46,905 bases of DNA, taken from the IMG/VR virus record IMGVR_UViG_3300031857_000342, positions 1 to 46,905 of that record. One strand, given 5' to 3'. The notes under the pieces were generated by a model that was not told where the DNA came from, searched no databases, and was given only the letters and a program-made list of their open reading frames with translations. The DNA is from a virus. Shown one piece after another: positions 1 through 46,905 of the stretch; the stretch's first letter is position 1; every line of letters starts with the position of its first letter. The position numbers were made by a program, and so were the translations under genes.

Positions 1-3000
1 GTGCATATTGACTTAATCTAGCAGCTGTTTGTAATGTTGTTTCCCAAGTGCTAGGAGTTACTTTATGTGTTATTTTAGTTACTGTAAACGTTATATCCCA
101 TGCTTCATTGTAGTGTTTGGGTATAAGTGATGTTTTGAGAACATCACCGAATTTAAAACCATTTATACCATCTATTGTTGCACTAAATTCTATAGGGTAG
201 ATAGCTTTATTCAACCAATGTGCATCGGTAACTTCATCGGGTGGAAGTCCTGAAGCCAATCTTTTGTATTTTATGAGTGATCCCCTATATGTTTCTGACC
301 ACGCTGAGTTCCATCCTGAACTTGCTAATGTCCTTTCAGCAGTCTGCATTTCTTCTAATGTCTTTTTATATTCGTCTCTATATTCTTTTATGTTAGTATA
401 CCCACCCAAATTAAGTTGGTTGTCCAAGTTAACGATTCCAGCACCGTCACCTTGACCACTTATTAACGCAGTACCACCTCTTGCTGCTATGTAAGCAGCG
501 GATGCCATCTCTTTTGATGGTCTTGAAACAACAGTCACATTACGTAATAACGGGCGTATAACGGTTGCGTCAAACCAAAACGGTTCTACAGTATCAACTC
601 CGTTTAATTGTGTTACCTTTTTTGCCAAATTGGTATCTTCTATTGATAATATAGCCCTTTGTCTTTTTTCTGAAAAGCCGTAACCAAATTTTGATTTTAC
701 AAGTGATTCGGGTTCGTCAAAAAGTATAGCTGTCAATTCATATATGTCACCTGTAGCAGCACTCACCAAACCTAATATTTCATCGAAAAATTTTGTTATG
801 TTTTTGAATGATATATTTTTTCCACCATCATCAATAAAAGTACCGTATATTCTTTTTATAACATCAACACCGATTAAAATGTTTCCAAGGTTAATAACAT
901 CGGATTCCACTCTTGTTTCTCTAATGTTCTTTTCGGAATTCCATCTACCGAAATGACGTAAAAATTGGTTATTATCTTGATTTTCACCGACAAGGTTTGT
1001 TCCTTCTGAATTGAATGGTACTATACTGCCGTATGCACCCATATTTTTATCTGGGAAAAATACATCTATAGGATTTGCAGATTTAACTAATGGGTTGTAT
1101 TGTGTTTCATTATTGAAAGCCTGCATTGTAAATAGACTATAAAATAGATCTTTATCCACATTGTCTTCTTCAAACCTTGATACTAATATATTTGCAAAGT
1201 TTACTAATGAACCCAATCTAACATACCAAAAAATCTTATCACGAACAACAATTGGTTCGGTTGTTCCATCGGGTGTTGCCCCATTAGGTGCTGTCCCATC
1301 TGGTGTTGTTCCATCAGGCGTTGTTCCATCAGGTGTTGCTGTTTCTATCGGTGTATTATTTGTTGCATTTGGATCAACTGTTGCATCTGTTTCTTTTTTT
1401 ATACCACCTTCAAATGAATCCACTTCAGCATCCGTTTTAACCGCTCTACCAACTAATCGCTTTTCCATGAAAGTTGTTGTTTGAAATTGACCTTTGGTGT
1501 TAAAATTTTCAACTCTTATACGTAAAACAGCTTCTTTATCCCCCTCAGTTTTTGGAGAAAACTGTATAAAAAATGTATCTTCCGTTTCTTTATTTTTAGA
1601 TATAGTATTGTTTTCAAATTTTACAATACTAAAAGCAGAAGCATTTTTACCATCGATATAATATCCATCTTTAGGTGCTATTCTTGAAAAAAGTTTATCA
1701 TTATCTTTGCCAACTTTTATTTGTATTGGTCTTGGGTTGCTATTTGTTTTTATTTTTTGTTTACCAAAATCAACCGTATCAGACCTTTCTATTGACTTCG
1801 TTTTCCCTTCTAAATGGATAGTTACCCATTCACCTTGAAATAAGTTGTTAGATTGATTATAAAATTCAAAATAAAATGCTATTCTTGCCTTTTCGCTTTT
1901 GGTATAGCGTTTTGGCATATAAGCTATTTTTATGTAATATTCCTGTTCACCATCTTCTTGATAGTCACTAAGTCTTTTAACAAATGCACTTAACCCAAGT
2001 GTAGACACTGCACCAGCCGTCCTTAAACGTGGTTGAAACCCAGCCTTGTACAGTACATCACCAGTTGTATAATTACTATCTTTAAAGTCTGCAATATTTC
2101 TTTGTACATCTAAAACTCTAAATGTTCCTGAGTTATCGTAAGACCAATTTCCATAATCATCACTACCACCTGGACCAACGGTTGGGTTTGATATAGCTAT
2201 TTCTTTTAACACAGCTTTAACTGTATCTTTGAAATTTGGTTTTACTTTTAATATTATTATACTCGATTTGCCGATGTCTGTTTCTGGTATCGAAAAGGTT
2301 TGATTATCATTACTTTTACCCGGATAATTTCCGTCTTTTTTATTTGGATCATCATCTTTTAAATGCTGTTTAGCAAAATGACCATATCTACTTGTAACAT
2401 GATATGTGAATTTTCCTTCGTTAACTTCCTTAGAATTTTGAACAAAAAAGTGTTGATTCACATAATCCAATGGATCTACTTTTGTTAAATCATAACCATT
2501 TCCCTTTTTCTTTTCTTCACCCTCACCAAACCCGAATGCGTTTTTAATAGCGTCAACTATACCACCTTCAGTTGGAGCGCCTTCAATCACACCATCATCT
2601 GTAGGCGTTGTTTCTGTTCCACCACCACCATCGGAACCTGTTATGTTAATAACTATCTGTTCTAATTCTTCAACTTCACTCGATGGCAAACATATAGCAA
2701 AGTAATCCATCAACTTTGATGGTGTTTTATCAAGTGGATAATATGATATTTCACCCTGTTTTAGAGTTTGTGTTTGTATTGATAAGTCTTTATCTATAAC
2801 AGATATTAGATTCAATCCTTTTATTTCCGTTGAAAATGGATCATTTAATTTAACAATATCAGTTTGATCGGTTTCAACTACTGTCTGATCACCTGATAAC
2901 CCCAATGCAATAGTGGTTACTGAAACAATATCTACTTCAGCTGAAATTGATAGGTTGGTATTGAATGACCAATTAAATCCATAAATTATGCCCTTAAATT

Positions 3001-3517
3001 CTAAACTATTGACTTCGGGAATTTCCGCATATTCACTCCAACCAAATGCTATTTGCACTTCATTTCCAGGAGTAAACAATATTCGTTGCATGGTTTCTAA
3101 CTCGAATCCCGTCAAAGTTAATTCGGGAAAAAATACAAATGAGAATTTACCCTTTAGCAAAGATCCACGTAAACCTTGATTTGAAATATCTATTCCAGTC
3201 ACTAATGGATATTTTGGTTGATTACGTTGTTCCCCATACAAAGATAATTTACCACGTTCATTTGAATTTAAATTGCCTATTTTATCTTCTTCAAAACCAA
3301 TTTTAAATTCCTTTCTTTGTTTGTTTTCCCAATAATAGGCAGTTATGTGTGCCCAAGGCATCTTTTGATAAGGCCATGATATGCTTTTGGTGTTGGTACT
3401 GCGTACCTCTGAAGCGTAGGCACCAGCCCTACTTTCCATTTCTACTCTAATATCGGGAAATACTTCTAAATAAAACGGATTTATGTAACGATTTACGGGT
3501 GATTCATAGTATGGCAT
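1..3517 (-). CDS. Baseplate hub-like structural protein, 3'-truncated by window edge
   Basis: This frame is open from the ATG at 3517 to the first base of the window, giving at least 1172 residues with the C-terminus outside. It starts MPYYESPVNRYINPF two bases after the stop of the LysM gene, with GGAGT in that gene's last codons as ribosome binding site. The N-terminal 250 residues are beta-rich, with a TPGNEVQIAFGW segment like the hub domains of contractile tails. Near the window edge, a segment ending FTVTKITHKVTPSTWETTLQ resembles the end of late-control-D/gp27-type hub proteins. Between them are a Gly/Glu linker (around residues 310-340) and a short PDGTT repeat (around 725-755). LysM protein followed by hub is the usual order in contractile phages. 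The hub role is inferred from context and these motifs; it could be another large baseplate protein. Confidence 0.65.
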   Translation of the reverse strand, partial: MPYYESPVNRYINPFYLEVFPDIRVEMESRAGAYASEVRSTNTKSISWPYQKMPWAHITAYYWENKQRKEFKIGFEEDKIGNLNSNERGKLSLYGEQRNQPKYPLVTGIDISNQGLRGSLLKGKFSFVFFPELTLTGFELETMQRILFTPGNEVQIAFGWSEYAEIPEVNSLEFKGIIYGFNWSFNTNLSISAEVDIVSVTTIALGLSGDQTVVETDQTDIVKLNDPFSTEIKGLNLISVIDKDLSIQTQTLKQGEISYYPLDKTPSKLMDYFAICLPSSEVEELEQIVINITGSDGGGGTETTPTDDGVIEGAPTEGGIVDAIKNAFGFGEGEEKKKGNGYDLTKVDPLDYVNQHFFVQNSKEVNEGKFTYHVTSRYGHFAKQHLKDDDPNKKDGNYPGKSNDNQTFSIPETDIGKSSIIILKVKPNFKDTVKAVLKEIAISNPTVGPGGSDDYGNWSYDNSGTFRVLDVQRNIADFKDSNYTTGDVLYKAGFQPRLRTAGAVSTLGLSAFVKRLSDYQEDGEQEYYIKIAYMPKRYTKSEKARIAFYFEFYNQSNNLFQGEWVTIHLEGKTKSIERSDTVDFGKQKIKTNSNPRPIQIKVGKDNDKLFSRIAPKDGYYIDGKNASAFSIVKFENNTISKNKETEDTFFIQFSPKTEGDKEAVLRIRVENFNTKGQFQTTTFMEKRLVGRAVKTDAEVDSFEGGIKKETDATVDPNATNNTPIETATPDGTTPDGTTPDGTAPNGATPDGTTEPIVVRDKIFWYVRLGSLVNFANILVSRFEEDNVDKDLFYSLFTMQAFNNETQYNPLVKSANPIDVFFPDKNMGAYGSIVPFNSEGTNLVGENQDNNQFLRHFGRWNSEKNIRETRVESDVINLGNILIGVDVIKRIYGTFIDDGGKNISFKNITKFFDEILGLVSAATGDIYELTAILFDEPESLVKSKFGYGFSEKRQRAILSIEDTNLAKKVTQLNGVDTVEPFWFDATVIRPLLRNVTVVSRPSKEMASAAYIAARGGTALISGQGDGAGIVNLDNQLNLGGYTNIKEYRDEYKKTLEEMQTAERTLASSGWNSAWSETYRGSLIKYKRLASGLPPDEVTDAHWLNKAIYPIEFSATIDGINGFKFGDVLKTSLIPKHYNEAWDITFTVTKITHKVTPSTWETTLQTAARLSQYA
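1257..1345 (-). repeat. Short in-frame tandem repeat encoding (T/A)PDGT units
   Basis: Five near-identical 15-base units, reading CCATCAGGTGTTGTT on the plus strand, encode PDGTT, PDGTT, PDGTA, PNGAT and PDGTT in the hub-like protein. This looks like a flexible Pro/Gly/Thr linker between two structured parts, of the kind that changes length by slippage. Confidence 0.8.
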
Positions 3518-3519
3518 AC

Positions 3520-3852
3520 TTATCTACTCCTATTGAACTCCGTCATTATTTCTGAAATACCCATAGCGTCTTCATATGGTATTCGTATTATTTCGCCAGG
3601 TGGAACATACATACTGCCTTTTCCTAAATTATTTGCTCTTGCAATAACATACCAAAGAGTTTCGTCTCCGTAAAATTCCTTTGCTAAAAGATCTAATCTA
3701 TCACCATCTTGTGATATTATTTGAGTATCATTATCAGTTAGAAATTCGGGATACATTATTGTTGATAAACGTCTCACGTGGTATTCTTTTCCCTGTGAAT
3801 CGATTTTCTTTATATTTTCCAATAATCTTGAATCTTGGTATCTCTTTACCAT
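3520..3852 (-). CDS. LysM-domain baseplate protein (gp53/gpX-like)
   Basis: A 110-residue protein. The C-terminal two thirds match a LysM-type fold: GDRLDLLAKEFYGDETLWYV (about residues 50-70), an ARANNL helix, then YVPPGEIIRIP. Such a domain occurs in T4 gp53 (baseplate wedge) and in the P2-type tail protein X, both small baseplate proteins. I chose ATG 3852 because AGGTG lies six bases upstream; a GTG at 3861 would extend the frame by three residues but overlaps that binding site. It sits between the giant repeat protein (24-base gap) and the hub-like gene (2-base gap), so all three are probably co-translated. Whether this LysM touches peptidoglycan or only neighbouring tail proteins cannot be told from sequence. 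Confidence 0.75.
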   Translation of the reverse strand: MVKRYQDSRLLENIKKIDSQGKEYHVRRLSTIMYPEFLTDNDTQIISQDGDRLDLLAKEFYGDETLWYVIARANNLGKGSMYVPPGEIIRIPYEDAMGISEIMTEFNRSR

Positions 3853-3875
3853 AAATATCACCTATAATTAAAATA

Positions 3876-6800
3876 TTACTTATTTGGATTTATTATGTAT
3901 GTCACATTATCCAATCCATCTTCACCTTTCTTTTTACCCGAAAATCCAGTGTTGACGTGTGTTTGTTTTCCTTTTGTATTCTTTATGTTGGTATCTCTAT
4001 TATATCTACGACGCCAAATATCTATTGGTGTATCACCACCCGAAATTGTTATCACAGGTTTTTCAGAAGTACCTTCCAATTGAAAATGCTGTTTAGCATC
4101 TAATAATGGATCGAACCAAACGTTATATGTTTGTTGAGCAACGCCTTGAGTCTCGTCTGGATTTTGTATTCTATATGATTTATGCCAAGCAAGTCTCTTT
4201 GTTAAATCGGCTGCAAACGGTAATTCTAATTTAGTTTTGGAGTTGAACGCCCCGATACTTAATCCTGGAGGACGTATTGGGCCAGTGCTCTTTGGCCATC
4301 CTGTGTATGTTTCACCGACACTCTTTCCACCCTCCTCTATAAATCTATTACCTGTGAAGTAATGTGGACCAACTCTCCAAAACTTAGTACCATCTTTTCT
4401 GTAACAGTATTCTGACTTATCGCATTCGGGTAGTTCTGGGTTACAGTCAAAACTTGGTTTATAGTTACAAGAATCAGCTCCTTCTATTATCTCAAATATA
4501 ACTCGTCTATTCTGTTGTTTTGCCCATCTATTTTTAGATTCTGGTTTGTATGCCTCTTTGTAATCACCAAATCCCATACCAACGGGAACCAATCTATTAG
4601 AAGCTATTCCACATTCTTCTATAAGCAAATTACATACCGTTACAGCTCTTGCCATAGATAACAATTTATTATAAGCAAAGTTATCAGCCTCTCTTGAACA
4701 ATACGCCTTTACATTGACACGTATATTCGGACATTCATTTAACCAATTTGCAACTTGAATTACTGCTCGTCTTGATTCGGGAGTTATTTCACGGTCCTCA
4801 TCAAAGCAAAAATCTATTTTGCAAATACAAATCTTCTCCGGCAAATTAGGAGGAGCGGTTGTAGGTGGTGGCGTTGTTGGTGGCGGTGTTGTTGGTGGTG
4901 GTGTTGTTGCTTCGCCTCCAGGTCCACCTGCTGTTATTGTTCTCTTTTTAGGAACTGGTGGAGGTGGTGGCGGTGGTATTACCGCACACAATAAAGCGTT
5001 CATAGGATGTGTAACTGGTAAATCATCATGTGTTCTGAAGTAATTAACACGGTCATCACTCCTTGGAACCAAACCTGTTTCAACGGATGTTCCACCCGTT
5101 GTATCATCGAATAATGAATAGAACACACAATCCCACTGTGGTCTGTATATGTTAAATGTCACAAATGTGCATTGAACTAAAATAGTTTTTGGCAATTCCA
5201 AAGCACCTGGTTTTGATAATGGTCCTATATTACGATCTGATATATTTAAATCTTCAGCTAATTTTGCAGTTTCCCACGTAGTCATTGTATTATCAAAAGT
5301 ATACGTCAGTGAACTTATAAATCCTGGGAATTTACGATAAAGATTACCGATGTTTAATCTACATATAGGTGCCTTCATAAATCCTGGATCTACATAGTCA
5401 GGTGTAGTCCATGAAGCAAGCATGTTTAATTTACGCCATGTTGCTTTTAATTCGTCACGAGTTCCTGTATGTACTGTGAATCCAAATGATATTTCTCTTT
5501 CGTAACTGTCATAAGAATAAACAGGATCGGCTCTACCAATATATTTAATTGGAGTCCACGTTGGTTTGTGGTTATCCAAAATAGTATCGATGTAAGCACG
5601 AAATACTATAGCTTCAGTTGGCTTATTTTCAGAAGCAATCAAATCTACACCTGAGAAGTAAAACTGTATTAGGTCTTGTGAACCTAACATTTGATTTCCA
5701 TACGGTGAAGTTTTTTCGTAAACATTATTAACATTTATATTCTGTTCAGACCGCTTCCAATCTATTATGTTTATTCTATCGCCTCTGAAGAAAGTTGCTG
5801 TTGGATTACCATTCTCTCTTTCAGCCTGTTCTCGTTTAAGTATTTCGGGTTTAGTATTTGGATATGCACCATATTTTCTATTAGCAGGCTGATTATTTTG
5901 TTTACTGCCACTCGCAAATGAGTCCGCAGCTGCACGTGAAAGACCCGAAGTATAATGTATATTGCTAATGTACGGTAAATTCTTTCTATATCCAGGAAGA
6001 CCTGGGTCACCGAATCCAGTACCATCGCCTCTTAATTCCACTCCATATTTTTTATAATTTACAACTCTTGGATCGGTTGAAAAATACTCAGTACCATCTA
6101 TTATCTTATCTCTAAAGTCAGTTGGTTGAGAAGCACTCCACCAAGCATTTGAACTCCGTGTCTCACCTAATTGACTATATCGTGTTGTTTTGTACTTTAA
6201 TAATGGATTTACATTTTTAGCAGATTCATCAATATCAGGTCCATTTGATAAAGATCTGTTACCCTCTCTAAAATTTTCACCCAAAGCACTTAAAGCACTG
6301 AACCTTTCATATGGATTTGGGTATTTAAAATCAAATGTTTTTAATGCTTTTAGTGTTTGTACAGTTTCACTGTTAATTGCTACTTCACTGAGTGGATATG
6401 CTTCATTTGCAGCTGTCCCATCGAAATTACCATTTACATAAGAATCCCAAGTTGGACCACCAACTATTATTGTAGACGCATTTCTTGGTGAAGACGCTGT
6501 TTTTCTTAAATTTAAAGTAGCAGCTGCTAACACTAACCCATATACTCTTGAATTTTTAGTAGCCCAATCGTCTTTTAATTTTGCACCATAACTTAGTTTG
6601 TCTACTGTTTTACCAACCAATACATCGTATTTTGATTTTGCACTTCCAAAATACATCTCACTATAAAGATTTTCACCTTCTCGGTAAGCATTTTCACTTG
6701 TTACAGCTTTATATCTACTGTTAACTGTTGGAGGTATAAATTCAAAGGGTTTTAATTTTTCAATAAGAGTTTTTGTTTTATCGTTTATAGGTATCTTATT

Positions 6801-9800
6801 GTATTCAGCTTCTATTACAACATCACCTTCAAATTTTCTATGTATACCCTCTAATTTTTGATTCAACGTTAATGAACCTAATATACCTAAAGAAAATTCA
6901 TTTTGATCCTGTGGGTTTAGTACAACTTGTTGAGTTTCTCCGTCAGGCAATCTACCCAACAAATAATCGCCATATGAGAATCTTGATATTAAATTTACAT
7001 CACTTCTTATTAAATTTGAGGTGAAAAAGGTTTCAGAAGCTAACTCCAACAAATCTTTTCTTGGTGTTATGTTCTCACTTATAACACGGCGTCCTCTTTC
7101 CTTTATTGGTATTTGTTTAAAACCAAAGACATCTAATTCTTCGATTCTACGTTTATCGTATTTGTTTAATGGTACTTTAAATTCTGTTTTGTCTATTATC
7201 TGTCTTCCATCTACAAATTTTGGCAGCAGTCCTGATGATACAATCCCAACGGTTGAACCTAACATAACACCATACGCATTTCCGTATTTTGTTGATTCAC
7301 CATCTGTTTCACCGAATAGTCTATCGTAATATGTTTTTTTATTTTTGGACCCTACAAAGAATATTTCGTCAAATATACTTTCATTTTTATCTCGGTATGG
7401 TATGTAACCACCGTTTATAGCTTTAAATCTCTCCGTTGTAGTTGGTTTTTTAAAATCAAAAACTTTAGATGCACCAATACGTTGTCTTGTTATTAACTGT
7501 ATTTTTGAATCCGCAGAATTTATTTTATTTTTTCTACTGTCAGAAAATGATGGTGTATAGAGTTGACTATCGGCTGTGGTGCTTGCATTCCGTGGTGATG
7601 GAGCTACTTGTGTTATAGAAAGCATAGCTGCATCTAAAATTAAACCATGCATATCACCGTCATATTTTTCAATTTGACGTAATAACATTTCAGAATATGT
7701 ATCAGTCTGACGGTTTCCACTGTCATATCTCGCTGAGAAAAATACTTCGCGGTCTAATCCTAAAGTTACATTTACTTGCTCTGGAATATAATTGGTTGAA
7801 TTTACAATCTTAAATGGATGAGTTGCTCTATTAATTGTTGTACCAAAAAATCCTAATAAAGATCCAGGCCCACCGTGTGACGATGATATTCTATTTATTT
7901 CTAACTGAGTATTTTGTTTTGGTAATGTGTTCTGTCTTATTGGATCGTATGAATTTGGCAATAACTCTTTAACCAAACCAATTAATCTATTATAGTTATT
8001 ATCAGCTGAATCTGAAAATTCATCAAAGTAACTGTACTTATCTGAATTCAAAGCTCTGTCTATAGCAACACGTTCATATCTACCGAACACACCATCCATC
8101 ATTATACCATGACGAGCGTATCTATTACCCAAAGGACCGACTTCTAAAACATTTCTAGGTATTGAAAGTGGATTGTAAAATTGACTTGGTGCCTTCGTTG
8201 ATATTATGCTTGGTAGATTTAAAAAACTATCAATTGGATTATTAGCAGTTGGTTTATCAACATTAGGATTCATAGCCTGAAGGCCTGATTGTTTTATGTT
8301 GAAAAGTATACCTCTACCCGACAATAGAAACTTACCGATTCGTACTGAATCTAATAAAGCACTTATTGTGTTGTTTACTATACCACCACGAACCAAACCA
8401 TCATCAAACGGGAACATAGAAACCGATTCAGGTCCATGTAATGAATCATCTACAAATGGTTGTCTTAATCCAAATATATCGGTATTATATGCCTCATCTC
8501 TTAATCTATATTTCTTTTGTAGTCTTTCTATTAATGTATCTGACTGATTTCCAGAAAACGGTACTTGTAGTGGTAATGAGTTACTATTAGCCCAACTTTC
8601 AATTGTTCCGTCAACGGTTGATGGTCTTATATCAACACCCCCACCTGAAGTATATCTCTTTGTAAATCCAGGAGCAGTTGGGTTTATTCTAACACGATTA
8701 GTTGCTACATTCAAGTTAAATTTTTGTAGTATTACCGCCGGTGTTTGGATGTCTAATGTTGACCTAAATCCGGATATAGTTTTTCCACCAAATGTAGCGG
8801 GTGCAAATTGTTCTAAGTTACTTGTTTGAAGTGGTTGTAATAATTGTCTAAATGTTGTCAAACCAAATCTTTGAGCTCGTTGTCCTACACCTTGAATACG
8901 AAGTATATTAGCATTAAATCTTGGATTTATTATTGGATAGGCTGTTCCATCGAATTGAGACATGTTCACCATGAATCCAAATCTTGTTGTGTTTGTGAAT
9001 CCAAAGAAATTAGTTGTTCTAATTGAATATGGATCTAAACCGTCCCAATCAAAATTAGTAGCACCTGGTGCTAAAAAGTTTACAGAACCACCCAAAACTG
9101 GATTAAATCCTACTGCCAATCTATAAGCGGTTGTTCCACCACTCAAGTCAGCAAATGTGTGGAATCCACGTGTGGTGCTTACATTGTTTAAATCAAAGAA
9201 ATTAACAGCAGGAGCATTATTACGCAAACCGTTCCAATCAAATGTAGTTGCACCTGGTGCTAAGAGGTTGTTACCTATTGTTCCAGTATTATACCGTGTA
9301 TTTTGACGTGTTGTTGCAAACGAATGGAATCCCGCTAATGTGTTTATATTATTTGGATCGAAGAAGTTAACGGTTGGAGCGTTCTGTCTTCCACCATTCC
9401 AATCCAAGAAAGAAGCATTATCTGTCAATCCAAATCCACCACCCTGCAATCTTCTTGTTTGGTATGATGTTGGTTCACCTGTTTGCGAAAATGTATGGAA
9501 TCCACGAGTTGTACTTCTGTTTGCTAAATCAAAGAAGTTAACCGCAGGAGCACCTGGTTGTTGTGCTGTATTTACTAAGAATGGGCTATCCCAATCAAAT
9601 GCTGAAGCAAATGGATCTAATACTGATGTCAGTCCAACTTGTGTAGTTCTATACGATGTGTCAAATGTTCTTGCAAAGGTATGGAATCCACGTGGAACAG
9701 CATACGATGGAAAGAAATCAACGGCTGGAGCAAATGTACTTGAACCGTTCCAATCAAATCTTGATGTATTTGCTCTCAGTGCTATTACATTTCCCGATTG

Positions 9801-12554
9801 AACAGTTGCAAAAGATGTAGGTTCAGCTTGCTGAGCAAAAGCATGGAACCCTCTCGTTGTTGGTCCAGCAGGCCAATTAGCAAAATAATTTACAGTTGGT
9901 GCGTTTTGTCTACCACCAGTCCAATCTAAAAATGAAGCATTTGGATCTAAACCAAATCCACCTTGTCCCAATCTTTGTATTCTATATGACGTTGGTTCAC
10001 CTGTTTGTGCAAATAGATGAAAACCACGAGTTGTACTTCTATTAGTTAAATCAAAGAAGTTAACAGCAGGAGCACCTGGTTGTTGTGGTGTATTTATTAA
10101 AAACGGACTATCCCAATCTAAAAACGAAGCAAATGGATCTAATACAGATGTTAAACCCAATTGTATATTTCTATATGACGTATCATATTCTCTTGCAAAT
10201 GTGTGGAATCCACGTGGAACAGCATAAGATGGAAAGAAATCAACGGCAGGAGCTGCGGCTCTTAGACCATCCCAATCTAAAAATGATGCACCCTGAATAT
10301 ACGAAGTTGGTTCCAATGTTGTTGAGAAAGTATGGAATCCTCTAAATGTATGTAGATTTGTTAAATCAAAGAAATTTACAGCAGGAGCATTTACACGTAT
10401 ACCGTTCCAATCAAATACAGTTGCGTTTGGTCTTAATGCTAATGTAGTTCCAATTGCATTTGTTTGATATGAAGTTGGTTCAAGAGTTTGTGCAAAGGTA
10501 TGAAAACCTCTAAATGTTCTAATATTATTTTGATCAAAGAAGTTTACAGCAGGAGCATTTACACGTACACCATTCCAATCAAATACCGTAGCATTTGTTC
10601 TAAGTGTAAACGCGGTTCCAACTCTAACATTTTGATATGAAGTTGGTTCTAATGTTGTTGCAAATGAATGGAAACCACGAAATGTTCTAAGATTATTTTG
10701 GTCAAAGAAATTAACAGTGGGTACATTATTCACAGTCCCATCCCAATCCAAGAATGAGGCGTTATTGGTGAGAACTAAAGAACTACCAATCAGTGATGTT
10801 TGATACGAAGTAGCTTCTCTTGTTGTTGCAAAAGCATGAAATCCACGAAATGTGCTTCTATTTGTTAAATCAAAAAAGTTAACGGTTGGAACTGTTAATC
10901 CATCCCAATCCAATAAAGAAGCGTTGTCTGTTAATACTAAAGAACTTCCTAACAGTCTTGTTTGATATGATGTTGGTTCTTTAGTTATTGCAAAATTGTG
11001 AAATCCTCTAAATGTACTTATGTTAGCAACATCGAAATAATTTGTAGATGGAGCACTACCACGTAAACCGTCCCAATCAAATCTAGAAGAACCAACTATG
11101 TATTTTGTATCATACTCTACTGCAAAGTTGTGAAATCCATCTGTTGTATATCTATTGGTTAGGTCAAAATAATTTACCGATGGTGACTGTGTTCTAACAC
11201 CATCCCAATCGAAAATACTCGACTCTACTTTATACTTGGTGGCCTCACCTGTTTGTGCAAACGAATGAAATCCACTTCTTGTATAGGTTCTATTTGTATC
11301 AAAGTAATCCGATAGTGGTACATTTTTATCCCAATCAAACTCAGAAGCACCATCTTTAAATTTCGTGTCTTCACGTGTCTGTGCAAATGCGTGGAATCCT
11401 TCAGTTGTAAATCTATTTGTTATATCAAAGTAATTTGCTTCAGTTACACCGTCAAATCCTAAAACCGAAGAATCCAAATCGTATTCGGTTACACCCGATT
11501 GGACTTTGTTAGTGAACCCTTCTGCATTTGTGTTGGGAAAGAAGTCTATTTCTTGGCCATTTTTATTTGACAGTTCCGTGTTTCTATCTGTGTTATGTCT
11601 TCCACTTGGGTTTGTTTCGCTAACGTCATCCAAGTTTAGATTACTTGGCGCACCCAATATATCGGATACCTGATCGTATCGTGTTGTGTCAATAGTTGCA
11701 CGTTGTTTCAATACTAATTTGGAATCTGTGTTGTATCTTGATGGTGTACCAACAATATCAAATTGTGTATCATCTACTAAATTATTTGTCTCTAAATTAA
11801 CAATAGAACCATTTAAATCATTGTAGGTGTTTATTGATGGCGATTGATTTTGTCTATCTACCGTTTGAACAACTTTGTTTACAGGTGTTCCAGGATCTGT
11901 TATATTGTCTGTTGTTGTTCTTAAATCTTTTATTATTACAGCAGACTGTGCTTCTCTATTTATGAATAATGGTGTCCTATTTATTACAACGTTTGGATCA
12001 CGTACATTACCACGTTGATTGTCACTCTTTATTATATCAACATTAGACCTTGTGTTGTTTTCACCAGCGGTTGTTGATTTCAAAACCACAACATCTGATT
12101 TTGTTATGTTTGTCTGAGATATATCTTGATTTATTTTTGCTAATTCGGATGTAACATCTTCCGTTGTTATTCTATTGAATTGGTTTGTAACATCGTCTTT
12201 TGCCTGTGGTGATAATGATGAAACAGCATTAATAAGAATATTTCTATTTTGTGGTTTTTGTATATCATCCAATCTTGTATTTTCTAAACGTTGAACCAAT
12301 TGTGATTCACGCATATCAGTAACTATATTATCCAAACGGGTGTCATCTAACTTCCCAATCAAATCAACTTCCTTTGGTTGAACGACTTTTGGTAAATTAC
12401 CCGATTTTATAAACGTATTGGATATTGGTTGAAACGAACCAAAGTTATCGCCATAACTCGTTGCCCTAGGTGTTTTCGAGCTTGGATCTACGGGGGCACC
12501 TGGACCTTTCCAACGGTATTTTGATAAATCTGATTTTAAGTCTAACAATGACAT
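3876..12554 (-). CDS. Giant 2892-residue repeat-rich tail/baseplate protein with OmpA-like domain
   Basis: Start ATG 12554 has AGGA about nine bases upstream. Parts in order: a low-complexity N-terminus rich in Asn, Asp and Thr (1-335); about 16 repeats of roughly 45-60 residues with FDWDG, NFFDLTN and RGFHTFA signatures (about 337-1206); a region with about four looser copies of a 120-150-residue unit (about 1470-2150, with SPRNAST motifs); a conserved tail-type domain (about 2260-2485, including YSYDSYEREISFGFTV and APICRLNIGNLYRKFPGF); a Pro/Thr linker (about 2523-2573); an OmpA C-terminal-like domain (about 2575-2695, with NKLLSMARA and NRRVIFEI); and a 195-residue tail. The position between tape measure and LysM protein argues for a baseplate or tail-tip component. 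The OmpA fold usually binds peptidoglycan, but the usual DAP-contacting Asp seems replaced while the Arg of LSxxRA is kept. The overall role is inferred. Confidence 0.8.
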   Translation of the reverse strand: MSLLDLKSDLSKYRWKGPGAPVDPSSKTPRATSYGDNFGSFQPISNTFIKSGNLPKVVQPKEVDLIGKLDDTRLDNIVTDMRESQLVQRLENTRLDDIQKPQNRNILINAVSSLSPQAKDDVTNQFNRITTEDVTSELAKINQDISQTNITKSDVVVLKSTTAGENNTRSNVDIIKSDNQRGNVRDPNVVINRTPLFINREAQSAVIIKDLRTTTDNITDPGTPVNKVVQTVDRQNQSPSINTYNDLNGSIVNLETNNLVDDTQFDIVGTPSRYNTDSKLVLKQRATIDTTRYDQVSDILGAPSNLNLDDVSETNPSGRHNTDRNTELSNKNGQEIDFFPNTNAEGFTNKVQSGVTEYDLDSSVLGFDGVTEANYFDITNRFTTEGFHAFAQTREDTKFKDGASEFDWDKNVPLSDYFDTNRTYTRSGFHSFAQTGEATKYKVESSIFDWDGVRTQSPSVNYFDLTNRYTTDGFHNFAVEYDTKYIVGSSRFDWDGLRGSAPSTNYFDVANISTFRGFHNFAITKEPTSYQTRLLGSSLVLTDNASLLDWDGLTVPTVNFFDLTNRSTFRGFHAFATTREATSYQTSLIGSSLVLTNNASFLDWDGTVNNVPTVNFFDQNNLRTFRGFHSFATTLEPTSYQNVRVGTAFTLRTNATVFDWNGVRVNAPAVNFFDQNNIRTFRGFHTFAQTLEPTSYQTNAIGTTLALRPNATVFDWNGIRVNAPAVNFFDLTNLHTFRGFHTFSTTLEPTSYIQGASFLDWDGLRAAAPAVDFFPSYAVPRGFHTFAREYDTSYRNIQLGLTSVLDPFASFLDWDSPFLINTPQQPGAPAVNFFDLTNRSTTRGFHLFAQTGEPTSYRIQRLGQGGFGLDPNASFLDWTGGRQNAPTVNYFANWPAGPTTRGFHAFAQQAEPTSFATVQSGNVIALRANTSRFDWNGSSTFAPAVDFFPSYAVPRGFHTFARTFDTSYRTTQVGLTSVLDPFASAFDWDSPFLVNTAQQPGAPAVNFFDLANRSTTRGFHTFSQTGEPTSYQTRRLQGGGFGLTDNASFLDWNGGRQNAPTVNFFDPNNINTLAGFHSFATTRQNTRYNTGTIGNNLLAPGATTFDWNGLRNNAPAVNFFDLNNVSTTRGFHTFADLSGGTTAYRLAVGFNPVLGGSVNFLAPGATNFDWDGLDPYSIRTTNFFGFTNTTRFGFMVNMSQFDGTAYPIINPRFNANILRIQGVGQRAQRFGLTTFRQLLQPLQTSNLEQFAPATFGGKTISGFRSTLDIQTPAVILQKFNLNVATNRVRINPTAPGFTKRYTSGGGVDIRPSTVDGTIESWANSNSLPLQVPFSGNQSDTLIERLQKKYRLRDEAYNTDIFGLRQPFVDDSLHGPESVSMFPFDDGLVRGGIVNNTISALLDSVRIGKFLLSGRGILFNIKQSGLQAMNPNVDKPTANNPIDSFLNLPSIISTKAPSQFYNPLSIPRNVLEVGPLGNRYARHGIMMDGVFGRYERVAIDRALNSDKYSYFDEFSDSADNNYNRLIGLVKELLPNSYDPIRQNTLPKQNTQLEINRISSSHGGPGSLLGFFGTTINRATHPFKIVNSTNYIPEQVNVTLGLDREVFFSARYDSGNRQTDTYSEMLLRQIEKYDGDMHGLILDAAMLSITQVAPSPRNASTTADSQLYTPSFSDSRKNKINSADSKIQLITRQRIGASKVFDFKKPTTTERFKAINGGYIPYRDKNESIFDEIFFVGSKNKKTYYDRLFGETDGESTKYGNAYGVMLGSTVGIVSSGLLPKFVDGRQIIDKTEFKVPLNKYDKRRIEELDVFGFKQIPIKERGRRVISENITPRKDLLELASETFFTSNLIRSDVNLISRFSYGDYLLGRLPDGETQQVVLNPQDQNEFSLGILGSLTLNQKLEGIHRKFEGDVVIEAEYNKIPINDKTKTLIEKLKPFEFIPPTVNSRYKAVTSENAYREGENLYSEMYFGSAKSKYDVLVGKTVDKLSYGAKLKDDWATKNSRVYGLVLAAATLNLRKTASSPRNASTIIVGGPTWDSYVNGNFDGTAANEAYPLSEVAINSETVQTLKALKTFDFKYPNPYERFSALSALGENFREGNRSLSNGPDIDESAKNVNPLLKYKTTRYSQLGETRSSNAWWSASQPTDFRDKIIDGTEYFSTDPRVVNYKKYGVELRGDGTGFGDPGLPGYRKNLPYISNIHYTSGLSRAAADSFASGSKQNNQPANRKYGAYPNTKPEILKREQAERENGNPTATFFRGDRINIIDWKRSEQNINVNNVYEKTSPYGNQMLGSQDLIQFYFSGVDLIASENKPTEAIVFRAYIDTILDNHKPTWTPIKYIGRADPVYSYDSYEREISFGFTVHTGTRDELKATWRKLNMLASWTTPDYVDPGFMKAPICRLNIGNLYRKFPGFISSLTYTFDNTMTTWETAKLAEDLNISDRNIGPLSKPGALELPKTILVQCTFVTFNIYRPQWDCVFYSLFDDTTGGTSVETGLVPRSDDRVNYFRTHDDLPVTHPMNALLCAVIPPPPPPPVPKKRTITAGGPGGEATTPPPTTPPPTTPPPTTAPPNLPEKICICKIDFCFDEDREITPESRRAVIQVANWLNECPNIRVNVKAYCSREADNFAYNKLLSMARAVTVCNLLIEECGIASNRLVPVGMGFGDYKEAYKPESKNRWAKQQNRRVIFEIIEGADSCNYKPSFDCNPELPECDKSEYCYRKDGTKFWRVGPHYFTGNRFIEEGGKSVGETYTGWPKSTGPIRPPGLSIGAFNSKTKLELPFAADLTKRLAWHKSYRIQNPDETQGVAQQTYNVWFDPLLDAKQHFQLEGTSEKPVITISGGDTPIDIWRRRYNRDTNIKNTKGKQTHVNTGFSGKKKGEDGLDNVTYIINPNK
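4838..4985 (-). repeat. Pro/Thr-rich linker, PPPTT repeats
   Basis: Near-perfect copies of TPPPT, preceded by a run of prolines (PPPPPPPVP), lie directly before the OmpA-like domain. They probably form an extended flexible tether holding that domain away from the conserved tail domain. Confidence 0.75.
8935..11545 (-). repeat. About 16 tandem GFH/FDWDG protein repeats
   Basis: Fifteen copies of GFHxF(A/S), plus a final degenerate FGFMVN copy, recur every 45-60 codons, each preceded by (F/L)DW(D/N)G and NFFD motifs. A larger unit is also duplicated: the pair containing DFFPSYAVPRGFHTFA and LTSVLDPFAS occurs once around 10080-10260 and again around 9570-9740. Protein identity between units is high but the DNA has drifted, so these are old repeats kept by selection rather than recent copies. 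Confidence 0.9.
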
Positions 12555-12593
12555 ACACTTTCCTATTATTTCATATAAATATGTGTGTGTTTA

Positions 12594-15500
12594 TTATTTT
12601 ATGAATCTACCACGTGCAGAGTCAATATTACCATCAACATCACTAATTCTACCCAATTGTACTTTAACTTCTTCCACAAACTTTTCACCGAATCTAATTT
12701 GAGCGGTTTGTGTTGATTGACTTGACAATATTTTTATTATAGTATCCAACTTCTTTTCCATCTCTTTTGTTGATGGGTTTGTGGTTTGCGTCTGCGTATA
12801 TTGTTGCTGTTGTGCTTGTCCAGGACTTGAAGCAACAGAAAAACTTCTTTGTGGTGATGTCATTTTTGTAGACTTCTGTTGTGAACCACCTGATAAAAAT
12901 GATGTTGCACTGTTCCAAAGATTCGATATTCCTGACTTAAAATCACCCCATATACTTGTTCCACCCGGTCGTATTGGTGTTGTGTTTTGTGTTTTACTAA
13001 CAACCATGTTTAATTTATTAGTATTGAAGTTACCCATTGCACCATTCAACTCACGAATAGCTTGTGTCAACATTCTTATACTATTTGCAACCGCTTGTAT
13101 TCTTCCTGGGTCTGCAACATGCACTATTTCCATAAACTCAGCAAACTTAGAACCTGAACTGCCGAAGATACCCGATGACATTTTTCCTAAACTCCAAGCT
13201 ATACTCGCCATTGCCTCTGCAATCTTTACTATATTACCTGGATTTGATTTTACTAACTCTATTACTTTATCCAACACACGAATAAATGCACCCGCTAATG
13301 TGTCTATAGCAGACTTTACGGACTCTATTACAGCTACTATTGAATCTTTTATTACATAAATAACTTCATTTACTTTTGTTAAAGCCTTTTCTATTACAGC
13401 AGTTATACCACCAAATATGGAATCAAAAACAACTTTGAAAGCTTGCCCAACCGAATTTAATAGAGCTACAATAGCATCTCTGAATATTGGTATTAATGTT
13501 TCAGCTGCTTGTTGTATTTTGCTTATTATTTTTACCATATTGTCACCGATAGCAGTTAAAACGTTTACTACTAAAATACCAACTTGTTTTACGGCTTCTA
13601 TTAGAAAGTCTGCAAGTAGTTTAACTAAATTGTATACTAAATCTTGCATCTGTTTAAAATGTTGTAATATAAGTTTACCAAGTTCTAATAAGAAGTCAAA
13701 TACAGGTTTTAATTTATCAGCAACTTCTGCCAATGCAAGCATAGCACCAACCAATAGTCTAAACGAAGCTACTATAATGACTATGCCAAGAATAATTTGT
13801 GGGAATTGACCTGTTAACGCACCTAATCCTACTAACCCACCTAGCATAACACCCATTATTATTCCCACATTTTTAAGATTGTCAGCATTTACTTTTGCTA
13901 ATCTTTCAAAAGAATCAGTTAGAAAATACATTGCACCAGCTAAAACACCAGCACCGACTGCCATTTTAAATAATCCACCCATACCTATAAATTTGGTTAG
14001 TATCAAGGCAGAAACTACGCCCAAAACTTTTCCCCAATTATCAAATAGCCAAGTTACTACTCCTAACTTTTCTTCTATTCCAGCTAATGTCTCTTTTAAT
14101 CCTTTTAACGATATATTTATTTTATCCAAACCTAAAGAATTTGCAAACTCTTTTATTGCAGGATCATTGAATATTTCTTTAAATAACGCACCCAAACCGA
14201 AATCTACCCCTGAAAATAGATCCTTAAACGATATTTTACCAGATAGAAAATCATCTAAATTCTTTACGAATTTCTCAACAGCATTATTCATAAACTGCAT
14301 TATTTTATCGAATATTGGGCTATTCAATAATCTATCCAATATCTTATGTATAAGATCCAATATTCTACTAGCCGCTGGTGCAAACTGCATTTTCATTTTT
14401 TCTATTTTATCATTTATTTTCGTCATAATCTCAGCGTGTTTTTTTTCATTTGCAATATTGTCTATGAAGTTTGCACGGTTAATATTACCAGCTTTCCTTT
14501 CTTGTTCAGCTATAGCACGTAGTTCTTTTTCATTTTTAGCTTGGAGTCTTGCAGCCTTTTCAAAGGACAATCCTAATTTTTTAAGCATTTCACCACGTGT
14601 TAACATTTCAATCATTTCTTCCCGTGACATTTCAAACTGTCCAGCAAATGCCTTTTGACCGATAACACCACCACGAAGACCCTTAAATTGATCTACCGTT
14701 CCAATATTTTTCATAATAAGATCAAACATCTTATCGGTTTCACCATAAAGAGCAGCCGCTCTTATTTTGTCCATGTCACCTATATGAATGCCCGTTATCG
14801 CGGTGGATTCAAATTGTTTTCCCAATGAAGATTCAATATCCAACATAGAATCTTGCATTTGTTGTATCTTACCAAAATCAACCCCCATTAATTTTGCTTT
14901 AGCTGCAAAGGCAGCTAATCCCGCTAAACCGGTCTTTATATTTAATTGCATTATCTTGGGAACATTTGCCATGGCTTTTAATGCCTGTTGAGTTTGCATT
15001 ATACCACCACTCATCTTGTCAGTAACCTGTGCTAACTTGTCCATACTTGTCCCGGTTAACACACTAAACTCAAATAAGTTTTTAGCTTCGTCATTTGTTA
15101 ATTGAAACTGTTCCCGTAAGGTTGTCATATTTTTTATTATACCAATTTGTGCATCACCACCCATTAGTGTCTCAACACCAAGTCCATATGTATCTGCTAA
15201 AAATGAAGTTGTTTCCCTATATTGTTCTGAATTTTGTCCTATGATGTTTGCTGATAATGCCATTTTTGCAAATGACTTTTCCATATCAAATGCCATTTTT
15301 CTATTAACACCAAAAATCCTACTTGTTTCAGCTGCCCTTTTATCCAAATCCATAACAGAATCGTAAAAAATAGAAAATATTTTACTGACAAAATCCCATA
15401 CCGCTGAGAATACTGTTTTTATTCCGTTCTTTATTTTATCAACCGCCCACTCCATTGCACCACGTATTTTATTTGCAATGGTATCTACCCAACCACCAAC

Positions 15501-16484
15501 TTTACTCGCACCTCGTTCCATTGCCCTATTGAATCTATCACCCATTGATGTGCCCATTTTATCAGCATTACTTTCCATAGATTTAACATCCGATGGACTT
15601 GAGGCAGAAGCAGTATCTTTTTTATTTTTAGCAACAATTTTTGATTGATCTTTTAATGCATTATTAACTTTTGTTATTCGTTTAAACTGTCCTTCAAATG
15701 AATCAGTTGTTTTCTTTAATGCCATGTAGCGTTCAACGCCCAATTTATTAGCATTCAAATCTAATTGAGCCATTGCCATTTTAAGATTTCTTTCTGTTTC
15801 ATACAAGTCTAACGATTTAGATTGACCATCAACAGAATTTTGCATGTTTTCAGCGATACGTCCTTCCAAAGCATCCATCTCTTTTGCGATGTTCATAACA
15901 GATGTCATTGATTTTTCAAATGATTTATTTATTTGAGCTGAATCTGTTATTTGTATGTTTGCATCTTTTATTTCTTCCGCTAATGTTTTTGCATTTGAAG
16001 CAGTCAATCCTAAACTCGTTGCCTGTTTTTGAGCTTCTTCACTCAATGAACGCATTAATACTTGAGCCCTTTCTTGTAAGTCTCCGATTTCTTCATGGTG
16101 TTCTTGAATACTTTTTATTCTTTTTTCTTCTTCCTTTTGACGTTTTTGTTTATCTATCTCTAATTTTTCTATCTTAACAAGTTCTTCACGTTCATCTTTT
16201 CGTATCTTTGCTATCTTCTCTAATAAATCAAAATATTCTTTAGTAAGTTTAACGCGTTTTCCCTCAAACCGATTAATCTTATCAATCTGTTCAGCATCAT
16301 TTTTATCTTCAGTAAATATCTGTTTTTTTAATGCAAGTATTTCAGTTTCTAATTCTTTTCTGCGTTTTAATAGGTCTAACAATTTACTTTGTCTGTCACC
16401 GTTTTCAGCATTTTCATTAGAACCACTTTGTTTTTGTTGGGTGGGTTTTGGGGCTGGTCTACCTGTATTTTTCTTTTTTGCCAT
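12594..16484 (-). CDS. Tape measure protein
   Basis: A 1296-residue protein, probably setting tail length and passed toward the cell envelope during ejection. The N-terminus is Lys/Asn/Gln-rich, followed by long charged coiled coils (about 20-140 and 240-290), amphipathic segments around 330-380, then strongly hydrophobic stretches (about 820-960, for example IILGIVIIVASFRLLVGAML) and further helices to about 1110. The C-terminus has a low-complexity Ser/Gln/Thr segment and a short helix. Size, hydrophobic centre and position after the tail chaperone-like genes and before the baseplate genes fit a tape measure. The ATG has GGTG eight bases upstream. A hairpin terminator (16514-16545) and an ATATTTAT motif lie just upstream, suggesting its own transcript. 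Confidence 0.85.
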   Translation of the reverse strand: MAKKKNTGRPAPKPTQQKQSGSNENAENGDRQSKLLDLLKRRKELETEILALKKQIFTEDKNDAEQIDKINRFEGKRVKLTKEYFDLLEKIAKIRKDEREELVKIEKLEIDKQKRQKEEEKRIKSIQEHHEEIGDLQERAQVLMRSLSEEAQKQATSLGLTASNAKTLAEEIKDANIQITDSAQINKSFEKSMTSVMNIAKEMDALEGRIAENMQNSVDGQSKSLDLYETERNLKMAMAQLDLNANKLGVERYMALKKTTDSFEGQFKRITKVNNALKDQSKIVAKNKKDTASASSPSDVKSMESNADKMGTSMGDRFNRAMERGASKVGGWVDTIANKIRGAMEWAVDKIKNGIKTVFSAVWDFVSKIFSIFYDSVMDLDKRAAETSRIFGVNRKMAFDMEKSFAKMALSANIIGQNSEQYRETTSFLADTYGLGVETLMGGDAQIGIIKNMTTLREQFQLTNDEAKNLFEFSVLTGTSMDKLAQVTDKMSGGIMQTQQALKAMANVPKIMQLNIKTGLAGLAAFAAKAKLMGVDFGKIQQMQDSMLDIESSLGKQFESTAITGIHIGDMDKIRAAALYGETDKMFDLIMKNIGTVDQFKGLRGGVIGQKAFAGQFEMSREEMIEMLTRGEMLKKLGLSFEKAARLQAKNEKELRAIAEQERKAGNINRANFIDNIANEKKHAEIMTKINDKIEKMKMQFAPAASRILDLIHKILDRLLNSPIFDKIMQFMNNAVEKFVKNLDDFLSGKISFKDLFSGVDFGLGALFKEIFNDPAIKEFANSLGLDKINISLKGLKETLAGIEEKLGVVTWLFDNWGKVLGVVSALILTKFIGMGGLFKMAVGAGVLAGAMYFLTDSFERLAKVNADNLKNVGIIMGVMLGGLVGLGALTGQFPQIILGIVIIVASFRLLVGAMLALAEVADKLKPVFDFLLELGKLILQHFKQMQDLVYNLVKLLADFLIEAVKQVGILVVNVLTAIGDNMVKIISKIQQAAETLIPIFRDAIVALLNSVGQAFKVVFDSIFGGITAVIEKALTKVNEVIYVIKDSIVAVIESVKSAIDTLAGAFIRVLDKVIELVKSNPGNIVKIAEAMASIAWSLGKMSSGIFGSSGSKFAEFMEIVHVADPGRIQAVANSIRMLTQAIRELNGAMGNFNTNKLNMVVSKTQNTTPIRPGGTSIWGDFKSGISNLWNSATSFLSGGSQQKSTKMTSPQRSFSVASSPGQAQQQQYTQTQTTNPSTKEMEKKLDTIIKILSSQSTQTAQIRFGEKFVEEVKVQLGRISDVDGNIDSARGRFIK

Positions 16485-16513
16485 TAAAATTACACCGAAA
16501 AGTTAGAATAGAA

Positions 16514-16545
16514 TAAAAAAGTCCACATATAATAAATATGTGGAC
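16514..16545 (-). terminator. Intrinsic terminator before the tape measure gene
   Basis: A perfect 10-bp stem (16521-16530 with 16536-16545, five-base loop) is followed on the minus strand by six T. It lies between the stop of the 87-residue ORF and the tape measure start. Its arm and loop also contain the ATATTTAT motif found in other gaps, so terminator and start signal may overlap here. Confidence 0.8.
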
Positions 16546-16560
16546 ATGAAATTTATCGCT

Positions 16561-16824
16561 TTATTTTGAGTATAATGATCCAACATTTTGCACATTTGGT
16601 TGATGTACAGCTGATGATGAATTACCTTTCGATGCGTCTTCATACTGTTTATTCTGTCTTTCAATTGCCTCACTCGTTTCTTTTATGTAGAATCTACGTA
16701 GATGAATTGGCATTGAATATGTTTCACTCCAAGTAAAAGCACCTTCAGAATAATAACACAGTGAGAATAATTCTCTATGAAGACCTAATTTATACTCAGG
16801 AGTTAGGCCAAAAAAAGGAGACAT
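16561..16824 (-). CDS. gp51-like tail assembly protein, probable frameshift product of the upstream gene
   Basis: An 87-codon frame with a conserved-looking core LHRELFSLCYYSEGAFTW, then YSMPIHLRRFYIKE and a charged tail. Short proteins of this type follow the gp26-like gene in T4-like phages (gp51, hub assembly). The frame overlaps the end of the gp26-like gene by 29 bases in the +1 (equally -2) frame, across a run of seven T. Its own ATG at 16824 has no well-placed Shine-Dalgarno: the nearest GGAG is about 16 bases away and inside a hairpin. Translation by ribosomal frameshifting from the upstream gene therefore seems more likely than independent initiation, as in the G/GT tail chaperones of other phages. 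Separate weak initiation remains possible. Confidence 0.65.
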   Translation of the reverse strand: MSPFFGLTPEYKLGLHRELFSLCYYSEGAFTWSETYSMPIHLRRFYIKETSEAIERQNKQYEDASKGNSSSAVHQPNVQNVGSLYSK

Positions 16825-17668
16825 CCATCGGGATGTCCAACTCCTTTACGTCACCAGTGGCTTCTGATATGAATGTGAATGTCATATCTAAGTCTGGAGA
16901 TATTGTTTTGATGTATGTGCGGAGTGCTCTTGAATCTACAGCAAATAATTCATTATCAACGAAATTATTTACAACAGCACGACCTGTTTCACCATCAATG
17001 CCAATAATAATATGTTTGAGTCTTGTTGTTAATTCCCTATCAATACCTGTTTTTATTATAGTCTTATTACTCGCTTTAATTTCAGTTTCTATTTGTTTTT
17101 CTAAAGCATGAGTCATAAGTCTAAATGTTACTACTCGTTTTGAATTTGGAAGTTCAAAGTCAAATTCGTTCTTTCTGTTCTCAAATAAGCTGTAATCGAC
17201 CTCCTTGTGCTCGATTTGAGATAAATCTATTGTTACTTTTTGTTTAGTTCCTGGAGAAAATGGATCTTCCAATTCAACGGTATAGTCATTACCATATCCT
17301 AATAGACGAGCTGCAACCATTATAGCGTTCTTATCACCGCTATAAATATCATTGTAATTAACGGGTGTAACAATCAAAGACTCAAACAATTTATCTAACA
17401 CAACACCCTGCTTGATTAGATTTTGGGATGTTAAAATATCTTCTTCTTTAGCAGTCATGTATTTCATTTCAATGAAACCATCTGCTAAAGGATGTCCTTC
17501 GGGGTATAATAGTCCACGTGATGGTAGTGGCACAACTTCTGTTGGGAAATTACTCTTTTTTACTTCCGTTTGTTTAAATTCCGACAGTAATCGCTCTTTT
17601 ATTTCGGCATCACTCATTTCGGCATTCAAAGTTTCGGGAATGTTGTAAGCATTTGGTACTTTTGACAT
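16796..17668 (-). CDS. T4 gp26-like baseplate/tail assembly protein
   Basis: A 290-residue protein of the T4 baseplate-hub assembly type (family including gp26). Signature segments are EVVPLPSRGLLYPEGHPL (about residues 44-61), IEMKYMTAKEEDIL (67-80) and KQGVVLDKLFESLI (86-99), followed by a beta-rich middle and a C-terminal half ending DVSFFWPNS. The ATG has AGGA eight bases upstream. It precedes the gp51-like frame and the tape measure, the position held by tail assembly chaperones in other tailed phages, so it may be the upstream half of a frameshift pair. The last codons contain a hairpin and a T7 run. Confidence 0.75.
   Translation of the reverse strand: MSKVPNAYNIPETLNAEMSDAEIKERLLSEFKQTEVKKSNFPTEVVPLPSRGLLYPEGHPLADGFIEMKYMTAKEEDILTSQNLIKQGVVLDKLFESLIVTPVNYNDIYSGDKNAIMVAARLLGYGNDYTVELEDPFSPGTKQKVTIDLSQIEHKEVDYSLFENRKNEFDFELPNSKRVVTFRLMTHALEKQIETEIKASNKTIIKTGIDRELTTRLKHIIIGIDGETGRAVVNNFVDNELFAVDSRALRTYIKTISPDLDMTFTFISEATGDVKELDIPMDVSFFWPNS
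16814..16847 (-). other. Hairpin plus T7 run at the gp26-like/gp51-like junction
   Basis: On the coding strand a 7-bp stem (GACATCC/GGATGTC, loop CGAT) is extended by AAAGGA pairing with TCCTTT across a four-base bulge, and runs into seven T. In the gp26-like frame these read TTT TTT TGG; a one-base forward slip reads TTT GGC into the gp51-like frame. The element could promote frameshifting or act as an attenuator, since hairpin plus T run also looks like an intrinsic terminator. Confidence 0.5.
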
Positions 17669-17735
17669 AACTTAATTCCTATGGGTTAAAATTAAAACAT
17701 TTATCTAATATAATTATGTATTTTGCAAAAAATTA

Positions 17736-18707
17736 CTAATTTTTGTTCGCTAAATACCATTCAACTGTTGATCTAAGACCGTTTTCAAAGGATATTTTCG
17801 GTCTCCAACCCAATTCACTCTCAGCTTTACTTGAATCTATCGCATATCTTCGGTCATGCCCTAATCTATCATCGACATATTCTATTAAGTTATCGGATTT
17901 GTCCAATATCATTAGTAATTTTTTAACTATTGTTATATTATCAATCTCATTATTTGATCCAATATTATAAACTTCACCATTTACACCACGCTCGTATGCT
18001 AACCAAACAGCATGACAGTGATCGTCAACATGAATCCAATCCCTAACATTCAAACCATCACCATATACTGGCAATTTTGCATCGTCAAGTGCATTTAATA
18101 TCATAAGTGGTATTAATTTCTCTGGAAATTGACGTGGACCGTAGTTGTTTGAACAACGTGTAATAACTGTTGGTACACCGTATGTGTGATAAAAAGACCT
18201 AACAAACCCATCGGCAGCTGCCTTTGCAGCTGAGTATGGTGAATTTGGTAAGATTTGTGAATTTTCTGTAAACTTATCGTTTGAGTTTAGTTCTAATGAA
18301 CCATATACTTCATCGGTAGACACCTGAACAAACTTTTTTAGTTTAAGTTTTTTAGCAACATTCAGTAAGGATAGTGTTCCTGTAACGTTTGTTATCAAGA
18401 ACGGTTTAAAATCTTCTATTGATCGGTCTACATGTGATTCGGCTGCAAAGTTGATTATTCCTTCGACATCATGTGCTTTACATATCTTTTCCACAAATTC
18501 TTCATCCTCAATTCTACCGTGATAAAATTTATAAAATTTATCACCAATAAATTCTTGTAGATTTTCTTCTTTTGCAGCGTATGTTAATGCGTCTAAATTG
18601 ATTATTTGGATATTGTTGTTTTCTCTTTTAAGCAATTTATGTATAAAATTACTTCCTATAAAACCACAACCCCCGGTAACGAGTATTGTTCTTATTGTAG
18701 ATTCCAT
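17736..18707 (-). CDS. rmlB: dTDP-glucose 4,6-dehydratase (RmlB-type SDR enzyme)
   Basis: A 323-residue extended short-chain dehydrogenase. NAD-binding TGGCGFIG is at residues 11-18, the RmlB-specific catalytic STDEVYG at 130-136, and the YxxxK pair at Tyr158/Lys162 (SPYSAAKAAADG). NNYGPRQFPEKLIPL and GDGLNVRDWIHVDDH are further RmlB signatures. The enzyme converts dTDP-glucose to dTDP-4-keto-6-deoxyglucose, precursor of rhamnose and other deoxysugars. All key residues are present, so it should be active. It interrupts the tail genes between tube and gp26-like protein, begins four bases after the T-run of a terminator, and is one of the few genes here without a visible Shine-Dalgarno. It may supply sugars for fibre or surface glycosylation together with the glycosyltransferase at 41997-42992 (inference). 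Confidence 0.9.
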   Translation of the reverse strand: MESTIRTILVTGGCGFIGSNFIHKLLKRENNNIQIINLDALTYAAKEENLQEFIGDKFYKFYHGRIEDEEFVEKICKAHDVEGIINFAAESHVDRSIEDFKPFLITNVTGTLSLLNVAKKLKLKKFVQVSTDEVYGSLELNSNDKFTENSQILPNSPYSAAKAAADGFVRSFYHTYGVPTVITRCSNNYGPRQFPEKLIPLMILNALDDAKLPVYGDGLNVRDWIHVDDHCHAVWLAYERGVNGEVYNIGSNNEIDNITIVKKLLMILDKSDNLIEYVDDRLGHDRRYAIDSSKAESELGWRPKISFENGLRSTVEWYLANKN

Positions 18708-18710
18708 AAC

Positions 18711-18760
18711 AAAATAAAAAACCCTATATTCATAAACACTTTCATGTATAAATATAGGGT
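18711..18760 (-). terminator. Intrinsic terminator after the tail tube gene
   Basis: A 10-bp stem (18721-18730 with 18751-18760) is followed on the minus strand by TTTTTATTTT. It lies between the tube stop and the rmlB start. The upstream arm and loop contain TATATTTATAC, matching the promoter-like motif, about 40 bases before rmlB. Confidence 0.7.
18748..18755 (-). promoter_or_regulatory. ATATTTAT promoter-like motif upstream of rmlB
   Basis: One of ten perfect ATATTTAT octamers (coding strand) in gaps between genes; the others are listed in the findings. It lies 40 bases before the rmlB start, inside the terminator arm, and reads TATATTTAT. Whether it works as a promoter is inference from its recurrence and spacing. 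Confidence 0.35.
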
Positions 18761-18812
18761 AATTTCTCGAAAATAGTTTTTTTCAATAAAAATTTACAAA
18801 TAAATTGTAGAA

Positions 18813-19301
18813 TTAGTATTGGAGTATCGCATAATCGTATGCTAATGTGAGAGAAATCTCAACGAAAGCATCATTTGCCCAATCCATTTCACCAAAAGTG
18901 GTTGCAATAATAAATGCACCCTTCAATGTCCATTCTTCAACTTTATCACCTACAGGACCAAGTGTAAAGAATGTAATATCCTTTTTGTAGAAATCGGAAT
19001 AACCATCACGTCCCGTCACAGATTCGTGTGAAAGACGTACCCATTCCATTACCGCTTGAGCACCCGAAGGCACTACAGGATCGTATAGTTTAATGGTTAG
19101 ATCCTGCCATTCCCCTTTACCTTTAACTTTACGATATACGTTGATGTGATCTAACTTGATTGGATTAAAGTTAATGTTTGGTCTTCCCGCACCCTTAACT
19201 AACCAAGAAGGAACGCCCTCAATGTACATAATAAATCGGTTTTGGAGTTTTGGCTCAAATGGGGTAAAAAATATCTCATTAGAATTAAGTAATTCAGCCA
19301 T
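18813..19301 (-). CDS. gp19: Tail tube protein (gp19-like)
   Basis: A 162-residue protein, the size of T4 gp19 (163). It has the pattern of T4-type tube subunits: NRFIMYIEGVPSWLVKGAGR near residues 21-40, a central beta-rich part (LTIKLYDPVVPSGAQAVMEW), and a C-terminal KGAFIIATTFGEMDWAND followed by a strand ending LTLAYDYA. Subunits form stacked hexameric rings as the inner conduit for DNA. The ATG has GGAG six bases upstream. It follows the sheath gene, as in T4, separated by a terminator-like hairpin and an ATATTTAT motif, so it may be transcribed separately to reach high copy number. Confidence 0.92.
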   Translation of the reverse strand: MAELLNSNEIFFTPFEPKLQNRFIMYIEGVPSWLVKGAGRPNINFNPIKLDHINVYRKVKGKGEWQDLTIKLYDPVVPSGAQAVMEWVRLSHESVTGRDGYSDFYKKDITFFTLGPVGDKVEEWTLKGAFIIATTFGEMDWANDAFVEISLTLAYDYAILQY

Positions 19302-19332
19302 TTATGTCTCCGAAATTAAAATATGCTTTAGC

Positions 19333-19340
19333 ATAAATAT
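19333..19340 (-). promoter_or_regulatory. ATATTTAT promoter-like motif upstream of the tail tube gene
   Basis: The octamer (coding strand CTATATTTATGC) lies 31 bases before the tube ATG and directly after the sheath terminator, a position where a new start would be expected for a very abundant protein. Confidence 0.4.
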
Positions 19341-19349
19341 AGTAAATGT

Positions 19350-19381
19350 TAAAAATATTGGGGTGAGAATTAACTCACCCC
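19350..19381 (-). terminator. Hairpin terminator after the tail sheath gene
   Basis: A perfect GC-rich 8-bp stem, GGGGTGAG/CTCACCCC (19360-19381, six-base loop), begins 11 bases after the sheath stop and is followed on the minus strand by AATATTTTTAAC. The T tract is imperfect, so termination may be partial. Confidence 0.65.
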
Positions 19382-19391
19382 GTTATTTGTA

Positions 19392-21848
19392 TTAAGCTCC
19401 TGGGAAAGCAGCACCTGTTGATTGAATATTAAAGTCCAATATAATGAATTCAGCAGTTCGTGTTGGTTGTAAGAACAATTGTCCATAAAGAATGTTACGG
19501 TCAATTATGTCAGGTGTGTTATTACTTTCATCCATGATAACACGGAATGAGAATAAACCTTGACGTTGTTGAATTGATTCGAGATATGGATTTACAATAT
19601 TCAAGAATCTTGCACGGGTTTGAGAAGTATTTTGTTCAAATACAAGGTATCTTGTAGAAGATGCAATAAACTTCTTAGCGGCTATCAAGAGTCTACGAAC
19701 ATTGATGCGGTCAAGAGCAGAAGGACGACCTTGAAGTGTTTTTTGTCCCCAAACACAAACACCCGTTGCTGGGAATGTTGCGATTGGATTAATTCTACCT
19801 TCATATAGTACGTCACGCTCACCTTGTGTCAAACGTGATTTAACTTCGATAACCTCAGTTAAACCGCCTCTATTTAAACCAGCAGGAGCAAACCATTCAG
19901 CTGCAACTCTATCATTGAAAGCAATAACACCAGGGAGAACCACTGAAGGTGGAACCCATACAGGTTTATTTCTATCAACATCTAATATCTTAACCCAAGG
20001 GTAGTATGTAGCTGCATAATTTGTGTCTAATGGTTCAACTACTGAAACTGCTGTAGCGATGTTGTCATCAATAGCAACAGAATCCATTACATAGAAAGCG
20101 TCACCACGTTCTTCGCATATTTCCTTAGCATAGTTTGTAATTGGAGAATGTAAAGAATGTAGAACACCTGGCGTTACCATCATATTAATATCAAACTCGT
20201 CAGCATTTGAAATAGTATCCAATGCCTTCTTGTAAGAAATATATCCATCAGCACTTGTTGATGAAATATCAAATCCTTGTGTGTTACCCGCTGTTATATT
20301 AGTTCCAACTTTCTTTTGCAAATTCGGTTTGTGACCATCGAATCCACCTTGGAAAGGCACCATAAACTTACGTGTATCGGGTGATGTATTTGATGTTAAA
20401 TCAATTTTGCCTGTATATGGGTTTGCAGATGTTGGGAAATTAGCACCAGCATCTTGATTATGATCACCCAAATAAAAATCTACATTATTAGCAACAACTT
20501 GACGTGATGCAACTGGCAAAGGACGCAAATAGTTGAAGTTATCGGATTCACCAAAATCATAGTCAAATCCAAAATAAACTCGTCTATTATAGATGTTGTT
20601 TATTCTTTGTTGAGTTACATATGTAGAAGCTGCTGGTTGAGCAAATCCTTCAGGTATCGGTGACATCAATGCACGGAATCCAAACGGAATATATGATGTA
20701 GGTACAGCTGCATTAGCAACAGCTTCACTTACTTCAACTCTAACATAGCTTGATTTATTTGAATAATCACCGTTTACAACAACTTTACCTTCGCCTGTGA
20801 TTGTAACGAATCTGTCACCAATTACTCTTGAAATGAATCTTGGAGAATTTGGATCCAAATTACATCTAAACTGTTCTACTATGTTTGGACGAATATCTTC
20901 ATCCTGATAGGTAAACGGTGTTTGTGGTAATTTAGACTGATCAACATATCGTATTATCACATCGAATTCACCGTATTCTGTACCAGCAATTGTTCCCGCT
21001 GCACGTATATTAGCAATACCAACTTTAATTTGATAGTTACTATGTACACCGTGAGACAATGTGTGGAATCTGAATAGGTCATTTGCTGAACCACCTAATT
21101 TTTGTGATGTTATCCAAGGGGTTGAAGCTTCAGAATAATCATTTGTGAAATCCCATTCTGATGCTGATGTTCCACTTTGTATTTCAATTTCTGGAACATA
21201 ACCTAATGAATCGATCAACGCTCTTAAATCATTGGTAAAGCAAGCATAGTTGTAAACAGCACGTGTTCCATACGGGTTATATCCGTAAATATCACCTATG
21301 AATGAATCGCTATCTGGATCGATAGAAGCACTTACAGCTACACCGTTTTCATTCTGAGCATTTGTAAATGTAGATGTATCTGTTGTAAAGGATCCAGACA
21401 GAGTTAAAACAAAACTGTCTGTGTTTTTAACCAATACTGTTTTATTAAATAAAGAAACATCATCATTGCTAGTTACAACAAATGTTGGGTGAAGGAATGA
21501 TACCAAACGTGAACTTGTAGCTTCTGTTTCAGGATCTGCATATTTTGCAACAATAGCAATTGGGTGTTTCAAAGAATACCCACCAGATCCAAGAACTCTA
21601 ACTACAGTTGCTGAACCAGCATTTGTTAAATAGCTCTTAGCAGTGTAAGGCAGATATGATTGCTCATATGTTCCACCAAACATCTTTTCAAATTCGGCAT
21701 ATCCATTAACCAATGTTGGGACAAATGCCGGTCCCAACAAAGTTGGTCCTACAAGAGCTGCACCAATAGCCCCAATACCTTGCGGTAAAAAGGACAAATC
21801 TCGTTCATTGGTGAACACTCCAGGACTTACTATTCTTTCAGTAGCCAC
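19392..21848 (-). CDS. gp18: Tail sheath protein (gp18-like)
   Basis: An 818-residue contractile sheath subunit, longer than T4 gp18 (659), so it probably carries enlarged surface domains. The N-terminus ATERIVSPGVFTNERDLSFL and the FEKMFGG segment (about 54-60) are typical of sheath proteins. The C-terminal part has the conserved VWGQKTLQGRPSALDRINVR region and a final FIILDFNIQ strand, which make the inter-subunit mesh. The start is a GTG at 21848 with GGAG six bases upstream; no nearer ATG fits. It sits between a small coiled-coil protein and the tube gene, as expected. Contraction drives the tube through the envelope. Confidence 0.95.
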   Translation of the reverse strand: MATERIVSPGVFTNERDLSFLPQGIGAIGAALVGPTLLGPAFVPTLVNGYAEFEKMFGGTYEQSYLPYTAKSYLTNAGSATVVRVLGSGGYSLKHPIAIVAKYADPETEATSSRLVSFLHPTFVVTSNDDVSLFNKTVLVKNTDSFVLTLSGSFTTDTSTFTNAQNENGVAVSASIDPDSDSFIGDIYGYNPYGTRAVYNYACFTNDLRALIDSLGYVPEIEIQSGTSASEWDFTNDYSEASTPWITSQKLGGSANDLFRFHTLSHGVHSNYQIKVGIANIRAAGTIAGTEYGEFDVIIRYVDQSKLPQTPFTYQDEDIRPNIVEQFRCNLDPNSPRFISRVIGDRFVTITGEGKVVVNGDYSNKSSYVRVEVSEAVANAAVPTSYIPFGFRALMSPIPEGFAQPAASTYVTQQRINNIYNRRVYFGFDYDFGESDNFNYLRPLPVASRQVVANNVDFYLGDHNQDAGANFPTSANPYTGKIDLTSNTSPDTRKFMVPFQGGFDGHKPNLQKKVGTNITAGNTQGFDISSTSADGYISYKKALDTISNADEFDINMMVTPGVLHSLHSPITNYAKEICEERGDAFYVMDSVAIDDNIATAVSVVEPLDTNYAATYYPWVKILDVDRNKPVWVPPSVVLPGVIAFNDRVAAEWFAPAGLNRGGLTEVIEVKSRLTQGERDVLYEGRINPIATFPATGVCVWGQKTLQGRPSALDRINVRRLLIAAKKFIASSTRYLVFEQNTSQTRARFLNIVNPYLESIQQRQGLFSFRVIMDESNNTPDIIDRNILYGQLFLQPTRTAEFIILDFNIQSTGAAFPGA

Positions 21849-21897
21849 TATTTTCTCCAGAAAATTATGTAATTAAGTCAGATTTATCAGCAACACA

Positions 21898-22182
21898 TTA
21901 AGATTGCGATGCAACGAATTTATTAGCTTCCAAATCTAATACACCGTCACCGTATGTTTCATTAAGACTTTTAACCAAATCTTGTTCTTCATTTTGTAAA
22001 GTGGAGTAGTTAGTAAATAACTGCTCACGGATTTGTGTCAATTCTTCAATTTGACGCTTCATAACATGTAACTCTATTTCAACTTGACCAATTTGTGCAG
22101 TTGTTTGAGCATACTTTGAACGCAACTGTTTCACTTTATCAATATCTTCTTGTGAAACTTCTTTCTCTAAATTCTCAGCCAT
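21898..22182 (-). CDS. Small coiled-coil protein between neck and sheath genes
   Basis: A 94-residue acidic, almost fully helical protein with two long heptad segments (about 11-40 and 41-72) resembling a prefoldin-like helical hairpin. I chose ATG 22182 (MAENLEKEV) because GAGG lies six bases upstream; an in-frame ATG at 22194 would overlap that site. I do not recognise a named family. Its position between gp15-like and sheath genes suggests a structural or assembly-helper role in the tail, which is inference. Confidence 0.7.
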   Translation of the reverse strand: MAENLEKEVSQEDIDKVKQLRSKYAQTTAQIGQVEIELHVMKRQIEELTQIREQLFTNYSTLQNEEQDLVKSLNETYGDGVLDLEANKFVASQS

Positions 22183-22219
22183 AGAAAACCTCATTAAATA
22201 TAAGTAAATAAATACACAT

Positions 22220-22227
22220 ATAAATAT
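22220..22227 (-). promoter_or_regulatory. ATATTTAT promoter-like motif upstream of the coiled-coil and sheath genes
   Basis: The octamer (coding strand TTTATATTTATATG) lies 37 bases before ATG 22182, in a 94-base AT-rich gap that holds no gene. Confidence 0.4.
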
Positions 22228-22276
22228 AAACTATTTTTCGTAGAATATGATATTTTTAATATTTATTCAAAAAAAA

Positions 22277-23212
22277 TTAGTCTAATCTCGTCTCATAATC
22301 TCTTAAATCGTTATCCAGTGGAGTATTTAAAGACCTAAATCCATCGTTTTGATTCTCACGGAATAGTATTGTATTGATGTCTGTGAATGTTTCGGAAACA
22401 AATTGAAGCTTATTTGGCGTAACAACTCGTTTAGTTGTTGTCATTCCCCCAATATCTTTGGGTAATAGATACCCATGAACCTTCATTTGAAATGAAGCCC
22501 TAACTAAACGGTCTTGTCCTGAAGTGTTACTGTCCTCAACTGATATGTTTTCCAAGTGTGTTGGGAACTTAAAGAAATTCCTATCACCAAATGATTGTCC
22601 TGTATAGTAGATAAATTGTTCTATTATGTAGTTCAATTGCATTTGGTATTCGCACCATAAAATAAACTCATAAGTAACATCAACATAATCTGGTGCTGGT
22701 GTTAAATAATATTCATATGGTTTTTGTCTCGGTTCATTCAAAACACTAAATTTATCATACTTATAATTTTTACTATAAGCTTGTTTCATTACATAGTGTA
22801 TTTGATCAACCGTTGCAACTTTGTTTCTACGCATCTCATCCACCATAACAACACTCGCTTTTCTGAATGTTATTAATGGCACTATCGTTTTACCTTTCTT
22901 GTCTTTTAGGAAACCATCTTTTTGTATGGAAGCCCATTTTTCGGAATTTGCATATATGATTGGAACTGATATTATTTCGCCGTTATCTTCTATACGCAAT
23001 TGCATGCGTTGATCTACAAAAGACTTTACAGCAAAATCAATATCATATAGTGTTATACCTAAACTACGTACCTTGTCTTTATCACGGCGTGTTTGGGTGT
23101 GTCTTGCTTTACCTAAATCAATTCTTGGATTTTGTTGTGAATTGAAATCATCTATAAAGCTGTCACGAGTACGTTTTATTGGAGGTAATCTATATTTGGA
23201 TGAATTTTTCAT
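22277..23212 (-). CDS. gp15: Tail sheath stabiliser/tail completion protein (gp15-like)
   Basis: A 311-residue protein with the layout of T4 gp15 (272 aa), which caps the tail and holds the last sheath ring. The centre has VPIIYANSEKWASIQ (about 84-98) and IVPLITFRKASVVMVDEMRR (about 110-130), both of the gp15 type. Later come YVDVTYEFILWCEYQMQLNY and a C-terminal HGYLLPKDIGG. The basic N-terminus may be disordered. Its ATG overlaps the stop of the gp14-like gene by one base (TAATG). The gene order gp13, gp14, gp15 on the coding strand matches T4 and supports the call. Confidence 0.8.
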   Translation of the reverse strand: MKNSSKYRLPPIKRTRDSFIDDFNSQQNPRIDLGKARHTQTRRDKDKVRSLGITLYDIDFAVKSFVDQRMQLRIEDNGEIISVPIIYANSEKWASIQKDGFLKDKKGKTIVPLITFRKASVVMVDEMRRNKVATVDQIHYVMKQAYSKNYKYDKFSVLNEPRQKPYEYYLTPAPDYVDVTYEFILWCEYQMQLNYIIEQFIYYTGQSFGDRNFFKFPTHLENISVEDSNTSGQDRLVRASFQMKVHGYLLPKDIGGMTTTKRVVTPNKLQFVSETFTDINTILFRENQNDGFRSLNTPLDNDLRDYETRLD

Positions 23213-23736
23213 TATATGTTGCTCGGTATATCATTGTGATCATTTATTATTGCTGGTCTGAATTCTTCAATATTAATTCTTGAACGTCTTGTCAAGTGTG
23301 AATTAGCTATTATAGAAACATTCAAACCCCATCTATCACCTGAGAAAGCATAGTCTGGATTCTTACCACCAAAATATTGAGTCTCCTCTATCGCATCTAT
23401 CTCCCACCATTCACCATTAAATTCTATTACATCACCAACTTCAACGTAAACATCAAACCCTTTAAGATATTCACGAACAAATCCAAAACTACATTGTTGT
23501 GTGTAGTCTTGGCCAAACTCAGTACCTTCATAAGTCTGTACTTGTCTATCTATTAAAGCTGCTATCTTTATAGGACTATGGTATATCTTTTTATCCGATT
23601 CATTGTACATATTAGTCTTTGTATCTATCAAAGAAAGTTTGTACAACGCAACTTCAGTATCTATTATATCAACAACCAATTCCAAATTTAATTTATTAAC
23701 TAAATTAGCATCTCTTTGTCCATGAAATAATGGCAT
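23212..23736 (-). CDS. gp14: Neck protein (gp14-like)
   Basis: A 174-residue neck protein. Characteristic segments are ALYKLSLIDTKTNMYNESDK (about 31-50), a QQCSFGFVREYL strand-helix (about 81-92), VYVEVGDVIEFNGEWWEID and the Gly-Lys-Asn-Pro-Asp-Tyr motif near residue 124. Proteins of this pattern are annotated as gp14 in marine T4-like phages; T4 gp14 itself is longer (256). Together with gp13 it closes the filled head and makes the site for tail attachment. ATG 23736 has GAGG seven bases upstream, and the gene is 13 bases after the gp13-like stop. Confidence 0.78.
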   Translation of the reverse strand: MPLFHGQRDANLVNKLNLELVVDIIDTEVALYKLSLIDTKTNMYNESDKKIYHSPIKIAALIDRQVQTYEGTEFGQDYTQQCSFGFVREYLKGFDVYVEVGDVIEFNGEWWEIDAIEETQYFGGKNPDYAFSGDRWGLNVSIIANSHLTRRSRINIEEFRPAIINDHNDIPSNI

Positions 23737-23749
23737 TAGTATTCCTCAA

Positions 23750-24877
23750 TTATCCAATATAAATAAATGCCGGAACAGTGCTTAACGTTTTTTCCAAATT
23801 TTCCGCCTCCAAAGCTTTTGCTTCCAAAAGTTTAGTACGAGTCATTGAATCCAACATACCACGTAATTCTTCTAAAAGTGCTGCTTTATCTTCAGCAGCC
23901 CCCGCTAATAAATCACCCAATGTTGTTTCACCATTCGGTATTGGTATACTTGTGTATTTATTTCTCACATACCCCAATGATTGTTTTGCCAATGCAAGTG
24001 CATATTTGTATATCCATTGTTTACCTACTGAATTTATGCCACGATATGGCATTAATTGATATGGTGCATTTGACATATCGGATACTGAGCCAGTACCGGG
24101 TGTTTTCAGTGGATTACTACGTTCTTCTTTAACCACATAATCAATCCAAACCTTGAACTCCCTCGTTGGATTTGGGAATATACGCAAATCATTATTAAAT
24201 ATTTCAAATGAAAAAGTTGATTTACGCATCATATCATTAAATTCTATAGCCTGTACTCTTAGTAAGTCCGCATACATTGGCATAAGCATAAATGAGACAC
24301 CCGTGGAATACGCACCGAATCCGAATGTGTCCAACATAGCTTGATTACCCAAATATGGATCGTAAAATCGCATAGCAGCCGGTGGAGAGTAATGATGTAC
24401 TCTTTTTATTTCTATTGAACCCGTAGGTACTAAAACATCTCTGATTAGATTATTTAGGCTGTAGACTTGTTGTCCCGGTCTAATATCAATGGAAGCCGTG
24501 TAGTAAGGTACATTTGCGTTTACAAATGAATCCACCCCATATTCCATTGCTATATCAATCATTGGCTGTAATGTTGGAGAGACAACTCTGTGTGTTAAAT
24601 TATTAGAGGTTGGTGTTCCAATCAAGCTCAATAAATTCTGTTGGATATTATACTGATTGACTTGGTTTGAGTACTCAGCTGTAGCTTCTTCAAAACAAGC
24701 ATAGAAGTTTTCAGCTTGTAGTTCTATATCAACCAACGGATAACCCAATCGTTTAGCACACCAATCAGCTACATTATCAGAATCTATTTGGAATTGAGGA
24801 TCTAAATCAAAAAATCCAAAGGGTGTTCTTCCCGGACTAAATGATGAACTTCCTGGCCATACTGGTATATCTACCAT
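23750..24877 (-). CDS. gp13: Neck protein (gp13-like)
   Basis: A 375-residue protein in the T4 gp13 position (T4 gp13 is 309 aa). Diagnostic features are a Pro/Gly/Phe-rich start, DSDNVADWCAKRLGYPLVDI (about 33-52) followed by a helix with CFEEATAEYSNQVN, and a helical C-terminal third with the KYALALAKQSLGYVRNKY segment. This pattern is shared by connector-type head completion proteins. The ATG directly follows the stop of the PhoH gene (no gap), with GGAG six bases upstream. It probably binds the portal ring after DNA packaging. Confidence 0.8.
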   Translation of the reverse strand: MVDIPVWPGSSSFSPGRTPFGFFDLDPQFQIDSDNVADWCAKRLGYPLVDIELQAENFYACFEEATAEYSNQVNQYNIQQNLLSLIGTPTSNNLTHRVVSPTLQPMIDIAMEYGVDSFVNANVPYYTASIDIRPGQQVYSLNNLIRDVLVPTGSIEIKRVHHYSPPAAMRFYDPYLGNQAMLDTFGFGAYSTGVSFMLMPMYADLLRVQAIEFNDMMRKSTFSFEIFNNDLRIFPNPTREFKVWIDYVVKEERSNPLKTPGTGSVSDMSNAPYQLMPYRGINSVGKQWIYKYALALAKQSLGYVRNKYTSIPIPNGETTLGDLLAGAAEDKAALLEELRGMLDSMTRTKLLEAKALEAENLEKTLSTVPAFIYIG

Positions 24878-25627
24878 TTACTTCTCCGTTCTATTTTCTT
24901 CAAAATATTCTAATATATCATCAACTATTGGATGACGGTGATTTGTTTTTAATTCATATATGCCTAAACCGTTTATCTTATCACGCATATCATAAAGATG
25001 TGGCAGACCAGAATCCTTTTTATTTTTCAAATCTATTTGTGATATATCACCTGTTAACATCATTTTGGAGTTTATTCCCAAACGAGATAGTATCATTTCC
25101 ATTTGTGATTTAGTCACGTTTTGTGATTCATCCACTATCACACAAGCATTTACGAATGTTCGACCACGTAAGAAACTAATGGGTGCTATTTCTATTTTAT
25201 CTTCAGCAATTAATTTTTCAATTTTTTCTTTATTAGATAACATAAACATGTTTGCATGAATTGGTGCTAACCAAGGATCCATTTTTTCTTTTATATTTCC
25301 TGGCAAGAATCCTAAATCTTCATTCGATACCGTTGGTCTTGTTATTATTATTCTATCCACCTCTCTATAAAAAAGATATTCTAATGCTATTTGAGTTGCT
25401 AACAATGTTTTTCCTGAACCAGCCTTTCCCAAAAAAACAGATATTGTATCCAACAAAGCTTTTGATTTTATTAACTTCTGTTCTTCATTTAATGTTAATT
25501 GAAACTGAATTTTATTCTTTATGGTTTTTCTTCCTTTTTTTATTCCTGTATTATTAATTCCACCGATTTCTTCATGACCAGAACTCATTATTCCTGAGTC
25601 CTCATTTTCGTTATGGTTAAAATCCAT
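24878..25627 (-). CDS. phoH: PhoH-like P-loop ATPase
   Basis: A 249-residue ATPase: Walker A GKAGSGKT (residues 67-74), TRPTVSNEDLGFLPGN (about 96-111) and FLRGRTF (152-158), both PhoH signatures, Walker B VIVDESQN (163-170), and a TGDISQ sensor segment near residue 196. PhoH-like genes are common in marine phages; their role in infection is unsettled (RNA-related and phosphate-stress roles have been suggested). Here it is embedded in the head/neck operon, between a membrane protein and gp13. The ATG has AGGAG five bases upstream. The N-terminal 45 residues are Asn/Glu/Gly-rich and probably disordered. Confidence 0.92.
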   Translation of the reverse strand: MDFNHNENEDSGIMSSGHEEIGGINNTGIKKGRKTIKNKIQFQLTLNEEQKLIKSKALLDTISVFLGKAGSGKTLLATQIALEYLFYREVDRIIITRPTVSNEDLGFLPGNIKEKMDPWLAPIHANMFMLSNKEKIEKLIAEDKIEIAPISFLRGRTFVNACVIVDESQNVTKSQMEMILSRLGINSKMMLTGDISQIDLKNKKDSGLPHLYDMRDKINGLGIYELKTNHRHPIVDDILEYFEENRTEK

Positions 25628-25635
25628 AATTACTC

Positions 25636-26235
25636 CTATAATAATTTAGAAAGGGTTTCGCCCATAGTTTTTACATCATCTTGCATTTTTCCAAGAATAT
25701 TTGCAAAATCATCCGAAGTATGTGTCCATTCAAAACCTATTAACGCTATCAACTCCGATCCTTTTTTGATTGGATATACCGCAGCGGACTTGGTTCCTCG
25801 TTGTGAAAAAAAAGCTTTTGTTATTAAATCGTCAATATGTTCTACTGATTCGTATATTGCTTTCAACTTTGAAACATCATCGACAAAATTTGAATATAAT
25901 GTCATTGGTAAGTTTTGTGAAGCTCTAAATTCTGAACTAACCCCATCTTCAAGAGACTCAAATGATGTTGATAGTTTAGACATTGATTTTCCTGTCTTAT
26001 ACTTGCCACCATTATGCCTTTGTAAAATGAAAGCACGTTGACAACCATATTCTTCTAACAATTGATCTAATATAGTTTGTATTAGTTTTGAATGTGAAAT
26101 TTCTCTGTCCAACTTCTTTTGTTTGTATTCCCCGTATCTATATTTTAGATACCATGATAAAAATACACCAAAGAGTGTTGCCAAGCTTGACACACCCAAT
26201 TTTATAAGGTCCATATAATCAATACTGTCTATCAT
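25636..26235 (-). CDS. Membrane-anchored GAF-like protein
   Basis: A 199-residue protein with one N-terminal membrane segment (about residues 9-30, LIKLGVSSLATLFGVFLSWY), a basic stop-transfer stretch, and a soluble domain of about 150 residues that looks like a GAF/PAS-type sensor fold (ERAFI-like strand, HNGGKYKTGK at 74-83, SAAVYPIKKGSELIALIGFEW, then a closing helix). The frame continues upstream to 26352, but that part runs through the capsid terminator, so I chose ATG 26235; neither start has a clear Shine-Dalgarno. It lies just downstream of the major capsid gene and upstream of phoH. Function unknown; a ligand-sensing or membrane-signalling role is inference from the fold. Confidence 0.65.
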   Translation of the reverse strand: MIDSIDYMDLIKLGVSSLATLFGVFLSWYLKYRYGEYKQKKLDREISHSKLIQTILDQLLEEYGCQRAFILQRHNGGKYKTGKSMSKLSTSFESLEDGVSSEFRASQNLPMTLYSNFVDDVSKLKAIYESVEHIDDLITKAFFSQRGTKSAAVYPIKKGSELIALIGFEWTHTSDDFANILGKMQDDVKTMGETLSKLL

Positions 26236-26279
26236 TAGTAATAAATAGTTTTTTTTAATAAAAAAATCGTGGTGTACAT

Positions 26280-26315
26280 AAAAAAAAAATGGTTGTTCGG
26301 GATTACCGAACAACC
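26280..26315 (-). terminator. Strong intrinsic terminator after the major capsid gene
   Basis: A perfect 10-bp stem, GGTTGTTCGG/CCGAACAACC (26291-26315, five-base loop), is followed on the minus strand by A and then ten T. It begins 26 bases after the capsid stop, and is the strongest terminator in the window. It fits a highly expressed capsid transcript ending here. Confidence 0.92.
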
Positions 26316-26341
26316 ACATTCTATACCAACAAATTAAACTA

Positions 26342-27991
26342 TTAGATGTCACCCAATGATTCGATTTGGATCAAACCATAGAATTCGGGACGAACAATCT
26401 TCTTAGCATAACGTGTCATTACGCCTTTACGTGGTGTAAAGTTTGTTGGATCGTATACCAATGGTGTCATTACGAGTGGGATATATGGAGCATATACCGC
26501 ACCTGTTTCGAGGAATTGTGTTCCACGGAAACCAACCAATACTTGATTTTCAAGCATGTATGGGTTCTTATAAACAGTAATTCTACCATTAAGTTGACCA
26601 ACTTTTTGTACACCCATTGCAAACTTCATACCTTCACCATCAACTGCATATCCAGGCATTGATTCAAGAAGTGTAGCAACTTGAGGGGAACAAACCAAGA
26701 AGTTTGCACCACCACGAAGTGTCTTCTGATGAATAATGTTAGATACTTTTTGAATCTTAGTGCCAAGTGTTTGGAACCAAGTTTGTTGATTGAAAGCAGA
26801 TGCCTGTGCCTGAGCAGCTGAATAATCTGCAAAGAGACCTGTAGCAGCATCGTATGTACGACCAACACGTGCAGACCATCTTTCTGTTGTTTGAGCATTC
26901 TTGATAAGCATATCGAGAATTTCAAGGTCAATTTCTTGAGAAATGTACTCGGACAACATTGATGTTAATTCTGCTTCAGCATCGATTGAGTGATAAGCAT
27001 TCAAGTCTTGTGCAAATTCAGGTGTCCAAACTGCCTTCAACTTACGTGTTTTCGCTACAATTGGCTCAGAACGAAGTTCTAAGTTCAATTCAGGAATGTC
27101 AAGTGTTGCACCTGTTTGTGTTGCACCTTCTTCAAAGTCACCACGGCTTGTTGCAGTTGGTTGCTTTTCATACCATACCATAGCATCACCAATTGTACCA
27201 GTCTTACGAACAACGAATGTTACTTGAGAATCTGCTGTATTGGATGTTGTGTACTGTGGATAGTATTCGAGAATACCTGAACCACTAATTTTGAAAGCAC
27301 GAATCGCTTCTTTATCATGGTTATCCATTGACAAAGCGGATACTGTAACTGTTTCAATATCACCCGCGGCTAAATCAGCTGCAAAAGCATCTTCAAATTC
27401 TGAATCGAATTGATAGATTGAAGGTGTTGATGTTGATACTGAACCATATGCACAGTTACCAGCATTAACTGTTGATGGTGTTGCGGTGAGGAGAGAAGTT
27501 GTTGCTTCATTGATTGAATAACCAAATCTGCCTGCACCATAAAGACCACCTGTAGGATCAGCATTTTTAGCTTCTTTACCTGTTACACCAAATACTGAAT
27601 CTGCTTGTGAATCTTTACCAGCACCTGTTGCAAATCCAGGTTGTGCTGTTCCATATTTGAAATCGAGGAAGAATACGAGACCTGATGGCAAACTCATTGG
27701 TTGCACGGAAACGAAATCTTTAGCAGCGATTTCTGAGAAAATACGGCGAACCAAAGGAAGAGCTACGCCAGCCCATTCTTCGGAACCACCTTGTGTACCT
27801 GTACGATTTGATTCATCGATAAGTTGTTTTGCCTGATTTTCGAGAAGAACAGCAATACCGTTCTTTTCATACTCTGCTGAAATGTTGTCAAGAAGGCCAG
27901 ATTTCTCCCACTTCTTAACAATGCCTTTGTTTTCTTCAAGTAGGCGTCTATGAGCATTAGTCGTAGAGCCTAAAAGTGATTGTATACTCAT
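26342..27991 (-). CDS. gp23: Major capsid protein (gp23-like)
   Basis: A 549-residue HK97-fold capsid protein of the T4 gp23 type (T4: 521). Landmarks are an N-terminal charged prosegment, the conserved LPLVRRIFSEIAAKDFVSVQPM (from about residue 78) and SLPSGLVFFLDFKYG segments, a central insertion (about 120-290), KLKAVWTPEFAQDL (about 317-330), and the C-terminal VYAPYIPLVMTPLVYDP and YGLIQIESLGDI. An Ile-Asp-Glu at 58-60 is a candidate prohead-protease cleavage site, close to Glu65 in T4 gp23. The ATG has AGGA seven bases upstream. The gene follows scaffold and precedes the strongest terminator here. Confidence 0.95.
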   Translation of the reverse strand: MSIQSLLGSTTNAHRRLLEENKGIVKKWEKSGLLDNISAEYEKNGIAVLLENQAKQLIDESNRTGTQGGSEEWAGVALPLVRRIFSEIAAKDFVSVQPMSLPSGLVFFLDFKYGTAQPGFATGAGKDSQADSVFGVTGKEAKNADPTGGLYGAGRFGYSINEATTSLLTATPSTVNAGNCAYGSVSTSTPSIYQFDSEFEDAFAADLAAGDIETVTVSALSMDNHDKEAIRAFKISGSGILEYYPQYTTSNTADSQVTFVVRKTGTIGDAMVWYEKQPTATSRGDFEEGATQTGATLDIPELNLELRSEPIVAKTRKLKAVWTPEFAQDLNAYHSIDAEAELTSMLSEYISQEIDLEILDMLIKNAQTTERWSARVGRTYDAATGLFADYSAAQAQASAFNQQTWFQTLGTKIQKVSNIIHQKTLRGGANFLVCSPQVATLLESMPGYAVDGEGMKFAMGVQKVGQLNGRITVYKNPYMLENQVLVGFRGTQFLETGAVYAPYIPLVMTPLVYDPTNFTPRKGVMTRYAKKIVRPEFYGLIQIESLGDI

Positions 27992-28008
27992 TGTTTTATC
28001 CTAAATTA

Positions 28009-29148
28009 TTATTTTAAACCAGCTAATTTACGTAAACGGCTCGCCATGTCATCACCTTCATTGATGATTGTTTTTGGACGAGTGCTTGCAATTGGTTTAC
28101 TTGCAAACGATTCTTTCAAAGGTTTAACGTTAGTCTTAGCTGACTTTAATGCCTCAGAAAGGGTTGCAAACACCAATTTAACTTCTCGCAAGCTAGAAGC
28201 ACGATCAAAGTTTTCAATAACCGTGAGTTTTTGATTCTCAGTCAAGGAATGCTTCTTGAAAATTTTGTTAGAGAACAAAAGTTTTGAATTCAAGAGATTA
28301 ACTTCATTGATTTTTGAACGCAAGAATGTGATTACCGCATATGCTTCACGTAGTTTAGCATTTGCTTCTTCTAATTCCTCATCGCTCTTAGCTTCATCAA
28401 CTTTTTCTTCTTCATCTTCTTCTTCACGAAGAGCACGAAGAATTTCGTTAATGTCCAATTCACTTGCTTCATCAACTTTTTCTTCTTTATCATCTTCTTC
28501 ACGTATTGCACGAAGAATTTCGTTAACGTCTTCATCTTCTTCTTTAGCTTCGTCAACTTTTTCTTCTTCTTCCTCAACAAGCTGTACCACTTTTTGACTT
28601 CCAGCAGGATCTTGTGTAGAATCATCAGAAGCTTTTGCAGATGGTTTTTTGTTATCGCCTTTACCGATTTCTGAAGAGCCTAAATCTTCTTCTAACTGAC
28701 GGATAATCTCCATCAAGTCTTCATCAATTTCTTCTTCATCTTCGTTTTCAGCTTCACCCATAGGTTCTTCATCAGAATGTTCAGCCTCATATCGGCCTTC
28801 TTCTTTAGTCTCATCCTCTGGATTTTCCATCTCTGCAAAGTACTCATCTACTTCATCGTAGTTAGCACCTTCTTCTTTTTTCTCACCGTGAGCTTCATCA
28901 TCGTGTCCGCCCTCGTCACCTTCTGTTTCGTCTTCTCCCTCACCCATAGCAAATTCATTAAAGAAACCTTCTTCTTCAACCTCTTTGGATTCTTCATCAT
29001 CCATTTCGGCCTCTTCGGAAAGCTTTTGTGAAAGCATGGATTGGAGACGTGGTGTGAAAGCTTCTTCTAAAGCAAGTTTCGCGTTTGCAAGAGCAACTTC
29101 ACGAACTGCTTTAGCATCTGCTATCGCTTCTTTAAGTAAGTCATTCAT
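28009..29148 (-). CDS. gp22: Prohead core scaffold protein (gp22-like)
   Basis: A 379-residue, very acidic protein. The middle (about 60-270) is dominated by Glu/Asp, with a unit of type EEKVDEA and NEILRAxREE recurring in three partly repeated copies (about 190-260). The C-terminal region, with INEVNLLNSKLLFSNKIFKK, VIENFDRASSLREVKLVFAT and a final ASRLRKLAGLK, matches the conserved part of gp22-type scaffolds in T4-like phages. It would form the core around which the capsid assembles and be degraded by the prohead protease. I chose ATG 29148 (GGAG seven bases upstream); an upstream TTG would add 13 residues without a binding site. It stops 18 bases before the capsid start codon. Confidence 0.85.
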   Translation of the reverse strand: MNDLLKEAIADAKAVREVALANAKLALEEAFTPRLQSMLSQKLSEEAEMDDEESKEVEEEGFFNEFAMGEGEDETEGDEGGHDDEAHGEKKEEGANYDEVDEYFAEMENPEDETKEEGRYEAEHSDEEPMGEAENEDEEEIDEDLMEIIRQLEEDLGSSEIGKGDNKKPSAKASDDSTQDPAGSQKVVQLVEEEEEKVDEAKEEDEDVNEILRAIREEDDKEEKVDEASELDINEILRALREEEDEEEKVDEAKSDEELEEANAKLREAYAVITFLRSKINEVNLLNSKLLFSNKIFKKHSLTENQKLTVIENFDRASSLREVKLVFATLSEALKSAKTNVKPLKESFASKPIASTRPKTIINEGDDMASRLRKLAGLK

Positions 29149-29191
29149 TTGAAATCTCCAACTATTTGGTGTTATTATCAACGCCAATCAA

Positions 29192-29248
29192 TAAAAAAAA
29201 GTATAGACCCCATATATTAAGATATTATAATTTCTTAATTGAATAGGG
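29192..29248 (-). terminator. Possible weak terminator between bS21 and scaffold genes
   Basis: An AT-rich stem (ATTAAGA/TCTTAAT, 29216-29239), extended by imperfect ACCC/GGGT pairing to about 29207-29248, is followed on the minus strand after six bases by eight T. Its low GC content makes it uncertain. The rest of the 147-base gap holds an ATATTTAT motif (29259-29266) and no further gene. Confidence 0.35.
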
Positions 29249-29295
29249 TATTATTATTATAAATATCAGCTATTTTTTAAAAACATGAAAAAAAA

Positions 29296-29526
29296 TCAAA
29301 AATTTTCCATGTCTAATTTTTTTTGTCTTCTAACAGCCGCATTTTTTCTTTCTACACGGCGTTTTGAAGGTTTTACATATTCCATTCTTTCTTTATATTC
29401 TTCTAAGATTCCGGCCTCTTTTACCTTTCTCTTAAAAATCTTTATCATTATGTCAATATCCATTCCATTTGCCTTTACTTTTACATGGGCTGGTTTTGGT
29501 GTTGTACTATAAACTCTGTCACTCAT
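29296..29526 (-). CDS. rpsU: Ribosomal protein bS21 homologue
   Basis: A 76-residue basic protein with the bS21 layout: an N-terminal strand (HVKVKANGMDIDIMIKIF), the central FKRKVKEAGILEEYKERMEY, then VKPSKRRVERKNAAVRRQKK. Bacterial bS21 has the same FKR, AGIL/AGVL, EYxKPS and basic C-terminal helix in the same spacing and is about 60-70 residues long. bS21 is a small-subunit protein near the 3' end of 16S rRNA and the mRNA channel. Phage copies are known from large phages and metagenomes and are thought to exchange into host ribosomes. The ATG has AGGA six bases upstream. Its place inside the head operon implies late expression. Confidence 0.88.
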   Translation of the reverse strand: MSDRVYSTTPKPAHVKVKANGMDIDIMIKIFKRKVKEAGILEEYKERMEYVKPSKRRVERKNAAVRRQKKLDMENF

Positions 29527-29537
29527 AACATATCCTT

Positions 29538-30143
29538 TTATTTGTTTTTTATTTCGTAGAATCTACTGAAGTGTCTTCCTATATTTTCGTAGATAGATTC
29601 TAAGTTTCTTTGTAATTTTGTTATTTTTTCACTTAACTTTTCAAATTCTTTGAAGGATTCTTTTAATTGTTTTGAGTTTCTTGATGTTGATATACCATCA
29701 AACCAATCACCAGATTCTTCAATCATATTTTTACTTGCAAATTCAACCATACTTTTTATTTCCGCAACCGCCTGTGGCAATTGATTGGATCTATAAATCA
29801 AATTTTCATAATTTTTATAGTTTGATATTGCTTCTATGTATTGTTTTTTTTGTTCAGGGGTTAATTTTTTAACACTAAAACGTTCTTTCATAACTTCTTC
29901 AACCGCATCGGAAACTAATTGATTTAGTTCTTCCCTTGATATTTTTTTCGATTTATCGGTTTCACTAACTTTTGTTGGAAGCCCTTTATGTTTGGTACTC
30001 GCATATTTCTCCAATTCCTTTTCAGACATAGCATCTGCCAATTTTTTAATTTTTGGACTTACTTTTGAATCAGGAACATCACCTCTTTTATAGGCAAGTG
30101 CCAATCCCATCAATTTTTGCTGCTGTTGAGAAAATGCCGGCAT
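29538..30143 (-). CDS. DUF3008-like N-terminal domain with coiled-coil C-terminus
   Basis: A 201-residue protein. The first 55 residues (MPAFSQQQQKLMGLALAYKR, then SPKIKKLADAMSEKELEKYA and STKHKGLP) match the small DUF3008 family common in phages and bacteria, whose function is unknown. The remainder (about 60-201) is Lys/Glu-rich and helical, with long coiled coils. I chose the second of two adjacent ATGs (30143), which overlaps the protease stop by one base and has GGAG seven bases upstream. The position between prohead protease and scaffold suggests a prohead core or assembly protein, which is inference. Confidence 0.72.
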   Translation of the reverse strand: MPAFSQQQQKLMGLALAYKRGDVPDSKVSPKIKKLADAMSEKELEKYASTKHKGLPTKVSETDKSKKISREELNQLVSDAVEEVMKERFSVKKLTPEQKKQYIEAISNYKNYENLIYRSNQLPQAVAEIKSMVEFASKNMIEESGDWFDGISTSRNSKQLKESFKEFEKLSEKITKLQRNLESIYENIGRHFSRFYEIKNK

Positions 30144-30805
30144 CATCTATCTCCAATTATACATTCACAAACATTTCCTATTTCACAAATAATGTTTGTT
30201 ATATTATTATGAATACGATTTAATTTTTGGTCTACAATATATTTTTTATTATGACCAACCGATTCAGTTATTATATTCTCGTTTACACCACCTTTAACGG
30301 GGAACATAAAGGCACCATGTGTTGATGGGTTTGATACGAAATCCCATCCAATCAATTCAAAATCGTCTTGTACTTCAACTGTACTTTCGTTTATTTCTCT
30401 CACTGAACCCAATCCTCTCGATGAAATACCTAAACGAATGCCAGCCATCAATAGATTTTTTAGTATATTTCCCGATGGTGTTGGTAGGATTTCAACACGA
30501 CCAACTACATCATCACCAACCCACTTTACACCCAAAACGTTGTGACAAACATTTTTAAGGTTTATTACCGATGAATCGGGATGATCTAACTCACCTAAAG
30601 CTCTATTTTCTTTTATGTTAGTCTCGGCATATTTCTTAACTTCTCGCATTAGAATCTTTTTAGGATATATTCTACCATTTTGATTCTTTGCTTCCGCTCT
30701 CTGTAAGACTCCTTCTACGATAACACGACCATTTTTTGACGTTGATTCGTTTATCTGCGATGGACTCACTTGAAATAGCATAGTGTCTATGAGTAATTGT
30801 TTCAT
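30143..30805 (-). CDS. gp21: Prohead core protease (gp21-like)
   Basis: A 220-residue serine protease of the T4 gp21 (U9/herpes assemblin-like) type; T4 gp21 is 212 aa. Expected elements are present: GVLQRAEAKNQNGRIYPKK (about 32-50), ALGELDHPDSSVINL with catalytic His75, VGRVEILPTPSGN (about 101-113), and GISSRGLGSV with the probable nucleophile Ser128 or Ser129. It cleaves scaffold and capsid proteins during head maturation. I chose ATG 30805, just after the upstream stop, with GGGTG six bases upstream; an in-frame ATG at 30823 lies inside the previous gene. It overlaps the next start by one base. Confidence 0.92.
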   Translation of the reverse strand: MKQLLIDTMLFQVSPSQINESTSKNGRVIVEGVLQRAEAKNQNGRIYPKKILMREVKKYAETNIKENRALGELDHPDSSVINLKNVCHNVLGVKWVGDDVVGRVEILPTPSGNILKNLLMAGIRLGISSRGLGSVREINESTVEVQDDFELIGWDFVSNPSTHGAFMFPVKGGVNENIITESVGHNKKYIVDQKLNRIHNNITNIICEIGNVCECIIGDR

Positions 30806-30806
30806 G

Positions 30807-31328
30807 TTAAGCACCCAATTCATTTATTTTTTTAGTTATCCTGTTCACTCTTTCTGATATTTTTCTCATTCTTGATATTGAAGAGCCCCACAATGTTCTT
30901 TGGTCAACACTCATTTCTGTTTTTAATTTAAGTGCATGTTCTACTGCACGTTCAACTTCATACATACTTTTATTTATACTCTGTATGGAATCATTTATTT
31001 TTCTATTCGTACTTCTTGTATCATCATTCTTATAATCTTTATAAGTAGCTTCTTGTAGAATGTCCATCATTTTTTTATAATCGGATTTTGATTCAGTTGC
31101 ATATACGGGCTTAAAATGTTTGTGTTTACTTTTACCAACAGTTTTATATCCAAACATTTCTGCCCTATCTTTTACGTGCTTTTCAAAATCGTCTTCATCT
31201 TTAGCAAAAGCTTTGGGGGTTTGATAACCGTCAACGTTTGCAGTGACATTACCCGCTCCACCTTCATCTTCAAATATTCTGAAGTCTTCTGATTCCAATA
31301 TTTTTTTTATGAATTGTTCCGTCTTCAT
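30807..31328 (-). CDS. Hypothetical protein in the prohead core region
   Basis: A 173-residue protein starting at ATG 31328 (AGGT six bases upstream); the longer frame to 31418 would lie inside the previous gene. The N-terminal half is acidic and contains GYQTPKAFAKDEDD and MFGYKTVGKSKHKHFKPVY. The C-terminal half (about 95-170) is helical, probably a coiled coil, with alternating charges. I do not recognise a named family. In T4 the small core proteins gp67 and gp68 are encoded between portal and protease, so a prohead core role is plausible from position only. Confidence 0.65.
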   Translation of the reverse strand: MKTEQFIKKILESEDFRIFEDEGGAGNVTANVDGYQTPKAFAKDEDDFEKHVKDRAEMFGYKTVGKSKHKHFKPVYATESKSDYKKMMDILQEATYKDYKNDDTRSTNRKINDSIQSINKSMYEVERAVEHALKLKTEMSVDQRTLWGSSISRMRKISERVNRITKKINELGA

Positions 31329-31332
31329 ACAA

Positions 31333-31644
31333 TTACCTAATAACTTGGTTTCTAAATAAGGCATATACATTCGATCCGCCTTCAATGTGGGAAACTGATA
31401 ACTCATAGACTTGTCCATCTTTTAAATGAGCTAAGTTTATAGTACCACCATCGCTTAAATGTGCTGTTCCAGCCGCGGTTCCTATAGGCATGAGAGCACC
31501 AACACCGTAGTTAGATCCCGTAAACCATGTTGTTCCAGAAACTGACATAGATTTTTTCCATTTACCAGGGTGTCCTAATCTCTTAAAATCAGTTGCAGAT
31601 GATGTTGGATAACTATACGGATGTATTTCATTTGGTGTTGACAT
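31333..31644 (-). CDS. Small beta-rich hypothetical structural protein
   Basis: A 103-residue protein rich in Gly, Ser and Thr with short strands, including KSMSVSGTTWFTGSNYGVGA, TINLAHLKDGQVYELSVSHI and a terminal NVYALFRNQVIR. It has no signal peptide or membrane segment. The composition suits a small virion surface or decoration protein. Its ATG overlaps the stop of the preceding gene by one base (TAATG), with GGAG six bases upstream, and it stops five bases before the next gene. Family not recognised; virion role inferred from composition and position. Confidence 0.68.
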   Translation of the reverse strand: MSTPNEIHPYSYPTSSATDFKRLGHPGKWKKSMSVSGTTWFTGSNYGVGALMPIGTAAGTAHLSDGGTINLAHLKDGQVYELSVSHIEGGSNVYALFRNQVIR

Positions 31645-32486
31645 TATTTACTCCACGATAAATCTTCTATTAAACTGTAATATCTTAATATAGCAGATAC
31701 ATGATTTTCTTCAACCTTTTTAATGTTTTCATATTCATCCAATAGGTTTACTATTTCTGCTAATTTTATTTTTAATGATTTGTCTTGTACCCTGTGGATG
31801 TTCTTTGTGAAGATTTCTCTCAAAGCAACCGCTTCAGCTTGCACCATAGACTTAAAATTGTTGGTATTACTTACATTACTTATGTATTCACGTAAAATTA
31901 CCTTTTGTGAGTCATTTAAATCGCTATATTTTTTGTTGAATTTTTCTACTAAAAGTTTTTGCGATAGAAGTCTTAGGTCTTTTGGTTGGGTTGATAAATC
32001 TACTGTTTCATTTATCACAGTGGTTGGTGTCTTTGATGTTATATTCTCTAATATGGTAATCCTTGATTTTGTCAATTCCATTGGATTATCCATTTCTTTG
32101 TACTCAAATATTTTGTATATTGAGGCCAAAAGTTTATAATTTTGTACTTTTGTTTGGAAGAAGGAATTAATATCAAAATTTTCTTTGATTGCCTTTATCA
32201 ACTCGTATTTTTCTTGGCTCAACTTTTGTCTGTCCAATCCTTTACGTGTTTTTATAGCAGCTTCGATAAGCATACATGCTTTATTATCGGATTTTAACTT
32301 TTCATCCGATAGAGTCTTATAAAGTTTATACTCTTTTATCAATTCGGTATTTTTACCAAAGTGCTTTCGCAATAGTTGAATTGCTACAGACTCCTTTGAT
32401 GAAATAATATCCGATGTTATTTGGCGGGTTAAAAGCTCAAATAACATTCCAGTATTTTTAAACTTTGAATGTTTTATTTTCTTCAT
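31644..32486 (-). CDS. Conserved T4-like hypothetical protein downstream of portal
   Basis: A 280-residue, mainly helical, Lys-rich protein beginning MKKIKHSKFKNTGMLFELLT. This start, and the EKYELIKAIKENFDINSFF and NYKLLASIYKIFEY segments, recall a conserved but uncharacterised family encoded next to the portal gene in marine T4-like phages. I chose ATG 32486; the frame extends to a TTG at 32501, but neither has an obvious Shine-Dalgarno. An ATATTTAT motif lies 34 bases upstream. A head assembly role is inferred from position. Confidence 0.68.
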   Translation of the reverse strand: MKKIKHSKFKNTGMLFELLTRQITSDIISSKESVAIQLLRKHFGKNTELIKEYKLYKTLSDEKLKSDNKACMLIEAAIKTRKGLDRQKLSQEKYELIKAIKENFDINSFFQTKVQNYKLLASIYKIFEYKEMDNPMELTKSRITILENITSKTPTTVINETVDLSTQPKDLRLLSQKLLVEKFNKKYSDLNDSQKVILREYISNVSNTNNFKSMVQAEAVALREIFTKNIHRVQDKSLKIKLAEIVNLLDEYENIKKVEENHVSAILRYYSLIEDLSWSK

Positions 32487-32546
32487 ATTGTTTAATACCA
32501 ATTGTGTACACTTTCATAGAATAAATATAGAAAAAAAATTATTTAT

Positions 32547-34421
32547 TTACAATTCATCCAATAAATTGTTCTCATTCAACAAATTTGGTTCAATTTCTTC
32601 CTTTTTAGAGGCTGGTCTAAGACTTTCAGAGATGATTTCCTTAGTCTTTACCTTGAAATTACTCATACTACTAATAACACTTTCCATTCTTTTTGCTTCA
32701 GTTGATAATGCATTAGTATTCTTATTATTGGATTTCATTGAACGATTTATTTTTAATGTGTTTTCAACATCCTTTTTACCTATAGGATCTCTACCAAAAA
32801 CATGGTCATCTGTTCCATATTTTAGATTTTTAGCTGGTCTTCCTGAACCAGGCCATCCTCCTTCGGGCATTTCATTATCATTTATTTGTGACGTTTTTGC
32901 ACCACCTTTTGTATGCAATGAAGCAATATCATGTGGTGTACCGAAAGATTCCTTAGTTAATACAGGATCATTACCTTCGTTTTCTATCTGATTTTGTCTG
33001 AATATTTGCTTAATATCTTCTATTATTTCATTACGTTCAAATTCAGCCTCATCATCTGTTAAATTGAAAATATTACCATAGATATATTTCATAGATAACA
33101 ACTTTCTTTCCATTAACTGTCCAGCCAAATCAACCTTCTCTTTCATAAGAGCTATCTTTTCTTGTTCGTAAACAATCGATGGACCTGTTAATGCCAATTC
33201 AAAGTTAACCAAATCAGCATTTTCATATCCTTGAGCATAAAGATGGACAATAGCAATCTTTGTCAATTCGGATATTACTATTCTCTGAACTCGTTCAATT
33301 GTTCTTGCAAATCTAATGTCTAATGCAGCTAACGTTGCCTTACCTTCAGTTGTTTCATCATATCCCATGAATGCCTTTGGTATCTTCAAAGCTGCAAACA
33401 GTTTACTTTGTAGGTATTGAACATCCTCAATTGCTTGATATTGTAATCCCGGAAGTGTTTCTATTGTTGTTGCTGATTGAGCACCACGTACAGGCAAATA
33501 AAAATCTTCCAAAAGGTTTTGCATGTTGAAACGCAAATTATATTGTCCTGTTCGTTCATCAACGAATGGTACTTTTTTCATCTTGTTCATCATTTGAGAA
33601 ATATATTGGTCTACTTCACCTGGTGGTATATTTCCTATATCTACTTTGAATACACGTTTTTCGGGAGCTCTCATAATACGATGGATAAGCATAGCATCTT
33701 CCATAAGAAGAAGTTGCTTAAATAATTTTCTACCACCCTCTAACATTGACTTACCATACGGCAAAAAGTTTGTATCACCGATAAGTCTAAAGTGTGCTAT
33801 TTCATAATTTTGAAATTCACCCTTACCGAGTGGACCTTCATAAATGAACTTAGTCATATAAACGTGTTCAGGATCTGTTCCTTCTTCTCTTTGCATTTCA
33901 TATGGTGAAAAGGGTACACCGTTTGTCACGCCCAACCCTTCTTTAACGTCAAGGTATAAATAAAAATCACCGTATTTACATAGGTTACGAGTCCAAGGCC
34001 ATAAATTGTATTCTATATTTAATACATCATAAAAGAGATTACGTAAAATTTTACGTATATTATCGTTGTCTGTTTTTATGGTTAGTACATCACCTTGATC
34101 GTTTTTAAGTGTACTCTCATCAGAATAAATATCCAATGCAGACGCAACAATTGGATCGGTATCCATTGCCTCATAGTCTGTGTACAAATCTATTTTAGTG
34201 GCTGAAAATGAGTTGTATTGGTTGTAGACTGATATTGGGGTTCCTCTTGTACCATGTAATCTACCGTATCGGTCTATTACTTTTGAAGTATGTGGATTCC
34301 CGTCTGCTTGGTATCGAGCAGTATCTACTACTTTCAATCGTTTACCGCCAACATTTCTAACAACAACGTTTGTAGAGAATAATGTTTTTAGTCTATCAAA
34401 AAATGATCTTTTCTCACTCAT
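32547..34421 (-). CDS. gp20: Portal protein (gp20-like)
   Basis: A 624-residue portal of the T4 gp20 type (T4: 524), with an extended charged C-terminus. Signature segments are YEAMDTDPIVASALDIYSDE (about 83-102), EIAHFRLIGDTNFLPYGKS (about 207-225), LLMEDAMLIHRIMRAPEKR followed by VFKVDIGNIPP (about 237-266), and AALKIPKAFMGYDETTEGKA (about 345-364). It forms the dodecameric ring at one capsid vertex that docks terminase and later the neck. The ATG has AGGTG four bases upstream. The C-terminal 130 residues (about 495-624) are polar and low-complexity, probably disordered. Confidence 0.95.
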   Translation of the reverse strand: MSEKRSFFDRLKTLFSTNVVVRNVGGKRLKVVDTARYQADGNPHTSKVIDRYGRLHGTRGTPISVYNQYNSFSATKIDLYTDYEAMDTDPIVASALDIYSDESTLKNDQGDVLTIKTDNDNIRKILRNLFYDVLNIEYNLWPWTRNLCKYGDFYLYLDVKEGLGVTNGVPFSPYEMQREEGTDPEHVYMTKFIYEGPLGKGEFQNYEIAHFRLIGDTNFLPYGKSMLEGGRKLFKQLLLMEDAMLIHRIMRAPEKRVFKVDIGNIPPGEVDQYISQMMNKMKKVPFVDERTGQYNLRFNMQNLLEDFYLPVRGAQSATTIETLPGLQYQAIEDVQYLQSKLFAALKIPKAFMGYDETTEGKATLAALDIRFARTIERVQRIVISELTKIAIVHLYAQGYENADLVNFELALTGPSIVYEQEKIALMKEKVDLAGQLMERKLLSMKYIYGNIFNLTDDEAEFERNEIIEDIKQIFRQNQIENEGNDPVLTKESFGTPHDIASLHTKGGAKTSQINDNEMPEGGWPGSGRPAKNLKYGTDDHVFGRDPIGKKDVENTLKINRSMKSNNKNTNALSTEAKRMESVISSMSNFKVKTKEIISESLRPASKKEEIEPNLLNENNLLDEL

Positions 34422-34453
34422 TTAACACCTGTTATTTTAACTTTTACATGAAT

Positions 34454-34461
34454 ATAAATAT
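34454..34461 (-). promoter_or_regulatory. ATATTTAT promoter-like motif upstream of the portal gene
   Basis: The octamer (coding strand AACATATTTATATTC) lies 32 bases before the portal ATG, in the gap after terminase. Confidence 0.4.
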
Positions 34462-34479
34462 GTTTGAAAATTTTGAAAA

Positions 34480-36066
34480 TTACTTTATCAACCAAGTTAA
34501 ATCTTCTTGTGAACCATTAACTTTCATAGACCAACCATCATTTTGAACAAATGTATTTGTTTTATGTATAGTAGATGATTTATTCATATAGTCCAAGCTA
34601 AGTCTTGTTTTCATCATACCCTCTTGACGTAATTTAAGCGCCATGTCTCTAACCCAAAGTCCTATTCCGAATGATATGGTTAAATCGTCATTATATCCTG
34701 TTTGAGCCTCAGCCCTCGAACCATTCCAAACAAAGACATATAATTCCTCTACTAATCGCGATGATTTTATAATTGGTGCTCTTTCACGGAAATATGTTTC
34801 CAATTTTGAAATAATTAATGGTCTTGTTTTTGAACTCGTTGTGAATCCAGGAACCATTTGAGATTTGTCTTTTATGTCATATCCCTTTGGTATATGAATC
34901 GATGGATCGATATAACCATCTTCTTTGTATGTGTAATAAAGATTTGGATAACCTCTATCAATGATTTGTTGAATTACTGCCCATCCTATGTTAGCATTTT
35001 CTACAACAAGAAGTGCATCGTTATATTCAGTTGCAACCGAGACTAACATATTGCCATAACTTTTGGTATCCAATTTTCCTTTATATTCAGCCACCTGTTC
35101 TAAATTATCAACATCAAGAACATGAAAAGCCGAGTAGTCATTTCCATCACCACGAGCAACGTCTGCAACGACCATATATGATTTACTTGAATCAGGATAA
35201 TCCCATATCCAATAAGCATCTTCTACACCACGTCTTTCTTTTGGTTCACAAATATATGTGTCTTCATACCATTTTACCAACTCACCTTCTATAACAGAAC
35301 GACCTGATGATAGGAAGTTACCATCACACTCTTGTTTTGCCATGTCTGGTCCCAACAATATGTCCTGTTCATCCCTCCACTTTTGGTCTCTGTCAGGATG
35401 TAACTGCCATAAGAGTTCTACGGGATTGAATGAACTCTCTCCGAGTTTAGCCTTCACCCACTGTTTGTGGTAAAAATTACCAATACCGTTTGGTGTGGAA
35501 TTTATGATAGCAGTACCACCCGTTGCAAGTGTCTGTTGTGCAGATGCCCATATACCGTCTATGTCATCAATAAAGGCTGCCTCATCTATAATAAGAAGTG
35601 AGAGAGCTTCTGAACGTGCTGAGTCAGCAGCAGCTGATACCGCTTTTATTTGCGATCCATTTTTGAAACGTAGTGATAGTTTATTGTCTTCTTGAACACC
35701 CGTCTTTAACCAACTTGGAAGATTATCATACATAACTCGAACTTTGGTAACAAGATTTTTTGCAGTCTCTTGTTTTGTAGCAATCACCAAGATATTTTTG
35801 TCTTGATTGAATAACATCAACCACAAGGAATATCCCGCTATTAATGTAGAAATTCCCATCTGTCTTGATTTTAATACAATATTCCATCTATTTGAATTGA
35901 ATTGATGTAAAACGTCTTCTTGGAATGGATATAATTCAAAAAGTATTTTACCACGAGTTGGGTGTTGGATTTTAGAATAACGCTTCATAAAATATACGGG
36001 ATTAGCCGCACACTTAGCATATTCTTCTTTTATTATATCCTTTAACGATTTGGCTTGATTACTCAT
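34480..36066 (-). CDS. gp17: Large terminase subunit (gp17-like)
   Basis: A 528-residue DNA-packaging motor with both domains. ATPase: Walker A SRQMGIST (67-74, a gp17-type variant), Walker B LLIIDEAA (157-164), and coupling motif INSTPNG (188-194). Nuclease: Asp302 in VADVARGDGNDYSA, Glu356 in LLVVENANIG and Asp460/461 in YNDDLTISFG, matching the RNase H-like triad. T4 gp17 is longer (610). I chose ATG 36066, eight bases after the upstream stop with AAGG six bases upstream; the frame upstream of it runs through the spanin-like gene. No small terminase gene (gp16) was recognised in the window. Confidence 0.96.
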   Translation of the reverse strand: MSNQAKSLKDIIKEEYAKCAANPVYFMKRYSKIQHPTRGKILFELYPFQEDVLHQFNSNRWNIVLKSRQMGISTLIAGYSLWLMLFNQDKNILVIATKQETAKNLVTKVRVMYDNLPSWLKTGVQEDNKLSLRFKNGSQIKAVSAAADSARSEALSLLIIDEAAFIDDIDGIWASAQQTLATGGTAIINSTPNGIGNFYHKQWVKAKLGESSFNPVELLWQLHPDRDQKWRDEQDILLGPDMAKQECDGNFLSSGRSVIEGELVKWYEDTYICEPKERRGVEDAYWIWDYPDSSKSYMVVADVARGDGNDYSAFHVLDVDNLEQVAEYKGKLDTKSYGNMLVSVATEYNDALLVVENANIGWAVIQQIIDRGYPNLYYTYKEDGYIDPSIHIPKGYDIKDKSQMVPGFTTSSKTRPLIISKLETYFRERAPIIKSSRLVEELYVFVWNGSRAEAQTGYNDDLTISFGIGLWVRDMALKLRQEGMMKTRLSLDYMNKSSTIHKTNTFVQNDGWSMKVNGSQEDLTWLIK

Positions 36067-36074
36067 AAAAAACC

Positions 36075-36446
36075 TTATTGTATAGCTAAAACCACCGCAA
36101 CCACAGTACCAACCCCACTTAAAAACCAAAGCATTTTATTATCGTACCAACGTGGTTGTAATTCTTGTACAATCTTTTCCAATTCCTTGTTCTGTTTCTC
36201 ACAATATCCAATAACTTCTATTGTGTTTTCCAATTGTTGGTTGTATATGTCCATTCTTAATTTACTAACATCTATTAGTGTATCTTGTGCAGCTACAACC
36301 GCTCTTAAATATTCAACGGAATCTCTTAGTAACTGTATTTTATTTGCTAACTTTACAACATCATTTTTTGGAAAACATACTACCGAATCTTTTTCTTTTG
36401 AGAAAGCTATACAAGAAGTTAAAATTAATAGAACTATGTATTTCAT
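36075..36446 (-). CDS. Probable spanin with lipobox and C-terminal membrane segment
   Basis: A 123-residue protein. The N-terminus MKYIVLLILTSC fits a lipoprotein signal with lipobox LTSC and lipidated Cys12. The middle (about 28-95) is helical with heptad character, and the C-terminus has a hydrophobic stretch (about 104-123, LWFLSGVGTVVAVVLAIQ). Outer-membrane lipid anchor plus inner-membrane C-terminal anchor is the topology of unimolecular spanins (T1 gp11 type). It follows the N-terminally anchored coiled-coil gene by three bases, so the pair could alternatively act as two-component spanins. The ATG has AGGAG six bases upstream. Function is inferred from topology, not homology. Confidence 0.6.
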   Translation of the reverse strand: MKYIVLLILTSCIAFSKEKDSVVCFPKNDVVKLANKIQLLRDSVEYLRAVVAAQDTLIDVSKLRMDIYNQQLENTIEVIGYCEKQNKELEKIVQELQPRWYDNKMLWFLSGVGTVVAVVLAIQ

Positions 36447-36449
36447 TAC

Positions 36450-36797
36450 TTACTCCTGTATAAATTTTTGAATATAACGAGTTGCTTCGGTTGGGTTTTT
36501 TATTTCTCTATCTCGGTAGATATAAAAACGTTCTTTTACTATTTTAACGTTATTGGCTTTAACTTTTATTATCGAATCCAAATGATTAGCTCTTTTTTCC
36601 AATAATTTATAGTCTTCTTTGTATTTCTGTATAATCCCTTCTAAACTATCCTTTGTTTTATTATATTGTCTAATATCATCGGATTGTTTTGGTGTGTCTT
36701 TAAACATAAAAAATACAAGCATTATACCACCGAAGGTTGCAAATACTTTTATTAATACTGTAAAAATTTCATTGAGTTTGGTTTTAAAATCTTCCAT
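36450..36797 (-). CDS. Inner-membrane coiled-coil protein, possible i-spanin
   Basis: A 115-residue protein with one membrane segment near the N-terminus (about residues 12-32, VLIKVFATFGGIMLVFFMF) followed by a long charged coiled coil (about 40-100) and a basic end. This N-in, C-out layout is that of Rz-type i-spanins. I chose ATG 36797 (MEDFKTKL), one base after the upstream stop; a longer frame lies inside the upstream gene. Its neighbour downstream carries a lipobox. A scaffold or other membrane protein cannot be excluded. Confidence 0.55.
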   Translation of the reverse strand: MEDFKTKLNEIFTVLIKVFATFGGIMLVFFMFKDTPKQSDDIRQYNKTKDSLEGIIQKYKEDYKLLEKRANHLDSIIKVKANNVKIVKERFYIYRDREIKNPTEATRYIQKFIQE

Positions 36798-36798
36798 T

Positions 36799-37143
36799 TT
36801 AACGCTCTGTATATGTTGAAACCATTTTTGCCGTACCACGTTCAGTTGCACCCTTCTTTCTTTTTCTTGTTACCGCACTTTTCTTTTGTTTCGATGACAT
36901 AGATGAAGCTTTGGCAGCGGGAACACATTTTGGATATGCACGTTTACCACCGTCTCTTGATTTACTTCCAGCAGAAGCGCCACATGGTGGGTGTCCACCA
37001 TCTTTTTTCTTACGAGAAAGATCCACCCATTTTTCACGAAACCACTTAGTTAGGCCACCAGACGGTTTCTTGCCTTCTTTGACATATAACATGACATATT
37101 CACGTATTATTTCTCTTACTGTATTTTTTGTATTTTTATCCAT
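36799..37143 (-). CDS. Small basic DUF5872-like protein
   Basis: A 114-residue, very Lys/Arg-rich protein. After an N-terminal helix, GGLTKWFREKWVDLSRKKKD (about 29-48) is followed by CGASAGSKSRDGGKRAYPKC and a Ser/Lys/Arg-rich tail. The KWFREKWVDLSR plus PxCG plus YPKC pattern is that of a small basic family (DUF5872-like, assignment from memory) widespread in phages and large viruses, function unknown. Two Cys pairs could bind zinc. The start has no clear Shine-Dalgarno; an ATATTTAT motif lies only four bases upstream. Confidence 0.65.
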   Translation of the reverse strand: MDKNTKNTVREIIREYVMLYVKEGKKPSGGLTKWFREKWVDLSRKKKDGGHPPCGASAGSKSRDGGKRAYPKCVPAAKASSMSSKQKKSAVTRKRKKGATERGTAKMVSTYTER

Positions 37144-37173
37144 GTAAATAAATATATGAAATGTAAATAATTA

Positions 37174-38145
37174 TCAACAATCCAAACAATCGCCGCTATA
37201 CGGGAATCGTTCTTCACTGACACTAACAATTTTATTTATTCTATTTTTCAAATTTACTAATTGGCTCAAAGCACTTACTAATCTTTGATATTCTTTTGAT
37301 TTTATTATATTAGGATCGGATAATAATTTATCCAAATCCGATGATATTGTATTTAAATCACCGACTCTATTTTGTAAATCCGAATCGTTTAATTTGTTTA
37401 AGTTGTTTATCTTTGCAAGAATATCATTTATTTTTTGTGCATTGTTATCAATAGCAGACGTTCCACTCGTACCACTCGTTCCTGTTGTTCCACTCGTTCC
37501 TGTTGTCCCACTTGTGCCACTTGTACCACTTGTTGCCGTTTCGCTATCTTTAATATCGGCATCGGGTATACCTATTATAGCTGCCCAAGGAGCAAGAAAT
37601 GGTATTGGTGACGGTGCGGCTGGTATTAATCCGTTATATGTTCCCGCTATTGTTAATTGATGTGCAATTAAAACTAATGACAGAATATCTAAAGCACTCT
37701 CTAACCCCCCAAGCTTACCATCTTCGGGTTTTCCAAATCCCGCCGTAAAGGCAACTTTGAGTCCTATGTCCAATATTGAAGGACTTCCAGGAAATAAAAC
37801 TTGTGTTCCTGTCAATGGCGAAATTGTAGGTGGCATAGGTGGTAGGGGTGTAAATGTTGCAGTTGCCCAATATAAACAGAATCCGTTTGCCATCAACGTC
37901 CATCCAGGTTCAACTACGGGTAGATAATTTGTTAGACCACTATTCATAGTTAAACCCTGAAGTAGAAAGCTCTTCAGGGTTTCTTTATTACCTTGCATTA
38001 ATATAGAACCAAATATGGTCATACTCATACCAACGTTTGATAAATCATACGCGGTAGCAATCGCATCAGCAGCCTTTTCATAGTCTGTCGGTGGGATAGG
38101 TGCCATTAATGGCCTTAAAATTGATTTGAATACTTTTGCAACCAT
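37174..38145 (-). CDS. Hypothetical protein with GTSG linker
   Basis: A 323-residue protein. The N-terminal domain (1-200) is hydrophobic and Pro/Gly-rich, with AADAIATAYDLSNVGMSMTI and a PLPPMPPTISPLTG segment. It is followed by a 28-residue collagen-like linker of GTS/GTT triplets (about 207-234), then a helical C-terminal part (about 240-310) ending DCLDC. The linker is of the same type as the repeats in the fibre gene at 44202-46905. The family was not recognised; a virion-associated role is plausible because collagen-like linkers are typical of phage structural proteins. The start lacks a clear Shine-Dalgarno. Confidence 0.65.
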   Translation of the reverse strand: MVAKVFKSILRPLMAPIPPTDYEKAADAIATAYDLSNVGMSMTIFGSILMQGNKETLKSFLLQGLTMNSGLTNYLPVVEPGWTLMANGFCLYWATATFTPLPPMPPTISPLTGTQVLFPGSPSILDIGLKVAFTAGFGKPEDGKLGGLESALDILSLVLIAHQLTIAGTYNGLIPAAPSPIPFLAPWAAIIGIPDADIKDSETATSGTSGTSGTTGTSGTTGTSGTSGTSAIDNNAQKINDILAKINNLNKLNDSDLQNRVGDLNTISSDLDKLLSDPNIIKSKEYQRLVSALSQLVNLKNRINKIVSVSEERFPYSGDCLDC

Positions 38146-38147
38146 AA

Positions 38148-38723
38148 TTAAGTTTTATCTATTGCACCTTTACCCGAACTTGGCCAACCGAATCTACAGC
38201 TCCAATATCTAGCTTTATCCCTTGGCCCGGGAGAGTCACATCTGTGACGAGCTCTGAATGAACGTCTACGGGCGGCGTTACTTTTTTTAATTTTCATTGT
38301 TTTTTGACCACCTTCACCTTTATGACCAAAATTAACTTTAACCACATTGCCATTTGGTTTTTTAACATAAACTGAAAATTTCTTAGGTCCACTTGGTGTT
38401 CTAAATGGTTTTCCCAATGATACCTTTCTACCACGATATTCTGCCTCAGTTATATTGTGTTTTTCAGACTCACCTAACACAAAGTGTAGTTCGGTTATTT
38501 TACCACAAGCATTGGTGGAATATCCTTCCAATTGATATGAAGGATTATTTATAGTTTCTTTAACATTTCTATAACCACCACCCGCAGCTTTGTATGCCTT
38601 AACAACAGCAGCGGATGCATATGCACTTGGCCAAACTTTATATTTACTCTTTATTCTTGATTTTATTTTAGAATAAAGTTCTTTGTTTGAAGGAACAGCC
38701 CTCTCAACAACTACACTTTTCAT
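38148..38723 (-). CDS. Basic protein with KVWPSAYAS and ARHRCDSPGP motifs
   Basis: A 191-residue basic protein. The N-terminal third has LYSKIKSRIKSKYKVWPSAY followed by ASAAVVKAYKAAGGGY. The C-terminal third has KKFSVYVKKPNGNVVKVNFG, KIKKSNAARRRSFRARHRCD and RYWSCRFGWPSSG. Both parts are familiar from uncharacterised proteins of many marine T4-like phages, function unknown. Conserved Cys, His and Trp residues in the C-terminal part suggest a compact, possibly metal-binding fold. The ATG overlaps the holin-like stop by four bases (ATGA), with GGAG seven bases upstream. Confidence 0.7.
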   Translation of the reverse strand: MKSVVVERAVPSNKELYSKIKSRIKSKYKVWPSAYASAAVVKAYKAAGGGYRNVKETINNPSYQLEGYSTNACGKITELHFVLGESEKHNITEAEYRGRKVSLGKPFRTPSGPKKFSVYVKKPNGNVVKVNFGHKGEGGQKTMKIKKSNAARRRSFRARHRCDSPGPRDKARYWSCRFGWPSSGKGAIDKT

Positions 38724-39013
38724 TTGTTTTCTCCATTAGATTTTTCGTCTAAATTACTTTCATAATAATCTTCTTTATTTACTTTAGTAAAGCGTGAACT
38801 GAACTGCTCTGATGCTACTGAAAAGAGACTACCGACAACTATGTATAAAAATCCTTCAAATATAAATTCTTTAACATCTTTACCGTAAAAGGTTGATAAT
38901 ACCGCCATAAAAATCATCATCATAAATGATAGGAACATGATTGTTCTTTTTGATGAGATCCCACCACTTATTCCTGAAAATATTTCCGATACGATATTAC
39001 GTCTTTTTTTCAT
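38720..39013 (-). CDS. Holin-like membrane protein with two membrane segments
   Basis: A 97-residue protein with a basic N-terminus (MKKRRN), two membrane segments (about 25-43, TIMFLSFMMMIFMAVLSTF, and about 53-72, FIFEGFLYIVVGSLFSVAS) and a charged C-terminal tail. Size and topology fit a small holin. The GISSKRTIMF stretch before the first segment resembles other phage holin-like proteins. I chose ATG 39013; it overlaps the upstream gene by 17 bases, and AAGG lies very close to it. Probable spanins lie about 2 kb further along, supporting a scattered lysis set, but no endolysin was found, so the call is tentative. Confidence 0.5.
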   Translation of the reverse strand: MKKRRNIVSEIFSGISGGISSKRTIMFLSFMMMIFMAVLSTFYGKDVKEFIFEGFLYIVVGSLFSVASEQFSSRFTKVNKEDYYESNLDEKSNGENK

Positions 39014-39701
39014 CACCTTTCTCAATTAATGTCATTTTTATAACATTTTCATTATCAATGATTGGTTTTTTATTAAACATAGCTTCAACATCATCTTGTG
39101 TCAAATCAACGTCTTCCAATTTTTTTATAAAGTTTTCTCTGAACTCTTTGAATTCATTTTCTATTTTTTCCAAAAATTCTTCTTTTGTAAACGGAACACT
39201 CCATTTTTCAGAATCACCAAATTCGTTTGCAAAATCTAATTTTGACAATTCTTCTGCGATTAAATTTTTGTCACGTTCTGCTTCTCCTAACCAAGCCAAA
39301 GCATTTTCTTTTACCTTCTGTCTTTCGTATTCAGACCACTTGCCTTCTAATCTTATTTTATGTTCCATGTCAATTACACAGTCAAAGCACATACCATGAA
39401 TACGGCGCATTTTTTCGTCTAATCTTTTTGGCATACTACATGTGCAAGTTTCTTTTCTACAATTAGGAAACGATTTTAAATATCCATGTAATTCTTGTTG
39501 CCAAACTTTTCCTAACTTTACTTTATAACCCTTTTTCTGTTCCCACTCGTTGCCGTCTTCATCAAACCAACGGTCTCCAATTTGTCTACTTCCTTTTTCT
39601 TTTTCACTTTCAGGGATATACCCAACAGTAACTTTTTGTTGAGCTTCATGTTCACCGTGTAGAAGTTTTTTAATATCACCTACACCATCGATTTTAACCA
39701 T
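38997..39701 (-). CDS. Cys-rich, probably zinc-binding hypothetical protein
   Basis: A 234-residue hydrophilic protein. The N-terminal part contains RQIGDRWFDEDGNEWEQKKG. A Cys cluster, CRKETCTC and then HGMCFDC (about residues 81-106), could hold zinc. The rest is a long charged helical region (about 110-215). Proteins with this WFDEDGNEW plus CxxC layout occur in other large marine phages without known function. The ATG has AAGGTG four bases upstream. The gene lies between the metalloprotease fusion and the holin-like gene. Confidence 0.65.
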   Translation of the reverse strand: MVKIDGVGDIKKLLHGEHEAQQKVTVGYIPESEKEKGSRQIGDRWFDEDGNEWEQKKGYKVKLGKVWQQELHGYLKSFPNCRKETCTCSMPKRLDEKMRRIHGMCFDCVIDMEHKIRLEGKWSEYERQKVKENALAWLGEAERDKNLIAEELSKLDFANEFGDSEKWSVPFTKEEFLEKIENEFKEFRENFIKKLEDVDLTQDDVEAMFNKKPIIDNENVIKMTLIEKGDEKKT

Positions 39702-39710
39702 AACACACCT

Positions 39711-41477
39711 TTAGTCTTTTTTTAATATCAAAAATACGGTTTTTATAAACCGTTTAACAGTATCGTCCTGTTTTCCTTTATTTAATAGTTTCATATAGTA
39801 ACCAATATAATTATACATTGGTGAGAATTTCTTCTTTGGTAATTTACCCGATTGAAACATTTTTAATAAATCATCTGCTGATTTACTCGGATAAGCCTTT
39901 TTTAAATCAGTAACAAACTGTTGTGCATGAGCACCAATTTCAGCTTTATCGGATAAATACATCTTATTAAATTTTTCATATCCTAACTTGTCAGGGCTGC
40001 TAAATTCATACTTTGATGCCTGACGTTCTCCTGTTTGTATTTGTTGTTTTATAGTTTGAACAAAATGTATAAGTTCATGTGAAACTAAACCAATATAGAC
40101 ACCTTTCACGTAATCGTCAACAACTTTATTTAATGATATTTGTATAAATCCATTTTTTACTAATAACAACTTTAGATACATTAAAAACCAATCAAAATTT
40201 ACTATCAGAGTTGCTTTAAAATCTTTTTTGTAAATAGAACCTGTTGAATTAAACTTGGCTCTACTTCCAACTGAAAAATCATTATGGTTCTTTAATTTCT
40301 TTAGCTCTAACTCATAATCTTTCCAAATCTCCGTTTTCTTAAAACTATTTAACTTTTCTGTAAAAGTCCCGGGCATTTCATCGTCTAATGCCAAATCTAT
40401 TAGTTTACCAAATTTATCATATGTTTGATCTATTACAAATCGTTTAGGCCTTACAACCACAGTAAATGTATGTAATTTTATGTTATTAAAAGCATTTGGG
40501 TTTGTTTTTTCCAATTCTTGAACATAAGGTTCTGATTTAATAATATCATTTATTATCTTAGTTGATTCCGTAGATAATTCAGTCATATCGTCTAATATGT
40601 TGAATCTTATTTTACTGTCGAAATTATCAGCATCAATATCGTTTTTTACCTCAGATTCTATTTTATGAAAGAATTGTTTTGCAATTTTTTCTATTTCATC
40701 TAACATAGTCTGTGGTAACGTGGCAACCTCGTTTATATTTTTATCGCCAACAATACTTTCATACACTTTATTCCAAAATGTTCTTGTAACCATTTGTAAG
40801 GGTTTTAATTCTTCCTTACCATCTTTTAGTTCACCACGAGTTGTGTTGAATTTTTTTATAATCATATTAAATAAATTTGCATCAAACCAACCAAATATTG
40901 AAATGAATCTACTCTTTAATTCTGACAATTTTGCCTCACGGTCACTTAAAGCCCTAAATATATTAGTTGAATTTAATCTACCAAAACTTGGTAAATCATA
41001 CTTAACTTCATTGGTTAGGATATAATAAACGTATGGATTTTGTGCATCTTTGATTGGTAGTTTAGATGAGCCATTATATTTTGTTATCTTCTTAAAATTT
41101 TTTAATTTGGATACATTTTTTGAGCTAACCGCAAAAATAAGAATTGTATTATTTGGATCTAATTTGTTTATTAGTTCGGTTGGCATATATGGATTCAAAA
41201 CCTTTTGTATATTTTTTATACCATGTCTTCTTATTATCGAGGATTTCTCTTCAAAACTAAGGGGAGTTTTTTGAGGATTTATTTTGTCATCTGTAATTAC
41301 GTGTACATTATCTTTTCCAAATTTTCTACTTAAGCGTAAATATTCCTCACGTTGGTGTTGTCCCATAGGTTGGAATTGACCTGGAAAAAATACAATAACA
41401 TCTTTATCAACCAATTCATTTTCATTAAAGATTGATATATTTAATTCTTTAATGAGTTTTTGAATAGGACTGTTCAT
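39711..41477 (-). CDS. Nucleotidyltransferase-like/HExxH metalloprotease fusion
   Basis: A 588-residue protein. The N-terminal domain (about 25-190) resembles the cytidylyltransferase/NMN-adenylyltransferase fold: VIVFFPGQFQPMGQHQ (27-41) replaces the usual GRFQPxHxGH, and TPLSFEEKSSIIRRHGI matches the region after it; the altered HxGH makes activity uncertain. After helical segments (about 190-330) comes a C-terminal domain with GLVSHELIHFVQ (HELIH near residue 467) and a downstream AEIGAHAQQF acidic helix, a zincin-type pattern. I chose ATG 41477, with GAGGCG upstream, three bases after the assembly chaperone. Substrate unknown. This domain pairing is unusual for a phage. Confidence 0.7.
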   Translation of the reverse strand: MNSPIQKLIKELNISIFNENELVDKDVIVFFPGQFQPMGQHQREEYLRLSRKFGKDNVHVITDDKINPQKTPLSFEEKSSIIRRHGIKNIQKVLNPYMPTELINKLDPNNTILIFAVSSKNVSKLKNFKKITKYNGSSKLPIKDAQNPYVYYILTNEVKYDLPSFGRLNSTNIFRALSDREAKLSELKSRFISIFGWFDANLFNMIIKKFNTTRGELKDGKEELKPLQMVTRTFWNKVYESIVGDKNINEVATLPQTMLDEIEKIAKQFFHKIESEVKNDIDADNFDSKIRFNILDDMTELSTESTKIINDIIKSEPYVQELEKTNPNAFNNIKLHTFTVVVRPKRFVIDQTYDKFGKLIDLALDDEMPGTFTEKLNSFKKTEIWKDYELELKKLKNHNDFSVGSRAKFNSTGSIYKKDFKATLIVNFDWFLMYLKLLLVKNGFIQISLNKVVDDYVKGVYIGLVSHELIHFVQTIKQQIQTGERQASKYEFSSPDKLGYEKFNKMYLSDKAEIGAHAQQFVTDLKKAYPSKSADDLLKMFQSGKLPKKKFSPMYNYIGYYMKLLNKGKQDDTVKRFIKTVFLILKKD

Positions 41478-41479
41478 AT

Positions 41480-41932
41480 TTACGCCTCTGGTGATATTGG
41501 CCAAACTATACTAAATGGACTTGGTTGTGATGTTATATCTCTTAATGATTGACGATATATCTGCCATTCTGTTTGTTTTTGATTTGTCAATGGAGAATCT
41601 GGTAATTGTGTCCAATCACATTCATTTAATAATTCATTTCTTCTATATCTAACTGCACGCCATTCTGATTCAATTTCTTGTGAAATTTCTTGTTGAGTTT
41701 TATTACGAACTTTTTGATATTCAACCACTTCATTTTCTTCTATTACAAAATCACTACCATCATAATATTGATTTTCATTTTTTTGTGCTTCAACAAATCT
41801 AAATGGATACCAACCATAACTTTTTAGAGTTACATCATCAAGAACATAAAAATTTGAAATGTTATCCCAACTTTTTGGTAAATCAGTTGGATTTCCAGCT
41901 ATTTCACCATTTTTTACTAAAATGTATTTCAT
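41480..41932 (-). CDS. Tail fibre assembly chaperone-like protein (Phage_tail_APC type)
   Basis: A 150-residue protein. The N-terminal part resembles tail fibre assembly proteins (short beta motifs including GWYPFRFVEAQ and a DFVIEENEVV strand). The C-terminal domain has the family signature: RRNELLNECDWTQLPDSPLT, then WQIYRQSLRDI and FSIVWP near the end. Such proteins help fold or attach tail fibres. It lies in the fibre module and just upstream of the metalloprotease fusion. The ATG has GAGGTG four bases upstream, and an ATATTTAT motif lies 32 bases upstream. Confidence 0.82.
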   Translation of the reverse strand: MKYILVKNGEIAGNPTDLPKSWDNISNFYVLDDVTLKSYGWYPFRFVEAQKNENQYYDGSDFVIEENEVVEYQKVRNKTQQEISQEIESEWRAVRYRRNELLNECDWTQLPDSPLTNQKQTEWQIYRQSLRDITSQPSPFSIVWPISPEA

Positions 41933-41964
41933 ACATCACCTCAATAATAGGAACATTATTACAT

Positions 41965-41972
41965 ATAAATAT
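41965..41972 (-). promoter_or_regulatory. ATATTTAT promoter-like motif upstream of the fibre chaperone gene
   Basis: The octamer (coding strand ACATATTTATATGTA) lies 32 bases before ATG 41932, within a near-palindrome, in the 64-base gap after the glycosyltransferase. Confidence 0.4.
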
Positions 41973-41996
41973 GTATGTATTTTTCAAAGATTATTT

Positions 41997-42992
41997 TTAA
42001 GAAGAAATTTTTATCAATTCATTTCTAATATCTTCAAAAACATCTTGCCATTCACCGAATTTTTTTTGTCTAAATAGTGTGACTGAATCGTACCATTTAC
42101 TTTTTTTATCAGGAAAGGACCAAATATAGTATGGTAAAACTGGTATAACTATCCATGTTGGTTTTCCCATAGCTGCGGATAAATGAGCAATAGAAGTACA
42201 TGATGTTATTACTAAATCTAAATCTGCTATTATATTCATAGTATCAATCCATGTTGTCATTTGGTCACGCATATCTGCAAATGGAAGACCATCTATTGTA
42301 TTCTCATCTCTTTGAAGTGAATAAAATGTGGTATTGGGTACGTTATGTAAATTGGTCATAAACTCTGGTGTAAATCTTCGATATTGTTCATGTTCAAATT
42401 CTGAAGATCCGCTCCATCGAATACCAACTTTAATATTTTCAGGATTTGAAAATAATTTTTTTCTATTTTTTGAAAATAAATAAGGTAATCCATTTAAATC
42501 TTCATACTCTAACCCCAAAATATAAGCAGCTGACATTGCAGGAATCCAATAATCATAATGAATACTTGAAATAGCAGAATTATCTACACAGATAAACCCA
42601 TGATCGGAAAATAATGATTTCAATTCCGGTGAACATGATATTAAAACCCTTGCACCCAATTTTTCAAACTGTTTAGCAAAACGAAAATTTATTATTTGAT
42701 CCCCATAACCACCCTCACATCTGAACAGTAGTGTTTTGTTTTCAAGTGATTCATCTTTCCAAATTTTTCCAGGTATAGCGGGTGATCCAAATACACCTAT
42801 AAATCTGCCATAATTTAAATGTTCAAATCCCTTTTTAAGATTACCACGTCTCATTTCATGCCACCCTAAATTAAATAGAACACGGTAATCATTTTGAGGT
42901 TGATTGCGAAGTATTTTTTCACTTTCATCTAAATTACCACATATAGCCGCATTCAATGCAACATCAAGTGGGTGTATTTCTTTATCATTCAT
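41997..42992 (-). CDS. TPR/glycosyltransferase-like protein
   Basis: A 331-residue protein. The first 70 residues look like one or two TPR-type helical repeats (NAAICGNLDESEKILRN, FNLGWHEMRRGNLKKGFEHL). The rest resembles a glycosyltransferase of the GT9/heptosyltransferase-like fold fused to TPRs: FRCEGGYGDQIINFRF (about 91-106), IKVGIRWSGS (about 187-196), and DLVITSCTSIAHLSAAMGKP (about 259-278) followed by W and SKWYDS with a terminal VTLFRQ element. It could glycosylate fibres or other virion proteins, or modify host surface sugars, and may use products of the RmlB pathway. The ATG has AAGG seven bases upstream. Confidence 0.72.
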   Translation of the reverse strand: MNDKEIHPLDVALNAAICGNLDESEKILRNQPQNDYRVLFNLGWHEMRRGNLKKGFEHLNYGRFIGVFGSPAIPGKIWKDESLENKTLLFRCEGGYGDQIINFRFAKQFEKLGARVLISCSPELKSLFSDHGFICVDNSAISSIHYDYWIPAMSAAYILGLEYEDLNGLPYLFSKNRKKLFSNPENIKVGIRWSGSSEFEHEQYRRFTPEFMTNLHNVPNTTFYSLQRDENTIDGLPFADMRDQMTTWIDTMNIIADLDLVITSCTSIAHLSAAMGKPTWIVIPVLPYYIWSFPDKKSKWYDSVTLFRQKKFGEWQDVFEDIRNELIKISS

Positions 42993-43013
42993 ACCAAAAC
43001 CTTTATGTTATTA

Positions 43014-44180
43014 TTAAGAACGTATAGCGTGCATATGATTTCTGCCTGCCATTATTTTAAGCCACGATGTTGAACTACCAACCTGCACAGGACTAGATCT
43101 AGTTGTTGTGTTGCCTAAACCCAATTCTCCGTTAAAGTTTGCTCCCCATGTCCAAATCGTTCCATCCGTCTTTATTGCGATTGAGCATCCACTTCCGGCG
43201 TCTACATTTGCCCAATTGGTAGCTCCAAATGGTCCACCAACTTGAACAGGAGAAGTTCTTTGTGTAGACGTACCATCACCAAGAGCACCATTATTATATC
43301 CCCACGACCAAAGTGTTCCATCGGTTTTTACGGAAAGAGAATGACAAAAATTTGTTTGACCCTGTGAAGCTGCAACATATTTCCAATTAGTTAATGATCC
43401 TACTTGAACTGGACTGGATCTATCTGTGGTGTTGCCACTACCTAAATTACCATTTGGATTATCGCCCCATGTCCAAAGAGTCCCATTTGTTTTTACTGCG
43501 AGTGTAAAATAATTACCACCCGCTATTTCAGCCCAATCAGTTAATAATCCAACTTGTCTTGGTGATAGAACACCACTACCACCAGTTCCAGATGATATTC
43601 CATGTCCAGTTTCACCAGCGGTATTTGCGCCCCATGCCCAAAGTGTTCCATCTGTTTTTATTGCAAGAGAGTGGTTTGCACCAGCAGAAATTTTTGCCCA
43701 ATTTGTGTGTGATCCAACTTGAACTGGAGATAATGTAGTCGATGTATTACCTATGCCTAATTCACCATTTCCGTTATATCCCCAAGACCATAATGTGCCA
43801 TCAGTTTTTATTGCTAATGTGTGATTATTTCCCGTTGATACTTTACTCCAATTAGTTAATGTACCAACTTGAGTCGGGGAATATCTTACTGAAGTATCAC
43901 CTAACCCTAACTCACCATATGTATTATCACCCCAAGACCATAATGTTCCATCATTTCTAATACCCAAACTATGAATATCTCCCGATGTAATTTCAGTCCA
44001 AATTGCTGTTGATCCAACTTGAACTGGACTGGATCTATACGATGTGTCTGACAGACCTAATGCACCCGTATCATTTCTCCCCCATGAAAAAAGATTATAT
44101 CCAGGTGGTGGTGGGGGTGGTTCATATCCACCATAGCCCGATTGTAAAGCGGCTGCAAATATTAAATTATTACTTATCAT
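43014..44180 (-). CDS. RCC1-type seven-bladed beta-propeller protein
   Basis: A 388-residue protein with seven RCC1-like repeats of about 50 residues, each with LWSWGxNxxGELG, then SPVQVGS, a W, and HSLAIKTDGT. The N-terminus (MISNNLIFAAALQSGYGG) has a short hydrophobic part and then a PPPPPP linker. Repeats occur at intervals of about 150 bases from 44110 to 43030. RCC1-like propellers near collagen-like fibres are seen in other environmental phages and could be receptor-binding heads. The ATG has GAGG eight bases upstream, 21 bases after the fibre stop. Confidence 0.85.
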   Translation of the reverse strand: MISNNLIFAAALQSGYGGYEPPPPPPGYNLFSWGRNDTGALGLSDTSYRSSPVQVGSTAIWTEITSGDIHSLGIRNDGTLWSWGDNTYGELGLGDTSVRYSPTQVGTLTNWSKVSTGNNHTLAIKTDGTLWSWGYNGNGELGIGNTSTTLSPVQVGSHTNWAKISAGANHSLAIKTDGTLWAWGANTAGETGHGISSGTGGSGVLSPRQVGLLTDWAEIAGGNYFTLAVKTNGTLWTWGDNPNGNLGSGNTTDRSSPVQVGSLTNWKYVAASQGQTNFCHSLSVKTDGTLWSWGYNNGALGDGTSTQRTSPVQVGGPFGATNWANVDAGSGCSIAIKTDGTIWTWGANFNGELGLGNTTTRSSPVQVGSSTSWLKIMAGRNHMHAIRS

Positions 44181-44201
44181 ACCGTAAACCTCTATAATTT
44201 A

Positions 44202-46905
44202 TCATAAACCACCCGCAACATCATCTGCCACTACCAATCCTAAATATGCACCACCTTGATCGAATGTAGTGAAGACAAACACACTAGCATTTCCAAGTGT
44301 AGAAGGAAGAGCAGGTGCCCCACCTGGCCAATAAATTTTTGAATCCCAAGCGGCTGCCCTAGCACTTCCATCACCAATTACTATCAATGTGAAACTCGCA
44401 GCGGTTCCTGCTGGTGGATCATTACTTGTTGTAAATGATGTTACATTCCCATCTAATGTTACTCTGAAAACTGGACCATTTTCTAGATTAAATGTAACCA
44501 CCCCACCTACACCATTTCCTGTAACGGTTAATGTTGTCATTTTTTCATCAGGACCTACTATTACCGGTGTTCTTAATTCACCAGGACTACTCAATGATAT
44601 AGAACCAACAACTGTCAACAAACTTCCATTGAATGATAAATTACTTTCAGCTACCGCTGCATTTGCCGTACCGTCTGATGTTAATAGTCTGTCATTGGAT
44701 GGACTTGATATACTACTAAATCCTGTTCCCGATGTTCCTGATGAACCAGTGACAGTTATACCACTCGTTCCTGATGATCCATTTACAGTTATACCACTCG
44801 TTCCTGAAGTTGCGGATGTTCCAGCGGTTCCTGACGAGCATGGTATGCAAATACCACTACTACCCGAAGAACCCGATGAACCTGACGTTCCCATAGTTCC
44901 TGCATCGCCACTAGTACCACTTGAGCCTGATGTACCTGAAGAACCTGCTATACCGTCTGTTCCTGATGTTCCCGCAGAACCATTGGTTGCAGAAGTTCCT
45001 GATGAACCCGAAGTACCTGACGTTCCTGCGGAGCCGTTAGTTGCCGAAGTACCCGATGACCCTGAAGTGCCTGATGTGCCGTCTGTCCCTGAAGTTCCAC
45101 GTGTTCCTGAAGAACCTGATGTTCCTGCGGATCCATTAGTTGCAGAAGTTCCTGATGAACCTGAAGTACCTGAAGAACCGTTTGCTCCTGTTAATCCAGA
45201 TGTTCCAGACGTACCACTTGATCCAGAAGCACCAACATTTCCAGTAATACCCGATGAACCTGAAGTACCTGAAGAACCAGCAATGGTTATACCTGAAGAA
45301 CCTGATGTTCCCGCAGAACCATTAGTTGCAGAAGTTCCTGATGTTCCCGCAGAACCATTAGTTGCAGAAGTTCCTGATGAACCTGAAGTACCCGATGTGC
45401 CGTCTGTCCCTGAAGTTCCACGTGTTCCTGATGTTCCCGCAGAACCATTAGTTGCAGAAGTTCCTGATGAACCTGAAGTACCTGAAGAACCAGCAATGGT
45501 TATACCTGAAGAACCTGATGTTCCCGCAGAACCATTAGTTGCAGAAGTTCCTGATGTTCCCGCAGAACCATTAGTTGCAGAAGTTCCTGATGAACCTGAA
45601 GTACCCGATGTGCCGTCTGTCCCTGAAGTTCCACGTGTTCCTGATGTTCCCGCAGAACCATTAGTTGCAGAAGTTCCTGATGAACCTGAAGTACCTGAAG
45701 AACCAGCAATGGTTATACCTGAAGAACCTGATGTTCCCGCAGAACCATTAGTTGCAGAAGTTCCTGATGTTCCCGCAGAACCATTAGTTGCAGAAGTTCC
45801 TGATGTTCCCGCAGAACCATTAGTTGCAGAAGTTCCTGATGTTCCCGCAGAACCATTAGTTGCAGAAGTTCCTGATGAACCTGAAGTTCCTGAAGTACCA
45901 TCTGTGCCTGATGTACCTGATGTGCCGTCTGTACCTGAAGTTGCGGAAGTTCCTGATGAACCTGACGATCCTGATGTTCCAGCTGCAGTAGATAATGTGG
46001 TTACAATATATGAGTAATGTAGTGTACCTTCAGTGTAAAATTTAATAGTTCGGGTTTGGTTATCATTGTTATTGGCATATATGTCAACTATTATTCTATC
46101 TGTCAAATCTAAAGTTTCTGATGTTGCTACGGCATTTATTTTTATCTCTACAGGTGTTGTATTATTATTAGACCAACCTATTTGTGTTGTATCCGATGTA
46201 AATAATGTTGTTTTTACACCACCCGTTGTGTATTTTGAAACAACGTAGTATATGTCTATATTATCGTTTACAGCAGCCTTTGTAAAATATACATAAGCGT
46301 GCCATAATCCATTTGGTACAACAACCACACTTGGATCGTTAGCATCGGTTAAAAATCCACCATCAACTAAGACGCCCTGTTGATTAGCTGTTAGATTAAC
46401 AGTGATTGTCTGTTCCGCTGATACTGTTGTTGATTTACCCAATTCCTTATAATCACCGATGCCTTGAGAAACTGTATAATTGAATAGGTAGTTTTTTCCA
46501 CCCGATATACCGTCTATTCCAGAAGTCCCAGCAGAACCATTGGTTGCAGAAGTTCCTGAAGTTGCTGAAGTTCCTGATGAACCTGATGTGCCGTCTGTAC
46601 CTGAAGTTCCACGTGTTCCCGATGAACCTGAAGTTGCAGAAGTTCCTGAAGTACCATCTGTGCCTGATGTACCTGATGTGCCGTCTGTACCTGAAGTTGC
46701 AGAAGTTCCTGAAGTACCATCTGTGCCTGATGTACCTGATGTGCCGTCTGTACCTGAAGTTCCACGTGTTCCCGATGAACCTGAAGTTGCAGAAGTTCCT
46801 GAAGTACCATCTGTGCCTGATGTACCTGATGTGCCGTCTGTACCTGAAGTTGCAGAAGTTCCTGAAGTACCATCTGTGCCTGATGTACCTGATGTGCCGT
46901 CTGTA
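44202..46905 (-). CDS. Collagen-like tail fibre/structural protein, 5'-truncated by window edge
   Basis: The frame is open from the window end to the stop at 44202, about 900 visible residues. The N-terminus lies outside; a TTG at 46442 is internal and not the start. Visible parts in order: a collagen-like stretch of GTSGTDGTSG type triplets (46905 to about 46515); a beta-rich globular domain (about 46500-45965; VSQGIGDYKEL, GLWHAYVYFTK); a long second collagen-like region (about 45960-44730) with exact DNA repeats; and a C-terminal domain (about 44730-44202; NDRLLTSDGT, FNLENGPVFRVTLDGNVTSF, SKIYWPGGAPALPSTLGNA). GXX triplets and a C-terminal beta domain typical of trimeric fibres suggest a long host-contacting fibre. 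It is followed by propeller, glycosyltransferase and chaperone genes. Confidence 0.85.
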   Translation of the reverse strand, partial: TDGTSGTSGTDGTSGTSATSGTDGTSGTSGTDGTSGTSATSGSSGTRGTSGTDGTSGTSGTDGTSGTSATSGTDGTSGTSGTDGTSGTSATSGSSGTRGTSGTDGTSGSSGTSATSGTSATNGSAGTSGIDGISGGKNYLFNYTVSQGIGDYKELGKSTTVSAEQTITVNLTANQQGVLVDGGFLTDANDPSVVVVPNGLWHAYVYFTKAAVNDNIDIYYVVSKYTTGGVKTTLFTSDTTQIGWSNNNTTPVEIKINAVATSETLDLTDRIIVDIYANNNDNQTRTIKFYTEGTLHYSYIVTTLSTAAGTSGSSGSSGTSATSGTDGTSGTSGTDGTSGTSGSSGTSATNGSAGTSGTSATNGSAGTSGTSATNGSAGTSGTSATNGSAGTSGSSGITIAGSSGTSGSSGTSATNGSAGTSGTRGTSGTDGTSGTSGSSGTSATNGSAGTSGTSATNGSAGTSGSSGITIAGSSGTSGSSGTSATNGSAGTSGTRGTSGTDGTSGTSGSSGTSATNGSAGTSGTSATNGSAGTSGSSGITIAGSSGTSGSSGITGNVGASGSSGTSGTSGLTGANGSSGTSGSSGTSATNGSAGTSGSSGTRGTSGTDGTSGTSGSSGTSATNGSAGTSGTSGSSGTSATNGSAGTSGTDGIAGSSGTSGSSGTSGDAGTMGTSGSSGSSGSSGICIPCSSGTAGTSATSGTSGITVNGSSGTSGITVTGSSGTSGTGFSSISSPSNDRLLTSDGTANAAVAESNLSFNGSLLTVVGSISLSSPGELRTPVIVGPDEKMTTLTVTGNGVGGVVTFNLENGPVFRVTLDGNVTSFTTSNDPPAGTAASFTLIVIGDGSARAAAWDSKIYWPGGAPALPSTLGNASVFVFTTFDQGGAYLGLVVADDVAGGL
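45277..45915 (-). repeat. 213-bp exact tandem repeats in the fibre gene
   Basis: The segment starting at the GITIAGSSG codons recurs at spacing 213 bases (CAATGGTTAT at 45281, 45494 and 45707 on the plus strand), the first two copies being apparently identical and the third diverging into further short repeats. The length is a multiple of three, so gain or loss of a unit keeps the frame. Confidence 0.9.
46589..46905 (-). repeat. 63-bp and 153-bp repeats in the N-terminal collagen-like region
   Basis: GTACCATCTG recurs at 46651, 46714, 46804 and 46867 on the plus strand: a 63-base spacing within each pair and 153 bases between pairs. Both lengths are multiples of three. The repeats run to the window edge and probably beyond. 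Confidence 0.85.

Follow-up and report, generated by a model that had tools for sequence, protein, structure and literature searches.

The window analysed here, a stretch of 46,905 bases (IMG/VR virus record IMGVR_UViG_3300031857_000342, probably a fragment), encodes a giant modular tail protein whose N-terminal arm appears to be matched to tail length. Across the family, the number of units in this arm predicts the length of the tape-measure protein (TMP) encoded by the adjacent gene, including that of TMPs outside the fit; TMP length serves throughout as a proxy for tail length. With moderate confidence, the giant is best explained as the tube initiator of a contractile-tailed phage, equipped with a TMP-matched N-terminal arm and an exchangeable, outward-facing OmpA-like module. 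An earlier note was right to read it as a modular tail protein that contains an OmpA fold, with the DAP-binding Asp altered. The term "baseplate protein" used there can be sharpened, judging by the predicted fold, to tail-tube initiator, and the match between the arm and the tape measure is a feature absent from that reading.

Modular layout and neighboring genes

The giant gene (3876-12554) is a single unbroken frame of 2892 residues, as the earlier note had it, and lies on the minus strand; an identical protein is encoded by a second contig (L004). From the N-terminus, the protein comprises a lead (residues 1-345, positions 11520-12554), an array of 44-residue repeats (residues 346-1190, 8985-11519), larger degenerate repeats of about 130 residues (residues ~1620-2110, 6225-7697), a conserved core domain (residues 2240-2530, 4965-5837), a Pro/Thr-rich tether (residues 2531-2577, 4824-4964), an OmpA-like domain (residues 2578-2690, 4485-4823), and a C-terminal region (residues 2691-2892, 3879-4484), all on the minus strand. 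The composition of the tether (36% Pro, 21% Thr) agrees with its earlier description, and the C-terminal region contains a WxVGPxxxT motif common to all six OmpA-bearing members of the family.

The repeat HMM counts 16 units in the array, in line with the first estimate of about 16 short repeats, and has no match in 68 shuffled proteins (a previous repeat model built from nine units was too narrow and was discarded). The units follow the pattern GFHxFA...FDWDG...VNYFD; several contain inserts of 10-18 residues, and large inserts extend the repeats of the relative L006 to 70-72 residues. Repeat number varies from 9 to 22 across the 66 giants with an intact start. In the family, the lead consists of units of ~16-18 or 34 residues, as indicated by autocorrelation (z 32 at lag 34, z 15 at lag 16) and by indels of 16, 20, and 31-32 residues between several relatives; in the window alone this periodicity is weak (the best of 77 lags is 33, z 3.1). 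The larger repeats described in the earlier note hold in part: among ten segment pairs picked by eye within residues 1560-2240, four exceed all 300 shuffles and a further one is equalled by 1 of 300, while the remaining five lie within chance, and a plain self-BLAST at E 1e-3 finds no such repeats. The predicted structure of six 44-residue repeats (297 residues, 70-row alignment) is poor (pLDDT 58, pTM 0.21); a fold search with this model gives nothing better than E 9.6, and a PDB profile search with the repeats has a best E of 0.086.

In the sense direction, the giant is preceded by genes for the tail sheath (19392-21848), the tail tube (18813-19301), a nucleotide-sugar epimerase/GDP-mannose dehydratase-like protein (17736-18707), a T4_baseplate/hub-type protein (16796-17668), and the TMP (12594-16484, 1296 residues; PHROG tail length tape measure, E 9.9e-13), and is followed by a small baseplate protein (3520-3861), all on the minus strand. 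Sheath, tube, and hub-type proteins are assigned by Pfam/PHROG profile matches, and the order TMP, giant, small protein is the same in L004-L008 and in Microcystis phage Mel-JY01. The small protein matches the PHROG family "baseplate wedge subunit" (E 7.6e-11), which supports the baseplate half of the earlier claim of a LysM baseplate neighbor; the LysM half finds no Pfam LysM match at E 0.1, and the match to Pfam Phage_tail_X (E 0.033) is below the cut-off. Together with the PHROG match, the relation of gp53 to LysM-type proteins suggests a product of the gp53/LysM type. Baseplate_J (PF04865) has no match in the window.

Three further features of the window deserve mention. The epimerase-like gene sits between the tail tube and hub-type genes; a similar ORF occupies this position in the relatives L005 and L006, and none does in Mel-JY01. 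A gene for an RCC1-repeat-like protein (43014-44180, minus strand; PHROG regulator of chromosome condensation) adjoins a tail-fibre-like gene. The sheath protein, with 818 residues, matches a 496-position sheath profile nearly end to end, and its excess over the profile probably reflects an extra domain.

Core domain and tail-tube initiators

The core domain is the marker of the family and occurs at 66 loci in viral contigs (one scan, duplicates included); a scan of genome contigs gave 60 pattern matches, none of which was confirmed. Mel-JY01 encodes a homolog (WWT39329.1, 2255 residues, core 55%) with 22 repeats by the same HMM and a similar gene order; unlike the window, it has no OmpA match in its record, and no epimerase gene follows its tube gene. 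Distant core homologs, with 28-33% core identity, are present in Flavobacterium phage immuto (immuto26A_236), the huge phage LR756508, and Rhodothermus phage RM378. The gene for immuto26A_236 comes soon after that of the annotated tape measure and is followed by one for a small protein. In immuto and LR756508 the N-terminal region differs from that of the giant; read by eye, the N-terminal repeat of the LR756508 protein (L003, 5795-10534) is acidic and quite unlike that of the giant, which suggests that repeat arms at this place arose with different units.

A structure model of residues 2240-2892, built from 41 aligned sequences, predicts a tail-tube-like β-barrel fold for the core, which was folded as part of this stretch with moderate confidence (10-residue pLDDT means of 53-83 over model residues 21-230, 55.5 for the whole model). 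With this model, Foldseek retrieves baseplate chains of the PVC, AFP, PlPVC1, Anabaena, Streptomyces, and Algoriphagus injection systems (E 8.6e-6 to 1.8e-4, probability 1.00, 180-201 columns, rmsd 5.0-5.8, TM-score by target 0.42-0.50); the match to a cyanophage tube cap is looser (rmsd 19). Because the column count (180-201) fits the length of the core, we infer that the injection-system match falls on this domain. The matched chains are probably tube initiators: they are 223-232 residues long, a chain label in 9qgl reads "7A", and the published description of Alg5/Alg7 points the same way. PDB profile searches with the core return no chain, and sequence similarity to solved chains was not found in them; the VIA-align PDB list is filled by the OmpA domain and carries nothing on the core.

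In the Algoriphagus system, Alg5 and Alg7 are described as the tube initiator, with an outward C-terminal LysM on Alg7 (PMC8894135), and in T4, gp48 and gp54 are described as the platform for tube growth and gp29 as the tape (PMC3004832). The giant is like Alg5/Alg7 and gp48/gp54 in that its predicted fold matches baseplate chains of six injection systems, and its gene, as in Alg5/Alg7-type loci, is set beside a tape measure and a small baseplate protein. It differs from the injection-system chains (223-232 residues) in the more than 2200 residues that precede the core, and from Alg7 in that the LysM-type part, built into that protein, would here be a separate neighbor gene. The conserved phage tail domain of the earlier note thus corresponds to a core resembling injection-system baseplate chains by predicted fold, and on this model a tail-tube initiator is the best reading of the giant.

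The OmpA-like module as an exchangeable C-terminus

The OmpA-like domain matches Pfam PF00691 over residues 2588-2674 (35.7 bits, cut-off 27.2). Its model, with pLDDT block means of 69-94 and one loop at 43-56, aligns with 4g4v at Z 13.3 (rmsd 2.2 over 110 residues) and with 3td5 at Z 12.1; the 50 PDB entries listed, including Pal, OmpA, MotB, and TagL domains, range over Z 10.2-13.4. Both the profile score and the model therefore bear out the OmpA fold proposed in the earlier note. DAP contacts named for TagL include Asp486, Asn494, Leu497, and Arg501 (PMC8253398). Their counterparts in the window are Ser2620 (for Asp), Asn2629, Leu2632, and Arg2636, with the loop to the Asn one residue longer than in TagL. 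The change of the DAP-binding Asp, also anticipated earlier, extends to all six distinct OmpA-bearing members (window included), five of which have Ser and one Asn at this position, whereas the Asn, Leu, and Arg (N54, L57, and R61 of A5) are invariant in all six. The module thus shares with OmpA-like/Pal/MotB/TagL domains the Pfam family, the fold, and the DAP-site Asn/Leu/Arg, and differs from the cellular domains in its place on a phage tail protein and in the replacement of Asp by Ser or Asn.

In Acinetobacter baumannii OmpA, D271 and R286 are reported as critical for DAP binding (PMC6572160), and by analogy it is quite possible that DAP binding is reduced or altered in the phage module. 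The invariance of three of the four TagL-named contacts favors some peptidoglycan binding, the loss of the Asp in all six members indicates that the ligand of the predicted DAP site may differ, and gripping of the cell wall by the module, which would fit the anatomy of the protein, is plausible. A domain without peptidoglycan binding, capping the tail in a structural or protein-binding role, is a possible but less probable alternative. It would accommodate the replaced key Asp as well as the Peptidase_S74 domains or short/low-complexity tails found at this site in other phages of the family, but not readily the conservation of the Asn, Leu, and Arg across six domains so diverged that the others are 34-55% identical to that of the window; besides, the cellular OmpA-like domain FopA1 (6u83) also aligns a Ser at the Asp position.

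OmpA matches over the cut-off are found in 6 of 22 and 0 of 35 records (6 of 57), in open frames of 1726-3142 residues from records that may be fragments, and nowhere in the Mel-JY01, immuto, or LR756508 records. The OmpA-bearing members form one clade (support 100/100, 6 of 50 tree rows), which fits a single gain of the module. Other giant homologs end in a Peptidase_S74 chaperone (L035 and L061 by Pfam, L067 by similar sequence), which has no match in the window giant, or in short or low-complexity tails. As OmpA, S74, and short tails alternate at the C-terminus, the site is an exchangeable one, and the OmpA module is an optional attachment of one clade, not what the giant is for. The presence of Peptidase_S74 on a tube-initiator-type protein is itself unexpected, this being an unusual place for a tail-spike chaperone.

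Searched with tblastn against phages, the OmpA region of the window has no match, and among the other OmpA domains, that of L013 matches seven records and that of L012 two (including Acinetobacter, Salmonella, and Pseudomonas Y1). The Pseudomonas Y1 domain was rejected as a tail precedent: it adjoins an ATPase-like gene, none of six scanned ORFs matches a tail family, and the record is marked "unverified". A Pfam "WDGH" score in Mel-JY01 was likewise disregarded, as no stretch passes alone. The photosystem family PF00124 has no match over the cut-off in 17 related records (one weak sub-threshold match) and so provides no host signal. A literature search for OmpA domains on phage baseplates or tails, with preprints and most subscription papers outside its scope, found only T6SS work.

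Arm length, tape-measure length, and a possible mechanism

The relation between arm and tape was fitted on 45 distinct giants with a complete TMP, out of 66 with repeat counts; duplicates and giants without a complete TMP in the set (including the OmpA-bearing L012 and L013) were left out. In a first set of 30, TMP length correlates with repeat count (Spearman 0.80), array length (0.69), and length of the whole giant (0.69). At n=45, repeat count gives a Spearman coefficient of 0.85 and a contrast r of 0.55, which is reached by 35 of 10000 sign flips and falls to 0.26 without the four largest contrasts and to 0.37 without six. Contrast r is 0.58 for the count by a second HMM, 0.41 for array length, 0.48 for the lead, and 0.42 for the whole giant; combined measures reach 0.61 (lead + raw array), 0.79 (lead + 44*count), and 0.91 (lead + 20*count; 0.61 without the eight largest contrasts). 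The mid region gives 0.02, the tail 0.12, and the inserts -0.04.

Contrast regression assigns 1.07 ± 0.09 TMP residues to each lead residue and 18.3 ± 1.4 to each repeat; inserted residues are without effect (-0.04 ± 0.06) and that of the mid region is small (0.10 ± 0.04, t 2.7). Taken with the lead periods of 34/16 and the indels of 16, 20, and 31-32 residues, these values imply that a ~17-residue unit and a 44-residue repeat each correspond to ~18 TMP residues. With U = lead/17 + repeats, TMP length is 18.3*U + 551 (r 0.954, residual sd 24, n=45), and the contrast r is 0.91 and 0.93 on two trees; the divisor 17 was picked after seeing the regression and before the test on TMPs outside the fit. 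The match concerns one part of the tape: for the TMP part up to window residue 640, r is 0.19 and 0.30, and for the rest 0.81 and 0.91. The length of the downstream gene does not track the TMP (r -0.27, n=41, uncorrected). The TMP has heptads and no 18-residue period; the repeats of the giant are not coiled-coil-like in appearance. An equivalence of one repeat per tube ring was rejected, as 18 TMP residues (~27 Å) fall short of the ~40 Å per ring that we estimate from a tail described as 1045 Å long with 24 rings (PMC10966104).

Pairs of relatives illustrate the equivalence of short and long units. Between L041 and L051, the lead loses 31+16 residues, the array gains 88+41, and the TMP changes by -1; the same short-for-long swap occurs in L021/L024 and L025/L027, with a net TMP change within 7 residues in all three. 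Among 18 hand-picked pairs, 12 obey the formula within 12 TMP residues and six are off by 16-43, namely L061/L070 and L063/L064 (TMP +23 without a change in units), L019/L048 (43), and L053/L057, L023/L025, and L005/L004 (16-18).

The formula and the criteria were fixed before new TMPs were scanned for. The 166 loci with a TMP comprise 82 in the fit, 34 with a cut TMP, 12 where no giant was found, and 38 candidates; exclusion of four candidates with cut arrays (prediction errors of +76 and +238 in two of them) and removal of duplicates leave nine TMPs. The first scan yielded five new phages (r 0.981), and all three scans together nine distinct TMPs outside the fit, predicted with r 0.981 and an rmse of 17 residues; taking the training mean as the prediction gives an rmse of 95, and taking the nearest training TMP gives 68. 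For the seven that share less than 80% identity with every TMP of the fit, the rmse is 17.5, and one TMP longer than any in the fit (1556 residues) was predicted at 1516. These nine amount to about five independent cases: L121, L132, L136, and L139 have the same lead and count and are not four independent tests, the TMP of L213 is a near-copy (99.8%) of one in the fit from a contig already met, and in L169 the giant had already been seen and its TMP is outside the fit.

Like tape-measure proteins, the giant varies in length with the presumed tail length; unlike them, it is an adjacent protein whose unit number tracks the TMP. How the two are matched can be read in several ways. Tentatively, they could be two matched rulers, the TMP being paired unit for unit with the arm of the initiator, while the free end of this protein carries the exchangeable, putatively wall-gripping module. 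An arm outside the tube, either between tube and sheath or along the sheath, acting as a cord or latch that spans part of the tail without setting its length, seems doubtful. The correlation requires merely a shared axial length, and six copies of the 70-72 residue repeats of L006 would probably crowd the lumen; however, the length match with the C-terminal and not the N-terminal part of the TMP points to pairing with the TMP. Rather unlikely is an arm that serves as a built-in chaperone or sleeve, keeps the unassembled TMP soluble, and is later displaced or cleaved, in which case it would be matched to the tape without being a ruler. One unit per roughly constant TMP stretch, the adjacency of the two genes, and the similarity of the aromatic-rich repeats to linear binding motifs would suit such a role, against which stands the separate hub-type protein encoded between tube and TMP. 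That the co-variation arose from common ancestry or exchange of the two adjoining genes is very improbable: the genes are neighbors, many records are close relatives, and weak correlations with TMP length are seen for the mid and tail regions before kinship correction (Spearman 0.37 and 0.42), but contrasts on both trees keep r at 0.91-0.93 while mid and tail lose theirs, the downstream gene does not follow the TMP, short units are traded for long ones in three pairs whose TMP length hardly changes, and the seven TMPs below 80% identity are predicted far more closely than a nearest neighbor predicts the whole set of nine.

As the tail-tube initiator of a contractile-tailed phage, the giant would contribute its core (residues 2240-2530), together with the small baseplate protein, to a ring where the tail tube starts, i.e., at the place of Alg5/Alg7 in the injection system and of gp48/gp54 in T4, to which the predicted fold and the gene order point. 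Six copies would encircle the start of the tube, and their arms of short units and 44-residue repeats might extend upward along the tail next to the TMP's C-terminal half, each unit, short or long, spanning ~18 TMP residues (~27 Å if helical). Arm and tape would in this way stay matched in length, as their statistical relation suggests. At the opposite end, the Pro/Thr tether would hold the exchangeable, outward-facing C-terminal module. The OmpA-like domain, whose fold and residues indicate a modified amine pocket, would most likely grip peptidoglycan stems once the tip of the tube has entered the periplasm.

The usual account of tail length invokes the tape measure alone. On the relation of repeat number or an initiator extension to tail length, a literature search with preprints and most subscription papers outside its scope found a review and a hot-spring survey. 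As the unit count of a second protein predicts left-out TMP lengths to ~17 residues rms, co-measurement becomes directly testable. If the reading of two matched rulers is true, each 16-20 residue motif or 44-residue repeat represents a fixed axial step of ~18 TMP residues, and one molecule links the cell wall, the start of the tube, and length control. The OmpA module would be a phage counterpart of T6SS wall anchoring by an OmpA-like domain, placed on the injected side.
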